Below are positions 1 through 64,000 of a stretch of DNA of 64,000 nt, in pieces; the stretch's first letter is position 1, and each line of letters opens with the position of its first letter. Made by a program: the position numbers and the translations under genes. Origin of the DNA: Gracilibacillus orientalis (GTDB lineage: Bacteria; Bacillota; Bacilli; Bacillales; Amphibacillaceae); NCBI RefSeq assembly GCF_900114645.1, contig NZ_FOTR01000002.1:186001-250000 (forward strand), in the 5' to 3' direction. The notes under the pieces are model-generated. The model did not search any database. It was not told where the DNA came from and saw only the letters and a program-made list of their open reading frames with translations.

Positions 1-436
1 CATAGATGATAATCGCTGCGGTATTGGACAAATTCAAGGAGCGAACTTTATCTGTCATATGAATGCGAAGGCAGTGATCTTCTTTACCTTCTAATAGTTC
101 TTTCGGAATGCCGTTGGTTTCACGACCAAAAACGAAAAATAAATCTTTTTCACTGTCACTAAAGTCAAAATCCGAGTAATATTTCGTGCCAAAATTTTCG
201 ATATAATAAAACTCAGCCTCTGGGAACGTTTCATATAAGTTATCCAACGAATCATAATAATTAATCGAAACATCATGCCAATAGTCTAATCCAGCACGAC
301 GTAACATTTTATCATCGGTAGAAAAACCGAGTGGTCGGATTAAATGTAAATGAACATTTGATGCCAGACAAGTTCTCGCTATATTTCCCGTATTTGCAGG
401 GATCTCTGGTTGATATAATACGACATGGACTGCCAA
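1..436 (-). CDS. trmL: tRNA (cytidine/uridine-34 2'-O)-methyltransferase, 5' part only
   Basis: SpoU-class (SPOUT) methyltransferase that would 2'-O-methylate the wobble base of tRNA-Leu in the cytoplasm. The N-terminus reads LAVHVVLYQPEIPANTGNIA, the typical TrmL/CspR opening with the N-x-G-x-x-(A)R motif. FGRETNGIP near residue 107 and LNLSNTAA near residue 136 are SAM-binding motifs 2 and 3. The start is a TTG at 434-436, preceded by a GAGGTGA ribosome site at a good distance; no ATG fits. The C-terminal end lies outside the window, so about 145 of the usual 155-160 residues are present. The call is based on recognised family motifs. Confidence 0.93.
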   Translation of the reverse strand, partial: MAVHVVLYQPEIPANTGNIARTCLASNVHLHLIRPLGFSTDDKMLRRAGLDYWHDVSINYYDSLDNLYETFPEAEFYYIENFGTKYYSDFDFSDSEKDLFFVFGRETNGIPKELLEGKEDHCLRIHMTDKVRSLNLSNTAAIIIY

Positions 437-487
437 TGTATTTCACCTCAAATATTGCTTATTAACCTTTGTTATTATACCACAATC

Positions 488-1342
488 TTAATCCTTTGCA
501 CGATCTTCTTCTCCGATTCGGAAAAAACGATAATTACAGTCTGGTGTCCAAGCTGCTGAGTCTTCGTATGCCCAATATCGATGACGACTATTATTCGTAT
601 GCGCATTTACTAATGGCATGTTCTGACTGTCTTTTGCCACTACAATAGTATTATGATCCCATCTACCATCTCCTTGAAAATCATAACAAATCACATCACC
701 TGGTAAAAGGTTTTCTGGATCACTTATTTCTGTTCCCTTTAACCCTGATGTTGCCCCACTTAAATACCACCTGAGAGCATTTGCTACTGACCAGCTGTAA
801 CTCCAATTATTATTCTGATACCACCAGCCCTTGGATCGATTGGAAGCACCGTGCATCGGAGCGCCTCCCGCTCTTAAGCATTGCGAAATATAGTTGGTAC
901 AGTCATTATCTTCAAAAACACGATAGGCTGGATTAGCATCATTCCACCAACGTTCTGCATATTGAACTGCCGCTCTCCTGTCATAGGCAAAACGAACTGG
1001 ATTTTGATCTACTTCTATCTTCTCTGGTTTTAGCACCGTCTGAAATAAAATCTCTTTATCCGCTATTAATTTATCACTTTCTATAGTAGCAATGCGCTGC
1101 TCTACTAATTCTTCATGATAAAAATTATCTTGATCTTTTATAAATAGTTTCATATATAATTGATACGTTAATTCTGATCGATCGCCATTTGTTGTAGTAT
1201 CCTGCTTTTTTCCTATTATATCTATATGATTAATACTTTTGCCATTTTTCCTGTGAAGCCTCTGTTTTTTGTGAAGAGAATGCTCATTCTGTTTCCAGTT
1301 ATCTTTCCAATGACTTTTGATTAACTCCCATTCTGACAACAA
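488..1342 (-). CDS. Amidase_6-domain protein (putative cysteine amidase/peptidase)
   Basis: The C-terminal half carries a putative amidase domain (Amidase_6, CHAP/NlpC-like fold). DCTNYISQCLRAGG supplies the candidate catalytic Cys and RWDHNTIVVAKD the candidate His. The usual target of such enzymes is a peptide amide bond, often cell wall. No signal peptide or membrane segment is visible, so export is not shown. The N-terminal part, about 110 residues, is basic then helical and unrecognised. An ATG exists at 1372 but has no ribosome site; a strong GGGAGGGG stands just before the TTG-TTG pair at 1337-1342, so I start there (284 residues). The gene is divergent from the HTH gene at 1452 and shares its palindrome-rich promoter region. 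Confidence 0.75.
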   Translation of the reverse strand: MLSEWELIKSHWKDNWKQNEHSLHKKQRLHRKNGKSINHIDIIGKKQDTTTNGDRSELTYQLYMKLFIKDQDNFYHEELVEQRIATIESDKLIADKEILFQTVLKPEKIEVDQNPVRFAYDRRAAVQYAERWWNDANPAYRVFEDNDCTNYISQCLRAGGAPMHGASNRSKGWWYQNNNWSYSWSVANALRWYLSGATSGLKGTEISDPENLLPGDVICYDFQGDGRWDHNTIVVAKDSQNMPLVNAHTNNSRHRYWAYEDSAAWTPDCNYRFFRIGEEDRAKD

Positions 1343-1397
1343 AATCCCCTCCCTTTTTCCATGTATATTCATGAGAGTTGTAATTAGTCTAGAAATG

Positions 1398-1437
1398 ATG
1401 TAATGTATAAATTACATTTGTAACATATACATTACAT
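1398..1437. promoter_or_regulatory. Nested palindrome, probable operator of the HTH gene
   Basis: ATGTAATGTATA (1398-1409) and TATACATTACAT (1426-1437) are perfect 12-bp inverted repeats. The 16-bp spacer holds a second dyad, TTACA-TT-TGTAA. Four TGTAA/TTACA half-sites therefore sit in 40 bp, ending just before the ribosome site of the XRE gene at 1452 and between it and the divergent amidase. Autoregulation by the XRE protein is inferred. Confidence 0.6.
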
Positions 1438-1451
1438 AAAAGGAGTCATTT

Positions 1452-1652
1452 ATGAAGAATCGAGTAAAAATTACACGCGTTATGTTAAATATGACTCAAG
1501 GGGAACTAGCTAGACAGGTTGGAGTAACGCGGCAAACGATTGGCTTAGTTGAAAAAGGTGAGTATAACCCGACCCTTCAGTTATGTGTCGCCATTGCAGA
1601 AGCATTAAACAAAACACTGGATGATTTATTTTGGGAGGTAGGAAAAGAATGA
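1452..1652 (+). CDS. Small XRE-family HTH regulator
   Basis: A 66-residue cytoplasmic DNA-binding protein made of one Cro/CI-type helix-turn-helix: ITRVMLNMTQGELARQVGVT followed by RQTIGLVEKGEYNPT, the recognition-helix region. It matches the common stand-alone small regulators of Firmicutes. Start ATG has AAAGGAG nine bases upstream. Its stop overlaps the start of the next gene (ATGA), so the two are translationally coupled. It probably binds the nested palindrome just upstream (1398-1437). The regulator/membrane-protein pairing is frequent in this group; the signal it responds to cannot be read from the sequence. Confidence 0.9.
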   Translation: MKNRVKITRVMLNMTQGELARQVGVTRQTIGLVEKGEYNPTLQLCVAIAEALNKTLDDLFWEVGKE

Positions 1653-2107
1653 AAACATGGATATCTTTTTTATTGCCAGATGATGAATACAAAGAAAGAA
1701 GTATACTCTATTTTTATGCAGAAGGAGCCATTCTTCTCGTTATTTTTCTTTTGTTAACCATTATATTCTCTAACTTTATCGCGGTTGATTATCAATTAAT
1801 TATCCTGATTGCTTTAGGAATATTTGGATTATATGTAGTGATTCGTTATTCGCTATCAGGAATGGAATACACAGAAGTGAATAGTGAGCAAGCTTTTAAA
1901 AAAGAATTAAAATTACTTACAACTAAAACAACAAGTTTTACGATCATTTTTCTATTACTTTATATACTTTTAGTCGAATATCCTACAAGGTTTCAGGATT
2001 TATATGATTTGGTTGGTTTATTGTGCTCTGTAGCACTGGTATGGTTTATGATTGGTTTTATCTCACTAAAATCTTCCTATCAAAAGAACAAAAAATTAAC
2101 TGATTAA
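1649..2107 (+). CDS. Four-segment membrane protein paired with the HTH regulator
   Basis: A 152-residue protein with about four hydrophobic segments (near residues 24-45, 50-70, 95-115 and 122-142) and short charged ends. I do not recognise a named family. The frame is open further upstream, but the ATG at 1649 lies in an ATGA overlap with the HTH stop and follows GGGAGG at 1633, so MKTWISFLL is the likely N-terminus. The tight coupling suggests that its level is set together with the regulator. A role in envelope stress or as target of the regulator is possible but not shown. Confidence 0.75.
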   Translation: MKTWISFLLPDDEYKERSILYFYAEGAILLVIFLLLTIIFSNFIAVDYQLIILIALGIFGLYVVIRYSLSGMEYTEVNSEQAFKKELKLLTTKTTSFTIIFLLLYILLVEYPTRFQDLYDLVGLLCSVALVWFMIGFISLKSSYQKNKKLTD

Positions 2108-2259
2108 ATTTACAATGTTGTTTCGTTATATCATAAAAATTTCAAATCTATTACTATGTTTTAATGAGATTAACATTAGATTAAATGAGGTTTTTTTACG
2201 ATTAATTAGTTTACTGCTTGGGAATAAGATTTGTGAACACACAAAAGGAGGAATTAGAC

Positions 2260-2544
2260 ATGAAGAAAAAAATATTATCATTGATTGGAATTTCTGTACT
2301 GACAGTAGGTGGCTTGACAGCTTGTGGTGAGGAGGAAGAAAGTCCAGATCCAGCAGAAGAGGCACCAATGGAAGACCAAGCTCCAGCTGAGGGAGAGACG
2401 CCAACACCAGAAGAAGAGCCAGCTACTGGGGATGAAGCTCCGGCTGAAGATGCACCTGCAGAAGAAGGTGCAACCGAGGACGGTAGTCAAGACGATACCC
2501 AAGCAGACACGGAAATGGAAAGTGACGTTGAGCTAGAAGAATAG
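2260..2544 (+). CDS. Small acidic lipoprotein (94 residues)
   Basis: The start at 2260 gives a clean lipoprotein signal: MKKK, a hydrophobic stretch, then the lipobox LTAC with the lipidated Cys at residue 22. The rest is almost entirely Glu, Asp, Pro, Ala, Gly and Thr (for example EEEPATGDEAPAEDAP), low complexity and probably disordered on the outer face of the membrane. AAAGGAGG lies eight bases upstream, so an earlier ATG at 2218 is rejected. No catalytic domain is visible. A paralogue-like smaller lipoprotein follows at 2690. A strong terminator follows directly. Confidence 0.85.
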   Translation: MKKKILSLIGISVLTVGGLTACGEEEESPDPAEEAPMEDQAPAEGETPTPEEEPATGDEAPAEDAPAEEGATEDGSQDDTQADTEMESDVELEE

Positions 2545-2550
2545 TTATAA

Positions 2551-2581
2551 AAGAGGTAAGCGAATAGTTCGCTTACCTCTT
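2551..2581 (+). terminator. Rho-independent terminator
   Basis: Perfect 14-bp stem (AAGAGGTAAGCGAA with its complement), 3-nt loop TAG, then a T-rich run. It lies 6 bp after the stop of the acidic lipoprotein. Confidence 0.93.
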
Positions 2582-2689
2582 TTTATATTAAGCGCATGTA
2601 AATAATATAAATTTTAGTTAATAAATGGTATTTTTAGTTGTAATTATCCATATTGATTTTTAGAATGGAAATTGAAGGAGGGATAATTA

Positions 2690-2833
2690 ATGAAAAAGAA
2701 ATGGCTTTCTCTTTTTGCTGTTGCTTTCTTAGCTTTTGGCGGACTATCTGCTTGTGCTGGAGACGATGAAAGTGACACAGAAGACCAAACAGAAGAAACT
2801 ACTACTGACACAACTGAAGAAGACGCAGAATAA
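2690..2833 (+). CDS. Very small acidic lipoprotein (47 residues)
   Basis: MKKKWLSLFAVAFLAFGG leads into the lipobox LSAC (Cys 22), followed by a tail rich in Asp, Glu and Thr. GAAGGAGGG lies eight bases before the ATG. The signal part closely resembles that of the lipoprotein at 2260, which suggests that the two are related or share a secretion-signal design. Function is unknown; acidic surface lipoproteins are common in halotolerant Bacillaceae. It is separated from its neighbour by a terminator, so it probably has its own promoter in the AT-rich stretch 2585-2680, where I cannot fix the boxes. Confidence 0.8.
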   Translation: MKKKWLSLFAVAFLAFGGLSACAGDDESDTEDQTEETTTDTTEEDAE

Positions 2834-2842
2834 CACATAAAC

Positions 2843-2869
2843 AGGGCAGAAGCATCATGCTTCCGCCCT
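2843..2869. terminator. Convergent terminator overlapping the ogt stop
   Basis: AGGGCAGAAGCA and TGCTTCCGCCCT form a 12-bp stem with one mismatch and a 3-nt loop. The loop (2855-2857) is the stop codon of ogt read from the other strand. The T-run is weak on both sides. Confidence 0.55.
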
Positions 2870-3367
2870 CTCTAATGTCAATAGATATTCTTTTTTATCT
2901 AAACCACCACCATAACCTATCAGATTACCATTTTTTCCGATAACCCGATGGCAAGGTATAACGATGGAAATTGGATTTTTATTATTAGCACCTCCAACAG
3001 CTCGTACTGCTTTTGGCGAATCGATGTGCTGAGCAATATCTAGATAGGAACAGGTTTCGCCATACTCAATTTTTGCTAACGCTTGCCATACCTTTCGTTG
3101 AAAAGGCGTACCATGAAATTTATATGGAATCGAAAAAGTCTTTCGTTCGCCATTAAAGTACTGATCTAATTGGGTAATTGTCTCTTTCAATGGTTCCTTT
3201 GAGTCTATTAACTTAGAAGGTAGAGAATGTTTTTCAGCCCACGAGGTAATCTCTTTTTCATTCTCCTGAATGGTACCAAATTTTATTAAGATTAGATGCT
3301 GATCATTACTTACAAGTAATAGAGTACCAAGCGGTGAGTCATACGAATAATAGGTCAGTGCATTCAT
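2855..3367 (-). CDS. ogt: Methylated-DNA--protein-cysteine methyltransferase
   Basis: Suicide DNA-repair enzyme that takes the methyl group from O6-methylguanine (and O4-methylthymine) onto its own cysteine. The active site IPCHRVIG is at about residue 136, followed by GYGGGLDKKEYLL. The helix-turn-helix part GTPFQRKVWQALAKIEYGET is in the expected place. At 170 residues it has the usual Ogt length and lacks the Ada regulatory domain. GGAGG lies before the ATG. It is followed 44 bp upstream by queG on the same strand; no functional link is needed. Confidence 0.95.
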   Translation of the reverse strand: MNALTYYSYDSPLGTLLLVSNDQHLILIKFGTIQENEKEITSWAEKHSLPSKLIDSKEPLKETITQLDQYFNGERKTFSIPYKFHGTPFQRKVWQALAKIEYGETCSYLDIAQHIDSPKAVRAVGGANNKNPISIVIPCHRVIGKNGNLIGYGGGLDKKEYLLTLERAEA

Positions 3368-3411
3368 TATTGAACCTCCAAATGTGTTTTATAAGCCGTA
3401 ATAAAACGAAA

Positions 3412-4551
3412 TTATTTTGATATTGATTCAAATTGTAATCCTTTTTCCATTTCTGCGATAACTTCTGAGTCTTTTTCTTGCTCCATTGCTTGTTCGATGG
3501 CACGAAACCCTCTCACTTCTCCAATTTTGCCAATTGCCCATGCAGCTGTTCCACGGATTACTGGACGTGGATCATCCTTCATCAATTCGATTAACTTATC
3601 AATCGCAGCAACTTCCTTATAATGGGCCAAAGCAAGAATGGCATTACGTTGGAGTGGTTTTTTACCACGCCATGAACCCGCCATTTTCCCGAAATTTTCT
3701 TTAAACTCACGGTTAGAGACGGATAATAAATCAACAAGTCGTGGTTTTACCAGCTCAGGATCAGGCTCAAATTCTTCATGATTATGAAAATCTACTCCTT
3801 TATTATACGGGCAGACAACCTGGCATGTTTCATAGCCATAGATATAGTTTCCCAGTTTTTCACGGTGATCATCTGGCATAAAATCTTTTGTCTGCGTAAG
3901 AAAAGCGAGACATTTTTGTGCATTTAATCGTCCTGGTTCAACAAGCGCACCTGTTGGACAGGCATCAATACATTTCGTGCATGTCCCACACCCTTCATCA
4001 AGTGGTTGGTCAGCTGAAAAAGGAATATTGGTAATCATTTCACCTAAATACATATAAGATCCGAGTTCTGGAGAAATGATTAATGTATTGCTACCACTAA
4101 AGCCAATACCGGCGCGTTCCGCAACAGCTCGGTCAGATAATTCTCCTGTATCAACCATCGAACTGAATTGAACTTCTGGTTCTTTTTCTTGTAAAAAGGA
4201 AGCCAGCTTATCTAATTTTTCTTTTAAAACGATATGATAATCTGTTCCCCATGATGCACGGGCAAATAGACCGCGACGATCTCCTTTAACACTTTTTGGC
4301 TCATCTTTGATTTTTGTCGGATAGGCAAGTGCAATGGCAATAATTGATTCTGAACCTGGCATTAAACGTTCCGGTTCCGTTCTTTCTTCATTGGTTCCTT
4401 TTTCAAAACCAGAGGCATAGCCTAATGCTTGCTGTTCCTCTAGCCTTGATTTAAATTCCGAGAAAGGTTTTGCACTAGCAAAGCCAATTTTGTCGATACC
4501 AATTTCTTTACTATAAGCAATTAATTCTTCTTTTAGCTTTTGATATGCCAT
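3412..4551 (-). CDS. queG: Epoxyqueuosine reductase
   Basis: Catalyses the last step of queuosine synthesis, reducing epoxyqueuosine in tRNA with cobalamin and Fe-S clusters. CGTCTKCIDACPTGAL (about residues 188-203) and CQVVCPYNKG (about 238-247) carry the cysteines of two [4Fe-4S] clusters. The N-terminal part holds the cobalamin-binding fold. The C-terminal PVIRGTAAWAIGKIG is a HEAT-like repeat, as in the B. subtilis type. 379 residues is the normal length for this longer form. AAGGAGGT precedes the ATG. It is 16 bp downstream of the ATPase gene at 4568, so the two may be one transcript. Confidence 0.96.
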   Translation of the reverse strand: MAYQKLKEELIAYSKEIGIDKIGFASAKPFSEFKSRLEEQQALGYASGFEKGTNEERTEPERLMPGSESIIAIALAYPTKIKDEPKSVKGDRRGLFARASWGTDYHIVLKEKLDKLASFLQEKEPEVQFSSMVDTGELSDRAVAERAGIGFSGSNTLIISPELGSYMYLGEMITNIPFSADQPLDEGCGTCTKCIDACPTGALVEPGRLNAQKCLAFLTQTKDFMPDDHREKLGNYIYGYETCQVVCPYNKGVDFHNHEEFEPDPELVKPRLVDLLSVSNREFKENFGKMAGSWRGKKPLQRNAILALAHYKEVAAIDKLIELMKDDPRPVIRGTAAWAIGKIGEVRGFRAIEQAMEQEKDSEVIAEMEKGLQFESISK

Positions 4552-4567
4552 TACACGTACCTCCTTT

Positions 4568-6268
4568 TTATTGAACTTTTGTTGTTCTCATCCGGTTCAA
4601 GCATGCTGCGATTTCAAATCTTCTTGGTCGGGCCAAGTCACCAGGATGTTGATTTGGAAAAGGGGAAAATGCTTGTAAACCTTCATTATCCATTACTTTT
4701 TCGATATCGTCGAGCAAGTCTGCCAATGGTTTTGCTTGTTTTAAAATCTCTTTCGCTTCCATGTAGCGTAACAGCTCTGCAATGGCCCGTGTTTGTGAGG
4801 CATCGACTAACTGTTCCACACCTTGGAGCTGAATCGTTGATGTGCCCATCAAAATGGTATAAAGACTTTTTGCTTGTACTTTTTTCTTTTTACCCTTTTG
4901 TAAGTTTAGACTTTGAGGTAAAAAGATGCGTTGATTCATATCATTAGTCAGTTTTTCCATTACCGACTGACGTGATACAGGGTGATTTTTCATAATTTCA
5001 CGTGCCTGGTCTGTGACATTAAATGGTTTATATTGATCCATCATGATTACTTCATCTGCTACATCAAAGTAATCACCAGACCCGCCCATTACTAAAATCG
5101 TTGATACATTTAAGTCATCACGTAATTGTTTAATTTTGTCGATAAAAGGTGTAATCGGTTCTTTATCCTGGTGAACAAGTGCTTGCATACGCGCATCACG
5201 AATCATAAAGTTAGTCGCACTTGTATCTTCATCAATTAACAATGTCGTCGTCCCCGCCTCAATTGCTTCCACTACATTCGTTGCTTGCGAAGTACTACCG
5301 CTGGCATTCTCTGTCGTAAATTTTGTTGTTGCCTGCCCATGTGGCAGATCATTGATAAAAGCAGAGATATTAACCGATGTCACCTGTCTTCCATCTTCCG
5401 CTCTTATTTTGACAGCGTCTGGATCAGTTAGCACGTATTCACGTCCATCACCGCGAATATGATGATAAACTCCACGCTCCAAAGCCTGCAGTAACGTACT
5501 TTTTCCATGATAGCCGCCACCAACAATTAAGCTTATTCCTTGCTTAATAGCCATACCTGTTAAAGGTTCCTCACGGTGAGGCAGATTGATTTTTACACGA
5601 TTTTCTTTCGTACTTTCAAAAGGTACTGCTTTTTTTAATGGTCGATTGCTCACACCACTTTCCCGGGGAAGAATCGCACCATCAGCAATAAAAGCAATCC
5701 AGTTATTTTCCTTCATTTTCTCTCTAATGGCGATATGTTGATCTGCTAGTTGGACTTTCTGTTCTATTTCTTCATCCTTTATCGAAAAAATAGAATGTTT
5801 CAGAATGGAGGGTAGAATCGTAAAAAATAACTTTTCTGCCTCTTTGCCATTAATACGGCGTCCATTTGCCGGCAAACCAACGGATAAACAGATAATTGTT
5901 TTATCATTTTTTATTTGAACCGCTGTCCGTTCTAGAATTTCCTGACCGGGTTGATCAATATGAATTAATCCGCTTTTACCAGATCCCTGCAATTGTTTGG
6001 CTACCGCTTGAATTGCTTTTGCTACAGAACGGGCGATATGATCAGCTACATATATGTTTCTTTCTTTTGATTGTTTCCATTCATCTTTAATTGGACGATA
6101 TGCATCTGGAATCACAATACGTATTTTTGAAGGAGACGCAAATGGATCTCCTTGTACATAGTCCACAGATATTTCATAACGATGGAAGGAATAACGACCT
6201 TGAATCGATTTATAGGCTTTATACCCTTTTCCATCTATACTCTTTAAGAGTTGTTGTAACTTCTTCAT
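4568..6268 (-). CDS. ABC-class ATPase of the stand-alone family (DUF2791-like/ABC_ATPase)
   Basis: A 566-residue soluble ATPase without membrane segments. The Walker A region is GGGYHGKSTLLQALERGVY (about residues 257-275) and the Walker B is TTLLIDEDTSATNFMIRD (about 339-356). The N-terminal 200 residues and the C-terminal region with LIDAS-like helices are typical of the predicted ATPase of the ABC class found in many Bacillaceae. No transporter partner is nearby. Its cellular role is not known; a link to nucleic acids or tRNA has been only guessed from distant homology. Start ATG has GAGGAG. It stands first in a likely two-gene unit with queG. Confidence 0.85.
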   Translation of the reverse strand: MKKLQQLLKSIDGKGYKAYKSIQGRYSFHRYEISVDYVQGDPFASPSKIRIVIPDAYRPIKDEWKQSKERNIYVADHIARSVAKAIQAVAKQLQGSGKSGLIHIDQPGQEILERTAVQIKNDKTIICLSVGLPANGRRINGKEAEKLFFTILPSILKHSIFSIKDEEIEQKVQLADQHIAIREKMKENNWIAFIADGAILPRESGVSNRPLKKAVPFESTKENRVKINLPHREEPLTGMAIKQGISLIVGGGYHGKSTLLQALERGVYHHIRGDGREYVLTDPDAVKIRAEDGRQVTSVNISAFINDLPHGQATTKFTTENASGSTSQATNVVEAIEAGTTTLLIDEDTSATNFMIRDARMQALVHQDKEPITPFIDKIKQLRDDLNVSTILVMGGSGDYFDVADEVIMMDQYKPFNVTDQAREIMKNHPVSRQSVMEKLTNDMNQRIFLPQSLNLQKGKKKKVQAKSLYTILMGTSTIQLQGVEQLVDASQTRAIAELLRYMEAKEILKQAKPLADLLDDIEKVMDNEGLQAFSPFPNQHPGDLARPRRFEIAACLNRMRTTKVQ

Positions 6269-6450
6269 GGTATTACTCCTCTTATATAGTTATTCATACT
6301 CTACAATACAAGTTATAAATGGTAATTCGCAAGTGTTTGATTCAGACTCTTAATCACTTATGGTATAGAGATTATTCAATGCTGGGAAAGGCTATTTACT
6401 ATCCTCCACTACAGGCCAAATCATTTCTTCGGCATTTCACTATAAGTGCG

Positions 6451-6654
6451 TGCTCAAAAAGGTACCAAATTAGAAGCAAGAAGATCGAGGCGGCGAAGTT
6501 TTGAGTAGCGGAACGTATGCTTTTAGATACGTGAGCACAAAGGAAAGCTCCATAGAATCTACATCGCACGCAGGAAAAGTGCTTTTCTTTTCCAAGGAAC
6601 GGAAAAAAGCTAACAAAGAGATTCGCCGCTTATCATTTGGTGCCTTTTTGAACA
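6451..6654. repeat. 204-bp element with 27-bp imperfect terminal inverted repeats
   Basis: The left end 6451-6477 (begins TGCTCAAAAAGGTACCAAAT) matches the reverse complement of 6628-6654 (TGTTCAAAAAGGCACCAAAT) with a few differences. Inside, a GGCGGCGAA at about 6489 is complementary to TTCGCCGC near 6622, extending the pairing, and CGTATGCTTTTAGATACG forms a local hairpin. Short open frames run through it on both strands (60-61 codons), but none has a ribosome site. This looks like a non-coding, MITE-like or RNA-structured dispersed element. It fills most of the gap between the ATPase gene and tRNA-Gly. Confidence 0.6.
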
Positions 6655-6736
6655 TCCTCTATAACAGAAGTTTTATTAAGCATTAAAAAAACGTAATGCT
6701 TCATTAAAAACGAAACACTACGTTCAACTCTATGTA

Positions 6737-6810
6737 TGGAGCGGGTGAAGGGAATCGAACCCTCGACATCAGCTTGGAAGGCTGGGGTTTTACCACTAAA
6801 CTACACCCGC
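6737..6810 (-). tRNA. tRNA-Gly(TCC)
   Basis: Full cloverleaf read on the minus strand from 6810. The acceptor GCGGGTG pairs with CACCCGC. A D arm follows, then an anticodon arm with CTTCCAA (anticodon TCC at 6776-6778), then the T arm GGTTCGATTCC. CCA is encoded (complement of 6737-6739). It is 74 nt with no long variable arm. Confidence 0.97.
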
Positions 6811-6993
6811 ATGTATCTGTTAATACTACTGTTTATTAACAGTTTATTAAAAATAATTAACAATCTCTTAACGAAACTATGTTGATTATTATAACAAGCT
6901 ACTTCTATTATTGCAACATTTTATCGGAAAAAGTTTAAAATTGTCGTTAATGGGTAATTTATACGTAACAATTGAGAAGAAGGAGTGGACTAC

Positions 6994-7128
6994 ATGCTTT
7001 GGACAATTATAGGCATACTATTATTAGTTTGGATTATTGGCTTCTTATTTGAAATTGCAGGTGGCATCATCCACATTTTACTAGTGATTGCACTTGTAGT
7101 CTTTATTGCAAAGATGATACGAAGTTAG
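6994..7128 (+). CDS. lmo0937-family small membrane protein (44 residues)
   Basis: MLWTIIGILLLVWIIGFLFE followed by IAGGIIHILLVIALVVFIAK matches the conserved pattern of the lmo0937 family: two transmembrane segments around a short Gly-Gly turn. The family is widespread in Firmicutes and has no settled function; stress association has been reported for relatives. GAAGGAG precedes the ATG. The gene stands alone, with a terminator about 75 bp downstream and tRNA-Gly on the other strand upstream. Confidence 0.88.
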   Translation: MLWTIIGILLLVWIIGFLFEIAGGIIHILLVIALVVFIAKMIRS

Positions 7129-7204
7129 ACAAACAGAGAGCGCCGATTAGAACGATGGAAATTTTGTATTCAGGTAAGATAAGCAAAACAGTTGATATTA
7201 AAGG

Positions 7205-7238
7205 GACCACATATTTTATACATCTAAAATGTGTGGTC
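7205..7238 (+). terminator. Rho-independent terminator
   Basis: GACCACATATTTTA pairs with TAAAATGTGTGGTC (one G-U), short loop, then TAATTTTCTTTC. It ends the small membrane-protein gene at 6994. Confidence 0.85.
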
Positions 7239-7317
7239 TAATTTTCTTTCCTTTTCACCTAACGCACCAGTTAGCACAATAAAAAATTAAAGAGGTCTTA
7301 AAACAAATTAGGGGTAA

Positions 7318-7815
7318 TTACTCTTCCAGTTGATTTAAAATCAGTTTCAATACATCGTTCTGTGACATATCATTAATCAGTATTGTTTCTCCATCCACGC
7401 CAAGATAATCGCTTGGATTCCACCAGGAGCATAAAGCATCTTCTCCGAACTCCAGCTTTTTCGAACTTGAGTTGTGACGTATGACTGTTTCCTCAAAGGA
7501 TAAATCAAAATAATAAGTATATGTCTTTTTGTTATAGAACTGGATTAAGTTATTCAACATTTCACCATAACGATGTTTATACAGGATTCCTTCCACAATA
7601 ATAAATTCACATTTATCTTTACCGTATTCAGCAATTTGTCGAATCAAATCAATTGAAAGGTTTCCATCCCTATCGTGAACCTTCAGCATTTCACGACGAA
7701 CGGTATCCTGAGAAACCAAGAGCGTTCCACGCCCCAAACGATTTTGGAGACTTTTCGCAGTCGTTGTTTTTCCACTTCCAGAGTTTCCTCGTATGATAAT
7801 TAGCTTTGATTCCAT
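7318..7815 (-). CDS. Small P-loop kinase-like protein
   Basis: A 165-residue cytoplasmic protein with a Walker A at the very N-terminus (IIIRGNSGSGKTTTAKSL). LLVSQDTVRREML follows, as in the zeta-toxin/chloramphenicol-phosphotransferase and uridine-kinase-like AAA_33 group. FIIVEGILY is the probable Walker B/lid start. It presumably phosphorylates a small molecule; the substrate cannot be read. GGGGGAT precedes the ATG. Neighbouring genes give no pathway clue and the gene appears monocistronic. The zeta-toxin label is not supported by an antitoxin partner. Confidence 0.75.
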   Translation of the reverse strand: MESKLIIIRGNSGSGKTTTAKSLQNRLGRGTLLVSQDTVRREMLKVHDRDGNLSIDLIRQIAEYGKDKCEFIIVEGILYKHRYGEMLNNLIQFYNKKTYTYYFDLSFEETVIRHNSSSKKLEFGEDALCSWWNPSDYLGVDGETILINDMSQNDVLKLILNQLEE

Positions 7816-8039
7816 ATTATCCCCCTACGCCTTGCCGTCTAGCATCTCTAACATTAAAACTGTTTCTCTAACATCATTAAGCCAATTATCCGTTCCACCC
7901 ATCCCTCGTACAGTTCACTAAAAACAGAAACATCTTGCTTTAACTGGCTCTTATACACAAAACGGACGCACTTTTTATTCTTTCATGCGCCCATTAAACA
8001 TATGTTAACTGATAATTATATATTGATGAACTACATTGA

Positions 8040-8852
8040 TTACAAATCGCTCTTTTTTGAATGGCAACAAGAATCCGATTCAAATGAGTGTTCATATTCA
8101 TCGTGACGGCGGAGCCATGTCTTGCCGTTGCCGTCACTACGTCCAGGTGGCTGTTCCCAGTCCTCCTGCCTGCCGAGAGCTGTTAAATCGAGGTAGTTGA
8201 AGTTACCAAGTATTAGGTCAGTTCCACGGGCATAGGTCGTATACGTGTGAAAAATTCTTTCACCATCGCGAAGAAAGGTGCTCACGCCAGGCACTTCCAT
8301 TGACTGTCCGGAATCAACGGGTACGCCCTTCTGAAGAAGCTCGTCCTTGGTCAAGTAGTTGTATTCGATCGGAGTAACGGATTCGTCCAGTGTAGCGTGA
8401 AAGTCATAGTTAAAGTCGCTATCATAGGAGGAGTACCAAGGAATGTTCCAACCCATGCGTTCCTTGTACCGTTGAAGCTTAGGAAGTGGAGCACGGGATA
8501 TCAAGGCCAATGACGTGTTGCGTGCATGCAGATGGGCAAGATGACCGATATTGTCCGCAGCCAGCGAACAAGCTGGACAACCGGCTTCCCAATCAGGATC
8601 GAACATAAAATGATGCACGATAAGTTGAAGACGCCCTTCAAACAAATCAAGCAAATTGGTCTTACCATGCGGGCCATCTAAGACATAGTCCTTATTAATC
8701 TCTACCATTGGGAGTCGACGGCGCTCGGCATTCAGCGCATCCCGTTCCTTAGTGAAATCCTTCTCTTTGGCCAGCAGTTCCTGACGAGCCACAAGCCATT
8801 CATCCTGTGACACAACATTTGGTAGTTGCAGATGATTTTGCGATTTTTTCAT
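8040..8852 (-). CDS. DUF899 family protein (thioredoxin-fold)
   Basis: A 270-residue protein of the DUF899 family, predicted thioredoxin-like. WLVARQELLAKEKDFT opens the family signature. HHFMFDPDWEAGCPACS is the hallmark with the CPAC pair, and PWYSSYDSDFNYDFH is a second conserved block. YTTYARGTDLI and DRT-like ends follow. Start ATG at 8852 follows GGGAGAAG; the frame is open to 8891 without a better site. The gene is visibly GC-rich (38 of 60 bases in 8101-8160) against about one third GC around it, which suggests recent transfer. Function is unknown; a redox role is inferred from the fold only. Confidence 0.9.
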   Translation of the reverse strand: MKKSQNHLQLPNVVSQDEWLVARQELLAKEKDFTKERDALNAERRRLPMVEINKDYVLDGPHGKTNLLDLFEGRLQLIVHHFMFDPDWEAGCPACSLAADNIGHLAHLHARNTSLALISRAPLPKLQRYKERMGWNIPWYSSYDSDFNYDFHATLDESVTPIEYNYLTKDELLQKGVPVDSGQSMEVPGVSTFLRDGERIFHTYTTYARGTDLILGNFNYLDLTALGRQEDWEQPPGRSDGNGKTWLRRHDEYEHSFESDSCCHSKKSDL

Positions 8853-9106
8853 ATATTCTTCTCCCTTCTTTTGTTCTCTTAACCTTATCACACACGATAG
8901 CTATGGACTTCTTCTCGATTGCTATAAATATTTCCTTTATTTTTTATCATCACTTTTATTCAATTAACTGGCCGGATAAGCTAACAAATACCTCTTCAAC
9001 TCTTCTGCCTCATCTTTATTAATCTTATAAACATTCTATAGCACAATATCTTCTTTCCTAATTTTAACATAATATTCCAGCACATCATTTTAATTTTAAA
9101 CCTTGA

Positions 9107-9137
9107 AAAAAGACGATCATTTGACGATCGTCTTTTT
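9107..9137. terminator. Bidirectional terminator between DUF899 and SDR genes
   Basis: AAAAAGACGATC and GATCGTCTTTTT form a 12-bp perfect stem with a 7-nt loop; A-run on one side and T-run on the other. It lies about 80 bp downstream of the SDR stop on the minus strand. The rest of 8853-9218 is AT-rich and shows no gene. Confidence 0.85.
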
Positions 9138-9218
9138 GAGCTCTAGCGCCCGTTTCTTTAACAAGAACAAACTCCTAAGCAGATATAATTTCACATTTCT
9201 AACTATATATGAAGAGCG

Positions 9219-10013
9219 TTAAAAAATAGTCGGTACCAGCCCTCCATCCATACGGATTGGAGCCCCTTTAAATGCGGATGCATAAGGACTACTGACAAAA
9301 GTAGTTAGCCTGCCTATTTCAGTAGGTCTGATAAATCGTTGTATTTCAGATTGAGGCAGATTTGCAGTCATAAATTCCTTCTCTTTCTCTGAAAAGGTCA
9401 TATCTTTATCAGCGTACAAACCCTCAATGATTTGATGCACATTTTCAGATAGTGTCGGTCCTGGCATGATCGTATTGACTGTAACTTCTTTTCCTATTGT
9501 TAATTTAGATAAGCTTTTTGACAATGATAATAACATTGATTTTGTCATACAATACTGAGGCATTTGTCCTGAAGGCATAATTGCTTCCTCACTCGCAATA
9601 AAGATAATTCGTCCAAAATCATTGTTCAACATTTTAGGTAAATAAAATTTGGATAATCCATTTGCTGCAAGGACATTTGTACGGAAATATTTTTCCCATA
9701 CTTCATCGTCAACGTCCTCATATTGCATAATTTCATAAATACCCATATTGTTAACTAATATATCAATATGAGGATATTTTTCGAATAAATCCTCTCGTTG
9801 TTGAATATCCACAATATCGCATCTAGCATTTTGAGGAGAGGTAGTCGGAAAATCTGTTTTAATTTCATTTACAATTCGTTCTACCTCTTCATAATCTCGC
9901 CCATTAATAAGGACATCAACACCTTCTTTGGCAAGTTCTATAGCAATTGCTTTACCTATACCTTTCGTTGAACCCGTAACTAAAGCCGTTTTATTGGTTA
10001 ATCCCATTTCCAT
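9219..10013 (-). CDS. Short-chain dehydrogenase/reductase
   Basis: Rossmann-fold NAD(P)-dependent oxidoreductase. ALVTGSTKGIGKAIA is the cofactor motif (TGxxxGIG), ILVNNMGIYE the NNxG motif, IIFIASEE holds the catalytic Ser and QYCMTK the Tyr-x3-Lys. The C-terminal MDGG near the end is typical. The start at 10013 (MEMGLTNK) follows AAGGAGA, so the longer open frame to 10049 is not used. The gene stands 38 bp downstream of an AraC-family gene on the same strand; together they form a regulator/reductase pair. The substrate is unknown. Confidence 0.9.
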   Translation of the reverse strand: MEMGLTNKTALVTGSTKGIGKAIAIELAKEGVDVLINGRDYEEVERIVNEIKTDFPTTSPQNARCDIVDIQQREDLFEKYPHIDILVNNMGIYEIMQYEDVDDEVWEKYFRTNVLAANGLSKFYLPKMLNNDFGRIIFIASEEAIMPSGQMPQYCMTKSMLLSLSKSLSKLTIGKEVTVNTIMPGPTLSENVHQIIEGLYADKDMTFSEKEKEFMTANLPQSEIQRFIRPTEIGRLTTFVSSPYASAFKGAPIRMDGGLVPTIF

Positions 10014-10051
10014 AATACATGTCTCCTTATCATTTATAGTTAAAAACAAGG

Positions 10052-11065
10052 TCAGTTTATTGAGTTTGTACCAAAATGCTCAGCACGCCAATTTGAAGGA
10101 GTATCATCCTCCCAAAGACGAAAGGCTCGATAGAACGAGTTTTGGTCTTCATAACCAATCAGGAAGGCCACTTCGCTAATATCGAGCGAGGGATCTGCTA
10201 AGTACTCTCGTGCCTGCTCTTGTCGGACTTGTGTCAACAGATGATTGAAGCTTGTTCCTTCGTCATGAAGACGGCGCTGCAAGGTACGATTGCTTATCCC
10301 CAATTCGCCAGCAACAGTCTGAATGTTGAAACACCCCCCTGCAAGGCTACGTTTCATGATCCATTTGACCATCTCGGTAATTGAGATACTACGTTGATGA
10401 CCATTTAATGATTGGTCCAATACGGGAGTCAGGATCTCAAGCAATTCTGCGTTATACGAAACAAAGGGGCGGTGAAGGTCACTTCTATGGAGCGTTAATT
10501 TGTCACTACTTCCACCGATTTGGACACGGCATCCGAAGTAAGCTTCAAGTGACTGAACGTCGTCCATTAAATGCGAGAATTCAACGGATTTTGCCGTCAA
10601 TGGCTGACCAGCTCCTCGGCGTCCTAACTCCAAAAGAAATGCAAGCGTAATACCATTCAACATCGCAGGACCCGGTTGATCTGTGTACAACCATTCCAGT
10701 TCAATAGTATAATCATCGCCTGTCTCTGTGATAAGTAAGTTTTCAGGGGGACACAGTCGTTTATACCGAGCCATGCGTGTTAGTGCGTCGCGGTAGTCAC
10801 GAGCGTGGTAAGCTGCTAGAACAGTTGGTGGAAAATGAACTGTTTCAAAGCCGGTCGTTAACTTAATAATTCCTTTGGCAGTGTCACCTATTGTATCGGA
10901 ATAAGCCTGCCAGATTGAAAAATATTGGGGGACGGTGACAACTGGTTCATTAATAATAGTGAGTGGAAGCCCCGCTTTTCGAACCACTTCATCGGGGGTA
11001 ATCCCTAATTGACGTAATCCTGTCCAAAATCCTGCAGGAAATTTAATACGAGTATAAGCCGACAT
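10052..11065 (-). CDS. AraC-family transcriptional regulator (Arabinose_bd type)
   Basis: A 337-residue regulator. The N-terminal two thirds resemble the ligand-binding domain of the OruR/ArgR-like AraC group (PF12625-type). The C-terminal domain has two helix-turn-helix units: FNIQTVAGELGISNRTLQRR and DISEVAFLIGYEDQNSFYRA, followed by a P-x-NWR end typical of AraC. AGGGAGAGG precedes the ATG. GC content is higher than in the flanks (31 of 60 in 10561-10620). It probably controls the SDR gene just downstream; the inducer is unknown. The pair may have been acquired together, although the SDR itself is AT-rich like the chromosome. Confidence 0.9.
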   Translation of the reverse strand: MSAYTRIKFPAGFWTGLRQLGITPDEVVRKAGLPLTIINEPVVTVPQYFSIWQAYSDTIGDTAKGIIKLTTGFETVHFPPTVLAAYHARDYRDALTRMARYKRLCPPENLLITETGDDYTIELEWLYTDQPGPAMLNGITLAFLLELGRRGAGQPLTAKSVEFSHLMDDVQSLEAYFGCRVQIGGSSDKLTLHRSDLHRPFVSYNAELLEILTPVLDQSLNGHQRSISITEMVKWIMKRSLAGGCFNIQTVAGELGISNRTLQRRLHDEGTSFNHLLTQVRQEQAREYLADPSLDISEVAFLIGYEDQNSFYRAFRLWEDDTPSNWRAEHFGTNSIN

Positions 11066-11334
11066 TTTTAAAGCCTCTCCCTTAGATATCTATACATTCA
11101 TCAGTTTTGATTGTGTTTGCCTTGTTGGCAGGACAGTTATTATATTACCAATCCAATATCGTTTTGTAACTAGCAAAAGACGACATTTCACTAACTGTTT
11201 ACGTCAAATCCCTTTGTTGATATGAATGATTCTTTTTCTTGCACATATTAATGTTCTTATTCGCAATTCCATATTATACATTTAAAAACCATATTTTTAA
11301 CCATCATTTATCCAAATAATTATGTAATTAAAAA

Positions 11335-11369
11335 AGGATAATTAGACCACATAATGGACTAACTATCCT
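11335..11369 (-). terminator. Terminator of the ZIP transporter gene
   Basis: Inverted repeat around AGGATAATTAGACCA and TGGACTAACTATCCT, read on the minus strand and followed by TTTTTT. A near-identical hairpin ends the ydbT gene at 15596-15630. The rest of 11066-11403 holds nothing else that I can see. Confidence 0.85.
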
Positions 11370-11403
11370 ACAAATGATCATCTTAATTAAACAATCCCCG
11401 TTT

Positions 11404-12210
11404 TTATATGAACAATAATAAACTTAATGCCATTACTGCCATACCTGTAATAAGACCATATATAGATGTATGAGCTTCATCGTATTTCTTAGCTGCTGGT
11501 AGTAATTCATCTAAAGAGATAAAAACCATAATACCAGCCACAGCCGCAAAAATCATACCAAACAACACTTCTGATAGAAAAGGCATTAAAAATAAAAAGG
11601 CAGCTATTGCTCCAATTGGTTCAGCTAATCCTGACAGAAAGGACAATTTAAATGCCTTCTTTTTGTCCCCTGTAGAAAAATAAATCGGAACAGAAACGGC
11701 GATTCCCTCTGGGATATTGTGAATGGCTATTGCGACGGCAATGGCCACCCCTAAACTAGGATCTTGTAAAGCAGCCGTAAAAGTAGCAATCCCTTCAGGA
11801 AAGTTATGAATACCAATGGCTAAAGCAGTGAACGTACCCATTTTCAATAAACTTTCATCACCATTTGGATTTTTGTTCATATCCTCTACTTTCTTCAGTT
11901 CATGTGGATTCCCCTGCTTCGGAATAAATTTATCAATTAATGCTATTAAGATCATACCCGCGAAAAATCCAATTACCGTTAGCCAACTACCTGATGTTTC
12001 CCCCAATTCACCTACCAATGAGTCTTGTGCTTTCACAAAAATTTCTACCATGGAGACATAGATCATCACACCAGCTGAAAATCCAAGTGCCCATGACAAA
12101 AATTTTGTATTTGTATTAGAAGTAAAAAATGCCAATATACTACCAACACCTGTTGCCAAACCTGCAAGTAATGTCAAACTAAACGCCCATACCACTCCTT
12201 CTAATTCCAT
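11404..12210 (-). CDS. zupT: ZIP-family divalent metal transporter
   Basis: Integral membrane transporter for zinc and related divalent metals into the cytoplasm. It has eight likely transmembrane segments in 268 residues. The metal-site motifs are HNFPEGIATF in segment 4 and HNIPEGIAVSVP in segment 5, the hallmark of the ZupT/GufA branch. A charged loop KQGNPHELKKVEDMNKNPNG lies between segments 3 and 4. GAGAGGTG precedes the ATG. The upstream region contains a repeat copy (12244-12531) rather than a recognisable Zur box. Zn specificity is inferred from the family; Fe, Mn and Co are also carried by relatives. Confidence 0.92.
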   Translation of the reverse strand: MELEGVVWAFSLTLLAGLATGVGSILAFFTSNTNTKFLSWALGFSAGVMIYVSMVEIFVKAQDSLVGELGETSGSWLTVIGFFAGMILIALIDKFIPKQGNPHELKKVEDMNKNPNGDESLLKMGTFTALAIGIHNFPEGIATFTAALQDPSLGVAIAVAIAIHNIPEGIAVSVPIYFSTGDKKKAFKLSFLSGLAEPIGAIAAFLFLMPFLSEVLFGMIFAAVAGIMVFISLDELLPAAKKYDEAHTSIYGLITGMAVMALSLLLFI

Positions 12211-12243
12211 CAGCTGTACACCTCTCCCAAGTAAACTATTATT

Positions 12244-12395
12244 AAGTGAGACTATGATCAGTGAGGGTTTTGATCCCCACTGATCATTAGCGAAACTTAT
12301 CAGGGTGTTAGCGTCTGTTATCCCCCACTTAGCTTCCTTGTATTACTTGAAGCTTGAAGTGGGAGGCTTACAGACGATTAGCACCGTGATTAAGT
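12244..12395 (+). repeat. Two-hairpin repeat, full-length copy 1
   Basis: Begins AAGTGAGACTATGATCAGTG and ends ATTAGCACCGTGAT. It has a first hairpin (ATGATCAGTG.. with its complement) and a second long hairpin from TTATCAGGGTGTTAGCGTCT to its partner near 12367. It is about ten bases longer than the copies at 23502 because TTGAAGC is duplicated in the second loop. It lies upstream of zupT. Confidence 0.85.
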
Positions 12396-12531
12396 GAGTC
12401 TTCCATCCTTATGGTTTTTCTTTATTCTTCATTATAATTAGCGTGAGTTCATCCACTTATAACTGCTTTTGGTTCTTCCTAGTCATGAAGTGGGAAGCTT
12501 ACGGATGTTTGTTCACCGTAAACTGTGATTC
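12396..12531 (+). repeat. Two-hairpin repeat, decayed copy
   Basis: Directly follows copy 1 (shared AAGTGAG junction). It keeps only the tail recognisably: GAAGTGGGAAGCTTACGGAT then GTTCACCGT, against GAAGTGGGGGGCTTACAGAC and GTTAGCACCGT in intact copies. The middle has drifted. This suggests an old tandem pair like the one at 23502-23784. Confidence 0.55.
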
Positions 12532-12736
12532 AGAACTCCATTATATATATGCACAATCACCCAAAAAGTTTCCCTCGTGAAAAATAATACACCTAATGCA
12601 ACAAATCGTCAATATTTTTATTTTGCAATTTAGAATGGGATCAAAATAATAGGGAAAGATCCCATTATTTTAGTTACTGCTGTTTTATATAATCAAATTA
12701 TATTGGGAATCAAAATTCTATTAAAATACAGCCAAA

Positions 12737-12778
12737 AAAACTACCTGATTTCTTATGGATGAGAAATCAGGTAGTTTT
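12737..12778 (-). terminator. Terminator of the sortase gene
   Basis: AAAACTACCTGATTTCT and AGAAATCAGGTAGTTTT form a 17-bp perfect stem with an 8-nt loop, 10 bp past the sortase stop. 12532-12736 is AT-rich with a weaker inverted repeat around 12632-12655 and no gene. Confidence 0.93.
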
Positions 12779-12788
12779 TATCCTATCA

Positions 12789-13487
12789 TCATATTTCCGA
12801 TTTTATCATTTCAGCTACCAGTACATATCTTTCAGGAGCTGACCCAATAAAATTAAAGGGATAACAAGTAGTCACTGTCAAAGTGGCAGTCGGTGCCGGT
12901 ACAATCACAGTACGATCGTCCTCATCAACAATACGCACCTGATTTACCTTGTAAGTAAATCTACCAGCTGTAGTTTTCACAATCAATAAATCATTTTCAC
13001 CCACTATTCCAAGATCCCTAAATACGGTATCCCGGTGCCCTGATAGCACTGTATTATCCTGTTCTCCAGGTAACACACTCCCTGCATAATGACCAACTCC
13101 TTTTACCAGTTCATCTTCATCGGTACCATGATAGATGGGAAGAGAAGCATCAAGTTTTGGAATGATTAACTCTCCGATATGTGCTCCTTGTTCAGGTTGT
13201 TCGGAATAAAGCGGCTCTTTCTGCTGTTCAATTATTTCCTCCTCATTTGAAATAATTGGAGTTTTATTTTCCATTTGAATTGATGCTTTTGTCTTGTCTC
13301 CGTCACCTAAGTCTTCCGCTATATTACCAGGTTTATAGAGAAGGTATCCTTGCAGGAAATGATAGGCATTAGCACCAGTAACAAGCAGTCCAGACAACAT
13401 CAGGACAGTAGATAAGACAAGAAGCCACTTTTTACTGTTGAACTGCTGTTTATTGGGTTTTTTTCGTATGGTTTCTGAATCGAACAT
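12789..13487 (-). CDS. srtD: Class D sortase
   Basis: Membrane-anchored transpeptidase that links surface proteins to peptidoglycan. One N-terminal transmembrane segment (about residues 21-43) is followed by a charged linker and the sortase barrel. Catalytic residues are visible: His in LSGHRDTVF, Cys in TLTVTTCYPF, Arg in SAPERYVLVA. The ATG at 13487 is preferred over the TTG at 13493; AGGA lies upstream. The gene overlaps the 3' end of the amidase gene by 38 bp. The amidase ends with an LPNTA sorting signal, so it is the probable dedicated substrate. The B. anthracis class D enzyme (SrtC) also uses LPNTA. Confidence 0.93.
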   Translation of the reverse strand: MFDSETIRKKPNKQQFNSKKWLLVLSTVLMLSGLLVTGANAYHFLQGYLLYKPGNIAEDLGDGDKTKASIQMENKTPIISNEEEIIEQQKEPLYSEQPEQGAHIGELIIPKLDASLPIYHGTDEDELVKGVGHYAGSVLPGEQDNTVLSGHRDTVFRDLGIVGENDLLIVKTTAGRFTYKVNQVRIVDEDDRTVIVPAPTATLTVTTCYPFNFIGSAPERYVLVAEMIKSEI

Positions 13488-15207
13488 ATACAACCAATCC
13501 TGCTAAAGTAATCAACATACCGATAAGCATATAAACGGAATAGTTTTTTGCTGTATTCGGTAGCTCACCACCGTCTTCCGTCTCCGTTATCGGTGCTACA
13601 ACTAATTCAGGGGATTCACGGTGATCGGTAGCTTGCTCATAATCATAAGCCATTCCAATCAAATCAGCTTCACTCCATGTCTTACCGAACATGGCTATAG
13701 CAAACGGCGAACCATTATCATAATAACCTGCAGGAATCGTGATTAGTGGCAATCCGCTAATATTGATTTCCGAAACAGTAGTCGCTCCGATGTCTTCTTC
13801 ACCAAGTGAAGGAGTCACTTTCGACATTTGCGGATATACAAAACCATCAAGGTCATGTTCTTCCATTACACTTTCGATGATACGAAGATATTCACTTTTC
13901 ACTTCTTCAAAATTCGTTAAATCAGGTTCAACATCCGGATCTTCCAGACCTTTTTCTATATCCATTCGGTCTCTAAGCCAACTAAGCGGTCCATCTTCTG
14001 TCCAAGGAATTTCCCCTACCTCTTCAAAAACACTATCAACAGATAAACTATCATCACTTGGATCTAAGTTTTCCAAATAATTATCCAGGTCATAGAAGAA
14101 TGCTTCATAACCGATATTGCCTTCTTCTTCTACAAACTCAGCAAATTCAGATCCTTCAAATGGATCGGTTACAACTTCTGCTCCTTGACTTTCCAATTCC
14201 TCGATAGCTTGGTCATATAGTTCTTGTGTTTCTTCCGTTAGTTCTTCATCAGTACGCCAGCTAGGACCATAAAGTCCAAGACGTTTTCCTTCCAAAGCCG
14301 TATCATCAAGTGTATTGGTATAGCTGTCAGGAACATGACCTTTGGCAGCTTCGGTTTTCGGGTCCTCTTCCGAATAGCCTGCAATGACGTCAAGCATACG
14401 GGCAGCATCTTCAACTGTGCGGGCATGGGGACCTAATACATCACGTGTACTGCCAGCAAGTGGTGTAACTCCAGTGGTCGGCACCAATCCGAACGATGGT
14501 TTAATTCCTACCAAAGCCTGTGCAGCTGCTGGGTTTTGGATTGATCCCCCTGTTTCTTCCGCGATACCTAAGACAGCAAAGTTACCTGAGACTGAAGTAG
14601 CTGTACCACTGCTACTTCCGCCCGGTGCAACATTTCGATCTAACGCATTATACGTAGAACCTGCCCAACTTGTATTGGCATGGGTACCTGACGCACTGAA
14701 GGCTGGAATATTGGTTCTACCAATGATAATTGCACCCGCTTCTATCAATCTCTTTACAATTGTTGCATCTTCGGAAGGAATTAATTCTATTCCCCCAGCT
14801 TCTTTACTGAGTGGTGCCCATCCGAATGTTGTCGGGAAACCAGCCATGTTAACGGCCTCTTTCATGACAATTGGTACACCTGCTAACGGACCGAGTTCTT
14901 CTCCTTCTTCACGGAGACGATCAATTTCCCTCGCTTCTTCTAAAGCGTCAGGATTAAGTACAGTAAACGCATTATAACTTTCTTCGTATTTCTCTATACG
15001 GTTTAAGTATGATTGTACAACTTCTTCACTTGTATATTCACCTTCAGAATATCCAGCCATCAGCTTTTCTACTGTGATTTCTTCAAAAGGAAATTCTCCT
15101 GCTGCGGAAACAGGTTGTGTAAAAGTAAATCCTGTAATTCCAATAAGAAAAATTAGTGTGACAATAACGATATGATTTAAAAGGATACTAGATTTTGATT
15201 TAAACAA
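13450..15207 (-). CDS. Secreted cell-wall-anchored amidase-signature enzyme with LPNTA signal
   Basis: Amidase-signature hydrolase with a Lys-Ser-Ser triad. The Lys is in GVPIVMKEAVN, the Ser pair in PGGSSSGTATSV and EETGGSIQNPA. An N-terminal signal peptide ends near QPVSAAGEF. The C-terminus has LPNTAKN, a hydrophobic segment and the basic tail RFRNHTKK, a complete sorting signal. The frame is open to 15231, but AAAGGGG stands seven bases before the TTG at 15207, so LFKSKSS is the likely start (585 residues). The sortase gene overlaps its end. The substrate amide is unknown; extracellular anchoring of an amidase-signature enzyme points to nutrient or wall amides. Confidence 0.93.
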   Translation of the reverse strand: MFKSKSSILLNHIVIVTLIFLIGITGFTFTQPVSAAGEFPFEEITVEKLMAGYSEGEYTSEEVVQSYLNRIEKYEESYNAFTVLNPDALEEAREIDRLREEGEELGPLAGVPIVMKEAVNMAGFPTTFGWAPLSKEAGGIELIPSEDATIVKRLIEAGAIIIGRTNIPAFSASGTHANTSWAGSTYNALDRNVAPGGSSSGTATSVSGNFAVLGIAEETGGSIQNPAAAQALVGIKPSFGLVPTTGVTPLAGSTRDVLGPHARTVEDAARMLDVIAGYSEEDPKTEAAKGHVPDSYTNTLDDTALEGKRLGLYGPSWRTDEELTEETQELYDQAIEELESQGAEVVTDPFEGSEFAEFVEEEGNIGYEAFFYDLDNYLENLDPSDDSLSVDSVFEEVGEIPWTEDGPLSWLRDRMDIEKGLEDPDVEPDLTNFEEVKSEYLRIIESVMEEHDLDGFVYPQMSKVTPSLGEEDIGATTVSEINISGLPLITIPAGYYDNGSPFAIAMFGKTWSEADLIGMAYDYEQATDHRESPELVVAPITETEDGGELPNTAKNYSVYMLIGMLITLAGLVVYVRFRNHTKKTQ

Positions 15208-15646
15208 TGGAATAACCCCTTTCTTATACAAGATTTAATTTAATTTCTTTCGGATTTAAAATCAGCTTGTTTTTAACATCCCTCCTCATTGAAAATGATA
15301 TATATTAGTATAATTGAGGAAAAATGTTGTTCAATATATCTGTAAGGGAATCTTACGCAAATGGATATAATTCGTTATTATTACCTAGCAGAGTTAAAAA
15401 AGGTATCACTACTAAATATGAATTACAAACACCTGCTATTCCTGCACAGTAGTTATTAAATTGCGTTCTATCACAAGCAAAAAGATCCAAAAAACTAAAA
15501 AATAATCTATAACCTGAATATTGATCGTTCTAATTTGTTAGATAATATAACAAATTATTGGGTATTTTTATGTGTGATTGTAATATAATAAAAAAAGGAT
15601 AACTAGTACAAATGATGTACTAATTATCCTACACAATATTATATAA
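15208..15646. other. Intergenic region with AT-rich dyad
   Basis: No gene seen. TAATTTGTTA (15531-15540) and TAACAAATTA (15548-15557) form a perfect 10-bp inverted repeat with a 7-nt spacer. It resembles the ROK operator at 28431 in its arms but is too AT-rich to call. The ydbT terminator is at 15596-15630. Confidence 0.5.
15596..15630 (-). terminator. Terminator of ydbT
   Basis: AGGATAACTAGTACA and TGTACTAATTATCCT pair with a 5-nt loop; on the minus strand a run of seven T follows. Near twin of the terminator at 11335-11369. Confidence 0.88.
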
Positions 15647-17119
15647 TTAGAGTGGCTTTTCCCGGTAAGAATACCAATCTGCTATTTGATTTACATCCTC
15701 TACTCTTAATTCTCTTACAATGAAGTGGCGACCAACAAACTTATTTAAGATTGCTGTATCTAATGTTGCCAATCCTTGTTTTCGATGTAAAATGTGCTGT
15801 TTCTTTTGCAAGGATTGTAATCTTTTGTGCTGCACTAAGGCAGTATCCCTACTAATAATACGAGTCTGTACCAGCAATTGTTGATTCTGAATAAGATATC
15901 CCGTTGTTTTGAATTGAAAATAGCCATATATGCAAGCAATTAATGTCACTATTAATGGTATCCAAGCAAATTCAAAAAACATGATAGCAATTACAATCGT
16001 TGCGATCAATGGTACTAGAGCTACTCGAATCATATAATAAGGGATTGCTTTCTTCGGTAATTTGATCAATTCTTTAGGCTGATAGCGATATTCTGGTAAT
16101 AACTCCTTTAAAAAGGTAACGATGTGTTTTTTTCGCATTAAAGGAAAGATTAATGTGTGCATGTCTTGATTCTGGCCGATTTCGCCACTGGCAATTTCGA
16201 CATAGACTGAAGCTAGCCCTAATGGCTGGCGAATAATTGTTTCCTTAATACCCACCGCTTGAATCCTTTTTAGGGGAATGGTTGATTGTTTCTTTTCTAA
16301 TAATCCTCTCGTAATAAACAATTCTTTGTCATATCTAGTAATGGTAAAATTCCAATATTGGATTAAGGTTTGTAAAATACCAATCAGCCACAATAAAATC
16401 AATACGACAACAGCAAATACGATTAACACTTGAGTCGCTTGAGAAAACAACCATTCTGTTGCCTGATTATAAAATCTGTCTGGAATAAACGTTTCTAACT
16501 CTGAAAAGACTAAACCAAATAAACCAAGAATAATCCCGAAGCTGCCTGATGTTGATCCAGCAGCAAGTAATGCTTTCGGGGTAACTTTTTTCTGAGGATA
16601 ATCTTTTTCTTGTACTTCCTCATTTATTTCCTGCTTGAGTCCTTCAGTACCTTCGTTCTCGTCTACTACTGTCACTGGTTTCTTGTATTTAAGTTGATCG
16701 TGAAGCATTTTACCATCTGCCTTCGTTACCGCAGATAAAGTCGCATCAATCCGGTGATCACTACCGGCAGTCTCAATCTGTACTTTTGTTAAACCCATCA
16801 TGCGATGAATTATATTTTGCGACAGATCAATCGATTGAATCCGATGCTTCGAAATCGTTCGCTTTTTCCTTATTAAAATACCTTGTTCAATCCGAATTTG
16901 ATCTTCTTCTAATTGATAGGTATAGCGGAACCAGGATAAAACACTAAATATAATGATTAAACCGATTAAAATGGAGGCACCAAGAATGACATAAAACCAC
17001 GCATCATTTCCTACTGCTAAAAGGACAAGTGGCAAAAAACCAAATACGGAATGACGGATGGCCTGAATGATATTAAAAATCATACCTGCCGGGTGTAGTC
17101 GTTTTGGTTCAGACATCAT
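15647..17119 (-). CDS. ydbT: PH-domain (bPH2) membrane protein, YdbT type
   Basis: A 490-residue membrane protein with several bacterial PH (YdbS/YdbT, DUF304) domains between transmembrane pairs. Repeats of the pattern RTISKHRIQSIDLSQN, KQSTIPLKRIQAVGIKE and TALVQHKRLQSLQKKQH mark three copies. Hydrophobic pairs lie near residues 20-60, 190-255 and 360-400. In B. subtilis the ydbS-ydbT pair protects against certain bacteriocins; the mechanism is not settled. The start overlaps the end of ydbS by 11 bp; two adjacent ATGs (17119 and 17116) are both possible. It is the last gene of the row before a terminator. Confidence 0.9.
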   Translation of the reverse strand: MMSEPKRLHPAGMIFNIIQAIRHSVFGFLPLVLLAVGNDAWFYVILGASILIGLIIIFSVLSWFRYTYQLEEDQIRIEQGILIRKKRTISKHRIQSIDLSQNIIHRMMGLTKVQIETAGSDHRIDATLSAVTKADGKMLHDQLKYKKPVTVVDENEGTEGLKQEINEEVQEKDYPQKKVTPKALLAAGSTSGSFGIILGLFGLVFSELETFIPDRFYNQATEWLFSQATQVLIVFAVVVLILLWLIGILQTLIQYWNFTITRYDKELFITRGLLEKKQSTIPLKRIQAVGIKETIIRQPLGLASVYVEIASGEIGQNQDMHTLIFPLMRKKHIVTFLKELLPEYRYQPKELIKLPKKAIPYYMIRVALVPLIATIVIAIMFFEFAWIPLIVTLIACIYGYFQFKTTGYLIQNQQLLVQTRIISRDTALVQHKRLQSLQKKQHILHRKQGLATLDTAILNKFVGRHFIVRELRVEDVNQIADWYSYREKPL

Positions 17120-17591
17120 CTTGTTCCACCCTCGCTAACTCAGATATTTGGTCACGTAAATCCGCTGCTTCTTCTTCTAATAAGGCAGGTATTTCATGTG
17201 TTGTAGCAGCAGTTGAAATCTGCAATGTCGCTAATCCATACTTCTTTAAAATCGGACCTTGTTGTGTATCGACATGCTGTACCCTTATCATTGGTACTAC
17301 AGTTCTAGTCACGATTATAATACCATGTTGTATGTATATTTCCTGATCATAGATTTGGTAGCGCCATCTTTTCCATCTTAATTGTGGTATAAAAAGGATA
17401 GTAATTGCCCATTCCAGAACGGTAAAAACTGCTAGTACAATACCTACCCAATACTGCAAAAAGTCAAAAAAATAGGTTCCCACAAAGGCTGCAATCGTTA
17501 GTAATAAAGGTATAATTGCAATAAGCTGTGCCGTTAATTTCCATGCTTTAATTGCATCCGTGGCAATTCTTTCATTTGGTTGATCTCTCAT
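17109..17591 (-). CDS. ydbS: PH-domain (bPH2) membrane protein, YdbS type
   Basis: A 160-residue partner of YdbT with two transmembrane segments (about residues 22-62) and one bPH2 domain: YQIYDQEIYIQHGIIIVTRT then VPMIRVQHVDTQQGPI. Its start ATGA overlaps the stop of the ABC ATPase gene upstream by 4 bp, and its end overlaps ydbT by 11 bp. Translation of all three is therefore likely coupled. That coupling to a nickel/oligopeptide-type importer is unusual: ydbST is generally described as its own unit. Membrane localisation is clear; function is not. Confidence 0.9.
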   Translation of the reverse strand: MRDQPNERIATDAIKAWKLTAQLIAIIPLLLTIAAFVGTYFFDFLQYWVGIVLAVFTVLEWAITILFIPQLRWKRWRYQIYDQEIYIQHGIIIVTRTVVPMIRVQHVDTQQGPILKKYGLATLQISTAATTHEIPALLEEEAADLRDQISELARVEQDDV

Positions 17592-18229
17592 GTCCTCACC
17601 CCTTCATCATTATTACGTGAAAGACCCTCGAATGGTTTCACAAATTGTGTAAAATCTAATATTTTTTCACATAGATTCTCTAACAATGGATGATCATGAC
17701 TAATAATCAGTAATCCTATCTTATTTTTTTGGACATATTCCATTATCAGTTGCCATATTTCTGCTTGTGCAATTGGATCTAACATCGTTGTAATTTCGTC
17801 TGCAATGATATAGGAAGGATTTGTTAATAAACATCGTGCAATGCATATTCTTTGTAATTGGCCTCCTGAAAGCTGATGTGGATAACGCTGCAACCATTCA
17901 AAAGGTATATTCAATTGATTCAGCAAGTGTTTATTTATGTCTCCCGCTTCCTCTAATACTTTCTGTAAACGCCATTTAGGATTGACCGATTGTTCCGGGT
18001 GCTGCCAAATTAATTGAACAGGATGTGGTTTATTTTTTAATGATTTGCAATTGATTTCTCCTGATTGTGCAGGTAGATAACCTGTTATTACTTTGGCAAA
18101 TGTCGTCTTGCCCAACCCGCTTGCACCACTCAGTCCAATAATTTCTCCTTCATCAAGTGTCAAAGAAATATCATCGAAAAGGGTTGTTTGATTCGGTAAA
18201 GTATAAGATAAATTTGCTACCTCTAGCAT
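17588..18229 (-). CDS. Nickel/oligopeptide ABC importer ATPase (NikE/OppF-like)
   Basis: Cytoplasmic ATPase of an importer. Walker A GASGLGKTT, Q-loop VQLIWQHPEQS, signature LSGGQLQRICIARCL, Walker B YIIADEITTM and H-loop IISHDHP are all present. At 213 residues it is shorter than OppF and lacks its C-terminal extension, as NikE-type proteins do. The start is the ATG at 18229 after GAGGAG; an ATG at 18244 has no site. It follows the NikD-like gene after 166 bp, which holds no convincing gene. It overlaps ydbS by 4 bp. Confidence 0.88.
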   Translation of the reverse strand: MLEVANLSYTLPNQTTLFDDISLTLDEGEIIGLSGASGLGKTTFAKVITGYLPAQSGEINCKSLKNKPHPVQLIWQHPEQSVNPKWRLQKVLEEAGDINKHLLNQLNIPFEWLQRYPHQLSGGQLQRICIARCLLTNPSYIIADEITTMLDPIAQAEIWQLIMEYVQKNKIGLLIISHDHPLLENLCEKILDFTQFVKPFEGLSRNNDEGVRT

Positions 18230-18395
18230 TAACAAGCTCCTCATGAAAAAAAATAAAAAATCACTTTCTTCATAATAAATACAAACTGCGAACTAATGAA
18301 ATTTGCCTTGGTGCAGTTTCCTCCCAATCTGATTAATGATGAGTGCTTGGAAATGCTCCGGCAGAGAGCGATTCACAAAAGAATTATTTCGCAAT

Positions 18396-19157
18396 TTATG
18401 TTTTTTCTGCATATTTTATAAATAGATTTTGTGGTAGAGACTGCCATAATGCTTTCGTTAATGGATGTACTAATTTCTCGCCATCACCAGAAAAATGATG
18501 GACATCGGTTACTTCTATGATCTCCCCTTGATCTAAAACTGCTACCTGGTCTGCAAGCTGAAGTGCTACATCAAAATCATGGGTAATCAAGAGGATTGCT
18601 TTCCCTGCTTGTTGAACCTCTTTTAATAAAGCAATCATCTCATACTTAGCCTCTTCGTCAAGACCTGGAGTTGGTTCATCGGCAATCACCACATTAGCAG
18701 GACTCCCGAGCGCAATTGTTGCTAAAACTCTACGTGCTTGTCCCCCGGATAATTGAAAAGGATAGCGTGTTGCAATATCGGCATTCAAACCTAATTGCGC
18801 TAATAAGTCTAACATCACTTGATGAGGATTCTCTGCTTGAATCAGACCTTCTATCTGTTTACCAACTTTCATTAACGGATCCAAAGCTTCTACTGATTGT
18901 GGTATTAAAACGATATTTCTGCCACGATCATGCTCATTAACCTGTCGATCGCTATATAACACATCACCATTTTGACGAAGGTTATCAGGCAACAATTGCA
19001 ATATCGATTGTGCTAATAAACTTTTTCCTGAACCACTTGCACCAACAAGTGCTAAGACTTGTCCTCTATATAACGAAAAATGAATATCTTCTAAGAGATA
19101 ATGTTCTGCGTTCTGATGAAATACAGAAAGTTGGTTAACCGTTAAAATAGTGTCCAT
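18396..19157 (-). CDS. Nickel/oligopeptide ABC importer ATPase (NikD/OppD-like)
   Basis: Second ATPase of the importer, 253 residues. Walker A GASGSGKSLL, Q-loop VLIPQSVEALDP, signature LSGGQARRVLATIAL, Walker B VVIADEPTPGLD and H-loop LLITHDFDVALQ are visible. LLEDIHFSLYRGQVLALVG is the usual lead-in. Its start overlaps the permease gene upstream by 23 bp. Like NikD it lacks the long C-terminal OppD cluster-binding extension. The five genes from 22530 down to 17588 form one importer row. Confidence 0.88.
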   Translation of the reverse strand: MDTILTVNQLSVFHQNAEHYLLEDIHFSLYRGQVLALVGASGSGKSLLAQSILQLLPDNLRQNGDVLYSDRQVNEHDRGRNIVLIPQSVEALDPLMKVGKQIEGLIQAENPHQVMLDLLAQLGLNADIATRYPFQLSGGQARRVLATIALGSPANVVIADEPTPGLDEEAKYEMIALLKEVQQAGKAILLITHDFDVALQLADQVAVLDQGEIIEVTDVHHFSGDGEKLVHPLTKALWQSLPQNLFIKYAEKT

Positions 19158-19941
19158 AGGAACGATCCCTTTCTAAATAGTGTTTGAATGCTTTAGCAAA
19201 ACATTGAAATAGAATGATCATCATTAACAGTGTCAAACCTGGAAAGAAGGCTAGCCACCACATACCTGAAGATAAATATTGCATCGATTCTGATAAGATA
19301 ATACCAATAGCCGGTTGCTCTGCTGATAAACCGAATCCTAAGAAAGTAATCGATGCTTCATGTAAAATCGCATGCGGAAAGATTAAGGTAAAGCCTACCA
19401 TTAATTGCGGAAAAAGATGTGGAAGAAAATGATGTCTTGCTCGCCACCAGAATCCTTTTCCCAATTGTTTGGAAATTTGCACATATGGCATTGTCTGTAA
19501 TTGTAATAGCTCTGCTCTTAGTACCCTTGTTATTGCGGGCCAATGGGTCAACATTAAGCCAATAACTACACCTTTGAATCCACCACCTAAAACAAACGAA
19601 ATTAATATTAAGGTAACAAGATGTGGTAAACTCAAAAATAAATCGATCAGCCATGCTACCAATTTATCAAACAATGGATTGAACGTTGCCAAAAGACTCA
19701 GTAAAAGGCCTAAGCATGTCGAAAGCAGTGCGGTTACAATACCAAGGGTAATACTAAGTTGTATACCTTTTAACGTTCGTAGTAACATATCACGTCCCAA
19801 CCAGTCAGTTCCGAACAAATGAGATAAACTCGGTGCCTGATTTTTACCGATTAAATCAAGACGTATCGTATCATTTATCACGAATGATAGCAGATAGAAA
19901 ACAAGAAATAGGAAAAGTGGGATTAGCATGTTTTTCTTCAT
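19135..19941 (-). CDS. Nickel/oligopeptide ABC importer permease (NikC/OppC-like)
   Basis: Integral membrane permease with about six segments. HLFGTDWLGRDMLLRTLKGI is the typical OppC/NikC N-terminal block, and the EAA-type loop ILHEASITFLGFGLSAEQPA is the ATPase contact. The start is at 19941 after GGGGGAGCAGG, in an ATGA overlap with the previous permease; the open frame up to 20004 is ignored. 268 residues is in the family range. Residues do not tell the cargo apart. Confidence 0.9.
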   Translation of the reverse strand: MKKNMLIPLFLFLVFYLLSFVINDTIRLDLIGKNQAPSLSHLFGTDWLGRDMLLRTLKGIQLSITLGIVTALLSTCLGLLLSLLATFNPLFDKLVAWLIDLFLSLPHLVTLILISFVLGGGFKGVVIGLMLTHWPAITRVLRAELLQLQTMPYVQISKQLGKGFWWRARHHFLPHLFPQLMVGFTLIFPHAILHEASITFLGFGLSAEQPAIGIILSESMQYLSSGMWWLAFFPGLTLLMMIILFQCFAKAFKHYLERDRSYGHYFNG

Positions 19942-20918
19942 GACCTGCTCCCCCCTTTTCGTAAGCGCGGGTCTATCACGAGATATAAGATATCTGCTAA
20001 CCAATTACCAACGAAAACAAATAGTGCGCTAATCAATACAATTGCTAAAAACAGTGGCATATCACCTTGCAACCCTGCATCCACCACTGCTTGTCCTAAT
20101 CCAGGATAACTGAAAACTTGTTCTGCGATAATTGCACCACCAAACAACTCACCAAACGAGGCGAAATGCACCGAAATCGCAGGTAACAGCATATTTCGAA
20201 GACCATGTCTCATAAATAAACGGATACCTGCATAACCATTCGCTCTCGCCTGCAGGATATAAGGTGTTTGCAGCACATCTAACATTTTTTCTCTTGTATG
20301 TAAACAAACATTGGCAACACCGATAATACTAAGTGTTAAAGCAGGTAATATGGCATGATAGAGACGATCGCCAAAGGTTACTTCTGATGCAGTTATGCCT
20401 ATCGGTGCACTTAGGCCTGTCGGAAAGATACCCAGCCAGACCGAAAATACCATTAAAAGTAATAATCCTAACCAAAATCCTGGTGTAGAAAGTAATAGAT
20501 AGCAATATCCGTTAACAAATCGGTCAATCCATGTTCCTTTTTTCATAGCAGCAATAGACCCTAACACAACCCCTAAAGTTCCTGACATGAACCAAGCAAG
20601 AGCAATTAATAGAATGGAAGAGAAAAATCTATCAACTATCACCTCTATCACAGGCACTCGATGAATTAGCGATGTACCGAAATCACCTGACAGAATACTA
20701 GAAATCCATTGGAGATATTGTGTAATGAGAGGTTGATCCAAGCCCCAGTATGCTTCGATTAGCTCTCGTTGCTCTGGACTTACAAGTAGCATGTCTGCTC
20801 CAATATATGCTCGTACCGGGTCAACCGGAGACATGCTGACAAGTAAAAAAGTAAGGAGACTTACCGCAAACAGCAATAAAACAAGCCGTAATAATTTCTT
20901 TATGATTGCAACTGCCAT
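19938..20918 (-). CDS. Nickel/oligopeptide ABC importer permease (NikB/OppB-like)
   Basis: A 326-residue permease, first membrane partner of the importer. MAVAIIKKLLRLVLLLFAVS is the usual N-terminal segment, SPVDPVRAYIG and GLDQPLITQYLQWISSILSG are OppB/NikB blocks, and GGAIIAEQVFSYPGLGQAVV is the EAA loop. ATG follows GGAAAGGAGA. It is 22 bp after the substrate-binding gene and overlaps the next permease by 4 bp. Confidence 0.92.
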   Translation of the reverse strand: MAVAIIKKLLRLVLLLFAVSLLTFLLVSMSPVDPVRAYIGADMLLVSPEQRELIEAYWGLDQPLITQYLQWISSILSGDFGTSLIHRVPVIEVIVDRFFSSILLIALAWFMSGTLGVVLGSIAAMKKGTWIDRFVNGYCYLLLSTPGFWLGLLLLMVFSVWLGIFPTGLSAPIGITASEVTFGDRLYHAILPALTLSIIGVANVCLHTREKMLDVLQTPYILQARANGYAGIRLFMRHGLRNMLLPAISVHFASFGELFGGAIIAEQVFSYPGLGQAVVDAGLQGDMPLFLAIVLISALFVFVGNWLADILYLVIDPRLRKGGSRS

Positions 20919-20940
20919 TTACGTTCGTCTCCTTTCCTTT

Positions 20941-22530
20941 TTATTCTACTACTTGCCATTCTGTAATAAAATCAGTAATCGGCCACCCATGACCATGAGG
21001 TTGTACCTTTTGATCACCGATTTCAATAGTCTCATTAATATAGTAAATATGATTGAGGTTAACCAGCCATACCCAAGGTGCATCTCCTAACGTATTTATA
21101 CCTGTCTCACCATCCCATTGGGCCAGTTTCCAGTATTCATATGCCTCATCTTCTGTACGTGCATGAATCGCTTGATCTAAATAGTGATCCACTTGTTCAT
21201 TGTGATAATAATTAGCATTATAATAGTCGATTCCTTGCATGGAGGAATGATAAAGGGAATATATTTCAATTGGATCATGGCTCCCCCATCCCATCATAAC
21301 AGGATTAGCATGCATTTCTCGTTCCATTTCACTCCAGCTTACACCTTCTGTAGTGACTTCCATGCCAAATTGATTGATCATATCTGCAAACACTAGAGAT
21401 AAGGATTGTCTCATTTGGTCTCCTGATGGATAATACAACGTTATACTAGCCTTTTGTCCATCTTTCTCAAAGAAATCATCTTCTCCACGTTGCCAGCCTG
21501 CATCCGTTAAAATCTGTTCGGCACGCTCTTGATCAGCATCTTCAATCGTAGTGTCAGAGTTTCCCCATGGTAAACCGTCCGCACTGGAATAAGCAACTGT
21601 TCCTTCGCCATTTAGTACACCGTCTACGATTGCTTCGCGGTCCACTGCATAATTGAGCGCTTTTCGGATAGCAGGATCTGACGTTACGTCATTACCGACT
21701 TGCTCTCCCTCTTCGTTCGTAGTCGGTTCTGGGTACGGCAGCATTACCCCTCTGTTATCAACACTTTGTAAGGAGATCTGTTTCATCCCTTTAATTTCTT
21801 GATCGGCCATTGTGATCGGCACTGATAAAACATCCACTTGTCCCGCTTTTGCTGCCGCAATTGCCTGATCTTCTCCCGCAAATAAAAAGGTGAGCTGCTC
21901 AAATTCAAATTCATTACCATAGTAGTGAGGATTTTTTTCGACGATTAATTGCTCTCCCTTACGCCATTCCACTAATTGATAAGGACCGGAACCGACCGGA
22001 TTCTCTGCATAATTCTCATCATAAGCATGTTCTGGAACAATTCCTAATCTTTGCAACGTATAGACAAATGTCGACTGAGGCTGTGAAAGGTGAAAAGTCA
22101 CTTGATAGTCACCTTCTGTTTCGACTCTTTCCTGATTGGCTAAGTCGACAATCGATTGGGCTTGTTTTGCTTTTTCATATGTAAACTTAACATCAGTGGC
22201 TGTTAATGGTTCACCATCGGAAAATTGTACATCTTCCCGAAGTGTAAGAGTCCATGTTAAGCCATCTTCTGACACGTGATAATCGGTTGCCAGATCATAT
22301 GTCATTTCCATTTCACTATCTTGTGTTAATAATGTACTTTGAAAAAGTGGTGAGCCATATCTTCCCCAACCAGTTGTTGGATCAAAACCGTCATCTGGCT
22401 CTCCGCCGATTGCTAATGTTAATTGATCTTCATTTGATTCTGCATTAGTTTCGGGTGTTGGTTTATCACTGCAACTTGCCAGGATAACAATTAATATCAC
22501 TAGTAACATAAAACTGAATTTCTTCACCAT
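20941..22530 (-). CDS. Substrate-binding lipoprotein of the nickel/oligopeptide importer (NikA/CntA-like)
   Basis: SBP_bac_5 family lipoprotein, 529 residues. The signal ends in the lipobox ILASC (Cys 20). DGFDPTTGWGRYGSPLFQST and LTWTLTLREDVQFSDGEPLT are the conserved N-lobe blocks, and NPVGSGPYQLVEW the central one. The DP-TTGWG-YGSPLFQSTLL pattern is, from memory, the one usually named nickel-binding in Bacillaceae, but peptide or metallophore import is also possible. AAGGAGT precedes the ATG. The nearby larB and larE, which need nickel, support a metal role. This is inference, since no bound metal residue can be identified here. Confidence 0.85.
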   Translation of the reverse strand: MVKKFSFMLLVILIVILASCSDKPTPETNAESNEDQLTLAIGGEPDDGFDPTTGWGRYGSPLFQSTLLTQDSEMEMTYDLATDYHVSEDGLTWTLTLREDVQFSDGEPLTATDVKFTYEKAKQAQSIVDLANQERVETEGDYQVTFHLSQPQSTFVYTLQRLGIVPEHAYDENYAENPVGSGPYQLVEWRKGEQLIVEKNPHYYGNEFEFEQLTFLFAGEDQAIAAAKAGQVDVLSVPITMADQEIKGMKQISLQSVDNRGVMLPYPEPTTNEEGEQVGNDVTSDPAIRKALNYAVDREAIVDGVLNGEGTVAYSSADGLPWGNSDTTIEDADQERAEQILTDAGWQRGEDDFFEKDGQKASITLYYPSGDQMRQSLSLVFADMINQFGMEVTTEGVSWSEMEREMHANPVMMGWGSHDPIEIYSLYHSSMQGIDYYNANYYHNEQVDHYLDQAIHARTEDEAYEYWKLAQWDGETGINTLGDAPWVWLVNLNHIYYINETIEIGDQKVQPHGHGWPITDFITEWQVVE

Positions 22531-22638
22531 CGATTACTCCTTATCTGAATTAAAATACCGGTAATTATTATAACATGCATGGTATGAGAAGTCGTAAGAA
22601 ATTGAATAACCTACCTGTTCACTCATGTAATGAAAATA

Positions 22639-22676
22639 GTAAAACTCGTTCCATTTGTGATTGAAACGAGTTTTAC
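22639..22676 (-). terminator. Terminator after larB
   Basis: GTAAAACTCGTT and AACGAGTTTTAC form a perfect 12-bp stem with a 14-nt loop, then TATTTTC on the minus strand. It separates larB from the importer row. Confidence 0.75.
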
Positions 22677-22680
22677 CACA

Positions 22681-22734
22681 TAAAGTGAGACTATGATCAG
22701 TAGGGGGCTTACAGACGGTTAGCACCGTGATAAA
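22681..22734 (+). repeat. Two-hairpin repeat, short deletion form
   Basis: Starts TAAAGTGAGACTATGATCAG and jumps directly to AGGGGGCTTACAGACGGTTA, ending GCACCGTGATAA. Both ends are intact, but about 88 bp of the interior, including one arm of each hairpin, are missing. It lies between larB and its terminator. Confidence 0.8.
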
Positions 22735-22741
22735 TTATATT

Positions 22742-23488
22742 TTATGATGATTGATTCGCAATTCTGTGAATCATTACCGCATTATAAGCGCCACCAAATC
22801 CATTATCAATATTAACCACGCTGATTCCTGATGCACAAGAATTAAGCATCGTCAGCAAAGCAGATAGTCCTTGAAAATTAGCACCGTATCCAACACTTGT
22901 CGGCACTGCCATTATCGGATGAGAGACAAGCCCTCCGACGACACTCGGTAATGCTCCTTCCATCCCGGCTACAATAACAGATACTGTTGCTCCTCTTATT
23001 TCATCAATATGTGCCATTAGGCGATGAATTCCTGCTACACCTACATCATAAAATCGTCTGACTTCAACACCATAAGCTTCCGCTGTTTTGGCAGCTTCTT
23101 CTGCGACCGGCAAATCAGAAGTTCCTGCACATACCACGGCAATATAGCCTTTATAATGATTTTCTTCTGGACTGTTTTTCATAAAAAGTGTTCTGCTTGT
23201 ATGATCATATTGAAAATCAGATAATCGTTCGACAATCTCTTCTGCCTTAGATTGAGTAACTCTTGTTACTAATATGTTTTCCTTTTTTTCCATCATTGCC
23301 CGGGAAATATCGATAATTTGTGACGGATCTTTCCCTTCACCAAAAATAACTTCAGGAAAGCCTTGTCGTTTTTTTCGATGATGATCGACTTTTGCAAAAC
23401 CCAAATTTTCAAATGTAGCGAGCTTTTCTTTTGCCTCATCTGGTGATATTTCTCCACTGGCTACTCTTTTTAAAATATCTTCAAGCAT
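22742..23488 (-). CDS. larB: Nickel-pincer cofactor biosynthesis protein LarB
   Basis: Carboxylase/hydrolase that turns nicotinic acid adenine dinucleotide into the dicarboxylated mononucleotide, the first step of nickel-pincer cofactor synthesis. The C-terminal half has the PurE-like fold: VVCAGTSDLPVAEEA, VGVAGIHRL and VIVAGMEGALPSVVGGL are the LarB hallmarks. 248 residues matches the family. It stands 449 bp from the kinase gene, separated by a 142-bp tandem repeat and a 21-bp array that end 13 bp before its start. Ribosome site GGATGTGATG is weak. larE is two genes upstream on the same strand. Confidence 0.95.
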   Translation of the reverse strand: MLEDILKRVASGEISPDEAKEKLATFENLGFAKVDHHRKKRQGFPEVIFGEGKDPSQIIDISRAMMEKKENILVTRVTQSKAEEIVERLSDFQYDHTSRTLFMKNSPEENHYKGYIAVVCAGTSDLPVAEEAAKTAEAYGVEVRRFYDVGVAGIHRLMAHIDEIRGATVSVIVAGMEGALPSVVGGLVSHPIMAVPTSVGYGANFQGLSALLTMLNSCASGISVVNIDNGFGGAYNAVMIHRIANQSS

Positions 23489-23501
23489 TTCATCACATCC
23501 A

Positions 23502-23643
23502 TAAAGTGAGACTATGATCAGTGGGGGTTTTGACCCCCACTGATCATTAGCGAAACTTATCAGGGTGTTAGCGTCTGTTATCCCCCACTTTGCTTCCTTG
23601 TGTTACTTGAAGTGGGGGGGCTTACAGACGGTTAGCACCGTGA
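23502..23643 (+). repeat. Two-hairpin repeat, tandem unit A (142 bp)
   Basis: Hairpin I: ATGATCAGTGGGGGT with ACCCCCACTGATCAT, perfect 15-bp stem, TTTG-type loop. Hairpin II: TTATCAGGGTGTTAGCGTCT onward pairs with a segment ending GGTTAGCACCGTGATAA, about 34 bp with few mismatches. The unit begins TAAAGTGAGAC, which is also the junction to the next unit. Confidence 0.92.
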
Positions 23644-23784
23644 TAAAGTGAGACTATGATCAGTGGGGGTTTTGACCCCCACTGATCATTAGCGAAACTT
23701 ATCAGGGTGTTAGCGTCTGTTATCCCTCACTTTGCTTCCTTGTGTTACTTGAAGTGGGGGGCTTACAGACGGTTAACACCGTGA
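23644..23784 (+). repeat. Two-hairpin repeat, tandem unit B (141 bp)
   Basis: Almost identical to unit A; differences include one G fewer in the GGGGGG run, CCCTC for CCCCC and AACACC for AGCACC. It ends with GTGATAAAGTGAGAC, so a third unit was begun or lost. Confidence 0.92.
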
Positions 23785-23821
23785 TAAAGTGAGACACATA
23801 AACGTGCTGTTCACTAGTTTA

Positions 23822-23936
23822 TGGCCACTTTCACTGGTTTAATGGCCACTTTTTTTGATTTGATGGCCACTTCTTTCAACTTAGTGGCCACTTTTACGCA
23901 TTTGATGGCCACTTTTAAACCTTTTGTGGCCACTTT
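23822..23936. repeat. 21-bp-period array with TGGCCACTT core
   Basis: TGGCCACTT occurs at 23822, 23843, 23864, 23885, 23906 and 23927, exactly 21 bp apart. The remaining 12 bases of each unit vary but tend to end in TTTGA-like sequence. TGGCCA is a palindrome. Because 21 is a multiple of three, frames through it read as heptads (for example MATFTGL repeated), but no ribosome site exists. The array abuts the stop of the kinase gene and reaches into its last codons. Confidence 0.93.
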
Positions 23937-23937
23937 T

Positions 23938-25401
23938 TTAAAAATACTTTTCTATATCCTTAGCAATTTGCTGATATTTTGTAAACACTTCTTTATATTG
24001 TACATGATTGTCCATATTTGGTTCGACAATTTTATCAATCGGAATATTCTCTTTAATCTTTTCGAATGATTCTACTTTGCCAGTAGCTACGAGTGCTGTC
24101 CAACTTGCTCCCCAAGCTGCACCATGGTGTGTGTCGGCTAGTTGTATTTCCTTACCAAACACATCTGCTAAAATCTGAACCCATAAAGGGGATTTTGACA
24201 ATCCTCCATTTACCGAAATACTAGTTGGTTCTCCAGCAATTTCTTCGAGTGATTGTCCAATTTGATACAAATTAAACACAATTCCTTCCAAAACAGCACG
24301 GACTAGATGTGGACGTCGATGGGTTACGTTTAAACCGTAAAAATTACCACGTGCTTGTTGATTCCAAACTGGTGCACGTTCACCATTGACATATGGTATA
24401 AACAATAATCCGTCAGCACCTATCTCCAAGTCTTCTGCTCCTGCTAAAAATTGTTCGTGACTGCCTTCAAATTCCATCATATCCTTCAGCCATTGTAAAG
24501 CAATACCGCCATTGTTAGTCGGACCGCCAATGATTGAGGTATCTGAAGTAAAGGCATAACTGAAAGTTTCGCCGTTATCATTAACATGCTGACCGGATAT
24601 CAATTGTCGGATTGCGCCACTAGTGCCGACAGTAACCGCTACTTCTCCTGGCTTTATCGCACCATTTCCAAGATTGGCTAATTGCCCATCTGCAGCACCT
24701 ATTACTAACGGAGTACCATCTGGCCAACTTATTTCCTCAGCAATTTCCACTTTTAGGCCTTCCACTATTTCCGTTGGTCCGACAATCTTTGATAATTGCG
24801 AACGTTCAACGCCAGCAAGCCCTAGTGCTTCCTCTTCCCAATCCAGTGATTTTACATTCATTAAACCGGTAGCAGATGCCATCGAATAATCAATGACTCG
24901 CTTATCAAACCATTTAAACAACAGATATTCCTTAAGCGACATAAAATATGCTGCTTGTTGATACGGTTGATAGTTATTTTCTCTCATCCACATAAGCTTT
25001 ACTAATGGTGACATCGGATGAATCGGTGTACCTGTTTTACTGTAGACACTCTTCTTAACAGTTGGGTCTAAATCAGTGACTAATTCACTGCTTCTTCCAT
25101 CAGACCAAATCGACATATCTGACAGTGGGCTTCCATCTTGATCGACACAGATCAACGAGTGCATCGCACATGAAATACCGACCGTTAATACATGTTGTTG
25201 TTTTGTTGCAGCAAAAACATCGGCAAGCACCTTTCTAGCACTTGCTTCGATTTCATCAGGTTTCTGTTCAACAAATGATGGTTTGGGATAATAGGTTTCA
25301 ATCAATTGTTCTGCTTCTGTTTTTACGTTTCCTTTTAAATCAAATGCTACTGCTTTCACACTTGTAGTCCCAAAATCGAGACCAATCACTACTTCCTCCA
25401 T
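23938..25401 (-). CDS. FGGY-family sugar/sugar-acid kinase (gluconokinase-like)
   Basis: ATP-dependent carbohydrate kinase, 487 residues. GLDFGTTSVKAVAFD is the phosphate-1 loop. ISCAMHSLICVD and DMSIWSDGRS resemble gluconokinases more than xylulokinases. TVGTSGAIRQL and NGGLSKSPLWVQILADVFG are the ATP-site blocks. The start is the ATG at 25401 after GAAGGAGG. It lies downstream of larE with a hairpin in the 66-bp gap, and upstream of a repeat-filled spacer before larB. With a LarA-type epimerase and an SDR alongside, an aldonate such as gluconate or a C2-epimer is the likely substrate; the exact sugar is inference. Confidence 0.9.
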   Translation of the reverse strand: MEEVVIGLDFGTTSVKAVAFDLKGNVKTEAEQLIETYYPKPSFVEQKPDEIEASARKVLADVFAATKQQHVLTVGISCAMHSLICVDQDGSPLSDMSIWSDGRSSELVTDLDPTVKKSVYSKTGTPIHPMSPLVKLMWMRENNYQPYQQAAYFMSLKEYLLFKWFDKRVIDYSMASATGLMNVKSLDWEEEALGLAGVERSQLSKIVGPTEIVEGLKVEIAEEISWPDGTPLVIGAADGQLANLGNGAIKPGEVAVTVGTSGAIRQLISGQHVNDNGETFSYAFTSDTSIIGGPTNNGGIALQWLKDMMEFEGSHEQFLAGAEDLEIGADGLLFIPYVNGERAPVWNQQARGNFYGLNVTHRRPHLVRAVLEGIVFNLYQIGQSLEEIAGEPTSISVNGGLSKSPLWVQILADVFGKEIQLADTHHGAAWGASWTALVATGKVESFEKIKENIPIDKIVEPNMDNHVQYKEVFTKYQQIAKDIEKYF

Positions 25402-25426
25402 AATGTCCTCCTTCACCCAGAAGAGG

Positions 25427-25460
25427 AAAAGCTTTGGACAAGAAAGATCCAAAGCTTTTT
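25427..25460 (-). terminator. Hairpin between larE and the kinase (attenuator or terminator)
   Basis: AAAAGCTTTGGA and TCCAAAGCTTTTT pair perfectly over 12 bp with a 9-nt loop; TTTTCCTCTTC follows on the minus strand. It would lower or stop read-through from larA-SDR-larE into the kinase. Confidence 0.75.
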
Positions 25461-25467
25461 CTCCATG

Positions 25468-26268
25468 TTATGATAGAGCTCGGTTCATACTACCGCTTTT
25501 ATATCCTACCAAGTCCATTGTAACAAATTTATAGCCATAGCTCTGCAGTTTTTCAGTTACTCGTTGATGATTCGCTAATAATGTCTGCATGTCTTGCGGT
25601 TCTACTTCAATTCTTGCAATGTCTTCATGCGTACGCACTCTCACTTGACGAAGACCAATAGTTTTCAAAAAAGCTTCTGACTTATCTACTTTAGTGAGCT
25701 TTGCCTTCGTTATTGTTTCACCATAGGCAATCCTTGACGATAAACATGCAAATGATGGTTTATCCCATGTTGGCAAGTCCAGCTGCTTCGACAATTCACG
25801 AATTTCTTCTTTAAATAAATCAGCTTCTTGTAGAGGACCGCGTACCCCCTGCTCTTTCGCCGCTCTCATGCCAGGACGAAACTCGCTCATATCATCGGCA
25901 ATCACACCATATACAATGTTCTGGAATCCTTTTTCCTGCATAATCGGAACAAGATGATCAAACAAGCTGTTTTTACAAAAATAGCAACGGTTTTTATCGT
26001 TCTCTGTATAACCGGGAATCGCTAATTCACTCGTTTCGATCACTTGATGTCTGGCACCGATATGCTCGGCTAACCGTTTGGCTTCTTCCAGCTCACTTGT
26101 TGGATAAGTTTCCGAGTCCGCTGTTACTGCCAGTACGTCATCAACACCTAATGTATCCACTGCTACTTTTAATAAATAGGTACTGTCTACACCACCCGAA
26201 AAAGCCACGACTACTTTCTTCATTTCCTGGAGAATAGAAACTAACTGTTGATGTTTTTGTTCGACCAT
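25468..26268 (-). CDS. larE: ATP-dependent sacrificial sulfur transferase LarE
   Basis: Adds sulfur to the pyridinium dicarboxylate mononucleotide in nickel-pincer cofactor synthesis. The PP-loop SGGVDSTYLL is at residue 24. FACLSSRIAYGE holds the Cys that in classical LarE gives up its own sulfur. NRCYFCKNSLF adds a C-x2-C pair, giving three candidate cysteines as reported for Fe-S-dependent LarE proteins; which class this is cannot be decided from sequence. 266 residues is normal. The gene lies 38 bp after the SDR and on the same strand as larA. Confidence 0.95.
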   Translation of the reverse strand: MVEQKHQQLVSILQEMKKVVVAFSGGVDSTYLLKVAVDTLGVDDVLAVTADSETYPTSELEEAKRLAEHIGARHQVIETSELAIPGYTENDKNRCYFCKNSLFDHLVPIMQEKGFQNIVYGVIADDMSEFRPGMRAAKEQGVRGPLQEADLFKEEIRELSKQLDLPTWDKPSFACLSSRIAYGETITKAKLTKVDKSEAFLKTIGLRQVRVRTHEDIARIEVEPQDMQTLLANHQRVTEKLQSYGYKFVTMDLVGYKSGSMNRALS

Positions 26269-26306
26269 GTTCTATCTCCCTCCCTTTGTGGTTTTTGTTG
26301 TCTTTA

Positions 26307-27077
26307 TTATATCGTCATACTTCCAAAACCACCATCAACTCGCAATAATTCCCCTGTAACATATCCGCTTGCTTTATCTGATGCAAGATAAACCGTCGCA
26401 CCTTGTAATTCTTCTGGCTCACCAAAACGGTTCATTGGTGTATGATTCATAATCGAATTAACACGGTCTTCACTTAGAATTTTACGGTTTTGTTCTGCTG
26501 GAAAGAATCCTGGAATGATTGCATTCACACGTATATTGTGTGGTGCAAATTCACGTGCTAAATATTGCGTTACACTGTTGATTGCTGCTTTTGAAGCGGA
26601 ATAAGTGAACACTTTAGATAGTGGATTGGTAGATGAAACAGACGAAATGTTAATAATGCTACCGCCACGTTGCTGCTCTACCATTTTCTTCGCAAAAATT
26701 TGCGTGGCGAACACAATCCCTTTTAAGTTAACATCCATGATTTTATCCCATTCTTCTGTAGAAAGCTCTAAGTATGGAGTGGTACTATTCATTCCCGGTG
26801 CGTTTACGAGAATATCCCATCCTCCTGCCCATTCTTCAATTTCTTCTGCTACTTTTTCTACTGTTGGAAGATTACTCACATCTGCCTGAAAAGCTTTTGC
26901 TTCGCCACCATCGTTTTGAATTTCTTTGACAACTTCCTCAGCGGTATCCAGATTACGCCCAACAATGGCAACTTTCGCTCCATGTTCTGCCAAGCCTTTC
27001 GACATTGAACCACCTAATGTACTATTTCCCCCAAGTGCTACTGCTACTTTTCCTGTTAAATCAAATAGTTTACTCAT
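26307..27077 (-). CDS. SDR oxidoreductase of the sugar-acid (mannonate/gluconate dehydrogenase-like) type
   Basis: NAD(P)-dependent oxidoreductase, 256 residues. VALGGNSTLGGSMSK is a variant cofactor loop, ILVNAPGMNS replaces the usual NNAG, IINISSVSS has the Ser and TYSASK the Tyr/Lys. PGFFPAEQNRKIL is close to the block seen in the SDR-type fructuronate/mannonate oxidoreductases (UxuB) and gluconate 5-dehydrogenases. It sits 22 bp after larA and 38 bp before larE, so it is in the same operon. It would oxidise or reduce the sugar acid handled by the LarA homologue; direction and substrate are inference. Confidence 0.88.
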   Translation of the reverse strand: MSKLFDLTGKVAVALGGNSTLGGSMSKGLAEHGAKVAIVGRNLDTAEEVVKEIQNDGGEAKAFQADVSNLPTVEKVAEEIEEWAGGWDILVNAPGMNSTTPYLELSTEEWDKIMDVNLKGIVFATQIFAKKMVEQQRGGSIINISSVSSTNPLSKVFTYSASKAAINSVTQYLAREFAPHNIRVNAIIPGFFPAEQNRKILSEDRVNSIMNHTPMNRFGEPEELQGATVYLASDKASGYVTGELLRVDGGFGSMTI

Positions 27078-27099
27078 TAATATGTTTCCCCTCTCTGTT

Positions 27100-28368
27100 T
27101 TATTTTAGATTTCCTTCATGATCAAATTCAAAATCATATAAGTCTGACAATTTCTCAAGACTTTCATGTTTTTCTACATCTTCAAGCATATTTTCCGAAA
27201 CTTCGATCTCACCAATTTCCAATGTATTTTTAATTCGAACCACTCTAGCTTTGGTAAAGTCCAAAATATTACATGTTTTGATTGCAGCTTGAATGGCTGT
27301 TTTTTCGTTAGGCATTGCTGTTGATATATGTGTTGGACCCACAACTGTAGAAGTTAAACCATTAGCATAGGTTGCTTCACGATTCATTTTGTCTACCAGT
27401 TTTTGTGTAGTGAAATCTGCTGTACCGACACCATTGGCATTGCCTTCTGTTTCCTCCGTTAGATCTAATACCACCATTTTAGATACATTCGGTCCACCAT
27501 AGGCATATGGTGTTGGATAGCGTCCAGTGATATTCGGATCCATTCCATCTCCACTGATGTTTTTACCAATTTCATCGATTACCAACACGTCGATCTGTTC
27601 AAAGAATAGCTTCGGTAACGATTTCTTGGAAAGTTTTTGCAGCTCTGGTTCACGTTCTTCAATTTCTTCCGGTAATAATACTTCTAATGTTGCGACTTTA
27701 TCAAACGCATTTTCTACCGTTGCTACCGTAAAAAGAATGGGCATTTTATCAATGATAATTTTTCCCATTGCTGGTACGTGCTCTGCCATATGTTTAAAAC
27801 CTAATTGATGACAAGCTTCTGCACCTTTTTGCTTCCCTAAACCAATACTAATCATTTTCATAATGCCACTTTCGACAGGACCACGAAATGCAGTATGTGG
27901 CTTCACACGATTAAGGACAACGATTCCATCTGCTTCTGAAGCAAGCTTATCAATATAGATCGGTAATCCATTTTCTAACTCATCAATTTTAATTACTTCC
28001 ATTGATGAACGTATTTCTGCTCCAACTACATCTTCTTTAACACCAAGATGCTCAAGTACTGCTTTTTGTCCTGGACCTGTTGCACCGCCATGACTGCCCA
28101 TACAAGGAACGATAAATGGCTTAGCACCATGCTCTTTAAGGAAATCTATCGTTACTTTCGTTGTTTCAACAAGACGGTCAAGCCCACGACTACCAACTGC
28201 AACAGCCACTTCCATTCCTGGTTTGATCTGATTCTCTATTCCTTTTTGATTTAATTGCTGATTCAACACTGAGCCTAAATCAGCAATTTGTTGATCATCG
28301 AAATATTGTTTCGCTTTCATCATTTTAGGAATCGGAATATCTTGCACTAATTCATGTAAAATCCCCAT
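27100..28368 (-). CDS. larA: LarA-family nickel-dependent 2-hydroxyacid racemase/epimerase
   Basis: Homologue of lactate racemase, 422 residues. Residues expected to serve the nickel-pincer cofactor are present: SHGGATG (catalytic His), KPHTAFRG (second His), SGIMKMISIGLGK (Lys that binds the cofactor), EACHQLGF (Ni-ligand His). Known LarA homologues act on lactate, malate, phenyllactate, 2-hydroxyglutarate and gluconate (C2 epimerase). The kinase and SDR here favour a sugar acid over lactate. The ATG at 28368 follows AAAGGAG; the GTG at 28377 is inside the ribosome site. It is the first gene of the row, behind an operator-promoter at 28431. Confidence 0.9.
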   Translation of the reverse strand: MGILHELVQDIPIPKMMKAKQYFDDQQIADLGSVLNQQLNQKGIENQIKPGMEVAVAVGSRGLDRLVETTKVTIDFLKEHGAKPFIVPCMGSHGGATGPGQKAVLEHLGVKEDVVGAEIRSSMEVIKIDELENGLPIYIDKLASEADGIVVLNRVKPHTAFRGPVESGIMKMISIGLGKQKGAEACHQLGFKHMAEHVPAMGKIIIDKMPILFTVATVENAFDKVATLEVLLPEEIEEREPELQKLSKKSLPKLFFEQIDVLVIDEIGKNISGDGMDPNITGRYPTPYAYGGPNVSKMVVLDLTEETEGNANGVGTADFTTQKLVDKMNREATYANGLTSTVVGPTHISTAMPNEKTAIQAAIKTCNILDFTKARVVRIKNTLEIGEIEVSENMLEDVEKHESLEKLSDLYDFEFDHEGNLK

Positions 28369-28423
28369 TGAATTCACTCCTTTAAAATTAGTAATGATAC
28401 CGCTTAACTAATTTATTGCGTAT

Positions 28424-28459
28424 AGTATATCATTAATTTGTTTAGTGGACAAATTAATG
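28424..28459 (-). promoter_or_regulatory. larA promoter with ROK operator
   Basis: CATTAATTTGT (28431-28441) and ACAAATTAATG (28449-28459) are perfect 11-bp inverted repeats with a 7-nt spacer. On the minus strand TTGTCC and TATACT, 17 bp apart, fit sigma-A -35 and -10 boxes, and the operator covers the -35 and the spacer. CATTARTTTGTTT is shared with the ROK gene promoter at 34159, which suggests repression by that protein. Confidence 0.75.
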
Positions 28460-28500
28460 TTTTTACCTGTTAAACAAAAACCTGTGTTGCTTTAAACTGC

Positions 28501-29424
28501 CTAAAATAATAGTTGAGCAATGTAGACGGTTCCTGTCACCGTAAGCATACTCGCTATAGTTGAAAATAATACTGTTTGTGCTGCTAAATCTGGATGACTT
28601 TTGTATTCTTCTGCAATGACAGCACTATTAACGGAAGTAGGCATCGCTGAAGCAATCAATAATGCTTGCGCCATGGTACCGTCCAGTTGAAAAAGACTAA
28701 TAATAATAAATGCTACAATCGGCCCGCCAATTAGACGTAAGGTAATACTAGCATAAACTGTATATAACCCTCTTTTGAATTTCATTCGAGCGACCTGTGC
28801 ACCTAAAGTAATCAACGCAAACGCTATCATTGCATCAGCTATGTAATTAGCTGATACCCAAATTGGTTCAGGAATTGAAATATTCCATGCATTTAACAAG
28901 ATACCTGAAAGCATGGCATATAATACCGGCATTTTAAAATAACCTAAAGCTGCCTTCCACTTTCCATCTTTAGCTGCCCTCAGAGAAAAAATGCCATAAG
29001 AAAAAAGAAAAATGTTTTGTAAGGTTAATACAATAACTTGAATGGACATAGCATACGGATCACCGCGAAACACTAAATCATTTACCGGTACACCGTAATT
29101 GCCTGAATTAAAAAACATCACACTGTTGGCAAATGTCGTCTTCTTTCCACCTTTAATTCCCATTATCTTGGAAGTAATTATCGCTGCTAAATAGAGCAAA
29201 AAAACCAGTAAAAGAAAAAATCCTAGCACATGTGCGAATAGCTGTAGACTAAAAGTTGATTCATACAATCTTACAAAAATAAAACCTGGAACGACAAAAT
29301 AAATATTTAATTTGGCTAATGTCGCTATATCCAATGTAAACTTAAGATGTAAACAAAACCCAATCGCTAATAAAATAAAAATAGGGAGAATTACATCTTT
29401 AAAGATGACGAGAAACTCTGTCAA
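28501..29424 (-). CDS. AEC-family (auxin efflux carrier/MalP-like) permease
   Basis: Integral membrane transporter with about ten segments in 307 residues. FNSGNYGVPVND is the conserved AEC block in the first half, and the second half has SAMPTSVNSAVIAEEY, the counterpart. Relatives move malate and other organic acids. The TTG at 29424 has AAGGGGAG before it, so LTEFLVIF is the start rather than the TTG at 29445. It lies between larA and the oxidoreductases on the same strand and could import the acid processed here. Its 5' untranslated part is a short repeat copy (29439-29492) preceded by a perfect 16-bp palindrome. Confidence 0.85.
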   Translation of the reverse strand: MTEFLVIFKDVILPIFILLAIGFCLHLKFTLDIATLAKLNIYFVVPGFIFVRLYESTFSLQLFAHVLGFFLLLVFLLYLAAIITSKIMGIKGGKKTTFANSVMFFNSGNYGVPVNDLVFRGDPYAMSIQVIVLTLQNIFLFSYGIFSLRAAKDGKWKAALGYFKMPVLYAMLSGILLNAWNISIPEPIWVSANYIADAMIAFALITLGAQVARMKFKRGLYTVYASITLRLIGGPIVAFIIISLFQLDGTMAQALLIASAMPTSVNSAVIAEEYKSHPDLAAQTVLFSTIASMLTVTGTVYIAQLLF

Positions 29425-29438
29425 ATGCTCACTCCCCT

Positions 29439-29492
29439 TTATCAAGGTGCTAATTGTCCGTAAAACCTACACTGGTGGAAGTTTTACTTTAT
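29439..29492 (-). repeat. Two-hairpin repeat, short form in the leader of the AEC gene
   Basis: Read on the minus strand it begins ATAAAGTAAAACTTCCACCA and ends GACAATTAGCACCTTGATAA, matching the ends of the family (AAAGTGAGAC, GGTTAGCACCGTGATAA). It directly precedes the ribosome site of the permease gene. Confidence 0.7.
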
Positions 29493-29506
29493 AACAACGT
29501 TGTTAT
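29491..29506. promoter_or_regulatory. Perfect 16-bp palindrome upstream of the AEC gene
   Basis: ATAACAACGTTGTTAT reads the same on both strands. It is a candidate operator; its sequence differs from the ROK operator. No matching regulator can be assigned. Confidence 0.5.
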
Positions 29507-29660
29507 TTTAATTTTATCACATAATTCTTAAAAAAGGAATATTGTTTTCTTAAGAAAAATCGACGCTTACTAAGAGAATTGCCGAGCGTCTGTGTAACAC
29601 GCACGGGGGGATCTATATTACAAACAGTTTTCAGTTTTTGTTCAAATATAGGAATCTGAT

Positions 29661-29707
29661 TAAGCTGACGGTGCTAATCGTTCCACTGATGGAGTTTTCA
29701 CTTTATC
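29661..29707 (-). repeat. Two-hairpin repeat, short form
   Basis: On the minus strand: ATAAAGTGAAAACTCCATCA, then CAGTGGAACGATTAGCACCG. It keeps the two ends and little between. It stands between the terminator of the oxidoreductase gene and the AEC promoter region. Confidence 0.65.
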
Positions 29708-29716
29708 ATAGGAAAA

Positions 29717-29742
29717 ATGCTGCCTATTAACGAAGGCAGCAT
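29717..29742 (-). terminator. Terminator of the oxidoreductase gene at 29750
   Basis: ATGCTGCCT and AGGCAGCAT (9-bp stem, 8-nt loop) followed by TTTTTCC on the minus strand, 8 bp past the stop. Confidence 0.85.
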
Positions 29743-29749
29743 CTTTTGA

Positions 29750-30826
29750 TCACTTGGTAACGTCTATCGCTTTTTCCTGGGCTTTCAAGCATAGTTCGGC
29801 AGCTTTAAATGCGTGTTTTTGTGTCATCGCATGCTCGGTACGATGGATACAATCTTTAATCAGTTCGCCAAAGAACGGGAAGCCTACTTTGCCATTCAAG
29901 TCATAATGTTTTTCCCCTTCTTGATTGACAAGATAAAGCTGATTGCCACCTTTATCTGTTGCTAAATCAACATATTTCCGGATCTCTATTGTTCCTTCCG
30001 TTCCAACAATAAACATCCTTCCATCTCCCCATGTACTTAAACCGTCTGGTGTAAACCAATCGACACGAAAAAATTGAGTTGCACCATTATCTCCTCGTAA
30101 TGTCGCATCCCCATAATCATCCAGTTCAGGATGGTCTGGGTTATCATAATTTCCAATTTTACTGTGCATTACTTCTGCATCTTCACATCCAGCATAAAAT
30201 AAAAATTGCTCGATTTGATGACTGCCAATATCACACAATATCCCGCCATATTTTTCTTTTTCAAAAAACCAATCTGGTCGACTTGGTGCATTCAGGCGAT
30301 GTGGGCCAAATCCTGTTACTTGAATAACTCTGCCTATTGCACCTTGTTCAATTAATTGACCCGCAAAAACTGCACTTTCCACGTGTAGGCGTTCACTGAA
30401 ATAAACCATATATTTCTGCCCTGTTTCTTCTACTACCTTTTTCGTTTCTTTTAATTGTTCGGGTGTTGTGAATGGTGTTTTGTCTGTGAAATAATCTTTC
30501 CCTGCTCTCATGACTCGATTCCCTAAAGCACTTCTTTCCGATGGGATCGCCGCTGCTGCTACAAGCTTCACTTCCTGATCGCCTAACACTTGTTCTAAAG
30601 ACTCTGCCTGTTTAGCCTGCGGAAATTTTTTTAGAAAGTTGTCCACCTTTTTTTGATCCGGATCATAGACCCACTTTAAAGTAGCACCTGCTTCTAGCAA
30701 TCCATTACATTGACCAAAGATATGTCCATGGTCTAACCCTGCAGCCGCAAAGACAAATTCCCCTTCTTTGACAACAGGATTCGGTTTACCCTCTGGTGCG
30801 TAATTCATACCATCTGCTTTACTCAT
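29750..30826 (-). CDS. Gfo/Idh/MocA oxidoreductase with variant active-site lysine motif
   Basis: NAD(P)-dependent sugar oxidoreductase family, 358 residues. The N-terminal fold is less regular than in its neighbours (FVFAAAGLDHGHIFGQCNGL). The usual EKP is replaced by DKTPFTTPEQ, keeping the Lys. GGILCDIGSHQIEQFLFYAG is the conserved C-terminal block with the catalytic His. AGGAGTG precedes the ATG. It is 160 bp from the other two family members and has its own terminator, so it may be transcribed separately. The substrate is unknown; the cluster context suggests a sugar or inositol-like compound. Confidence 0.88.
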   Translation of the reverse strand: MSKADGMNYAPEGKPNPVVKEGEFVFAAAGLDHGHIFGQCNGLLEAGATLKWVYDPDQKKVDNFLKKFPQAKQAESLEQVLGDQEVKLVAAAAIPSERSALGNRVMRAGKDYFTDKTPFTTPEQLKETKKVVEETGQKYMVYFSERLHVESAVFAGQLIEQGAIGRVIQVTGFGPHRLNAPSRPDWFFEKEKYGGILCDIGSHQIEQFLFYAGCEDAEVMHSKIGNYDNPDHPELDDYGDATLRGDNGATQFFRVDWFTPDGLSTWGDGRMFIVGTEGTIEIRKYVDLATDKGGNQLYLVNQEGEKHYDLNGKVGFPFFGELIKDCIHRTEHAMTQKHAFKAAELCLKAQEKAIDVTK

Positions 30827-30986
30827 CTTCTAACACTCCTTACATCTAATAATCTATTAACCATTGTAAGTGTTTTCAATTGATTTTCCTATTAAAACCA
30901 ATTAGAAAAACCTGTTTTTTTAATCTAAATAGGAACAGATCCGTATGTAACCTCCTATTCTAGTCATTTAACTTTCTTCTATATTA

Positions 30987-32006
30987 TTACCTTTGATCAT
31001 GATACAGCTTCATTTTCATCGTTTGTTTTGCATCTGATGATTCACGTATTAGATGAATCATTTCCATCGAAACTTGCGCATCTTTAGCATGAATATACTC
31101 ATTACCATCCCGTTTCACTTCCTGATAAAATTGATCAATTAATTTCGCATGACTGGCCCCATAATAAAACTTCGAACCTGGTAACTTCTGGTCTTCTATC
31201 AGTTTCACTTTCTTTCCAGTTTCATTAGCAATCGTTAATATACTGTCTTTTATCGTTAATTTTGCTGTTTCTAACATAACCTGAAATTCAACAGAAGAGT
31301 TCTGTGCATTGGAAATAGTAGCAAAGAAGAGACCTGTTGCCCCATTTTGATATTTAATATGAGCGGTTGCCGTATCCTCGACATCATAGCCGTAATCTAG
31401 TAAACGATCGACAGAACCACGAATACTATAAATTTCGCCTCCAAACCATTGCAAAAAATCTAATGTATGGATTGATTGATTAATCATGACACCACCACCG
31501 GCTGTTTCCATCGAACCACGCCATGGCTTCGCATCGTAATACGATTTAGGACGATGCCATGTGACAATTCCTTTCACCCCTTTTACTTCTCCATAGTTAC
31601 CTTTGGAAATTATGGATGCTAATTCTTCAACTGTTTCATTCAGCCGGTTTTGCAGACTGACACAAATTTTCACTTCAGGGTGTTGTTCTTCCAGCTCAAC
31701 AATGGCGTGGCTATCTGTTAAATCATGTGCAAGTGGTTTCTCTAACATAACATGGACGCCGTTTTCCACTGCTGCTTTTGTTGCTGGATAATGTAAATAA
31801 TGCGGTAAGCAGATATGAACGCAGTCAAGAACCACTTCATCTAACATCACTTGATAATCCTTGTAAAACGGCACTTCTTTAAAACTACTTTGCAGTGATG
31901 TGTCGATATCACAAACTGCTACTAATTCAGCATGTGAATTTTCATTAATCGCAGCTTTATGAATCTTTGAAATATCACCAAGTCCTATTATACCAACACG
32001 TAGCAC
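30987..32006 (-). CDS. Gfo/Idh/MocA oxidoreductase
   Basis: A 339-residue enzyme. LRVGIIGLGDISKIHKAAI is the nucleotide-binding start, VHVMLEKPLAHD has the EKP, and GGGVMINQSIHTLDFLQWFG holds the conserved His. The start is GTG at 32006 after GGGGGC. It lies 34 bp after the next family member at 32041, so the two are co-transcribed. Three paralogues together resemble gene sets for oxidising and re-reducing a sugar (oxidation, a middle step, reduction), but no middle enzyme of such a route is present here. Confidence 0.9.
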   Translation of the reverse strand: MLRVGIIGLGDISKIHKAAINENSHAELVAVCDIDTSLQSSFKEVPFYKDYQVMLDEVVLDCVHICLPHYLHYPATKAAVENGVHVMLEKPLAHDLTDSHAIVELEEQHPEVKICVSLQNRLNETVEELASIISKGNYGEVKGVKGIVTWHRPKSYYDAKPWRGSMETAGGGVMINQSIHTLDFLQWFGGEIYSIRGSVDRLLDYGYDVEDTATAHIKYQNGATGLFFATISNAQNSSVEFQVMLETAKLTIKDSILTIANETGKKVKLIEDQKLPGSKFYYGASHAKLIDQFYQEVKRDGNEYIHAKDAQVSMEMIHLIRESSDAKQTMKMKLYHDQR

Positions 32007-32040
32007 AATAACGCCCCCTTTTCATTAAGAAGAAAATTAG

Positions 32041-33201
32041 TTATGTTTGAATGTTTTGTCTGATTTCTTGTTCTCTTCGTTTGTTCAATTCTTCTACATA
32101 CAGATTTTCATCAATTGGCAGGGATATTTCTTTATTTAACCAACTTGATAAGTGCATAGCGTTTGCCAGTTCCACACCATTAATCCCATCACTGCCTGAT
32201 GCAATCAATGGTGTACCGTCTAAAATATTGGCAGCAAAGTTTTCTAATACTGCTCGGTGCTGCCCACCCCAAACACTATCAAACTCTAAAACTTCTTCTT
32301 GATAGATGGCTCCAGATCCTTCACCCTTTAATAATTTTGATACTTCTTGCATCGACATCGTGTCGCTCATTTCTTTTTCTGGTTTATTTAAGCGTTTAAT
32401 CGTTACTTTTTTACTGTCATCGACAACAATTTTCCCTTTGTCACCGTAAATTTCCAAACGGTCAGTTCCCAATACATCATGGGTACAGGTAATGAATACC
32501 CCTGTTGCGCCATTACCATAATCCAATATCGTTGTTACATCATCTTCTACGGGGATATTTCGCTGATAGCCGTATTGTGCTTTCGTGTAGACTTTTTTCG
32601 GCATGCCGCAGATCCATTGCAGTAAATCAATCTGGTGTGGTGCCTGGTTTACTAACACACCGCCACCTTCCCCATCCCAAGTCGCTCTCCAGGAACCTGC
32701 ATCATAATAACCTTGGGGGCGCCACCAGGACGTAATAATCCAGTTTGTTCTTCTAATATTACCAATTTCTTGATGATCAATGATTTCTTTTACTTTTTGA
32801 TAAAGTAGATTGGTACGCTGATTAAACATAATTGCATAGGTTAGATCAGGTTTGTTGTTGGCGAATTCATTGATCTCCTTTACTTGTTTGGTATACACAC
32901 CTGCAGGTTTTTCAAGTAAAGCATGAACATCGCGATCAAGTGCTTCGATCCCCATTTCCGGATGTAAGTAGTGCGGTACACATGTTACAATCGCATCAAC
33001 GTCTCCACTTGCTAACATGTCAATATAATCTTGATAAAAAGGTACATCAGGGAATTCTTGGTCTGCCCATTTTTTCTTTTCGGGATCGATATCACATATT
33101 GCTCCGATCTCTATATTGCTTATACGACCTTCTTTGATCATATTTCCGTAAGCCCCACCTTGCTGACCTAAACCAATAATCCCTAGCCTCACTTTTGCCA
33201 T
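32041..33201 (-). CDS. Gfo/Idh/MocA oxidoreductase
   Basis: A 386-residue enzyme. VRLGIIGLGQQGGAYGN opens the Rossmann fold, HALLEKPAGVY carries the EKP, and GGGVLVNQAPHQIDLLQWIC the conserved His. The C-terminal part is longer than in its neighbour. AAGGAGTGATG precedes the ATG. It is the first gene of a two-gene row with 30987 and faces the ROK gene across a 1-kb spacer full of repeats. No operator of the larA/ROK type is seen in front of it. Confidence 0.92.
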   Translation of the reverse strand: MAKVRLGIIGLGQQGGAYGNMIKEGRISNIEIGAICDIDPEKKKWADQEFPDVPFYQDYIDMLASGDVDAIVTCVPHYLHPEMGIEALDRDVHALLEKPAGVYTKQVKEINEFANNKPDLTYAIMFNQRTNLLYQKVKEIIDHQEIGNIRRTNWIITSWWRPQGYYDAGSWRATWDGEGGGVLVNQAPHQIDLLQWICGMPKKVYTKAQYGYQRNIPVEDDVTTILDYGNGATGVFITCTHDVLGTDRLEIYGDKGKIVVDDSKKVTIKRLNKPEKEMSDTMSMQEVSKLLKGEGSGAIYQEEVLEFDSVWGGQHRAVLENFAANILDGTPLIASGSDGINGVELANAMHLSSWLNKEISLPIDENLYVEELNKRREQEIRQNIQT

Positions 33202-33575
33202 TGCTCATCACTCCTTATATATATTTCAAGGTATTTTGCCATTTTTGTTGCTATTCTCACGTTGTCATATTCACTCAATAAATAAAACGCTTCCATATAA
33301 GTGAATTACATTCGCTGTGTAATGTAATCGTCCCATTTTATTGTATGGCAAGCGCTAGTATAATTAAATAGCTAATATTGTTCTATTTTGAATTGTTTTT
33401 GACTGAGAATGTACTTAAGGACCTGAATATCCCCAATAAAAATAAGATGAGTTCAAATTTACGATCATTGCTAATGAAACAAATTGTCTATCTGATAAGA
33501 AAAACCAGGATAATGTACTCTAACCAAGTTAGAAATGATGCAATGTTTTTATCTGCTACGGCAACCGCTTCGGCT
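33202..33575. other. Intergenic, no gene
   Basis: AT-rich with no supported gene. TGGCAAGCGCTAG at about 33347 is a poor match to a catabolite site and is not called. An open frame at 33378-33707 has no ribosome site and runs into the repeat. Confidence 0.6.
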
Positions 33576-33682
33576 GACCGTTTCACTTTCCGGGGGCATG
33601 CTCTTCAGCTAACTTTGAAAAGAAAAACGCTTTTCAAAGTGGATCTTCAGATCACGCTAATTCCCCAGGAGTCGAAACGGTC
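33576..33682 (+). repeat. Structured dispersed repeat, copy A
   Basis: Outer arms GACCGTTTC (33576-33584) and GAAACGGTC (33674-33682). Then ACTTTCCGGGGGCATG, CTTCAGCTAA, an inner stem CTTTGAAAAG/CTTTTCAAAG, and TGGATCTTCAG. Copy B has the same unpaired parts but different stems. The CTTTCCGCGGGC...CAGGAGTC layout is one I have seen scattered through Bacillaceae genomes. Confidence 0.75.
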
Positions 33683-33826
33683 GGCCTGCGCTATTGTTAT
33701 GTTCTAGAACTTATTATATAGCATCATTTTTGCGTTTACTGCATCATGTAGAACCCTATTTTCTATCGCTATAACAAGCCAACATATTAGCTGTCACCAT
33801 AGGTGTAGAGCCTATCTTAAAGCGTA

Positions 33827-33949
33827 GGAAAAATGCGAAGACTCACAGCGCGAGAATGCATGAGCTGAAGATCCATTTTTTTAAATAAAATTCATTTTAT
33901 TTAAAAAAATTAGCTGAAGCCATGCCCGCGGAAAGCGAAGCATTTTTCC
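33827..33949 (-). repeat. Structured dispersed repeat, copy B (inverted)
   Basis: On the minus strand: outer arm GGAAAAATGC, then GCTTTCCGCGGGCATG, CTTCAGCTAA, an inner stem of 16 bp (TTTTTTTAAATAAAAT on the plus strand and its complement, 2-nt loop), TGGATCTTCAG, and the outer arm GCATTTTTCC. Stems differ in sequence from copy A but still pair. Confidence 0.75.
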
Positions 33950-34144
33950 GGAGCTGTGCCCAGCACTCATACATTTCAAAACACTCTTTATTTATGTCGC
34001 TTCTATAAGACAAAACGCTGTTATACCAAGGATTTTATACTTTCTTTAATTATAAAGGAAAGAATCCAAGATTTTTTGCAAGAACTAAAGTAATATTTAT
34101 CCGATTGATTTTAAGTAAGTGCTTTCATTTTTGGTATTATTTGT

Positions 34145-34184
34145 TATAATATAAATAACATTAGTTTGTTTTCCAAACAAATAA
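34145..34184 (+). promoter_or_regulatory. ROK gene promoter with autoregulatory operator
   Basis: TATAAT at 34145 is a good -10; the -35 region (about 34122) is weak. Just downstream TTTGTTT-TCC-AAACAAA (34165-34181), preceded by CATTAG, matches the larA operator in 12 of 13 positions (CATTARTTTGTTT). This is the type of site used by XylR/ROK repressors of low-GC bacteria. Confidence 0.72.
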
Positions 34185-34205
34185 AGAAAATATGGGGGTT
34201 AGCAG

Positions 34206-35384
34206 ATGATTACGGGTGATGGAGCCTATATCAAAAAAATTAATCGCAGTTATATATTAACGGAAATATTTGAACATCATAAAATTTCTCGTGCAGACCT
34301 TTCGAAAATCACAGGTTTAAACAAAGCAACTGTGTCTGTTCAAGTAAATGATTTATTAGACGAAACATTAATTTATGAAACACAAGAAGAACATAATACG
34401 GTAGGCAGACGGCCAATCCTATTATCCATTAATGAAAAAGTAGCTTATTTCTTAGGAATCGATCTCGATCGTGAATATATCCTATTTAATATTACGGACT
34501 TAAAGGGGAATACCGTGAATTATGAAAAGGTCGACTTACAGACGGATGTCTATGAAGAAGTTGTTAAGGTAATTGCAGAACACATTAAGAAATATCAACT
34601 AGAATATGCTGATGCTCGATATGGATTAGTACATAGCATGATCGCCATTCATGGTACTGTCTCGACTGATCATACTATTCATTTCATTCCACGTTATCAA
34701 TGGCGTGATAAAGACCTTCTAGGTGATCTAAAAAAATTAGGAATAGATAATATCTCTGTTGAAAACAATGCAAATCTCTCGGCCTATGCGGAAAAAATAT
34801 TTAATTACTATAAAAGTGATAATCTGTTAAATATTAATCTCTCTTCTGGCATCGGGGCAGGCATTATGATTAACGGGGAATTGCATAAAGGTTTCCATGG
34901 ACATGCTGGTGAAATGGGACATATGATTATCTACCCGAAAGGCAAACCATGTCGTTGCGGCAATGAAGGCTGCTGGGAACGTTACGCATCTGAACCAATC
35001 TTTTTTGAAAATGCTAATAAACGATTGGATGCAAAGATCGAAAACCATTCAGATATTAAAAGGCTATTAAACAAAGGGAACCAAGAAGTTATGGAAGAAT
35101 TGAATAACTGGATTGCTGATTTAACGATTGGGTTAAATAATGTAATTAATCTTTATAATCCTGAAATGATCGTTTTAAACAGTCCGATTCTAAAATCTTA
35201 TCCTCAAGCACTTGAAGAAATGAAGAAACATTTGCTCTCTTCTGTCTCTCAATACCGCGATATCGTCATTTCGGGACTAGGTGCAAAAGCTGGAGTTGTT
35301 GGGGCATGTGCGATGGGAATTCAAGATTTTCTTGAACTTCCACGGTTAACACTTTCCAAGACAAACAATTCCATTATCATATAA
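34206..35384 (+). CDS. ROK-family transcriptional repressor (XylR/NagC type)
   Basis: A 392-residue regulator. The N-terminal winged helix includes ISRADLSKITGLNKATVSVQ. The ROK domain has INLSSGIGAGIMINGELHKG, HGHAGEMGHM and the zinc site PCRCGNEGCWERYAS. Such proteins bind a sugar or its phosphate and leave the operator. The start ATG has GGGGG upstream. It is divergent from the oxidoreductase row, and its own promoter carries the same operator half as larA. The likely targets are therefore itself and the larA-SDR-larE operon. The inducer is probably an intermediate of that pathway. Confidence 0.92.
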   Translation: MITGDGAYIKKINRSYILTEIFEHHKISRADLSKITGLNKATVSVQVNDLLDETLIYETQEEHNTVGRRPILLSINEKVAYFLGIDLDREYILFNITDLKGNTVNYEKVDLQTDVYEEVVKVIAEHIKKYQLEYADARYGLVHSMIAIHGTVSTDHTIHFIPRYQWRDKDLLGDLKKLGIDNISVENNANLSAYAEKIFNYYKSDNLLNINLSSGIGAGIMINGELHKGFHGHAGEMGHMIIYPKGKPCRCGNEGCWERYASEPIFFENANKRLDAKIENHSDIKRLLNKGNQEVMEELNNWIADLTIGLNNVINLYNPEMIVLNSPILKSYPQALEEMKKHLLSSVSQYRDIVISGLGAKAGVVGACAMGIQDFLELPRLTLSKTNNSIII

Positions 35385-35412
35385 GAAATGCTTAGTGTGG
35401 GTAATCACTTGC

Positions 35413-35517
35413 CTAAAGTGCTTGTGCCATTACTGCCTCTAAATCCGGCATATAATCTGTTCCAGGAACAATAATTTCTCCATCCAAGAAAGTTGCTTTT
35501 AATAAAACTTTGAGCAC
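35413..35517 (-). CDS. Possible small protein or gene remnant (34 codons)
   Basis: GTG start, ending in MPDLEAVMAQAL. CGGAGG overlaps the GTG itself, so the start is doubtful; an unseen non-ATG start a few codons later is possible. Codon use looks coding-like. A hairpin lies just upstream on this strand (35540-35580). I do not recognise it; it may be the tail of a decayed gene. Confidence 0.3.
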   Translation of the reverse strand: MLKVLLKATFLDGEIIVPGTDYMPDLEAVMAQAL

Positions 35518-35539
35518 CTCCGATATATAGCAAAAGACA

Positions 35540-35580
35540 AGACAAAACCCCACCTTCTTATAAGGTGATCGGTTTTGTCT
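35540..35580. terminator. Hairpin between ROK and hydrolase genes
   Basis: AGACAAAACC pairs with GGTTTTGTCT, with an inner CACCTT/AAGGTG stem. No clean T-run on either strand, so it could be a leader structure of the small frame at 35413 instead of a terminator. Confidence 0.5.
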
Positions 35581-35708
35581 AGTTCAACAGTGACACCCTA
35601 TTCTGTGTATGCTTGACTTATGCTATTATATAAACTTTTGATTTAGTAATGCATGTCTTTCTTGTTTTAGTATTACACACTCCACTTAAAGATGAGCAAG
35701 TCACCATA

Positions 35709-36569
35709 TTACTTTAAACGATCTTTTAAAAATTGTTTTATCAGATAAGCACTAGTTTCTAACTCTTCTTCTAAAGGAAAATGCCCGGTATTTAATAAAT
35801 GAACCTCGCAATCATTAAGATCATTTTGGAAAGCTAACGCACCTTTAGGTCCAAAGAACATGTCATTTTTCCCCCATGCAACCAGTGTTGGAGGTTGATA
35901 AGTTCTAAAGAACTCTTGCCAATTTGGATACAGTTTAAGATTGTTTCTATAGTCATAATACAAAGCAAGTTGTATTTCGTTATTGCCGGGACGATCCAAA
36001 ACTAATTGATCCATATTCCATGCATCGGGGCTAATTCGATCAGGATTACGAGTCCCATCTGTATATTGATACTTTGTAAAGTCCACAGATAAAAGGGGTC
36101 TTAAATTATTCTTATTTTCCTCAGTAGGATTTTCCCAATAAGTACGTATAGGATCCCAAGCAGACATTAATCCTTCCTCATAAGCATTTCCATTCTGAGT
36201 TATAATGGCTTGAATTCGTTCAGGATGTTTGGTTGCCAATCTGAATCCTACTGGGGCACCATAATCATGAACATAGATACTAAATTTCTCTAATTTTAAT
36301 TTCTCTACAAATTCATTTATCACAAGAGCTAAGCTATCAAAAGTATATTCAAATTCATCCATTCGGGGTTGATCGCTATTCCCAAAACCTGGATAATCAG
36401 GCGCGATAATGTGATATTCATCCATCAATTTAGTTATTAAATTTCGATACATATGAGAAGAAGAAGGAAAACCATGAAGCAATAAAATTGTAGGCTTTCT
36501 TCTATTACCAGCTTCTCGATAAAAGATATTAATGTTATTAATATTTACTGTTTTGTATTGTACTAACAT
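35709..36569 (-). CDS. Alpha/beta hydrolase with Asp nucleophile (epoxide hydrolase/dehalogenase-like)
   Basis: A 286-residue cytoplasmic hydrolase. LLLHGFPSSSHMYRNL is the oxyanion-hole block with HGFP. YVHDYGAPVGFR has Asp in the nucleophile elbow where esterases have Ser, as in epoxide hydrolases and haloalkane dehalogenases. A WGKNDMFFG acid-region block and the His in LNTGHFPLEEE complete the triad. GAGGTG precedes the ATG. It is divergent from the CGNR gene at 36797, which may regulate it. Natural substrate unknown. Confidence 0.9.
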   Translation of the reverse strand: MLVQYKTVNINNINIFYREAGNRRKPTILLLHGFPSSSHMYRNLITKLMDEYHIIAPDYPGFGNSDQPRMDEFEYTFDSLALVINEFVEKLKLEKFSIYVHDYGAPVGFRLATKHPERIQAIITQNGNAYEEGLMSAWDPIRTYWENPTEENKNNLRPLLSVDFTKYQYTDGTRNPDRISPDAWNMDQLVLDRPGNNEIQLALYYDYRNNLKLYPNWQEFFRTYQPPTLVAWGKNDMFFGPKGALAFQNDLNDCEVHLLNTGHFPLEEELETSAYLIKQFLKDRLK

Positions 36570-36746
36570 ATTTTCACCTCATATTATTTTTGGAAATCCG
36601 TGTAGCAGTCCAACAAAAAATTGAATAGTCCAATTTATATTCCTTAGCACGTTCTCTTTTTAAGTTCCTTCACGCTCACCCCCTATATAACCTTTATTAA
36701 CTATTTTTACTAGTTATAACAATTATGTTACATCACTTACCCTAAC

Positions 36747-36775
36747 TTGTAAATATGTTTTTTAAAGGTTATAAT
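36747..36775 (+). promoter_or_regulatory. Sigma-A-type promoter of the CGNR gene
   Basis: TTGTAA (36747-36752), 17-bp spacer, TATAAT (36770-36775), 21 bp before the start codon. Confidence 0.65.
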
Positions 36776-36796
36776 AATTCTTGAGGTGAAATATTC

Positions 36797-37381
36797 ATGG
36801 ATAAATTACTATTCGTATTAGGTGGAACTGCATGGATTAATCTAGTAAATACGACATATTACTCCAATAAACAAAAGATTGATATCCTTGTCGATCCATC
36901 AAGTACCTTCCGATGGCTAGAGGAAAATAACCTATTACGGGAATCTGACTCTCTGGCTTTAGAAAGCGAGGAATTGCTTGATTCGTTAATAGTCGAGCTC
37001 CATTCACTTCGTCACCTTAGCAAAATAATTTTGTCTGATCTAGAACAACTAGGAAAACTCTCTCTTCACACTACGGATCAATTTAAAAGGCTTGTTAAAC
37101 AGGTGAATGTGAGCCTTACTATTGTTCCAAAGCATGACAAATTAAACTTGGCCTCCGAAGGAATAACAGCTAGAGATCATGTGCTGTACAATATTGTCTA
37201 CTCAATTATTCACACATTGGATAGTATCTCTATCAACCGTATTAGGAAGTGCGAGCATCAGGAATGCAGTCTCTATTTTGTCGATAAATCAAAATCAGGA
37301 AAAAGACGCTGGTGTAGCATGGAGTTGTGCGGAAATCGCAAAAAGGCGGCCGAATTTTATGCAAGGAAAAAGAAAAAGTAG
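36797..37381 (+). CDS. CGNR zinc-finger protein (ABATE/CGNR regulator)
   Basis: A 194-residue probable transcription factor. The C-terminal zinc finger CEHQECSLYFVDKSKSGKRR continues with WCSMELCGNRKKAAEF, the CGNR hallmark with four cysteines. The N-terminal 130 residues are the ABATE-type sensor domain, here starting with FVLGGTAWINLVNT. GAGGTG precedes the ATG. It is divergent from the alpha/beta hydrolase gene, and control of that gene is a reasonable guess; the ligand is unknown. Confidence 0.88.
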   Translation: MDKLLFVLGGTAWINLVNTTYYSNKQKIDILVDPSSTFRWLEENNLLRESDSLALESEELLDSLIVELHSLRHLSKIILSDLEQLGKLSLHTTDQFKRLVKQVNVSLTIVPKHDKLNLASEGITARDHVLYNIVYSIIHTLDSISINRIRKCEHQECSLYFVDKSKSGKRRWCSMELCGNRKKAAEFYARKKKK

Positions 37382-37438
37382 TAATAACAGATCAGGATGC
37401 ATTTGTTTGTGAGCTTGAACACACGCACCACTTCTATG

Positions 37439-37471
37439 AAGAGGCAGGCCTCTCGGAGACGCCTGCCTCTT
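37439..37471 (+). terminator. Rho-independent terminator
   Basis: AAGAGGCAGGC and GCCTGCCTCTT form a perfect 11-bp stem, 11-nt loop, then TCTTTTATTTTTTTATTTT. It ends the CGNR gene. Confidence 0.95.
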
Positions 37472-37930
37472 CTTTTATTTTTTTATTTTACGGAATTTTG
37501 TCCCATCCTCCTCGAAGAAAAATTCATTCCTTTGTACGCTGATGATGACTTATTGTACAAATCCTAGAGAAGGACACTGTATTTGTTGCTAATTTGTACT
37601 TCATTTCCATATTTACAACCGATATTCCCCACTGATACTTTATCTTTTTAGGTCTGACACTGTCCAACCTATACTCTCTTTTAAATAAGTAACAATCCCT
37701 GACATATTTCTATTTGTCACTTATAATTTTCAATCATAATCCGATATAATAAATATCATTTATATTTAATTACACAGAGAAACACTAATATTAGATTATT
37801 TCAGAGTCTTACTTGCTGTGTGCTACTACTAAGATAAATAAAGTTATTTAAATAGAGAATGATAAAGGATGTTTGTACCCTATTACCTGTTTCACCGCAT
37901 TCCTAAAATCATAAAAAAGGAGTAACAAAA
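37472..37930. other. Intergenic, no gene
   Basis: AT-rich. Several possible AT boxes precede the TetR gene, but I cannot fix a promoter. No repeat of the families described here. Confidence 0.6.
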
Positions 37931-38530
37931 GTGCCGAATGAAACTTTTTTTAATTTACCAAAGGAAAAAAAACAAAAATTACTAGACGCGCTTCATCGAG
38001 AATTTACTAAAGCTCCATTAGCTACAGCTTCGATAGCTAAGATTATTGAATACGCAGAGATCCCTCGGGGTAGCTTCTATCAATATTTTATTGATAAAGA
38101 TGATGCCTATTTCTATATATTTAATCAACAAACAAGTTTAGCCATGGAAAAGTTTATTTTTATTATTCAAAAGAATAAAGGTAATCTTTTTGATACCTGC
38201 GTTGAATTTTACCGACTTATCGTGGAAGAACAGGAGCAATTTACATTTTTTCAAAACGCACTATTAAATATGAATTATAAAATTGAAGAGTCTTTATCAG
38301 GTATTTTTGCTAGCAAAGAAAAGCTTGATCATTTTCATCAGGTACAAAAGCAATTAGATTTAGATGCTTTAAAAGTAGATGACGAAGAAGACTTATTTCA
38401 ATTAATGAAAATGATATCTGCAATTACATTCCATAATATTATCGAAAAATTTTCGAAAGATATTCCATTAGATGATGCTATTAATAATTATCAAACCCAG
38501 TTACAATTCATTAAACATGGTGTGTTGTAG
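37931..38530 (+). CDS. TetR-family regulator
   Basis: A 199-residue regulator. TASIAKIIEYAEIPRGSFYQ YF is the helix-turn-helix with the conserved GSFYQYF end. The ligand domain is divergent. GTG start at 37931 after AAAAGGAG. It is followed 52 bp later by a DUF3817 membrane protein on the same strand, so the two may be co-transcribed. What it regulates is not evident; the membrane gene is the simplest guess. Confidence 0.88.
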   Translation: MPNETFFNLPKEKKQKLLDALHREFTKAPLATASIAKIIEYAEIPRGSFYQYFIDKDDAYFYIFNQQTSLAMEKFIFIIQKNKGNLFDTCVEFYRLIVEEQEQFTFFQNALLNMNYKIEESLSGIFASKEKLDHFHQVQKQLDLDALKVDDEEDLFQLMKMISAITFHNIIEKFSKDIPLDDAINNYQTQLQFIKHGVL

Positions 38531-38582
38531 CAAGATATTTGCTATACTAGTTAAAACTGGCTATAGGAGGATTTAAAGGACA

Positions 38583-38870
38583 TTGAAGGATATTAAACGT
38601 TTTCGAATAATCGGTATTATAGAAGGAGCTTCCTTGATCATCTTACTCTTTCTTGCTATGCCTTTAAAATATTGGGCAGGTTTACCAGAAGTAGTCACTG
38701 TTGTTGGAAGTATTCATGGTGCTTTGTTTATTGGATACATACTCTTCACCTTATACACCACTTACAAAGTACGCTGGTCTTTTATCTGGTTATTTAGTGC
38801 GGTTGCGGTCGCCTTTATTCCATTCGGTAATTTCGTGTTAGACTGGCGTATCCAGGCAAAGTATAGTTAA
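38583..38870 (+). CDS. DUF3817 membrane protein
   Basis: A 95-residue integral membrane protein with three segments. RFRIIGIIEGASLIILLFLA and VVTVVGSIHGALFIGYI are the DUF3817 hallmarks, with the acidic EG and the IHG motif. Start is TTG at 38583 after AGGAGGATTTAAAGG. The function of the family is unknown. It may be controlled by the TetR gene upstream. A shared terminator follows. Confidence 0.88.
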   Translation: MKDIKRFRIIGIIEGASLIILLFLAMPLKYWAGLPEVVTVVGSIHGALFIGYILFTLYTTYKVRWSFIWLFSAVAVAFIPFGNFVLDWRIQAKYS

Positions 38871-38900
38871 AGCGAGGATTTGACTTTCGCTTTAACTATA
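38862..38900. terminator. Bidirectional terminator between convergent genes
   Basis: TATAGTTAAAGCGA and TCGCTTTAACTATA form a perfect 14-bp stem with an 11-nt loop. Both stop codons (38868-38870 and 38892-38894) lie inside it. Confidence 0.8.
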
Positions 38901-39464
38901 TCTTGTTAATTGTAGAATCGTTAATAACTGATTGGACATATATGCAGCACTGTATTTAAAATTTTGGTTAATCCATTCAATTATTAATCCCCAGATTGCA
39001 TATGCTTGATAGCTAGCAAGTAAATTCAAGTCGATCCCTTCTGGCTCTTGATATTGTTGCACAACTTCCTTCATTAAATCTGTTAATTGCCTACATATTT
39101 GATTCTGTAATCCGACAAGTGCATTTGATTTAGCTATAATCGTATAAAAATCAGCGTGATTTTCCACATGGTCAAATATTTTTATGGCAGAGACATTTAA
39201 ATTATCAACCGATATATTTTCACCTTTTTGATATGGGTTACGATAAGAATCAATTAAATCGACAATAATATCATCTACCATTTCTTCTAATAATTCTTCT
39301 TTATATTGATAATGTTTATAAAAAGTACCACGGTTTACGTCAGCTGTCTGAACAATTTCCATCACTGTAATTTGTTGCAGATTTTTCTGTTGTAATAACG
39401 ACATCAATGCATTCTTTAGTGCTATTTTCGACTTACGAACCCGTCTATCATGGTAATTATCCAT
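38892..39464 (-). CDS. TetR-family regulator
   Basis: A 190-residue regulator. QITVMEIVQTADVNRGTFYK HY is the helix-turn-helix. The C-terminal domain is of the TetR_C_7/YfiR-like kind. The ATG at 39464 follows AAAGGAGGG; two TTGs just before are not needed. It is divergent from the SDR gene at 39663. A perfect 12-bp inverted repeat lies between them (39589-39620), a strong candidate for its operator. Confidence 0.9.
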   Translation of the reverse strand: MDNYHDRRVRKSKIALKNALMSLLQQKNLQQITVMEIVQTADVNRGTFYKHYQYKEELLEEMVDDIIVDLIDSYRNPYQKGENISVDNLNVSAIKIFDHVENHADFYTIIAKSNALVGLQNQICRQLTDLMKEVVQQYQEPEGIDLNLLASYQAYAIWGLIIEWINQNFKYSAAYMSNQLLTILQLTRYS

Positions 39465-39588
39465 CAACAATTTCCCTCCTTTTGTTTATTTATTCTCAAA
39501 TAGTCTACAAATAATTGAAAAGTGTACAGTAATGAACAAATCCACTTCGATTGATGATTGTTTTCAGTGTATTTTCTATATTATATTG

Positions 39589-39620
39589 TAAACAGATGTT
39601 GATTAACAAACATCTGTTTA
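39589..39620. promoter_or_regulatory. Probable TetR operator
   Basis: TAAACAGATGTT (39589-39600) and AACATCTGTTTA (39609-39620), perfect 12-bp inverted repeat, 8-nt spacer. It lies 43 bp before the SDR start and 125 bp before the TetR start, suited to repress the SDR promoter. Confidence 0.75.
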
Positions 39621-39662
39621 TTTACAGGTGAGCGTTGACAATAATATGGAGGAGGAATGATG

Positions 39663-40424
39663 ATGAAATTAAAAGACAAAGTTGCTGTTATTACTGGAGC
39701 TGCATCAGGTATGGGAAAAGCAATTGCTGAACGGTTTTCCAGTGAAGGTGCAGCAGTTGTACTAGCAGATTTAAATGTTGATGGTGTGAATAGTCTAGCT
39801 AAAAAACTAGGAAAGAATGGCGGTAAAGCGCAAGCGGTAGAAGTTAATATCGCAAACGCAAATGACATTGATCTAATGATTGATACTGCTGTCAATGAAT
39901 TTGGTACATTAGATATTTTAGTAAATAATGCTGGAATAATGGATGGTTTCGAACCGGTTGGCGAAGTAAATGATGATCGTTGGGAGTTAATTTTTGATGT
40001 AAATACAAAAGCGGTTATGCGTGCAATGCGTAAAGCTGTTCCAGTTTTCTTAGAAAAAGGACAAGGAATCATCATTAATACGGCATCTTCTGGTGGTTTA
40101 AACGGGGCACATGCCGGTGCAACCTATACTGCTTCTAAACATGCTGTCATTGGTTTAACCAAAAATACTGCTCATATGTATGCACAAAAAGGAATCCGTT
40201 GTAACGCAATAGCTCCTGGAGCAGTACAGACAAACATCCAAGGGTCTATGAAAAACGTTAGTGAGTTCGGTCTAGAACGAGCTAAATTGTCCCAAAGTCT
40301 GATTCCTAACGTCGGAACTCCAGAAGATATTGCAAATGTTGCCCTATTTTTAGCATCTGAAGAATCAAAATTCGTAAACGGAACAACCATTACTGCTGAT
40401 GGTGGCTGGACCTCTGCCTTTTAA
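39663..40424 (+). CDS. Short-chain dehydrogenase/reductase
   Basis: A 253-residue classical SDR. VITGAASGMGKAIAE is the cofactor loop, ILVNNAGIMDG the NNAG, INTASSGGL the Ser and TYTASKHAVIG the Tyr/Lys. ITADGGW is the C-terminal end. LADLNVDG in strand 2 favours NAD over NADP. Three ATGs stand in a row (39657, 39660, 39663); AGGAGG is best spaced for the last. The gene is under the TetR operator at 39589. Substrate unknown; an inducible detoxification or ketone-reduction role is typical of such pairs. Confidence 0.92.
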   Translation: MKLKDKVAVITGAASGMGKAIAERFSSEGAAVVLADLNVDGVNSLAKKLGKNGGKAQAVEVNIANANDIDLMIDTAVNEFGTLDILVNNAGIMDGFEPVGEVNDDRWELIFDVNTKAVMRAMRKAVPVFLEKGQGIIINTASSGGLNGAHAGATYTASKHAVIGLTKNTAHMYAQKGIRCNAIAPGAVQTNIQGSMKNVSEFGLERAKLSQSLIPNVGTPEDIANVALFLASEESKFVNGTTITADGGWTSAF

Positions 40425-40440
40425 CGATTATAAATATGTT

Positions 40441-40495
40441 TTATCACGGTGTTAATCGTCCGTAAAACTTGTCACTGATGGTAGTCTCACTTTAT
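40441..40495 (-). repeat. Two-hairpin repeat, short form
   Basis: On the minus strand: ATAAAGTGAGACTACCATCA, then GACGATTAACACCGTGATAA. It is a deletion form like 22681-22734, just after the SDR stop. Confidence 0.75.
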
Positions 40496-40572
40496 ATCGT
40501 CATTTCCACATTTGTAGCTTTTGAATAAAGTTTGGTCAAAGATTCCTGACAAAACCATATTTTATGGCAAAT

Positions 40573-40620
40573 AAAAAGAATCCATTTTGAAAAAAAGATT
40601 GATCAAAATGGATTCTTTTT
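40573..40620 (+). terminator. Terminator downstream of the SDR gene
   Basis: AAAAAGAATCCATTTTGA and TCAAAATGGATTCTTTTT form a perfect 18-bp stem with a 12-nt A-rich loop. The rest of 40425-40923 holds no gene. Confidence 0.88.
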
Positions 40621-40923
40621 CAGCGATCTATGCTTATTTTTCATAAAAAAGTTTGATTATTTTCTACTTGTGTTGCTCAACAATCGTGCCTCTTTATGGA
40701 AGACTTGATTTCAAGGTAATTTCAGGATATTAGAGATAATGCAACGATTTCTGTTTTAACGGATTATTTTAAACCAGTCGATAATACTTCATACGCTCTT
40801 TAATGAATCATTGTCATACCGGGAAAGACCGGAGAAATGTTATCGGCGCATTCAGCCGAATTTCTATACATTTTACGAATCGTTGCCACTCCCCTAAAAT
40901 TGAGGCCTCACTTCAACTGTCCG

Positions 40924-41328
40924 TCAATCCCTGCCATTAAACCGTTTGATTGCTTCCTCAGTAACTGGCGCGAAGAGGTTAACGAGGTTGCCATCGGGAT
41001 CACGGAACAGTATAGCACGGTTCCCCCACGGCATCGTGGTTGGTTCCTTTACCCATTCTTCGATAAACGGCTTCAAACGCTCGTATTCGGCATCGACATC
41101 GTGGACTTGGAACTCTATGATGACAGAGCGATTGTCGGCCGCCACTGTTGAACCTTCACCGAACAGTGGCACAGTCTCGGAGTGGCCAATGGCCAAGGTG
41201 CACGATGGCATAACGAACTCTGCAAAAACTGGCGCAGGGCGTTGTGCTGAAACACCCATGACTTTCTCATAGAACTTAACAAGACGATCCAAGTCGTCAG
41301 TAATGATGCGTACAGAAGCAAAATTCAT
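40924..41328 (-). CDS. VOC-family (glyoxalase/bleomycin-resistance fold) protein
   Basis: A 134-residue protein with two beta-alpha-beta-beta-beta modules. MNFASVRIITDDLDRLVKFY opens the fold, and WGNRAILFRDPDGNLVNLFA is the hallmark C-terminal block with the DPDGN turn and a metal-ligand-like region. Activities in the family range from glyoxalase to antibiotic binding; none can be chosen here. AAGGATGATATCTG precedes the ATG. The gene is GC-richer than its surroundings. A 24-bp palindrome lies just upstream (41352-41375). Confidence 0.88.
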   Translation of the reverse strand: MNFASVRIITDDLDRLVKFYEKVMGVSAQRPAPVFAEFVMPSCTLAIGHSETVPLFGEGSTVAADNRSVIIEFQVHDVDAEYERLKPFIEEWVKEPTTMPWGNRAILFRDPDGNLVNLFAPVTEEAIKRFNGRD

Positions 41329-41351
41329 CAGATATCATCCTTCCTATAAAT

Positions 41352-41375
41352 AAATGATACAATATCGTATCATTT
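41352..41375. promoter_or_regulatory. Palindrome upstream of the VOC gene
   Basis: AAATGATAC and GTATCATTT, perfect 9-bp arms with a 6-bp spacer, 24 bp before the start codon. It is a probable operator; the regulator is not identified. Confidence 0.6.
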
Positions 41376-41596
41376 CATTTTTTCGTGAATTTCCCTGTAA
41401 TGGTCAGAGTTAATCAAAACCTGAACCGCTTGGTTCTTCAAACATCTTTGTATACCTGGATACTGATCGATTGATCCATGTAAAATGGATGGAGTTCTCT
41501 CCTTAAACGATGCGAGGCATACTTCGCACTTCCCACTAAATCCCCTTTCTGATAACTTACTTCCGATTATAAAATAACGCTACTGACAACAGTATG

Positions 41597-42544
41597 TCAG
41601 TAGCGTTTCAACATTTTTTGGGCTTCTTCCAGGATACGATTTTTGAATGATTCAGGTTCTAAAACAATCACACTTGCTCCCCAGCTAAGCACCCATTGCA
41701 GCAATTCGTCCAGCTGATGAACGCGTAAGACCACATGCAATCCATCTTGATGCTCTTCCATCCCCTCAATGTAATGATAATTAGATTCCTTCACCTTATC
41801 TGCGATGTCATGGTTAAATCGGAGAAGCACCCTTAAATTCCGATCATCAGGAGGGGTATACTCCCTTAAGTCGAAATGCGCTGGCAGTTCGAATTGTTCC
41901 TCCAGATTGATAAGCTGTGTCATTCGGGACAGGCGGAAATGACGAATGTCCTGGCGCATATCACACCGGGCGACAAGCATCCACGATCCCTGAATGAGCA
42001 CTAATCCATAGGGAGCAGCGGTACGAACACTATGGCGATTCCCCTCGGAATCCGCAATTTTTTTTACATAATGAAAGCAGATCTTTCGCTTGTCTAATAT
42101 GGCTTGACGGATCTTTTCCAGATATTCCTTTTCTTTGGAGTGCATGACCTCTCTATCAGAAATGAGCAAACGCATAGTCTTGCTTACTTGAGATGTTTCA
42201 TTGCGAATATTCTTAGGGAGAATGGTCTCTATTTTTTTTCGGGCAGCTTGGGCTCCGACGCGATAACTTTCATCAAATTGCTGTTCGATAAAGTCTGTTC
42301 CAATCAGCAAGCTCACGGCTTCCTGTACCGTGAAACTAATCGGAGGCAAAAAATAGCCTTCTATCAGGGAATATCCTGTTCCAGGGGCTCCAATGACCGG
42401 TACGCCCGCTTCACTCAACGCTTGAATGTCCCGATAGATGGTCCGCACATTCATTTCAAATAGGGCTGCCAAATCTTCGGCCCGTACAATCTCTTTATGC
42501 TGCAGTTCCAGCATGATGGCTAACAAACGGTCTGTTTTGTTCAT
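41597..42544 (-). CDS. HTH_11/WYL-domain regulator (YafY-like)
   Basis: A 315-residue regulator. LLAIMLELQHKEIVRAEDLA and MNVRTIYRDIQALSEAGVPV form the DeoR-like helix-turn-helix. The WYL domain includes RTAAPYGLVLIQGSWMLVAR and HFRLSRMTQL. The C-terminal extension is of the WCX type. GAAGGGGGG precedes the ATG. The gene is GC-richer than the chromosome and may have arrived with the VOC gene 268 bp away. Many YafY-like regulators control a neighbouring small enzyme gene. The ligand is unknown. Confidence 0.92.
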   Translation of the reverse strand: MNKTDRLLAIMLELQHKEIVRAEDLAALFEMNVRTIYRDIQALSEAGVPVIGAPGTGYSLIEGYFLPPISFTVQEAVSLLIGTDFIEQQFDESYRVGAQAARKKIETILPKNIRNETSQVSKTMRLLISDREVMHSKEKEYLEKIRQAILDKRKICFHYVKKIADSEGNRHSVRTAAPYGLVLIQGSWMLVARCDMRQDIRHFRLSRMTQLINLEEQFELPAHFDLREYTPPDDRNLRVLLRFNHDIADKVKESNYHYIEGMEEHQDGLHVVLRVHQLDELLQWVLSWGASVIVLEPESFKNRILEEAQKMLKRY

Positions 42545-43036
42545 TGTTTGCCCCCCCCTTCATGTTTATTGCAAAATAATAGTACCACATCTTAATGGAG
42601 AAGATGATTTAGTGGATCTGGGGCTGGCATCTATCGGGAAATAAGGCAACGCTTCTGTCGGTGTTATTCCGTTAACTGGCCCGTTTCATGAAAAGTGACT
42701 ATTCATATTCCAAAACTATACTTTTAAATCAAATTATTCAGTTAATTTTAACACATAAAATAATGTTTGAAATGCTATGCACATAAAAAAACAGTAAGTA
42801 CTTGTTATACAAATCATATCTTAACTTTCCACTGAGGTGTGCGTAAATCCTTAAGATATAGCCTTCCTTCATGGGTTCATTTAAACAACGACTTAATGAA
42901 TCGTACACGATGACCCAAACTAGATGGTTTTAAATGTCCATTGTTCCCCTATTACTTAAAAATAAGAAAAAGAGGTTGCTGTGGTTTAAAATAAAGTTTG
43001 TCGATCACCCGACAAACTGAATTACACTGACTCGTA
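42545..43036. other. Intergenic, no gene
   Basis: AT-rich with no supported gene, repeat or clear promoter. Confidence 0.6.
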
Positions 43037-43092
43037 AAAAAAAAGCAGTGACGGACTAGGAACTCGAAAGACCTAGACTGCCGCTGCTTTTA
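43037..43092 (-). terminator. Imperfect long hairpin after the RibD-like gene
   Basis: AAAAGCAGTGACGGACTAGG pairs imperfectly with CCTAGACTGCCGCTGCTTTT; on the minus strand a T-rich run follows. Confidence 0.7.
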
Positions 43093-43139
43093 TTGTGCTA
43101 ACGTAATCCGGTTAGCGTAATATACTTTAGGTGACAAGG

Positions 43140-43715
43140 TCATCTAACCTTCTGGTAAACGAGGCCTATGGCTCCAGAATCAAATGTCTTGTTTTCGATA
43201 AGTTTAAGATTGATCTTCTCCTTGAGACCTTGGAATAACGGCAACCCGCTCCCGATCAGGACGGGAGAAACCGTAATTTTATACTCATCAATTAAATCAA
43301 GCTGCATAAGGTAGTGTGCGAATCTAGGACTGCCTAGGATGACCATATCCTTGCCTGGCTGCTGTTTGAGGTTCTTGATCTCTTCCTCGACATCTTCTTT
43401 CACCAGTCTGGAATTGTTCCATTCGACTTTCTCCAGCGTCGTGGAAAAAACGATTTTGGCTGTCTTTTCAATCCACTCGGCATGATTCCGTTCATGCTGC
43501 GAAGCTGATGGGTTCGAAGGTATAGATGTCCAGTAACTGTGCATCATCTGATAAGTCCCACGTCCCCAAATGACAGTGTCGGCAGTACTCAGAATTTCAT
43601 TCGCGTGGTTCTCCAAATCAGCATCGTAGGAAACCCAGCCAATGTCCATTTCACCTTTCGGCCCTTCTACAAAACCGTCAAGTGATGCGTGTAAAGCTAG
43701 AACTAGTTTTCTCAT
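43140..43715 (-). CDS. RibD C-terminal-domain (dihydrofolate reductase-like) protein
   Basis: A 191-residue protein of the YyaP/YwjB type. MRKLVLALHASLDGFVEGPK opens the fold, TVIWGRGTYQMMHSYW is the conserved middle block, and DMVILGSPRFAHYLMQ is the nucleotide-binding part. It probably reduces a small molecule with NADPH; homologues are poorly characterised. The start at 43715 follows AAAGGAG; the frame is open to 43736. The gene is GC-richer than the flanks, like the VOC and WYL genes nearby, so the 41-44 kb block may be acquired. Confidence 0.9.
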   Translation of the reverse strand: MRKLVLALHASLDGFVEGPKGEMDIGWVSYDADLENHANEILSTADTVIWGRGTYQMMHSYWTSIPSNPSASQHERNHAEWIEKTAKIVFSTTLEKVEWNNSRLVKEDVEEEIKNLKQQPGKDMVILGSPRFAHYLMQLDLIDEYKITVSPVLIGSGLPLFQGLKEKINLKLIENKTFDSGAIGLVYQKVR

Positions 43716-44022
43716 TTTCAGTTCTCCTTTGTTCATATCGATAGAATTATTAACGTTATTGTAGAGTCAAGTTTAGCACACATAACAATCAATAATTTCT
43801 TCTGAATTGCTAAATTGAAACAAGCCAGCTTGCCAACATATTTATATCAATCTTTATTATGAATTATTGAACATAATTTGAAAGGATCAATCTTTATTAT
43901 AAACTTTCAAACTTTATTTCAAAGCCACAACATTCTCATGAGGAATGGCGATTTGCTTTTATTCATTAATCACGACTTTTGTTCATATGATGGAATAGCA
44001 GCTAAGAACGGAGGTTATGTAC
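43716..44022. other. Intergenic with a 15-bp direct repeat
   Basis: ATCAATCTTTATTAT occurs at 43846 and 43886, exactly 40 bp apart. It lies upstream of the LysM-M14 gene and could be a regulator site. No gene is seen. Confidence 0.5.
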
Positions 44023-45213
44023 ATGATAATTCAAATCAAGCAAGGGGATTCTTTCTGGTATTATAGTCAATTATTCGGAATTCCCCTCCCTTTAATTATT
44101 GCTTCTAACCGGCAACTCAACCCAAATCAATTAATGATTGGGCAAGAAGTAAATATCCCTGGTTATCAATCTCTGTCCTATACAATAAAAGCTAACGATA
44201 CCTTGTGGGCAATAGCTCAGGCTAATCAAATATCGTTAGATCTTTTATTACGGATGAATTCATCAGTTCAACCAACACAACTTCAAGTTGGTCAAACGAT
44301 CATTCTTCCTCAACGTGTTACGAATCCGGTCATTAGTGACGTTAATAACTATACGTATGAAAAAATGATTGCTGATCTCCAACTATTAATAGACATCTAC
44401 CCATTTATTCAACAACAATCGATTGGAAATTCTGTTTTAGAGAAAAATATTATAGAATTACAAATTGGTACCGGCCAGCGCCAAAAGCATATTAATGGTG
44501 CTTTTCATGCACAAGAATGGATTACTACTCCGGTTATTATGTTGTTTCTCAATGAATATGCTTTAGCACTGACCAATAATCTCCCCATCCGCAATTTGGA
44601 TATGCTAACCTACTTTGAAAATAATACACTTTCTCTTGTGCCGATGGTTAATCCGGATGGAGTTAATCTTGTCATCAATGGTGCAGAGGCAGCAGGTCCT
44701 CAAGAAGATTTCGTCCTGTCACTCAATAATGGAAGTTCCGATTTTACCGGATGGAAGGCTAATATCAATGGCGTTGACCTGAATAATCAATACCCGGCTT
44801 TGTGGGAAACAGAAGCTGCCAGAAAACCGGATTCACCAGCACCACGAGACTTTCCAGGTTATCAACCCTTATCAGAACCGGAAGCCATTGCGATGGCAGA
44901 TCTAGCAAACGCACGGTCATTTGAAATAGTGAATGCTTTTCATACACAAGGTGAGGTCATTTATTGGGGATACCAGGGAATGGAGCCACCTGCATCTGAA
45001 ACGATTGTCCAGGAATTTAATCGTGTTAGCGGGTATGAGCCGATTCAATATGTCGATAGTTTTGCAGGCTACAAGGACTGGTTTATACAGGAATTTCGTA
45101 GACCTGGTTACACAGTCGAACTAGGAACAGGTGTTAATCCTCTTCCGATTAATCAATTTGATGAGATATATCAGGAAACATTAGGGATTATGTTGGCGAC
45201 ATTGTATATGTAA
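44023..45213 (+). CDS. LysM-M14 gamma-D-glutamyl-diaminopimelate peptidase (endopeptidase I-like)
   Basis: Zinc carboxypeptidase-family enzyme expected to cut the gamma-D-Glu-diaminopimelate bond of peptidoglycan peptides. Two LysM wall-binding domains (about residues 2-46 and 50-95) precede the M14 domain. Zinc ligands are HAQEW (His, Glu) and NAFHTQGEVIYW (second His), with the catalytic Glu in YTVELGTG near the end. No signal peptide is present, like the B. sphaericus sporulation enzyme with the same layout. The ATG at 44023 is chosen over 44017 because GGAGG lies only two bases before the latter. Action in the mother cell during sporulation is inferred. Confidence 0.92.
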   Translation: MIIQIKQGDSFWYYSQLFGIPLPLIIASNRQLNPNQLMIGQEVNIPGYQSLSYTIKANDTLWAIAQANQISLDLLLRMNSSVQPTQLQVGQTIILPQRVTNPVISDVNNYTYEKMIADLQLLIDIYPFIQQQSIGNSVLEKNIIELQIGTGQRQKHINGAFHAQEWITTPVIMLFLNEYALALTNNLPIRNLDMLTYFENNTLSLVPMVNPDGVNLVINGAEAAGPQEDFVLSLNNGSSDFTGWKANINGVDLNNQYPALWETEAARKPDSPAPRDFPGYQPLSEPEAIAMADLANARSFEIVNAFHTQGEVIYWGYQGMEPPASETIVQEFNRVSGYEPIQYVDSFAGYKDWFIQEFRRPGYTVELGTGVNPLPINQFDEIYQETLGIMLATLYM

Positions 45214-45242
45214 AAACCCGTGGTTGAGGAAACCACGGGTTT
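45214..45242. terminator. Bidirectional terminator
   Basis: AAACCCGTGGTT and AACCACGGGTTT form a perfect 12-bp stem, 5-nt loop, directly after the peptidase stop and 8 bp before the nitroreductase stop on the other strand. Confidence 0.93.
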
Positions 45243-45250
45243 ATTACTTA

Positions 45251-45922
45251 TTATACAAATTTCACAATATCATCAAACAGGCGTCTGCTTTTTTCTGGGG
45301 CATCCTGCACACGATAACCGAATGCTGCCATCACGGAAATCGAAAAGCTTTCGTCTTCTAAAAGCCCTTCTTCACGTAGTAATTCGTTCATTTCTTTCAT
45401 TGAAAATCCTTCGATTGGACAAGAATCAATACCTATATGTGCTGCTGCGGTCATCATGTTAGCCAGTGCGATATATGTTTGCTTCGATGACCAGTCTATC
45501 ATACGGCGATCATCTACCAATAAATCAAAATCTTCTTTCTGGAAATTTTCAATCATTGGTAACAATCCTTGTAATGCTTCATCAGGAAAATGATGTATGT
45601 TTTTATAATGATCAAGAAGATACTCAGCATCATACTTTGTATCCTTTTCTGTTCTTGCCAGGAATATAATGAAATGACTGGCATCCATTACTTTTCCTTT
45701 TGCTCCCCATGAAGTGTTTTTAATCTTTTCTCGTAATTCCGGGCTTTGAATAACTAAAAATCTCCATGGTTCAATTCCAAATGAACTTGGAGAAATGTAT
45801 CCTGTTTCCAGTATAAATCGGAAATCCTCTTCACTAATTTCTTGATTCGGATCAAATTTCTTTGTCGCATGGCGAAAATGCATCGCTTCTATGATATCTT
45901 TTTTAATTTGTTTTTTATCCAT
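45251..45922 (-). CDS. Nitroreductase-family NAD(P)H flavoprotein (YfkO-like)
   Basis: A 223-residue FMN enzyme. MHFRHATKKFDPNQEIS is the FMN-phosphate block, ISPSSFGIEPWRFLVIQS the flavin-ring block, and GIDSCPIEGFS and AAFGYRVQDAPEKSRR the C-terminal ones. Relatives reduce nitro compounds and quinones in the cytoplasm. The start at 45922 follows GGAGGTG; the frame is open to 45937. It stands alone between terminators. Confidence 0.92.
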   Translation of the reverse strand: MDKKQIKKDIIEAMHFRHATKKFDPNQEISEEDFRFILETGYISPSSFGIEPWRFLVIQSPELREKIKNTSWGAKGKVMDASHFIIFLARTEKDTKYDAEYLLDHYKNIHHFPDEALQGLLPMIENFQKEDFDLLVDDRRMIDWSSKQTYIALANMMTAAAHIGIDSCPIEGFSMKEMNELLREEGLLEDESFSISVMAAFGYRVQDAPEKSRRLFDDIVKFV

Positions 45923-46028
45923 TTTTGTCACCTCCACATAACTTCTCTCTTATTATACGAATTGTGGGGTAAAACACATAATATTCTGCTTTCATGATTG
46001 TAGCAAATCTATATACACCTTACTTCAT

Positions 46029-46259
46029 TTACTCTCGGGTTCCTTCGTCACTTTTGCACTCTAAAATGTCTCCCGGTTGGCAATCCAATGCCTTACAAAT
46101 CGCATTTAAAGTTGATAAACGAATCGCTTTTGCCTTTTCATTTTTCAATACAGAAAGATTCGCCATCGTGATACCGACCTTCTCTGAAAGTTCCGTTACG
46201 CTCATTTTCCTTTTAGCCAGCATCACATCGATATTGATTATAATTGCTATTGTTATCAC
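46029..46259 (-). CDS. YozG-like XRE regulator
   Basis: A 76-residue HTH protein. IIINIDVMLAKRKMSVTELS and EKVGITMANLSVLKNEKAKA match the YozG family, which usually starts a few residues into this frame. No ATG is available. GTG at 46259 is the formal start but has no ribosome site; GAGGTGAT overlaps it and would suit an ATA or ATT codon five to eleven bases later. The start is therefore uncertain. It follows the DUF2975 gene by one base pair, a standard pairing in Firmicutes. Confidence 0.85.
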   Translation of the reverse strand: MITIAIIINIDVMLAKRKMSVTELSEKVGITMANLSVLKNEKAKAIRLSTLNAICKALDCQPGDILECKSDEGTRE

Positions 46260-46260
46260 C

Positions 46261-46737
46261 TCAGACTGTTAAATCATTTTCCGATTTTATATCAATTGCT
46301 TCTTGTAAAAGTCTTTGAAGAACTGCAGCAAACACTGCGATTACCATGGAAGCAAAGATGGGGACCATACCAACTAGTATAAGTCCTGGGGCATCATCTT
46401 TCTCTGCTACAAGAAATACGAATGGTATTATAACAACATATAAGCTACTGATTGTAATTGCGCAGTTTTTTATTTTCTTTAGAGCCTTAACAGAAATTTG
46501 TGCAAAAGCTTTTTTCTTATCAATATAATTTAAAAGTTTAAAAGCGTTATATAATGCAAAGTAAAACGGGATTGCTGACACATACATACCTATTAAAGCG
46601 GGATATAGTATATGGTCATATGCTGGATTTACTGGATTATTTGCTAGGTTAACTAATCCAAATATACACAAAACAAGAACTGGTATTCCAATAAAAAGAA
46701 CAGCTATCTTTAAAAAGAGTGTTGAACCATGTTTCAT
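46261..46737 (-). CDS. DUF2975 membrane protein
   Basis: A 158-residue protein with four transmembrane segments. YVSAIPFYFALYNAFKLLNY and IDKKKAFAQISVKALKKIKN are the family signature. The ATG at 46737 follows GAGGTG, so the GTG at 46746 is dropped. It is transcribed with the small XRE regulator directly downstream. The family is of unknown function, often found with this regulator type and sometimes linked to stress. Confidence 0.9.
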   Translation of the reverse strand: MKHGSTLFLKIAVLFIGIPVLVLCIFGLVNLANNPVNPAYDHILYPALIGMYVSAIPFYFALYNAFKLLNYIDKKKAFAQISVKALKKIKNCAITISSLYVVIIPFVFLVAEKDDAPGLILVGMVPIFASMVIAVFAAVLQRLLQEAIDIKSENDLTV

Positions 46738-46946
46738 AACAAGCACCTCACTAAATTATTTTCCATTTGAATTATACCATATTTTTATCGTTTTACAATA
46801 AATAATTACTGTTTATAGTTATTTTCTTATTGTATAAAGGTAGTTTCTTTAATTCTAAGTAATGAAAAAAGCATTCCTTATTTTATATTTTCTGTTTGAG
46901 TTTCCATGTATACTAACCATCCAATTGCTCAGCAGTTATAAAGAAA

Positions 46947-46973
46947 AGCTGTTTATCGTTAAGATAAACAGCT
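46947..46973 (-). terminator. Terminator of the aldo/keto reductase gene
   Basis: AGCTGTTTATC and GATAAACAGCT form a perfect 11-bp stem, 5-nt loop; TTTTCTTTAT follows on the minus strand. Confidence 0.9.
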
Positions 46974-46980
46974 CCATGTT

Positions 46981-47898
46981 CTACGGTAATTTATTCCCTG
47001 CAACACGATACAAGTCATACCATTCTTCTTTTGTCAGGTTTACTTCTGATGCTTTTGCAATATTTTGTAAACGTTCTGGATTCATAGTACCTACAACAGG
47101 TTGCATTCTAGCTGGATGACGTAAAATCCATGCAATCGCAATCGCTGATTTAGTGACACCTTTTTTCTCTGCATATTCCTGCAATTTTTCATTTAAAATA
47201 GGAAATTTGTCATTATCAACAAATACACCTTCGAAGAAACCATGTTGGAACGGGGACCATGGCTGGACTGTCATATTATGAAGACGACTGTAATCCAGAA
47301 CTCCTCCATCGCGGACAATCGCCGGATCATGTTCCATATTCACATTTAGACCAGCATCTATCATTGGTGTAAACATCATGCTCAATTGCAGCTGGTTAGC
47401 CACCAGATCTTGCTCTACATATTTTTTCAATAATTCTACTTGAGTTGGATTATGGTTACTTACTCCAAAGTGACGAACCTTTCCACTACGCTTTAACTCA
47501 TTAAATGCTTCTGCCACTTCTTCCGGTTCAACCAATGTATCAGGTCTATGTAATAAAAGTACATCCAAATAATCTGTTTTTAAGCGTTTTAAACTACCTT
47601 CGACTGAAGCAAGGATATGTTCTTTTGAAAAATCAAAAAAGCCATCACGAATCCCACATTTCGATTGAATCACCATTTTTTCTCTAGTCGATGAATCCAT
47701 GTTAATCGCATCAGCGAAGATTTCTTCTGATTTGCCACCACCATAAATATCAGCATGGTCAAACATATCTATGCCTTGTTCAAGAGCATTCTCAATCACA
47801 CGGTTCGCATCTTGTTTGGACAACTGATCCATACGCATACAACCTAACGAAATTTCACTGACTTCTAAGCCACTATTACCTAATTCAAGCTTCTTCAT
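46981..47898 (-). CDS. Aldo/keto reductase (YdhF-like)
   Basis: A 305-residue NADPH-dependent reductase. MFDHADIYGGGKSEEIF holds the catalytic Asp and Tyr. MVIQSKCGIRDGFFDF carries the Lys, and DVLLLHRPDTLVEPEEVAEA the His. RHFGVSNHNPTQVELL is a hallmark block. GGAGAGGTGAGAGAG precedes the ATG at 47898; the frame is open to 47931. At 47946-47959 TGTAAGCGATTATA resembles a catabolite-responsive element but is imperfect. Substrate unknown. Confidence 0.92.
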   Translation of the reverse strand: MKKLELGNSGLEVSEISLGCMRMDQLSKQDANRVIENALEQGIDMFDHADIYGGGKSEEIFADAINMDSSTREKMVIQSKCGIRDGFFDFSKEHILASVEGSLKRLKTDYLDVLLLHRPDTLVEPEEVAEAFNELKRSGKVRHFGVSNHNPTQVELLKKYVEQDLVANQLQLSMMFTPMIDAGLNVNMEHDPAIVRDGGVLDYSRLHNMTVQPWSPFQHGFFEGVFVDNDKFPILNEKLQEYAEKKGVTKSAIAIAWILRHPARMQPVVGTMNPERLQNIAKASEVNLTKEEWYDLYRVAGNKLP

Positions 47899-47958
47899 CT
47901 CTCTCACCTCTCCATTTAAATCTAGGCTCATTTTAGCACACAGATAAAATGTAAGCGA

Positions 47959-49044
47959 TTATATTGCTTGATGATTAAGGTTCTTTTGTTCCATATTATG
48001 TGGAACAAACAAATGAAGATATACCTGCTCACCTAATGAAAATTGCTGTGATACATCCGTATGGACAGTCCATGTTTGATTAGATATTTGTACAGTGTAG
48101 TGAATTTCTTTGCCCTGAAACTGTACACTGTTTATCAAGCCGGGTAAACCACTTTCGTCTTGATTATCTGCTGACATTCGAAACTGTTCCGGTCGAACAG
48201 GATAGATGTTTCGTTGTTTCATTTCCGAAACAACACCGGTATCCGGCCATTGAGTGGTAGGAGATAAAGAAGGGGTAAAATAATTATCGTTCCAATCACC
48301 TTCTACTAAATTAGCTTTGCCTACAAAACGTGCAACAAATGGGGAGATCGGTTTACTGTAGATTTGACTGGGTGTACCTATTTGTTCTATTTCCCCTTGG
48401 TTCATTACAACAATCCGGTCTGCCATCGCTAAAGCTTCTCCCTGATCATGTGTTACATATACAATGGTCGCTTTTGTCAGTTGATGTAAAGTTTGAATTT
48501 CACTGCGCATTTCCATTCTCAACTCTGCATCTAAATTACTTAACGGTTCATCCATCAGTAAAAGTTCTGGTTGAGGCGCAATTGCCCGTGCCAATGCAAC
48601 ACGTTGTTTTTGTCCACCGGATAGCTCATTTGGCATACGATCAGCAAATGCTTCTAGATCAATCATTTGTAACACTTCTTTAATCCGATCATGCTGTTTC
48701 CTTTTTATTGCATCTGATACAAAACGATGATGCATCAGAGGAAAACGAATATGTTCTTCTACATTTAAATGCGGCCATAAAGCAAACGATTGAAAAACCA
48801 TACCAATATTTCTTCGTTCCGGTGGTAATGTTTGTTGGAGATTGCCAACTGTTGCATTACCAATCACGATCTCTCCCTCACTTGGGGAAAGAAAGCCTGC
48901 CAATAATCGCAGTAATGTTGTTTTGCCACATCCTGAAGGGCCTAAAATGGCGATAAACTCTTCATCCCGTACTTGCAGGTCAATCTTTTTAAGTGCCTGA
49001 AAACCGTCAAATTCTTTACTTAGTTGATTAATTGCGATTGTCAT
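47959..49044 (-). CDS. Fe(III)-type ABC importer ATPase (FbpC-like)
   Basis: A 361-residue ATPase with the CysA/FbpC layout. Walker A GPSGCGKTTLLRLLAG, Q-loop GMVFQSFALWPHL, signature LSGGQKQRVALARAI, Walker B LLLMDEPLSNLDA, H-loop IVYVTHDQGEALAM. The C-terminal TOBE-like domain is present. The start at 49044 is in an ATGA overlap with the permease, with AAGGTGG upstream. It energises import through 49041-50774 with the binding protein 50787-51788. Iron is the usual cargo; other small anions use similar systems. Confidence 0.92.
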   Translation of the reverse strand: MTIAINQLSKEFDGFQALKKIDLQVRDEEFIAILGPSGCGKTTLLRLLAGFLSPSEGEIVIGNATVGNLQQTLPPERRNIGMVFQSFALWPHLNVEEHIRFPLMHHRFVSDAIKRKQHDRIKEVLQMIDLEAFADRMPNELSGGQKQRVALARAIAPQPELLLMDEPLSNLDAELRMEMRSEIQTLHQLTKATIVYVTHDQGEALAMADRIVVMNQGEIEQIGTPSQIYSKPISPFVARFVGKANLVEGDWNDNYFTPSLSPTTQWPDTGVVSEMKQRNIYPVRPEQFRMSADNQDESGLPGLINSVQFQGKEIHYTVQISNQTWTVHTDVSQQFSLGEQVYLHLFVPHNMEQKNLNHQAI

Positions 49045-50774
49045 TTGACGTTTGCCACCTTTCTGTTCCAAAGATATTGAAATAAAAACAAACTAATAAA
49101 ACCAAATAATATCAACGCGATAATTAAACTGGAAAAGGCTGTTGAATAGGTTGTATATCCTGCTTGTTCAAAACTAAATATAACAACACCAATTGTTTCT
49201 GCATTACTTGACCATAACAGAGAAGAGACTGTTAATTCAGTTAATGCTGTTAGAAAGACAAGAAATGCACCACTTAATATACTTGGTAATAACAGCGGGA
49301 TTAATATTCTCCTCCATTTTGACAAGCCATTGGAACCACTGACCATCGCTGCTTCTTCCATTGATGCATCCACTTGCAATACGGCAGTAATACTTCCCCT
49401 TACCTGTAGAATTAAGAATCTGGTAAAGTAGGCGATAAAGAGAATTATAACCGAGCCGTAAATCCCTGGATTCCAGCCGGGAATAGGTTCCATCCATGCA
49501 AAAATCATCGATAATGCCATTACTGTACCAGGTAATGCGTAAGGTAAACTAATAGCGATTTCCGAAAATTGATTCCAACGATTTGGTTTTCTCACGCGAT
49601 AATAAGCAAATGCTGTTCCGATTACCACTCCAATAGCCGTTGTAATAAGTGCCAGTTGAATACTGTTTCCAATCGCCCGTTTTGCTTTAGGACTAGTGTC
49701 CAGTACAAATTGATAGTTTTTTAAGCTAATATTTTCCCATGTAAAGTCCAATCCGTACGCTGATAATAAAGAAGTCATCATCATGGAAACAAAAGGGACC
49801 AAACTGCTTATTAGGAAAAAGCTCCATAATAATAGTTCAACAAATTTTCGGTATTTACCAAGGTAAACACGAGGCTTTTTGTCTTCTACAGTTGTTTCGA
49901 GCCGTTTTGATTTCTTTAATAACAGCCACTGCAGCAAAGTACCCAATAATGCCATAATCCCAAGCAATACAGAAAAGGTTGCTGCCCTTTGAAATGCAGA
50001 CGGTCCAAACCCGACAACTTGCTGATAGATGTAGGTACTTAACACATCAATTTGTGCAGGTATACCTAAAAAAGCAGGTATTCCGAAATTATCAAGATTT
50101 GCTAAGAAGGCTAGGAAGCCCCCACTCGCTATTCCGGGAAGTGCTAATGGTAACGTTACTTTAGCAAAAGTTCTCCAGCCACTTGCCCCTGATACACGAG
50201 CTGCCTGTTCCACTTCACGTGGTACCTTACGCAATACACTAACAGAAAGCAAATATACTAACGGATAATGGGAAAATCCCAACACAAATATGATTCCACC
50301 CATGCTGTACAAATTAATTGGCTCCAACGAAAAAGGCAAGATCGATATCATTTTCCCGTAAAGACCATTTGCCCCCAAAAATTGTGTCCACGCAAGGGTT
50401 GATATATAGGATGGAATTACAAATGGTAAAATAATAAACACCTGCATCCATTTCTTAGCTCGTATATCTGTATAAGCGACTAACCATGCTAGAAACACGC
50501 CTAGTGTTACCGAAATAATAGTTGAACCTATCACAATTAATATCGTATCCATTAACACTGTCCATGTCTTGGAATCTTGTAATATATCTGCATAATTTTG
50601 CAGTGACATCTGATTATCTACTTGAAAGCTTAATAGAACCAATCTTAAAACAGGGATTAAAAAGAAAAGAATGATTGCTAGTAATGCTATAATTTTCAAA
50701 AATCTCATTTTAAACAGCGAAGATAATGCACGTAATGGCATTATCTCCTTGTACGTATTAGATGTATTCTTCAT
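49041..50774 (-). CDS. Fe(III)-type ABC importer fused permease (FbpB-like)
   Basis: A 577-residue permease with two BPD_transp domains in one chain, about twelve segments. The EAA loops are EVEQAARVSGASGWRTFAKV and SMEEAAMVSGSNGLSKWRRI. It is the membrane channel for the system. The gene is 12 bp after the binding-protein gene and overlaps the ATPase gene. No Fur box is recognised upstream of the row. Confidence 0.93.
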   Translation of the reverse strand: MKNTSNTYKEIMPLRALSSLFKMRFLKIIALLAIILFFLIPVLRLVLLSFQVDNQMSLQNYADILQDSKTWTVLMDTILIVIGSTIISVTLGVFLAWLVAYTDIRAKKWMQVFIILPFVIPSYISTLAWTQFLGANGLYGKMISILPFSLEPINLYSMGGIIFVLGFSHYPLVYLLSVSVLRKVPREVEQAARVSGASGWRTFAKVTLPLALPGIASGGFLAFLANLDNFGIPAFLGIPAQIDVLSTYIYQQVVGFGPSAFQRAATFSVLLGIMALLGTLLQWLLLKKSKRLETTVEDKKPRVYLGKYRKFVELLLWSFFLISSLVPFVSMMMTSLLSAYGLDFTWENISLKNYQFVLDTSPKAKRAIGNSIQLALITTAIGVVIGTAFAYYRVRKPNRWNQFSEIAISLPYALPGTVMALSMIFAWMEPIPGWNPGIYGSVIILFIAYFTRFLILQVRGSITAVLQVDASMEEAAMVSGSNGLSKWRRILIPLLLPSILSGAFLVFLTALTELTVSSLLWSSNAETIGVVIFSFEQAGYTTYSTAFSSLIIALILFGFISLFLFQYLWNRKVANVK

Positions 50775-50786
50775 TAGTGACTCATC

Positions 50787-51788
50787 CTATTCTCCAAACA
50801 ACTCACTGAATTTTTGTTTATCTTCTTCTCTAGCCTGATATAATTCATTAATATCTGCTTCTAGTACATCCATCTCATCAATTGTCTTTAGCCCTTCTGG
50901 CGCTTCTACTCCTTCACGTATTGGAGTATAACCAATTTCCTTCGCTAATTCCTGCCCCTGTTCAGAAAGGACAAAATCGACAAATGCTTTAGCTGCTTCT
51001 TCATTTTGCGCATCATTCATAATGCCGATTGGCTCTGTGATTACTGGAACCCCTTCTTCCGGATATACAAGTGTTACCGGAGATCCCTCTGCTTCAGCAC
51101 GTGCCACAATAAAATCTACTACCATTCCGTAATCTACTTCTCCAGCAGCTACAGCTTTAAGAACTGCTCCATTTCCTTGTGTGACGGTCGGGTTATTCGC
51201 TTGTAAGGATTCATAATACCCCCAGCCAAAATCAGCATTTTGCGTTAAGACTCCTAAATTATAAGCCGCCGCACCAGAATAAAGTGGACTTGGCATTGCT
51301 AGATTATCCGATGCTTCTGTTAAAGCATTCCATGACGTTGGTAGATCTGCTACATTTTCTGTATTTACAACCATAGCGGTTGACATCACTTTTGTTCCGG
51401 TATACATATGGTCTGTATCGATAAAATTATCTGGAATTGCCTCTAATTCAGGTGATTCATAAGATAATAACATATCTTGTTCTTTCAAACTTTCGAACGT
51501 TACAGCATCTGCTACAAGTAACACATCCGCTTGAACATCTCCTGCTTGAGCCTCTGCTTGTACTTTACTAATAACTTCTTCTGTTCCAGATCGATAAATT
51601 GACACTGTGACATCTGGATATTGTTCATTAAAGGCTTCCACTAATTGTTCCGCATCAGCATCAGGCTGGGATGTATAAAAGGATAAATCTCCTGAAATTC
51701 CATCCTCTTCTCCTGACGTACTATCGGAACAGGCAGCGAGTAAGAATATAGCAATTAAAAAAATAATAGAAGTCCTCATTTTAGACAT
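50787..51788 (-). CDS. Fe(III)-type ABC importer substrate-binding lipoprotein (FutA/AfuA-like)
   Basis: A 333-residue lipoprotein. The signal ends with the lipobox LLAAC (Cys 20). LSFYTSQPDADAEQLVEAFN is the opening of the binding fold, and FVDFVLSEQGQELAKEIGYT is the conserved C-terminal block. Iron is the best known cargo, but the tyrosine cluster expected in ferric-binding proteins is not obvious, so a phosphorylated or anionic substrate is possible. AGGAGAGG precedes the ATG. It leads the three-gene row. Confidence 0.88.
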   Translation of the reverse strand: MSKMRTSIIFLIAIFLLAACSDSTSGEEDGISGDLSFYTSQPDADAEQLVEAFNEQYPDVTVSIYRSGTEEVISKVQAEAQAGDVQADVLLVADAVTFESLKEQDMLLSYESPELEAIPDNFIDTDHMYTGTKVMSTAMVVNTENVADLPTSWNALTEASDNLAMPSPLYSGAAAYNLGVLTQNADFGWGYYESLQANNPTVTQGNGAVLKAVAAGEVDYGMVVDFIVARAEAEGSPVTLVYPEEGVPVITEPIGIMNDAQNEEAAKAFVDFVLSEQGQELAKEIGYTPIREGVEAPEGLKTIDEMDVLEADINELYQAREEDKQKFSELFGE

Positions 51789-52125
51789 AGAATTATTCCT
51801 CTCCTTTACATTTTGTCTGTGAAATTAGACTGTGCTTGTTATTTTACAGCTTGACTATTAATAACAATTAAACAGAATGTATGGAATTCGTTAAGTACAT
51901 GTAAAGGAATAATAAGGAAACTGTTGTTGTGATTTTGCATTTGGAGGTAGTTTGAGGTAAGTAAGTGTAAATTTGTTTACATTCAATTAAAATTCTTAAC
52001 CTAAAATACGAAAAAAAGTTAAAATTAAAGAGATAATGATGAGTGCGTCAATAATTAGTGTACATCTCTTTAGTAGAATGGCTAGCGCTTTCGTTATGTA
52101 TTGTTTGTTTTGTATTTTAAAATGC
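51789..52125. other. Intergenic, no gene
   Basis: AT-rich. The promoter of the iron-type row should be here, but I cannot place its boxes. No supported gene. Confidence 0.6.
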
Positions 52126-52150
52126 ACAAGGAGGGACGGTCCCTCCTTGT
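52126..52150 (-). terminator. Terminator of the GH43 gene
   Basis: ACAAGGAGGGAC and GTCCCTCCTTGT form a perfect 12-bp inverted repeat around one base; on the minus strand GCATTTTAAAA follows. Confidence 0.85.
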
Positions 52151-52166
52151 ACAAAAAGGTAACATG

Positions 52167-55100
52167 TTATTTTATAATATTGTGTATTATGCTCTGTGCG
52201 GAGTCTTCAAGCATTTCTTTGGCTATAGATGAAATATGCTTACTGTTCTCTTCTTTCTTTACATGTTTTAAGAAATCCTCTACTCCCTTCACAGCTTGTT
52301 CAGTCTTTCCATCCGTGTAGTGTTTTTCTGCAAGTTTAAGCCTGTTGTTTAGTACATTGACTAATGGCTCAGATAATTCACCTGACTCAACATAAGTTTG
52401 TAATAAGGTTGATAACGATTCAAACGAAAATTCTTGTACCATCAATGCATTGATAACCCAGTGTTTGTCTGTCTCACCTGAAAAGCCTAACTCAATTTCT
52501 TTCCCTGTTTCTCCACCGTTTACTAAGAATGAAAGGACTTTAAACTCACCTAGATCTGTTCCACCGGTTTTAGCAACCTCTTCACCATTAACTGTAACAG
52601 TTGTATTTGCTTGGCTATATTGCCGGTCTCCAGACATCACATGTACTGTATGGTAACCAGAAGGGATAGAAATACGTAGTGTAGCTGGATCAAAAGATGC
52701 AATAAGATCTCTTCTTAAAAAATCTACTTCACCTCTATCACGGCTATCAGGTACTTCACCAGTCCAGCCATAACCTTTGGTTCCATCCCAGGTATCTTCA
52801 GGCGAAAGTCGACTATATTCCCCAAAAACTTCACTATCTGAAGTCCCCGCATCAAGGGCAAATACTGAATCTTCCGCTTTTGGTACAGCTACAATTTCGA
52901 ATTCATCTGTTTCCAAATTATCATCGTATCTAACCTGAATATTTAGGTTGAATACCTTAGGATCTGCTTTTGCAGGTGGAGTAATAGATAATTCCACTTT
53001 TTTAGATTCCAGACCCGCTAACTGTGCTGTTACTGGTTCTATCTTCCATTCGCTTGGAGCATCTGCATTTACCTTTACTTCTTTTTCAGATTCCGTATTA
53101 TTAGTCACAGTAGTAGTCAAAGTATATTGGTCCCCATAATATAATATATCTGTTTCAAAACCAAAATCTTCAACTTCAACTGGAGGAACAACGGAAATTT
53201 TTATCTCGATGACTTTATCTAAATCAGGAAGTGTTGCTTCTACTACCGCCATTCCCTCTTGAGAGAATTGTTCGATATCATACGACCACTCCACTGCAGT
53301 ATCCAATGTGTCACCTTGATCCGTAGTGACATTGACAGTGCTTGGTAAATTTGGTGGCTCATTAATTAAAACTTTCTCAGGTAGCTCCGTATTAATCGTT
53401 ACGCCTGCCATCTTATCAAGTAAGTCGAGCTGCCATTCATCATACCAATCAATGGATATCTCATCTTCCTGCCCAAATTCAATTGGTAACCAAATATATC
53501 TAGAATTCGCCAAATCGGTCCTATTCCATCTATCACCCATATAAATAAATTTGCCATTATCAGAATCAACAGGAATCACGTACGTACTTTGTGAGCCATG
53601 AGTGGTAGACTCTCCTTCCCCTTCGACTGGGTTACCCATATCAGTCCATTCTCCTAAAATAGAGTCTGCGACATGATACCTTGCTGGGTTAGGATCCCAT
53701 CCAGTAGCACCTGAAGTAATTAAATAGTACTTATCTTTGTATTTGAACATCGCTGGTGCTTCACGATGACCATTATAGATCGCACGCGTAAAATCTTCTC
53801 CATATTCATCTCCAGCAAGGGCAGTGTACTCTTCATTAAGTTTGGAAATATACAAAGAATAGTTTTCTTCACTAGAATAAACAATATAAGCAGTACCATC
53901 ATCGTCTTTAAATAAAGTCATATCTCTGGACATACCAGTATTACGGACCTTATATTCATAACCTTCTGGCATTTTATTTAAGCGATTACTTTCTAGAAAT
54001 TCAAAAGGTCCTGTTGGGGAATCACTAATTGCCACACCAGCCTTTGCTTTAGCATAGTTAGAATCTGATCCCTCATATGGTCCATCAACATGTAACCATA
54101 ATACATACTTATCAGTTGCTTCATTATAAATAACCTTTGGTCGCTCTAATACACCACGTTCCTGATTTATATCACTAAAAATAGTATCTTTTTCCTCGGC
54201 AGATCTATTTTTATACAATTCCGCCAAATACGGATCTTCGTCCAAATCTTCTCTACTTTCAACTGCTTTCATGACTACACCTTCATCTTTCCAATTATAT
54301 AAATCCTTAGATGAATAGGCATGAACACCTGTGGCCGGAAGGTAACCATTGGTTTTATCTTCCCCGTACCAATAGTATGTTTCTGTTTTCTCATCATACA
54401 TGATCCCGCCACCATGTGCTTGGATAACTGCTCCATTCGTATCTAACCATGGTTGCCCTGGTTTAATGGATTCATTTAAAGTGTTAGCAATCAAACCAGC
54501 TAATGATTCATCAAGTTGATTGACTTTACCACGAATTTCTTCTTGTACTTCTGATGATTCAATATCCAAATTATTTTCATTTACTTCGTCAAAATAATTC
54601 TCAGCCTCTGATATTGCATTATTTAATACTCCTAAGCTCAGTGGTGTATATATATCTGTTTTCTCTGCCTCTATCTTAGATTCTGCGATTTTATTCTCTA
54701 AATAGGATAAAGGGAGAACAACATATTCCTTAACAATGATGTAATTTACCAATGGATCATTATGGTTGGAGAGAGTATCCTCTGCAGGCCCTTGAATTTT
54801 AAAATTCAATTGCCCATCCGTTACAGGAACTTGATAATAAGTAACCTCTTTTTCTTCGCCTTCACTGCCAATTGCGAAATCTCCATTAGATAAGTTTTCG
54901 TCTTCACTTATAATATTAGCACTTCTTCCACTCCACGGGTTTTTAAAGCCTAGCGTAATCTCATACTCACCTTCAGGCAATTCGAAATTGTATTCAATTG
55001 CCTTATCACGAGTTTGTTCCCCATTATAATACCTCAAGGTTCCATACTTATCAGACGTATCTCTTGTTGAAGTATTAGTAGTTTCCGTAACCAATCCCCA

Positions 55101-55358
55101 TGATTTACCTGTTACCTCATCTACTCCATACATTTGCTCAGTCTTACTAGCATACAACCCCATTTTGTCATTACCTTCAACTGTTTCAGGAGTCGTATCC
55201 CCAGCATTGACGAAGTAAAGAATATGATCATTATTCTTCAGCTCTTCTTCTGTAAAATCTGTAGAATCTACTTCGCTAGCAAATATAGTTGAACTAAATG
55301 CTAGACCTATGAGTAATAAGCTTATGATACAAAGTAAAACAACCCTCTTGCCCTTCAT
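52167..55358 (-). CDS. Secreted multidomain GH43 glycoside hydrolase (subfamily 24-like)
   Basis: A 1063-residue extracellular enzyme with a signal peptide ending near STIFASEVD. Order: a CBM-like beta domain (about 40-215), a helical FIVAR-like linker (220-300), the catalytic propeller (305-655), an Ig-like domain (660-735), a NEW3-type domain (740-825), a second CBM-like domain (835-985) and a helical tail. In the propeller, GAVIQAHGGGIMYDEKT, TGMSRDMTLFKDDDG (Asp), HREAPAMFKYKDK (Glu) and GSQSTYV (Gln) match GH43_24, known for exo-beta-1,3-galactanases. Arabinogalactan side chains are a likely target. ATG at 55358 has AAGGAGAG rather far upstream. A catabolite-type site lies at 55630. Confidence 0.85.
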   Translation of the reverse strand: MKGKRVVLLCIISLLLIGLAFSSTIFASEVDSTDFTEEELKNNDHILYFVNAGDTTPETVEGNDKMGLYASKTEQMYGVDEVTGKSWGLVTETTNTSTRDTSDKYGTLRYYNGEQTRDKAIEYNFELPEGEYEITLGFKNPWSGRSANIISEDENLSNGDFAIGSEGEEKEVTYYQVPVTDGQLNFKIQGPAEDTLSNHNDPLVNYIIVKEYVVLPLSYLENKIAESKIEAEKTDIYTPLSLGVLNNAISEAENYFDEVNENNLDIESSEVQEEIRGKVNQLDESLAGLIANTLNESIKPGQPWLDTNGAVIQAHGGGIMYDEKTETYYWYGEDKTNGYLPATGVHAYSSKDLYNWKDEGVVMKAVESREDLDEDPYLAELYKNRSAEEKDTIFSDINQERGVLERPKVIYNEATDKYVLWLHVDGPYEGSDSNYAKAKAGVAISDSPTGPFEFLESNRLNKMPEGYEYKVRNTGMSRDMTLFKDDDGTAYIVYSSEENYSLYISKLNEEYTALAGDEYGEDFTRAIYNGHREAPAMFKYKDKYYLITSGATGWDPNPARYHVADSILGEWTDMGNPVEGEGESTTHGSQSTYVIPVDSDNGKFIYMGDRWNRTDLANSRYIWLPIEFGQEDEISIDWYDEWQLDLLDKMAGVTINTELPEKVLINEPPNLPSTVNVTTDQGDTLDTAVEWSYDIEQFSQEGMAVVEATLPDLDKVIEIKISVVPPVEVEDFGFETDILYYGDQYTLTTTVTNNTESEKEVKVNADAPSEWKIEPVTAQLAGLESKKVELSITPPAKADPKVFNLNIQVRYDDNLETDEFEIVAVPKAEDSVFALDAGTSDSEVFGEYSRLSPEDTWDGTKGYGWTGEVPDSRDRGEVDFLRRDLIASFDPATLRISIPSGYHTVHVMSGDRQYSQANTTVTVNGEEVAKTGGTDLGEFKVLSFLVNGGETGKEIELGFSGETDKHWVINALMVQEFSFESLSTLLQTYVESGELSEPLVNVLNNRLKLAEKHYTDGKTEQAVKGVEDFLKHVKKEENSKHISSIAKEMLEDSAQSIIHNIIK

Positions 55359-55361
55359 CAC

Positions 55362-55854
55362 AGACGCACACTCTCCTTTTTATAAAAAGTAATAGTTTCT
55401 TTATGGCCTAATAAGCCTGACCTTCTTAACATCACCCCCTTAAATGAAATTGGTTGATGAAAAATAACAAATTTTCGTTACTTTTTGTTTGGGTTTGTTA
55501 ATTTAGGAGAATCTCAAATTAATTCACATAATAAAATTTATGATATGGTAGTAAGTCTTTGTATAAATAAGCTTGATTTTTTGGTAATCATTAACAACGA
55601 GGATTAACCCACGACTAAATTTTTACCAAATAAAACGCTTACATTTTATTGTAGTAATCGTCTTTGAATTAATACTATTTTTATTATCTTCTTATCTATT
55701 TAAAAATGATTAGCATTTATTATTCGATTCACATAAAATAGTTTCTACAAACTAGATTATAATCAAATAAGAACGCTACACTATAACAATTTTTTGCTTG
55801 TTTTTAATACTATTTTTACTTTTCACATTGTCAACCACTCATGATTTTGTATAA
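55362..55854. other. Intergenic, GH43 promoter region
   Basis: AT-rich; holds the catabolite-type site at 55630-55644. No gene is seen. Promoter boxes are not clear. Confidence 0.6.
55630..55644 (-). promoter_or_regulatory. Probable catabolite-responsive element (cre) upstream of the GH43 gene
   Basis: On the minus strand ATGTAAGCGTTTTAT matches the cre pattern TGWAARCGYTWNCW except for one A where C is expected. It is about 275 bp upstream of the start; CcpA control of a polysaccharide enzyme would be normal. Confidence 0.45.
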
Positions 55855-55890
55855 AAAGCCGACTGCTATTTTATATTATCAGTCGGCTTT
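55855..55890 (-). terminator. Terminator of the DUF2798-type gene
   Basis: AAAGCCGACTG and CAGTCGGCTTT form a perfect 11-bp stem, 14-nt AT loop, then TTTTTATAC on the minus strand. Confidence 0.92.
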
Positions 55891-55909
55891 ATAATTCATC
55901 TATTACGTT

Positions 55910-56404
55910 TTACAAATCAATAATTTCTCTTTTACTATCTTGTCTTTCATGTAGTTTTTTCATTGCAAATCTTGCTATTGGCTGTGCAATCAACAGCTCA
56001 ATCCATAATGCTACACCAAAATTTCTAGGCCAGACATGAAGGAAGTTTTGAAATGGTTCAATGCTTATTTGTTTCGTACCTATCCATGTTCCTATAATTG
56101 TTAAAAATATAGATAAGACGGTAACATGTAATAAAATATTTAATAGAACTCTAGCATTAAATCCATCTGACTGTCCTACAAATTTTGGCATTACTTTACC
56201 CACTAATGGTTCTGCAACCAAACTAACTAACGCAACAACTGCAATCCATATAAACGGAATAATCTGTAGTGTCTCTAAATAAACTTCGTTACTAAATCCA
56301 CGTTCCAGCCCCGTAATAAATAGCGATGTTGTTAACTTTTCATAAGTGAACATTTTGTGAACATTTTCCGGATAGTCTAATAATTTATTCCCTATTTTCA
56401 GCAA
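55910..56404 (-). CDS. DUF2798-like membrane protein (tandem)
   Basis: A 164-residue protein with four transmembrane segments in two DUF2798-like halves. The second half ends with WPRNFGVALWIELLIAQPIA, the family hallmark; the first has FIWIAVVALVSLVAEPLVGK. The formal start is a TTG inside the SRPBCC gene, giving a 20-bp overlap. An internal ATG (KMFTYEK, residue 18) is a possible alternative but has a weak ribosome site. It is probably co-transcribed with the SRPBCC gene. Function unknown. Confidence 0.75.
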   Translation of the reverse strand: MLKIGNKLLDYPENVHKMFTYEKLTTSLFITGLERGFSNEVYLETLQIIPFIWIAVVALVSLVAEPLVGKVMPKFVGQSDGFNARVLLNILLHVTVLSIFLTIIGTWIGTKQISIEPFQNFLHVWPRNFGVALWIELLIAQPIARFAMKKLHERQDSKREIIDL

Positions 56405-56840
56405 ACGATTTTAATTCTTTTGCACGAGAAATTATAAAACTTGTCATATATTTTTCCAAAAACAATTTATCAGCAATCAAACCGATTGGACCAAAAGGTG
56501 ACTTGTATTCAAATGTATCTATCATCATAGTCCCTCCTTTTTCTTCTACAAATTGATGTTTATGAGTAAAAGAATGGAAGGATCCTTTTAGCATACTATC
56601 CACAAACTCGATAGGCTTTTTCATATGAGTTACTTTAGCTATTAACCTTTGTTTAATACCAAGATGAGTTGCTTCCCAAGTAACAGTATCTCCCTCTTCT
56701 AATAAACCATGTGTCACGCCATCCACCGCTGTTTCCTTAGTTTTAGCAGTGGTTTTAGTATGTATATCAACGTTTCTTGCAAGATCAAAACATATTTCAA
56801 CAGGCGCTTCAATAAACTGGTGGTGTTTTATAATCGGCAT
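56385..56840 (-). CDS. SRPBCC (polyketide-cyclase-like) protein
   Basis: A 151-residue START-fold protein. HHQFIEAPVEICFDLARNVD is the typical opening, and MMIDTFEYKSPFGPIGLIAD and KLFLEKYMTSFIISRAKELK the conserved C-terminal part. Such proteins bind a hydrophobic ligand; no catalytic residues are expected. AGGAGGTTACAG precedes the ATG. The gene overlaps the membrane-protein gene downstream. Its role in the cell is unknown. Confidence 0.88.
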   Translation of the reverse strand: MPIIKHHQFIEAPVEICFDLARNVDIHTKTTAKTKETAVDGVTHGLLEEGDTVTWEATHLGIKQRLIAKVTHMKKPIEFVDSMLKGSFHSFTHKHQFVEEKGGTMMIDTFEYKSPFGPIGLIADKLFLEKYMTSFIISRAKELKSFAENRE

Positions 56841-57011
56841 CTGTAACCTCCTTTACACGGAACTTTTTCAAACTGCTCATTCCACGCTCCTTGTTGTTCG
56901 TTCAATATGTGATAAGAGCAGAGCACCTATTAACACAAAAGTTGGTTCTAATTATTTTAAGATATACTATAAGTGATTGTACCTTTTTTACTAAGGCCCC
57001 GTTGTTTTTAT

Positions 57012-57476
57012 TTAATAACCTATATTTAACGTCTGTTTCATTTTATCAAGTAAGTCTCTATGTTTTTCTGTTGTAATAGCTGGAGTATTTGTATTTCCAA
57101 CATTGTCATAATTAAAAAGAATAGTACCATCTTCTAAAATGTTAAAAGCATATTCTCCCTTTTTCGTTTTAGTTTCATCTCCTTTAAAGAAAGCAAACAT
57201 ATATACGATACCTGACTTCATTTCTTTCAATAATTGTTCGTTTTCAATTTCCTCTACTTGTACTCCCTCCACCATAGATAATATTTCTTTCATTTTTTCT
57301 TTATCTTTTATTATAGTATCTGTGCCTTCTGAAGATATATTGTTTTCTATCATGTTAACAGCTAACATATCAGCAAAATCTTTATCTTCTATTATTATAG
57401 TCTCTTCATTACCTGAGCAAGCACTTAAAAAGACCACTATAAATATAAAAGGTACATAAATATGTTTGATAAGCAT
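57012..57476 (-). CDS. Lipoprotein of unknown function (154 residues)
   Basis: The signal VPFIFIVVFLSAC has a lipobox (LSAC, Cys 20). The mature part is charged, without a recognised domain, and ends TLNIGY. The only in-frame start is the ATG at 57476, directly against its AAGGAGG, an unusually short spacing. It is divergent in expression from the scr operon, which ends at 57678 on the same strand with a terminator between. No partner gene is evident. Confidence 0.75.
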   Translation of the reverse strand: MLIKHIYVPFIFIVVFLSACSGNEETIIIEDKDFADMLAVNMIENNISSEGTDTIIKDKEKMKEILSMVEGVQVEEIENEQLLKEMKSGIVYMFAFFKGDETKTKKGEYAFNILEDGTILFNYDNVGNTNTPAITTEKHRDLLDKMKQTLNIGY

Positions 57477-57616
57477 CCTCCTTGTTCTGTGATAGAATAC
57501 TGCCTATAGCTTGATATATTTGATTTAACTACTTTTTACTAACCTGCCCCTTCAATATCTGAACACTTCAATATTAACATAATATTCCAAACAAAATTTA
57601 TTTTTCACACAAAAAA

Positions 57617-57638
57617 AGACGACCATAGATGATCGTCT
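57617..57638 (-). terminator. Terminator of the scr operon
   Basis: AGACGACCA and TGATCGTCT (one non-canonical pair) with loop TAGA; a run of T follows on the minus strand. Similar in sequence to the hairpin at 9107. Confidence 0.85.
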
Positions 57639-57677
57639 AGTTTACATCTTTAAAGAAGCATTCACACCGTAATAAGG

Positions 57678-58547
57678 TTATTCCTGCATCGCCAGATATA
57701 ATGCCCCTTTCACACCTGCTTCATCTGTAAGGCCTGGAGATACAATATAGTTATCTATTTCTTTTTCCGTTAAATATGGCGAACTAACATAGCCATTAAG
57801 CATTTCTAAGACATTTTTTCTGATTAAAGGAAACAGCTGTTGTTGTTTCATTACTCCTCCACCCATAATAATCCGCTCGGGTGATAAAATATAAATATAG
57901 CTAGTTAACGCTTGTGCTAAATAGAAAGCTTCGATCTCCCATACTTTATCATCATCCGCTAATTCATGACCTTTCTTGCCCCATCTTTTTTCTAATGATG
58001 GACCGGCGGCAATTCCTTCGAGACAGTCACCATGATAAGGGCAAGTTCCTTCATATGTATCTTCCTGGTGACGTCGGACTTTAATATGCCCCATTTCAGG
58101 ATGGGATAGTCCTTTTAATGTTTGGCCATGAAAATATGCACCCGCACCAATTCCAGTACCGACTGTAATATACAAGCAAGTATCAACATCTGTAGCACTT
58201 CCCCATTTTGCTTCTGACATCGCCGCTACGTTTACGTCCGTATCAATAATAACTCGTACACCTAAACCTTCTTTTAGCTTGGCACCAAATGGATAATCTA
58301 CCCATTCAGTTTTTGGTGTTTTTTGTAATTGGCCATATGCAGGACTTGTTTCATTAATATCAATCGGACCAAATCCTCCCAATCCAAGACGTTCAATACC
58401 TTTTCCCTTAAAGAAAGCCAGCACTTTCGGTACGGTGATATCAGGATGCTCTGTTGGAATGACTTCCTTTTCCAGAATTTCACCTTGATCATTACCTACT
58501 GCTAATACAAATTTTGTTCCTCCTGCTTCAATTGCACCTAACTTCAC
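57678..58547 (-). CDS. scrK: Fructokinase (ROK family)
   Basis: Phosphorylates the fructose released from sucrose-6-phosphate. 289 residues. LGAIEAGGTKFVLAVG is the phosphate loop, LGGFGPIDINETSP the sugar block, and IYITVGTGIGAGAY and HPEMGHIKVRRHQED the ROK hallmarks; GTCPYHGDCLEGIAAGP is the Cys/His zinc part of the bacterial fructokinase branch. The start is GTG at 58547 after GGGAGGTAAC. It is 13 bp after scrB and last in the operon. Confidence 0.93.
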   Translation of the reverse strand: MKLGAIEAGGTKFVLAVGNDQGEILEKEVIPTEHPDITVPKVLAFFKGKGIERLGLGGFGPIDINETSPAYGQLQKTPKTEWVDYPFGAKLKEGLGVRVIIDTDVNVAAMSEAKWGSATDVDTCLYITVGTGIGAGAYFHGQTLKGLSHPEMGHIKVRRHQEDTYEGTCPYHGDCLEGIAAGPSLEKRWGKKGHELADDDKVWEIEAFYLAQALTSYIYILSPERIIMGGGVMKQQQLFPLIRKNVLEMLNGYVSSPYLTEKEIDNYIVSPGLTDEAGVKGALYLAMQE

Positions 58548-58560
58548 TAATGTTACCTCC

Positions 58561-59943
58561 CTAAAACTTTTGCTTTAACGACCATAATGACAGCTTTCCT
58601 TGTGCTTGTACCTCTACTGTTGCAATCGAAGTATCAGCAAACATACGTGAGGTAAAGACAAGTTCTCCATCATTGATAAATACTTCAAGTGAAGAGTGGT
58701 CAATAAAAATCCGAATATTGTTTAACTTACTTTCGAAAATCCCCACTCGTTCTTCCTTCTCACTATTGTCGAATGCTGGTCGTGTTAATGTTATAGTTCG
58801 ATTTGTTTTATTAAAATCTATTGTAGCATAATCGAATATCGTAATATATCCTTTTTTACCAGTAATTTCATCTAATATAATTTCACTTGCTCTGGGAATC
58901 ATTTTGGTCATCGGGCCGTATTCATTTACTAGCAATTCATCTCGTAAATCGGTAAGTTCTTCTACCGGCTTTTGATAAATTTTGCCGTTTTTTAATTCTA
59001 ATTCCCGAGGCAATGTTAGTTGATGAATCCACTGATTCTTTTTCGTTGGATGATATTCCTCCTTCTGATCAGGAACCCCTATCCAGCCAAATAACAAGCG
59101 CCGACCTTTCTCATCTAAGGTCGTTTGTGGTGCATAAAACTCGAAACCACGATCAAGTTCAGTAAAATATCCGAACTCAAACCGCTCTTTCCAGTTCCCG
59201 ATCACATAACCACTTTGGAAAAGATTGCGATAATGAATACCGTCTGCTTCTAACCCTTGTGGGGAAAAAAGAAGTACGTCTTCTCCGTTGAGTGGAAAAA
59301 AGTCCGGGCACTCCCACATATATCCGAAGCCGTCTGCCAGAATCCCTTGAAACTCCCAATCTTGAAGGTTATTCGACTCATACCAGACAACAGAACCTTT
59401 TTGTTCTACTGTCTGTGCCCCGATTACCATATAAAACTTACCGTCCTGTTCCCATACCTTTGGGTCACGAAAATGAGCAGTGAACCCATCCGGGAGTTCA
59501 ATCTGCACCCCTTTTTTATCAAAATGAATGCCATCAGTTGAAGTAGCTAAACATTGGTACGTTTCACGAATATCATTATTTTTTACATTACCAGTATAAA
59601 AAAGCTTCAACTGACCATCATGTGAGATCGCACTTCCAGAATAACACCCATCCTTATCGAACCAAGCGCTTGGTGTTAATGCTATCGGTTCCTGCTTCCA
59701 ATCAACTAAATTCGCGGAAGAGAGATGCCCCCAGAACTTAGCACCATGCTCAGTTTTGAATGGCATCCATTGATAGAAAAGATGATAAGTACCATTCCAT
59801 TGAATCCACCCATTTGGATCATTGATCAAACCTACTGGTGGGGCAATATGATAGGAAGGTAGATAAGGGTCACAGGTGACAGTCTCCTGATGCTTTTCTA
59901 CTTCCTGTTGTGCTTTTTGACGTAATACTTGATCTTTCTCCAT
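58561..59943 (-). CDS. scrB: Sucrose-6-phosphate hydrolase (GH32)
   Basis: Splits sucrose-6-phosphate into glucose-6-phosphate and fructose. 460 residues, two parts: five-blade propeller and C-terminal beta sandwich. PVGLINDPNGWIQWNGTYHL is the WMNDPNG block with the catalytic Asp. AHFRDPKVW has the RDP, and YMWECPDFFPL the EC with the acid Glu. The start is the ATG at 59943 after GGAGAAGGAG; the frame is open to 60003. A 290-bp repeat element lies between it and scrA. Confidence 0.95.
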   Translation of the reverse strand: MEKDQVLRQKAQQEVEKHQETVTCDPYLPSYHIAPPVGLINDPNGWIQWNGTYHLFYQWMPFKTEHGAKFWGHLSSANLVDWKQEPIALTPSAWFDKDGCYSGSAISHDGQLKLFYTGNVKNNDIRETYQCLATSTDGIHFDKKGVQIELPDGFTAHFRDPKVWEQDGKFYMVIGAQTVEQKGSVVWYESNNLQDWEFQGILADGFGYMWECPDFFPLNGEDVLLFSPQGLEADGIHYRNLFQSGYVIGNWKERFEFGYFTELDRGFEFYAPQTTLDEKGRRLLFGWIGVPDQKEEYHPTKKNQWIHQLTLPRELELKNGKIYQKPVEELTDLRDELLVNEYGPMTKMIPRASEIILDEITGKKGYITIFDYATIDFNKTNRTITLTRPAFDNSEKEERVGIFESKLNNIRIFIDHSSLEVFINDGELVFTSRMFADTSIATVEVQAQGKLSLWSLKQKF

Positions 59944-60137
59944 TCGATAACTCCTTCTCCATTTTGAATATCTTTTTTTCGTGAGATTCATTCTTACGGA
60001 CAATTCAACTTAATTTGCCTTTCTTTTGTCCATAAGATCATTCATTTATATAGAAAAGAAGGTGGGACAAAAACATAAATTAGATACTCTTACTCATTTG
60101 AACAGAACAATGCTCTACCTTCTGTGCTTGTTGCTTC

Positions 60138-60272
60138 TTCCTTGGAATTCTCTTTCTGTTCCTTGGAAAAGTGCATCGCTTCCTTGGAATCCTCTTTATC
60201 TTCCTTGGAAAAGTACTTCTGTTCCTTGGAAATAATCATTTTTCCAAGGAAGAATGATACTTTTCCAAGGAA
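60138..60272. repeat. 21-bp-period array with TTCCTTGGAA core, then inverted copies
   Basis: TTCCTTGGAA starts at 60138, 60159, 60180, 60201 and 60222, exactly 21 bp apart. The inverted form TTCCAAGGAA follows at 60242 and 60263, again 21 bp apart. Between cores the 11-bp filler alternates (ttctctttctg, aagtgcatcgc, tcctctttatc, aagtacttctg), so there is a 42-bp super-period. Confidence 0.93.
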
Positions 60273-60276
60273 CAAT

Positions 60277-60308
60277 AAACACGAACATCCAACTTGATGT
60301 TCGTGTTT
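60277..60308 (-). terminator. Hairpin after scrA (terminator or attenuator)
   Basis: AAACACGAACATC and GATGTTCGTGTTT form a perfect 13-bp stem with a 6-nt loop, 38 bp past the scrA stop. The following sequence on the minus strand is only moderately T-rich, so partial read-through into scrB is plausible. Confidence 0.7.
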
Positions 60309-60346
60309 TGGCCTAATTCAAGTACTTCTGTCCCAGCCACTTCTTT

Positions 60347-61732
60347 TTATTTATCTTCTTTATACCCAAAGAAGTAAGTTAAACCAAATGCGATACCAAT
60401 CGCCACGAGGTTCACTAAAATATATAAGAATAATTGTTCATTTAAATAAAGCAATGTTCCCGGAATTACTGTAATTGCCATTCCTGTTGCTTTTAAATTA
60501 ACTATGGTTGCAAGGAAACCGGCAATACCACCAGCGACTAACCCCATGATGAACGGTTTACCATGGCGTAGGTTTACACCGAAAATAGCTGGTTCAGTAA
60601 TTCCTAAAAATGCGGATAATGCTGAAGGGTATGCTAATGCCTTCATTTTCTTTTGCTTAGATTTAACACCAACAGCTAGTGCCGCACCACCTTGGGCTGC
60701 GATTGAAGCTGTAATAATTGGGTTAAACGGATTGTAATTCAGATTTTCTAACAATTGAATTTCCAAAAAGTTAAATATATGATGAACCCCTGTGATTACA
60801 ATGATTTGGTGGAAAAATCCAATGATTAAGCCACTAAGTCCAAGTGGTAATTCCAGTAATGCGATCGTGCCGTCAAAGATCCAATTTTCCACTAAGTGAA
60901 GAATTGGTCCTAACGCAAATAATGACAATATAATCATAATTAATAATACCAGAAAAGGAGTTAAGATTAAGTCCAATGATTCCGGAACACGTTTACGGAA
61001 AAACTTTTCGACTTTAGCCCCGATTAATCCTGCAAAGAAAGCTGGTAAGACAGACCCTTGATAGCCAATTACCGGAATAAAGCCTAAAAAGTAAAGTGGC
61101 TCGGCAGCACCTTCTGCCACTACCCACGCATTAGGTAAAGAAGGAGATACAAGCATTAACCCGAGTACTAAACCGATGACTGGTGTTCCACCAAACACTT
61201 TAAAGGTTGACCATGCAACCAGTGCCGGTAAGAAGACAAATGCTGTATCTGTTAATACCTCTGTAAATAATAAAAAGTTTTCCGAAATACTATCTGGTGT
61301 CAGACCAAATAATACTAAGATTTGTTCCTGTGTGATCAATCCGCGTAATCCCATAAATAAACCGGTTGCAACAAGTACCGGAATAATTGGTACAAAAACA
61401 TCACCGAATGTACGGATCGCTCGTTGAAAGGTAGTTCCCTGCTTTTTTGCTTCTTCTTTCATTTCAGATTTTGAAGTACTAGTTACACCTAGGTTATTAA
61501 TTGCTTCATAAATTCTGTTAACAGTACCTGTTCCGAAAATGATTTGATATTGACCCGAGTTATAGAAAGCTCCCTTTACTTTATCTATTTCCTCTACCGC
61601 ATCTACATTAACTTGCTCACGGTCATGAACCATCACACGTAGTCTCGTTGCACAGTGAGCGATTGATTGAACGTTTTCTTCTCCACCAATCGCCTCGATG
61701 ACCTGCTTTGCAATTTCTTCATTACTCGCCAT
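60347..61732 (-). CDS. scrA: PTS sucrose-specific EIIBC component
   Basis: Imports and phosphorylates sucrose at the membrane. 461 residues. The EIIB part has SIAHCATRLRVMV with the phosphorylated Cys (about residue 27). The EIIC part has around ten segments, with PVIGYQGSVLPAFFAGLIGA and GVHHIFNFLEIQLLENLNYN as family blocks and ITEPAIFGVNLRHGKPFIMG near the end. There is no EIIA, so a shared EIIA-Glc must serve. AAGAGGAGG precedes the ATG. Operators at 61764 and 61807 control it. Confidence 0.94.
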   Translation of the reverse strand: MASNEEIAKQVIEAIGGEENVQSIAHCATRLRVMVHDREQVNVDAVEEIDKVKGAFYNSGQYQIIFGTGTVNRIYEAINNLGVTSTSKSEMKEEAKKQGTTFQRAIRTFGDVFVPIIPVLVATGLFMGLRGLITQEQILVLFGLTPDSISENFLLFTEVLTDTAFVFLPALVAWSTFKVFGGTPVIGLVLGLMLVSPSLPNAWVVAEGAAEPLYFLGFIPVIGYQGSVLPAFFAGLIGAKVEKFFRKRVPESLDLILTPFLVLLIMIILSLFALGPILHLVENWIFDGTIALLELPLGLSGLIIGFFHQIIVITGVHHIFNFLEIQLLENLNYNPFNPIITASIAAQGGAALAVGVKSKQKKMKALAYPSALSAFLGITEPAIFGVNLRHGKPFIMGLVAGGIAGFLATIVNLKATGMAITVIPGTLLYLNEQLFLYILVNLVAIGIAFGLTYFFGYKEDK

Positions 61733-61763
61733 TATAAAAACCTCCTCTTAATTTCATAAAAAG

Positions 61764-61820
61764 GTGGAATCGATTCCACAAAAGCTAAAAATAATAACGA
61801 ATGATATGGGATCGATCTCA
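61764..61820. promoter_or_regulatory. Two LacI-type operators before scrA
   Basis: GTGGAATCGATTCCAC (61764-61779) is a perfect 16-bp palindrome. TGGGATCGATCTCA (61807-61820) is a near copy. Their spacing (about 42 bp centre to centre, four turns) allows one repressor to bind both. They lie between scrA and the scrR stop, the usual ScrR target. Confidence 0.8.
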
Positions 61821-61838
61821 CACATTCGTTACAACAGA

Positions 61839-62822
61839 TTATAAACTATTTCCTGACAATCGTCTATAGGTATGAGTTAATTTTTTTGTTTTATTGTAAC
61901 CGTTTAATTTTTCCATTAGTAGACGAGTGATGGCGATACCTGCATCTTCATTTTGAAAATCAATCGTTGTTAACACCGGCTCTATGTATTTCGATAAACG
62001 TGATACCCCTGTTGTCGCCATTCCTATATCTTTTGGAATGCTATAATGATTTTCTTTTAAATATTGCATTGCTCCTACTGCCATATTATCGGTTACGACA
62101 AAGACTGCATTTGGCTGTGATGAATGCATCATTATCGTTTGCATGGCGTCATAACCAGACTCAATACTAAAATCACCAAACGCCATACGTTCTTCTAATA
62201 TCGGGAGGTTATACTTCTTTAACGTATCTATATATGCTTTTTTTCTTAAAATTCCTACTGCCGGATCATCCTCAGGTACTCCAATAAAGCTGATATCACG
62301 GTAACCATTCTCTAACATGTAGGTGATCATTTCTACTGTTGCATTGTAATCCGGATAACTGATCGAAGTAGTCGATGGCATGTTCTGCCCCAGCACAACG
62401 ACGGGAACATCCGCTTTTTGGATTTCGTTAACAAGTGCTTCATCTGTATTAGTTCCCAACAAAATAACTCCGTCGACATTCCGTGATTGCAATAATTTTA
62501 TAAAAGCTATTTCTTTATCCTTGTCTAATGAAGTTTGAGTCAGTAGCATTTGATAATCATTTTCTTGCAGCATTTGATTAATACCATCAACAACTCGACT
62601 GGCAGTTTCAGTACTAATTTTGGGTAAAATCACTCCAATAACACCCGTTTTTTTGGTACGTAATGATTTTGCTGATTGACTAGGTAAATAACTGGTCTCT
62701 TGGATGACTTTATCGATGCGTTCTTGAGCTTCCTGACTTACATATCCATTCTTATTAAGGTGACGGGAAACCGTAGAGCGTGATACGTTAGCTAGTTTTG
62801 CAATATCATTAATGGTTGTCAT
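61839..62822 (-). CDS. scrR: LacI-family sucrose operon repressor
   Basis: A 327-residue repressor. TTINDIAKLANVSRSTVSRH is the helix-turn-helix and hinge start. The periplasmic-binding-like ligand domain includes SRNVDGVILLGTNTDEALV and PNAVFVVTDNMAVGAMQYL. The start at 62822 follows AAGGAGA; the frame is open to 62879. It lies upstream of scrA on the same strand. Its probable sites are at 61764 and 61807. The inducer is presumably sucrose-6-phosphate or fructose, as for relatives. Confidence 0.9.
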   Translation of the reverse strand: MTTINDIAKLANVSRSTVSRHLNKNGYVSQEAQERIDKVIQETSYLPSQSAKSLRTKKTGVIGVILPKISTETASRVVDGINQMLQENDYQMLLTQTSLDKDKEIAFIKLLQSRNVDGVILLGTNTDEALVNEIQKADVPVVVLGQNMPSTTSISYPDYNATVEMITYMLENGYRDISFIGVPEDDPAVGILRKKAYIDTLKKYNLPILEERMAFGDFSIESGYDAMQTIMMHSSQPNAVFVVTDNMAVGAMQYLKENHYSIPKDIGMATTGVSRLSKYIEPVLTTIDFQNEDAGIAITRLLMEKLNGYNKTKKLTHTYRRLSGNSL

Positions 62823-63056
62823 GACAATCTCCTTCACACTAATTTCCCACTTATTATACCAAAGAGAGTGACATAGCAAAAGAATAGTAAGTTAACCAAT
62901 TCCAAGTGACGTATTTCACCATTTTTCATAATAAGTAGTGAACATCTCCATAGAATACTTGCCACCATATGAAACCATAATAATAGTAAGTTCATCCTCT
63001 CTCTATTGTGATAAGCAGAGGAATTGATCTATATTACAAGTCGAAAGGAATGAGAA

Positions 63057-63353
63057 ATGTTTATGGAGTCGTTTCTTATCATTGCTATTTTGACAGCGAG
63101 CTTCATTGTATTGCTGATGCATTGGGGCTTACTGTTGCTCCAAATCGTATTCGCTGTAGTTGTTACAAGCTTTCTTCCTACAGATTGGTTCATGGCAGCA
63201 GTCATAATACAAGCCCTGTTTGGCTTATGGATTTTACGTCAAGCCTTTCAAGCAGCACGCTATCAGTATCAATTAGAACTGGAAAAAACACAGCGTATTC
63301 CTCAGCATTATACCGAAGGAGGCAGATCAGGCATTAAGAAGAACTTTTTATAA
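63057..63353 (+). CDS. Small membrane protein (98 residues)
   Basis: Two or three hydrophobic segments (about residues 4-22, 24-42 and 46-62) and a charged C-terminal tail (ARYQYQLELEKTQRIPQHYT). I recognise no family. AAGGAATGAGAA precedes the ATG at 63057; another ATG two codons later is possible. It lies 65 bp before an ABC exporter gene on the same strand and may belong with it. Confidence 0.7.
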   Translation: MFMESFLIIAILTASFIVLLMHWGLLLLQIVFAVVVTSFLPTDWFMAAVIIQALFGLWILRQAFQAARYQYQLELEKTQRIPQHYTEGGRSGIKKNFL

Positions 63354-63418
63354 TAGGCTAGTTTGAAAAAAATCTGCTATAATATGTTAGTCAATAACAA
63401 AAAAGGAGTATTACTAAC

Positions 63419-64000
63419 ATGTTAAAGCAGTTTTTTTCTTATTATAAACCACATAGACGACTGTTTATGATTGATTTTTCTAGCGCTGTCATCGTAGCAA
63501 TCTTAGAGCTAGCTTTTCCGATTGCTGTTCAATGGCTAATAGATGAATTATTACCTGAACGTGAATGGAATCTGATTGTAACAGTCAGTATCTTATTATT
63601 TGCAGTCTATCTACTAAGTACCTTCTTGCAATATGTCGTCAGTTACTTGGGACACAAACTCGGGATTAACATTGAAACAGACATGCGTGAGCAGTTATTT
63701 TCACACGTACAGCGCCAATCATTTCGTTTTTTTGATAACACGAAAACAGGTCATATTATGAGCCGTATCACAAACGACTTATTTGATATCGGTGAATTGG
63801 CACACCATGGACCGGAGGACTTTTTCATTGCGATTATGACCTTTACCGGAGCATTTTGGATAATGTTCACCATTAATCCGACACTTGCATTGATTGCATT
63901 AGTGATGGTACCGCTGCTAGTTGCTTTGGTAACTTTCTGTAATATCGCCATGAACAAAGCATGGCACCAGATGTACCACAACATTGCCGGTGTTAATGCC
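63419..64000 (+). CDS. ABC exporter, membrane domain (cut by window edge)
   Basis: The first 194 codons of an ABC transporter half with fused membrane and ATPase domains. MLKQFFSYYKPHRRLFMIDF and the segments that follow are the ABC_membrane domain; FRFFDNTKTGHIMSRITNDL is the conserved intracellular-loop block of multidrug/lipid exporters (YfiB/YknU-like). The ATPase part is beyond the window. AAAAAGGAG precedes the ATG. The substrate cannot be told. Confidence 0.9.
   Translation, partial: MLKQFFSYYKPHRRLFMIDFSSAVIVAILELAFPIAVQWLIDELLPEREWNLIVTVSILLFAVYLLSTFLQYVVSYLGHKLGINIETDMREQLFSHVQRQSFRFFDNTKTGHIMSRITNDLFDIGELAHHGPEDFFIAIMTFTGAFWIMFTINPTLALIALVMVPLLVALVTFCNIAMNKAWHQMYHNIAGVNA

Follow-up and report, generated by a model that had tools for sequence, protein, structure and literature searches.

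A nickel-pincer enzyme of LarA group 22 in a predicted uronate catabolic cluster of Gracilibacillus orientalis

The LarA homologue encoded in this DNA of Gracilibacillus orientalis (the window, 64,000 nucleotides in total) raises the question of which acid it acts on, and which pathway its neighbours serve. The genes run on the minus strand in the order AEC transporter, larA, SDR, larE, FGGY kinase, larB. The larA gene (28377-27100) is an intact reading frame with a GTG start, the ATG at 28368 being likelier, and is followed after 22 bp by the SDR oxidoreductase gene (27077-26307) and after a further 38 bp by larE (26268-25468; TIGR00268 371 bits, cut-off 150), which encodes the sulfur transferase of nickel-pincer nucleotide (NPN) cofactor synthesis, a protein with three cysteines (C95, C98, and C175). 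The FGGY kinase frame (25452-23938) opens with TTG; its likelier start, the ATG at 25401, lies 66 bp beyond larE. A repeat-containing gap of 449 bp then precedes larB (23488-22742; NF033503 313 bits, cut-off 175), encoding the carboxylase of NPN synthesis. This spacer (23500-23937, minus strand) contains repeat units at a spacing of 21 nt, together with a ~140 bp dispersed element in two copies; the element has 57 full or partial matches genome-wide. The adjacency of larA, SDR, and larE, with the kinase and larB following, had been noted in a preliminary description, and is confirmed here as five intact minus-strand frames in the same place.

The flanks offer candidates for transport and for nickel supply. 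The AEC-family (auxin efflux carrier) gene (29445-28501, minus strand; Pfam Mem_trans 90 bits), 123 bp upstream of larA on the same strand, encodes a candidate sugar-acid carrier, and 17 of the 54 loci compared, the window among them, have such a gene directly before larA, most of these being Gracilibacillus loci. On the other side, a terminator-like hairpin 3′ of larB (22636-22679, minus strand; 18 pairs, 5 G-C) possibly marks the end of the transcription unit; it was identified solely by a consensus scan that found 13 sites versus 10.9 expected in shuffles. Beyond it, a five-gene Opp/Nik-type ABC importer (17588-22530, minus strand; SBP, two permeases, two ATPases) has nickel-transporter families as its best models, all below cut-off, and may supply nickel for the cofactor; its SBP gene recurs at 8 of 14 Gracilibacillus loci. 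The cluster has no larC. Both larC1 and larC2 lie on another contig, and the genome holds a complete larB, larE, larC1, and larC2 set.

The larA product scores above the cut-off of NCBIfam NF052515, NPN isomerase group 22 (542 bits, cut-off 400), and of PF09861 (34 bits, cut-off 23); it lies outside groups 19/20, which contain the known gluconate epimerases. The LarA, LarE, and LarB assignments all score far above what chance would give. The separation from malate racemases on which the earlier reading depended is upheld, at the level of model scores, by an NCBIfam group of its own, and by only 24 bits (cut-off 500) against the malate racemase model, the sole other NPN model listed. An AlphaFold model (pLDDT 91.6) was searched with Foldseek, and all 18 PDB matches at E≤0.001 are LarA-family structures. 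A sequence search against solved structures returned no match, and a profile search returned chance matches only (best E 0.014, repeat proteins), which precluded residue alignment to L. plantarum LarA; equivalences are given by order and spacing only, with residues numbered from the ATG at 28368. By this mapping, the two catalytic histidines (H93 and H158), the cofactor lysine (K171), the Ni-binding histidine (H187), and the phosphate arginine (R61) are present and invariant across 47 homologues, as the preliminary description had proposed for the His/Lys/His set of the Ni-pincer cofactor. The ribose-binding Asp three residues before R61 is absent, with V58 in its place. The loop after H158, also mapped by spacing, reads T159-A160 in this LarA, as it does in 58 of 59 clade-A sequences (clade A is defined below; L191 was excluded from this column count), and departs from the E-V signature of the GntEs (groups 19/20) that the available text of PMC11770544 reports after the second catalytic histidine.

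In a tree of LarA sequences (109 rows, 86 after duplicate removal; pieces <381 residues excluded), the SDR-linked LarAs fall into a single supported clade, here called clade A. It is represented in 25 genomes, comprising 21 tree rows, three genomes identical to a row, and a fragment from G003 placed by 85% identity. In other group 22 clades, larA lies beside genes for TRAP transporters, MR_MLE, and IlvD/EDD dehydratases (annotation of the class-level loci covered ten neighbour proteins). Since neighbours differ between clades, group 22 is not single-substrate, and the idea that all of it shares one substrate was rejected. The group is widespread: among 398 genomes sampled from the class, 56 score over its cut-off. 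No characterised member was found in the open-licence PubMed Central literature, nor does Table 1 of PMC7583248, within the part of that paper available, contain a group 22 enzyme. Likewise, searches of the same literature brought up neither a study of group 22 nor one of this operon, bearing in mind that the accessible text of PMC11770544 numbers the groups otherwise, and that a figure there may place group 22. From family, residues, and context, we predict that the clade-A LarA is a D-mannonate/D-gluconate 2-epimerase.

The two remaining catalytic genes encode the SDR and the kinase. The best model for the SDR is NF006132, D-mannonate oxidoreductase (276 bits, just under the cut-off of 281); among six other LarA-linked SDRs, two exceed this cut-off (282 and 291 bits) and four fall below it (247-270 bits). 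In a small tree the operon SDR is sister to UxuA-linked UxuB SDRs, and it is predicted to be a UxuB-like D-fructuronate reductase, most likely acting before LarA in the direction fructuronate to mannonate. The FGGY kinase is predicted to be a gluconokinase (or mannonate kinase): its score of 455 bits with the gluconokinase model TIGR01314 lies well under the cut-off of 648.55, yet this is the best model all the same, and the closest solved chain is the gluconate kinase 3gbt (304 bits versus 173 for the next). A search for gluconokinases of the FGGY type found none over the TIGR01314 cut-off in 22 of 25 clade-A genomes.

Taken together, the cluster most likely serves the breakdown of plant-derived uronic acids, and probably represents the lower half of a route from hexuronates bypassing mannonate dehydratase, with mannonate converted to gluconate by the group 22 LarA (LarA22) and then to 6-phosphogluconate. 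In this scheme, whose substrates, reaction directions, and transport we infer, UxaC would isomerize D-glucuronate to D-fructuronate and D-galacturonate to D-tagaturonate, UxaE would convert D-tagaturonate to D-fructuronate, and the operon SDR would reduce D-fructuronate to D-mannonate. LarA, carrying the NPN cofactor made by LarB, LarE, and LarC, would then invert C2 of D-mannonate by proton-coupled hydride transfer between H93 and H158, yielding D-gluconate; the FGGY kinase would form 6-phosphogluconate, and Gnd would decarboxylate this to ribulose 5-phosphate, feeding the pentose phosphate pathway. Weighing against this reading are the position of LarA outside groups 19/20, its T-A loop, a kinase score well under the curated cut-off, and SDR scores at or under theirs. 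The analysis supports the earlier suggestion that a LarA-family C2 epimerase and a gluconokinase-like enzyme work in one sugar-acid route, except that the SDR most likely acts before LarA, not after it. The further suggestion of a full catabolic route held only in part: the uronate route also needs uxaC, uxaE, gnd, and larC, of which uxaC, uxaE, and larC are on a different contig.

Like the gene set, the families, and the active-site residues, the co-occurrence with uxaC, gnd, and uxaE is seen directly in the sequences. Clustering in 57 related loci, with all counts being lower bounds, finds near larA an SDR gene in at least 52 loci, an FGGY kinase gene in 45, larE in 32, larB in 32, larC1 in 15, larC2 in 14, uxaC in 14, gnd in 14, and uxaE in 8; the SDRs of L155 and L013, which lie under longer overlapping frames, were found by tblastn. 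In seven related loci uxaC is directly upstream of larA, and one locus (L157) unites gnd, ROK, uxaC, larA, SDR, larE, kinase, larB, larC1, and larC2. Across 101 genomes, UxaC occurs in 24/25 with a clade-A LarA22 versus 19/76 others (Fisher 1.5e-10), and outside the genus in 8/8 versus 19/76 (5e-5), although these counts are not independent because relatives share ancestry. In all eight clade-A genomes outside the genus, uxaC lies on the same contig <20 kb from larA, and in none of four genomes with only a divergent LarA22 does UxaC exceed the cut-off. Sub-cut-off matches to UxuA (G008 and G039) and UxaC (G079) were scored as absent, and three imperfect genomes were kept in the counts: G003 (73% complete), G008 (83%), and G001, whose uxaC, uxaE, and uxuA are fragmented with stops.

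The distribution of mannonate dehydratase (UxuA) suggests its replacement by a nickel cofactor enzyme in some Bacillaceae-like genomes. The uxuA gene is absent from five of the eight clade-A genomes outside the genus, all five 99% complete, and among UxaC-positive genomes outside the genus LarA22 occurs in 5/6 without UxuA versus 3/21 with it (p 0.004). By itself, UxuA presence is unlinked to LarA22 outside the genus (3/8 versus 23/76, p 0.7). Four of the five UxuA-lacking LarA22 genomes have KDPG aldolase and one has altronate dehydratase; in G029 all three enzymes (UxuA, altronate dehydratase, and KDPG aldolase) are missing. In a search covering SDR-type enzymes, none of the five reaches the 436-441 bits of UxuA-linked SDR-type UxuB; their highest-scoring SDR for that type is the one in the operon. 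Other combinations also occur: G098 has UxaC and altronate dehydratase with neither UxuA nor LarA22, and the UxaE-positive genomes G026 and G053 are without LarA22.

The genus itself presents a different picture. The genome analysed has a mannonate dehydratase (UxuA, 530 bits), as do 16/17 genomes of the genus, itself included, at scores over the cut-off; the exception is G008. Replacement of UxuA by LarA22 within the genus was therefore rejected, and the route would run there in parallel with the dehydratase. Within the genus, uxaC is near larA in only 4/17 genomes; in the present genome uxaC, uxaE, larC1, and larC2 sit on one contig, which also carries a polygalacturonase-like gene and KduI/KduD.

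The order of epimerisation and phosphorylation bears on what LarA recognizes. The FGGY enzyme could instead be a mannonate kinase acting first, with LarA as a 6-phosphomannonate 2-epimerase yielding 6-phosphogluconate; work with extracts of Lactobacillus suebicus demonstrated that order according to the available text of PMC6978723, and it would be in keeping with a kinase that belongs only distantly to the gluconokinase family and with a LarA whose loop is not the E-V described for GntEs acting on free gluconate (PMC11770544, as far as available). We consider this order unlikely, as the LarA enzymes with measured activity use unphosphorylated acids, as far as found, and the Thermotoga GntE works on free mannonate (PMC7583248, in its accessible part). 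If it were nevertheless true, LarA22 would be the first nickel-pincer enzyme on a phosphorylated sugar acid, the FGGY enzyme a dedicated mannonate kinase, and genes would be assigned to an activity known only from those extracts.

Very unlikely is a LarA for some other 2-hydroxy acid unrelated to uronates, set in its neighbourhood by chance or lifestyle association, as the differing surroundings of other group 22 clades might allow; both the single supported clade of SDR-linked LarAs and the proximity of uxaC in all eight clade-A genomes outside the genus argue against it. Marginally less probable still is a ketogluconate or idonate route, in which the SDR would be a gluconate 5-dehydrogenase and LarA would epimerize another hexonate (e.g. 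idonate or gulonate). The gluconate 5-dehydrogenase model does rank second for the SDR (231.5 bits, cut-off 279), and 1vl8, the solved chain nearest to this SDR, carries that label; however, the mannonate oxidoreductase model leads by 39-65 bits in 7/7 LarA-linked SDRs scanned, the SDR sits beside UxuB in the small tree, and uxaC and uxaE are among the neighbours.

The preferred route, via free mannonate and gluconate, would yield ribulose 5-phosphate instead of pyruvate from uronates, and gives one clade of a widespread LarA group a testable function. Such a route is described as redox-neutral, and of interest for pectin-waste fermentation, in the accessible text of PMC6978723. The proposal that the pathway is undescribed does not stand in outline: a uronate route via mannonate epimerisation was proposed for Thermotoga maritima by Rodionova et al. 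2012 (as told in the same text), and assays have been published for the Thermotoga GntE (PMC7583248, in the part available). What is new, as far as found, is the role of LarA group 22 and the compact operons.

In the route proposed for T. maritima, composed of UxaC/UxaE, fructuronate reductase, GntE (LarAH20, group 20), GntK, and Gnd, an NPN enzyme likewise turns mannonate into gluconate, on the way to 6-phosphogluconate, as proposed here, and the chain 1vl8 is T. maritima TM0441 from that locus; in contrast, the present LarA belongs to group 22 with another loop signature, and some Bacillota operons join larE, larB, and larC to the catabolic genes. The L. suebicus pathway similarly runs from a uronate isomerase branch to 6-phosphogluconate without mannonate dehydratase, but its kinase acts ahead of its epimerase, and neither step has an assigned gene (PMC6978723, accessible text). 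Lactate and malate racemases (5huq, 2yjg, and 7s91) share the LarA fold and catalytic residue order, although identity in structural alignments is only 12-14%, and the context here is uronate catabolism. The top structural match, 9q3j, belongs with 9q3k to a single-histidine LarA subfamily that is also linked to carbohydrate genes (PMC12611868, in its available text); unlike that subfamily, group 22 retains H158, the second catalytic position by spacing.

The 4.6 Mb genome of G. orientalis is assembled in 29 contigs, and the window lies in contig 6, where a minus-strand run of genes encodes an AEC-type transporter, LarA, an SDR, LarE, an FGGY kinase and LarB, with a terminator-like hairpin 3′ of larB. 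The preliminary description had named the set from larA to larB, and all five genes are indeed present on that strand. LarA, the only match of its kind in the genome, exceeds the NCBIfam cut-off for NPN isomerase group 22 (542 bits), as do LarE (371 bits) and LarB (313 bits) for their own models; the closest named LarA matches (92%) are from Gracilibacillus suaedae and G. lacisalsi. The SDR scores under the NCBIfam D-mannonate oxidoreductase cut-off (276 against 281 bits), and the kinase under that for gluconokinase (455 against 649 bits). A tandem 21-nt unit (core TGGCCACTT; window 23801-23942) lies directly 3′ of the kinase stop, and two tandem copies of a dispersed ~140-bp element separate kinase and larB (23500-23790; also 22703-22730 and 12362-12389), with 57 full or partial matches across the genome. 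An Opp/Nik-type ABC importer (17588-22530) is a possible source of nickel, with every score under the Nik cut-offs; 8 of 14 Gracilibacillus loci hold its binding-protein gene.

A search of solved chains with the LarA sequence found none. An AlphaFold model built from 47 homologues (mean pLDDT 91.6) matched 18 PDB structures with E up to 0.001, all of the LarA family, at 12-16% identity. Residues H93, H158, K171, H187 and R61 are conserved without exception across these 47 homologues, and also in 59 SDR-linked (clade A), 18 sister-clade and 8 outlying sequences; by order and spacing, these are the predicted catalytic histidines (H93/H158), NPN lysine, nickel histidine and phosphate arginine of LarA. 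The His/Lys/His set initially proposed for the Ni-pincer cofactor is present as H93, H158, K171 and H187. In a FastTree phylogeny of 86 group 22 proteins, the SDR-linked members and three unlabelled ones, of which L013 does carry an SDR, form one clade of 60 (support 99), and 18 proteins without an SDR form another (support 100). The clades differ at seven positions, including N270/D, K297/R and T350/M, which suggests related sugar-acid epimerases of differing specificity, and a group 22 of more than one function. TRAP transporter, MR_MLE (enolase-superfamily) and IlvD/EDD genes lie beside members of the SDR-less clade (L162 and several of L164-L191); LarA in this setting would be a second, unassigned sugar-acid epimerase subfamily.

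Among proteins clustered from 57 related loci, where counts are lower bounds, larA occurs in at least 53 loci, the SDR in 52, the kinase in 45, larE and larB in 32 each, larC1 in 15, larC2, gnd and uxaC in 14 each, and uxaE in 8. One or more of uxaC, gnd and uxaE is found in 24 of the 57, and larA and the SDR are separated by no more than 66 bp in 49 of the 51 loci with both called (window included). Immediately before larA, 17 of 54 loci have the AEC transporter gene and 7 have uxaC. Methylglyoxal synthase also recurs near the operon in 11 loci (L047, L051, L053-L055, L057, L062-L064, L068 and L077; cluster 16), directly before larA in 7. Three Gfo/Idh/MocA dehydrogenases (window 29750-33201) accompany the lar operon, all three being present at 17 loci when the window is counted; an IolE-like TIM barrel frequently joins them (16 loci), as does an AraC regulator (12 loci). 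This trio resembles sets for oxidative (3-keto) glycoside cleavage, and it may perhaps feed uronates from glycosides.

Across 101 relatives, group 22 exceeded its cut-off in 29 genomes, UxaC in 43, UxuA in 42 and UxaE in 21. Clade A, present in 25 of the 29, coincides with UxaC (24/25 genomes versus 19/76 others, the lone exception being 73% complete) and with UxaE (19/25 versus 2/76). UxaC lies within 20 kb of larA on the same contig in all eight clade-A genomes outside the genus, and within 24 kb in 4 of 17 inside it. Among UxaC-bearing genomes outside the genus, group 22 LarA occurs in five of six without the mannonate dehydratase UxuA versus 3 of 21 with it (p 0.004); the sixth (G098) carries altronate dehydratase. 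Those five (G029, G039, G044, G045, G078) are 99% complete. The operon SDR is their best SDR match (262-287 bits), and none was found at the level of UxuA-linked UxuB (436-441 bits in G048, G055 and the own genome, G000) in a search covering SDR-type, not mannitol-dehydrogenase-type, UxuB. Altronate dehydratase was found among the five only in G078, and KDPG aldolase in all but G029. Since UxuA, altronate dehydratase and KDPG aldolase were all not found there, G029 has a uronate isomerase yet no exit through KDG visible to these searches; its locus (L153) reads uxaC-gnd-ROK-mgsA-AraC-gfo3-gfo2-iolE-gfo1-larA-SDR-kinase, with ROK on the opposite strand. The G078 locus (L157) unites gnd, ROK (opposite strand), uxaC, larA, SDR, larE, kinase, larB, larC1 and larC2. 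In G. orientalis itself, uxaC (33486), uxaE (35428), larC2 and larC1 share contig 13 with KduI and KduD, both over cut-off, and a polygalacturonase-like gene (300 bits against a cut-off of 600). UxuA and UxuB occur together on contig 6, which gives this genome both routes out of mannonate; the one through LarA would be a parallel branch.

An FGGY gluconokinase over the TIGR01314 cut-off was not found in the own genome and occurs in only 3 of 25 clade-A genomes (G005, G015, G045); this scarcity favours the operon kinase as gluconokinase, within a search confined to FGGY rather than smaller gluconokinases. Gene context is compatible with LarA acting either before or after the kinase, in the latter case as a 6-phosphomannonate 2-epimerase. 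Phosphorylation came first in L. suebicus extracts, with neither step assigned a gene according to PMC6978723, which also recounts the Thermotoga scheme of Rodionova, where free mannonate is epimerised. Because the characterised LarA enzymes considered use free acids, epimerisation before phosphorylation is quite probably the order here.

In the own genome LarC is encoded by two genes with 21 kb between them (LarC1 C13:62749-63507; LarC2 C13:41457-41873). Of 13 loci that carry the pair, 8 have larA lying between its members (L045, L052, L054, L055, L060, L065, L068 and L077; gaps 4.6-11.8 kb). The LarC of L. plantarum is made via a frameshift; given the separate genes, two polypeptides presumably do its work here in place of a frameshift fusion. 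The sugar-acid route first proposed for this operon was right in kind and incomplete: the kind of pathway is already known, and what is new is a variant with an unassigned enzyme group, whose activity is predicted. Whereas the LarA subfamily described in PMC12611868 is without the second histidine, the group 22 LarA retains it, and unlike GntE, with its E-V loop signature as given in PMC11770544, it carries T-A in that loop.
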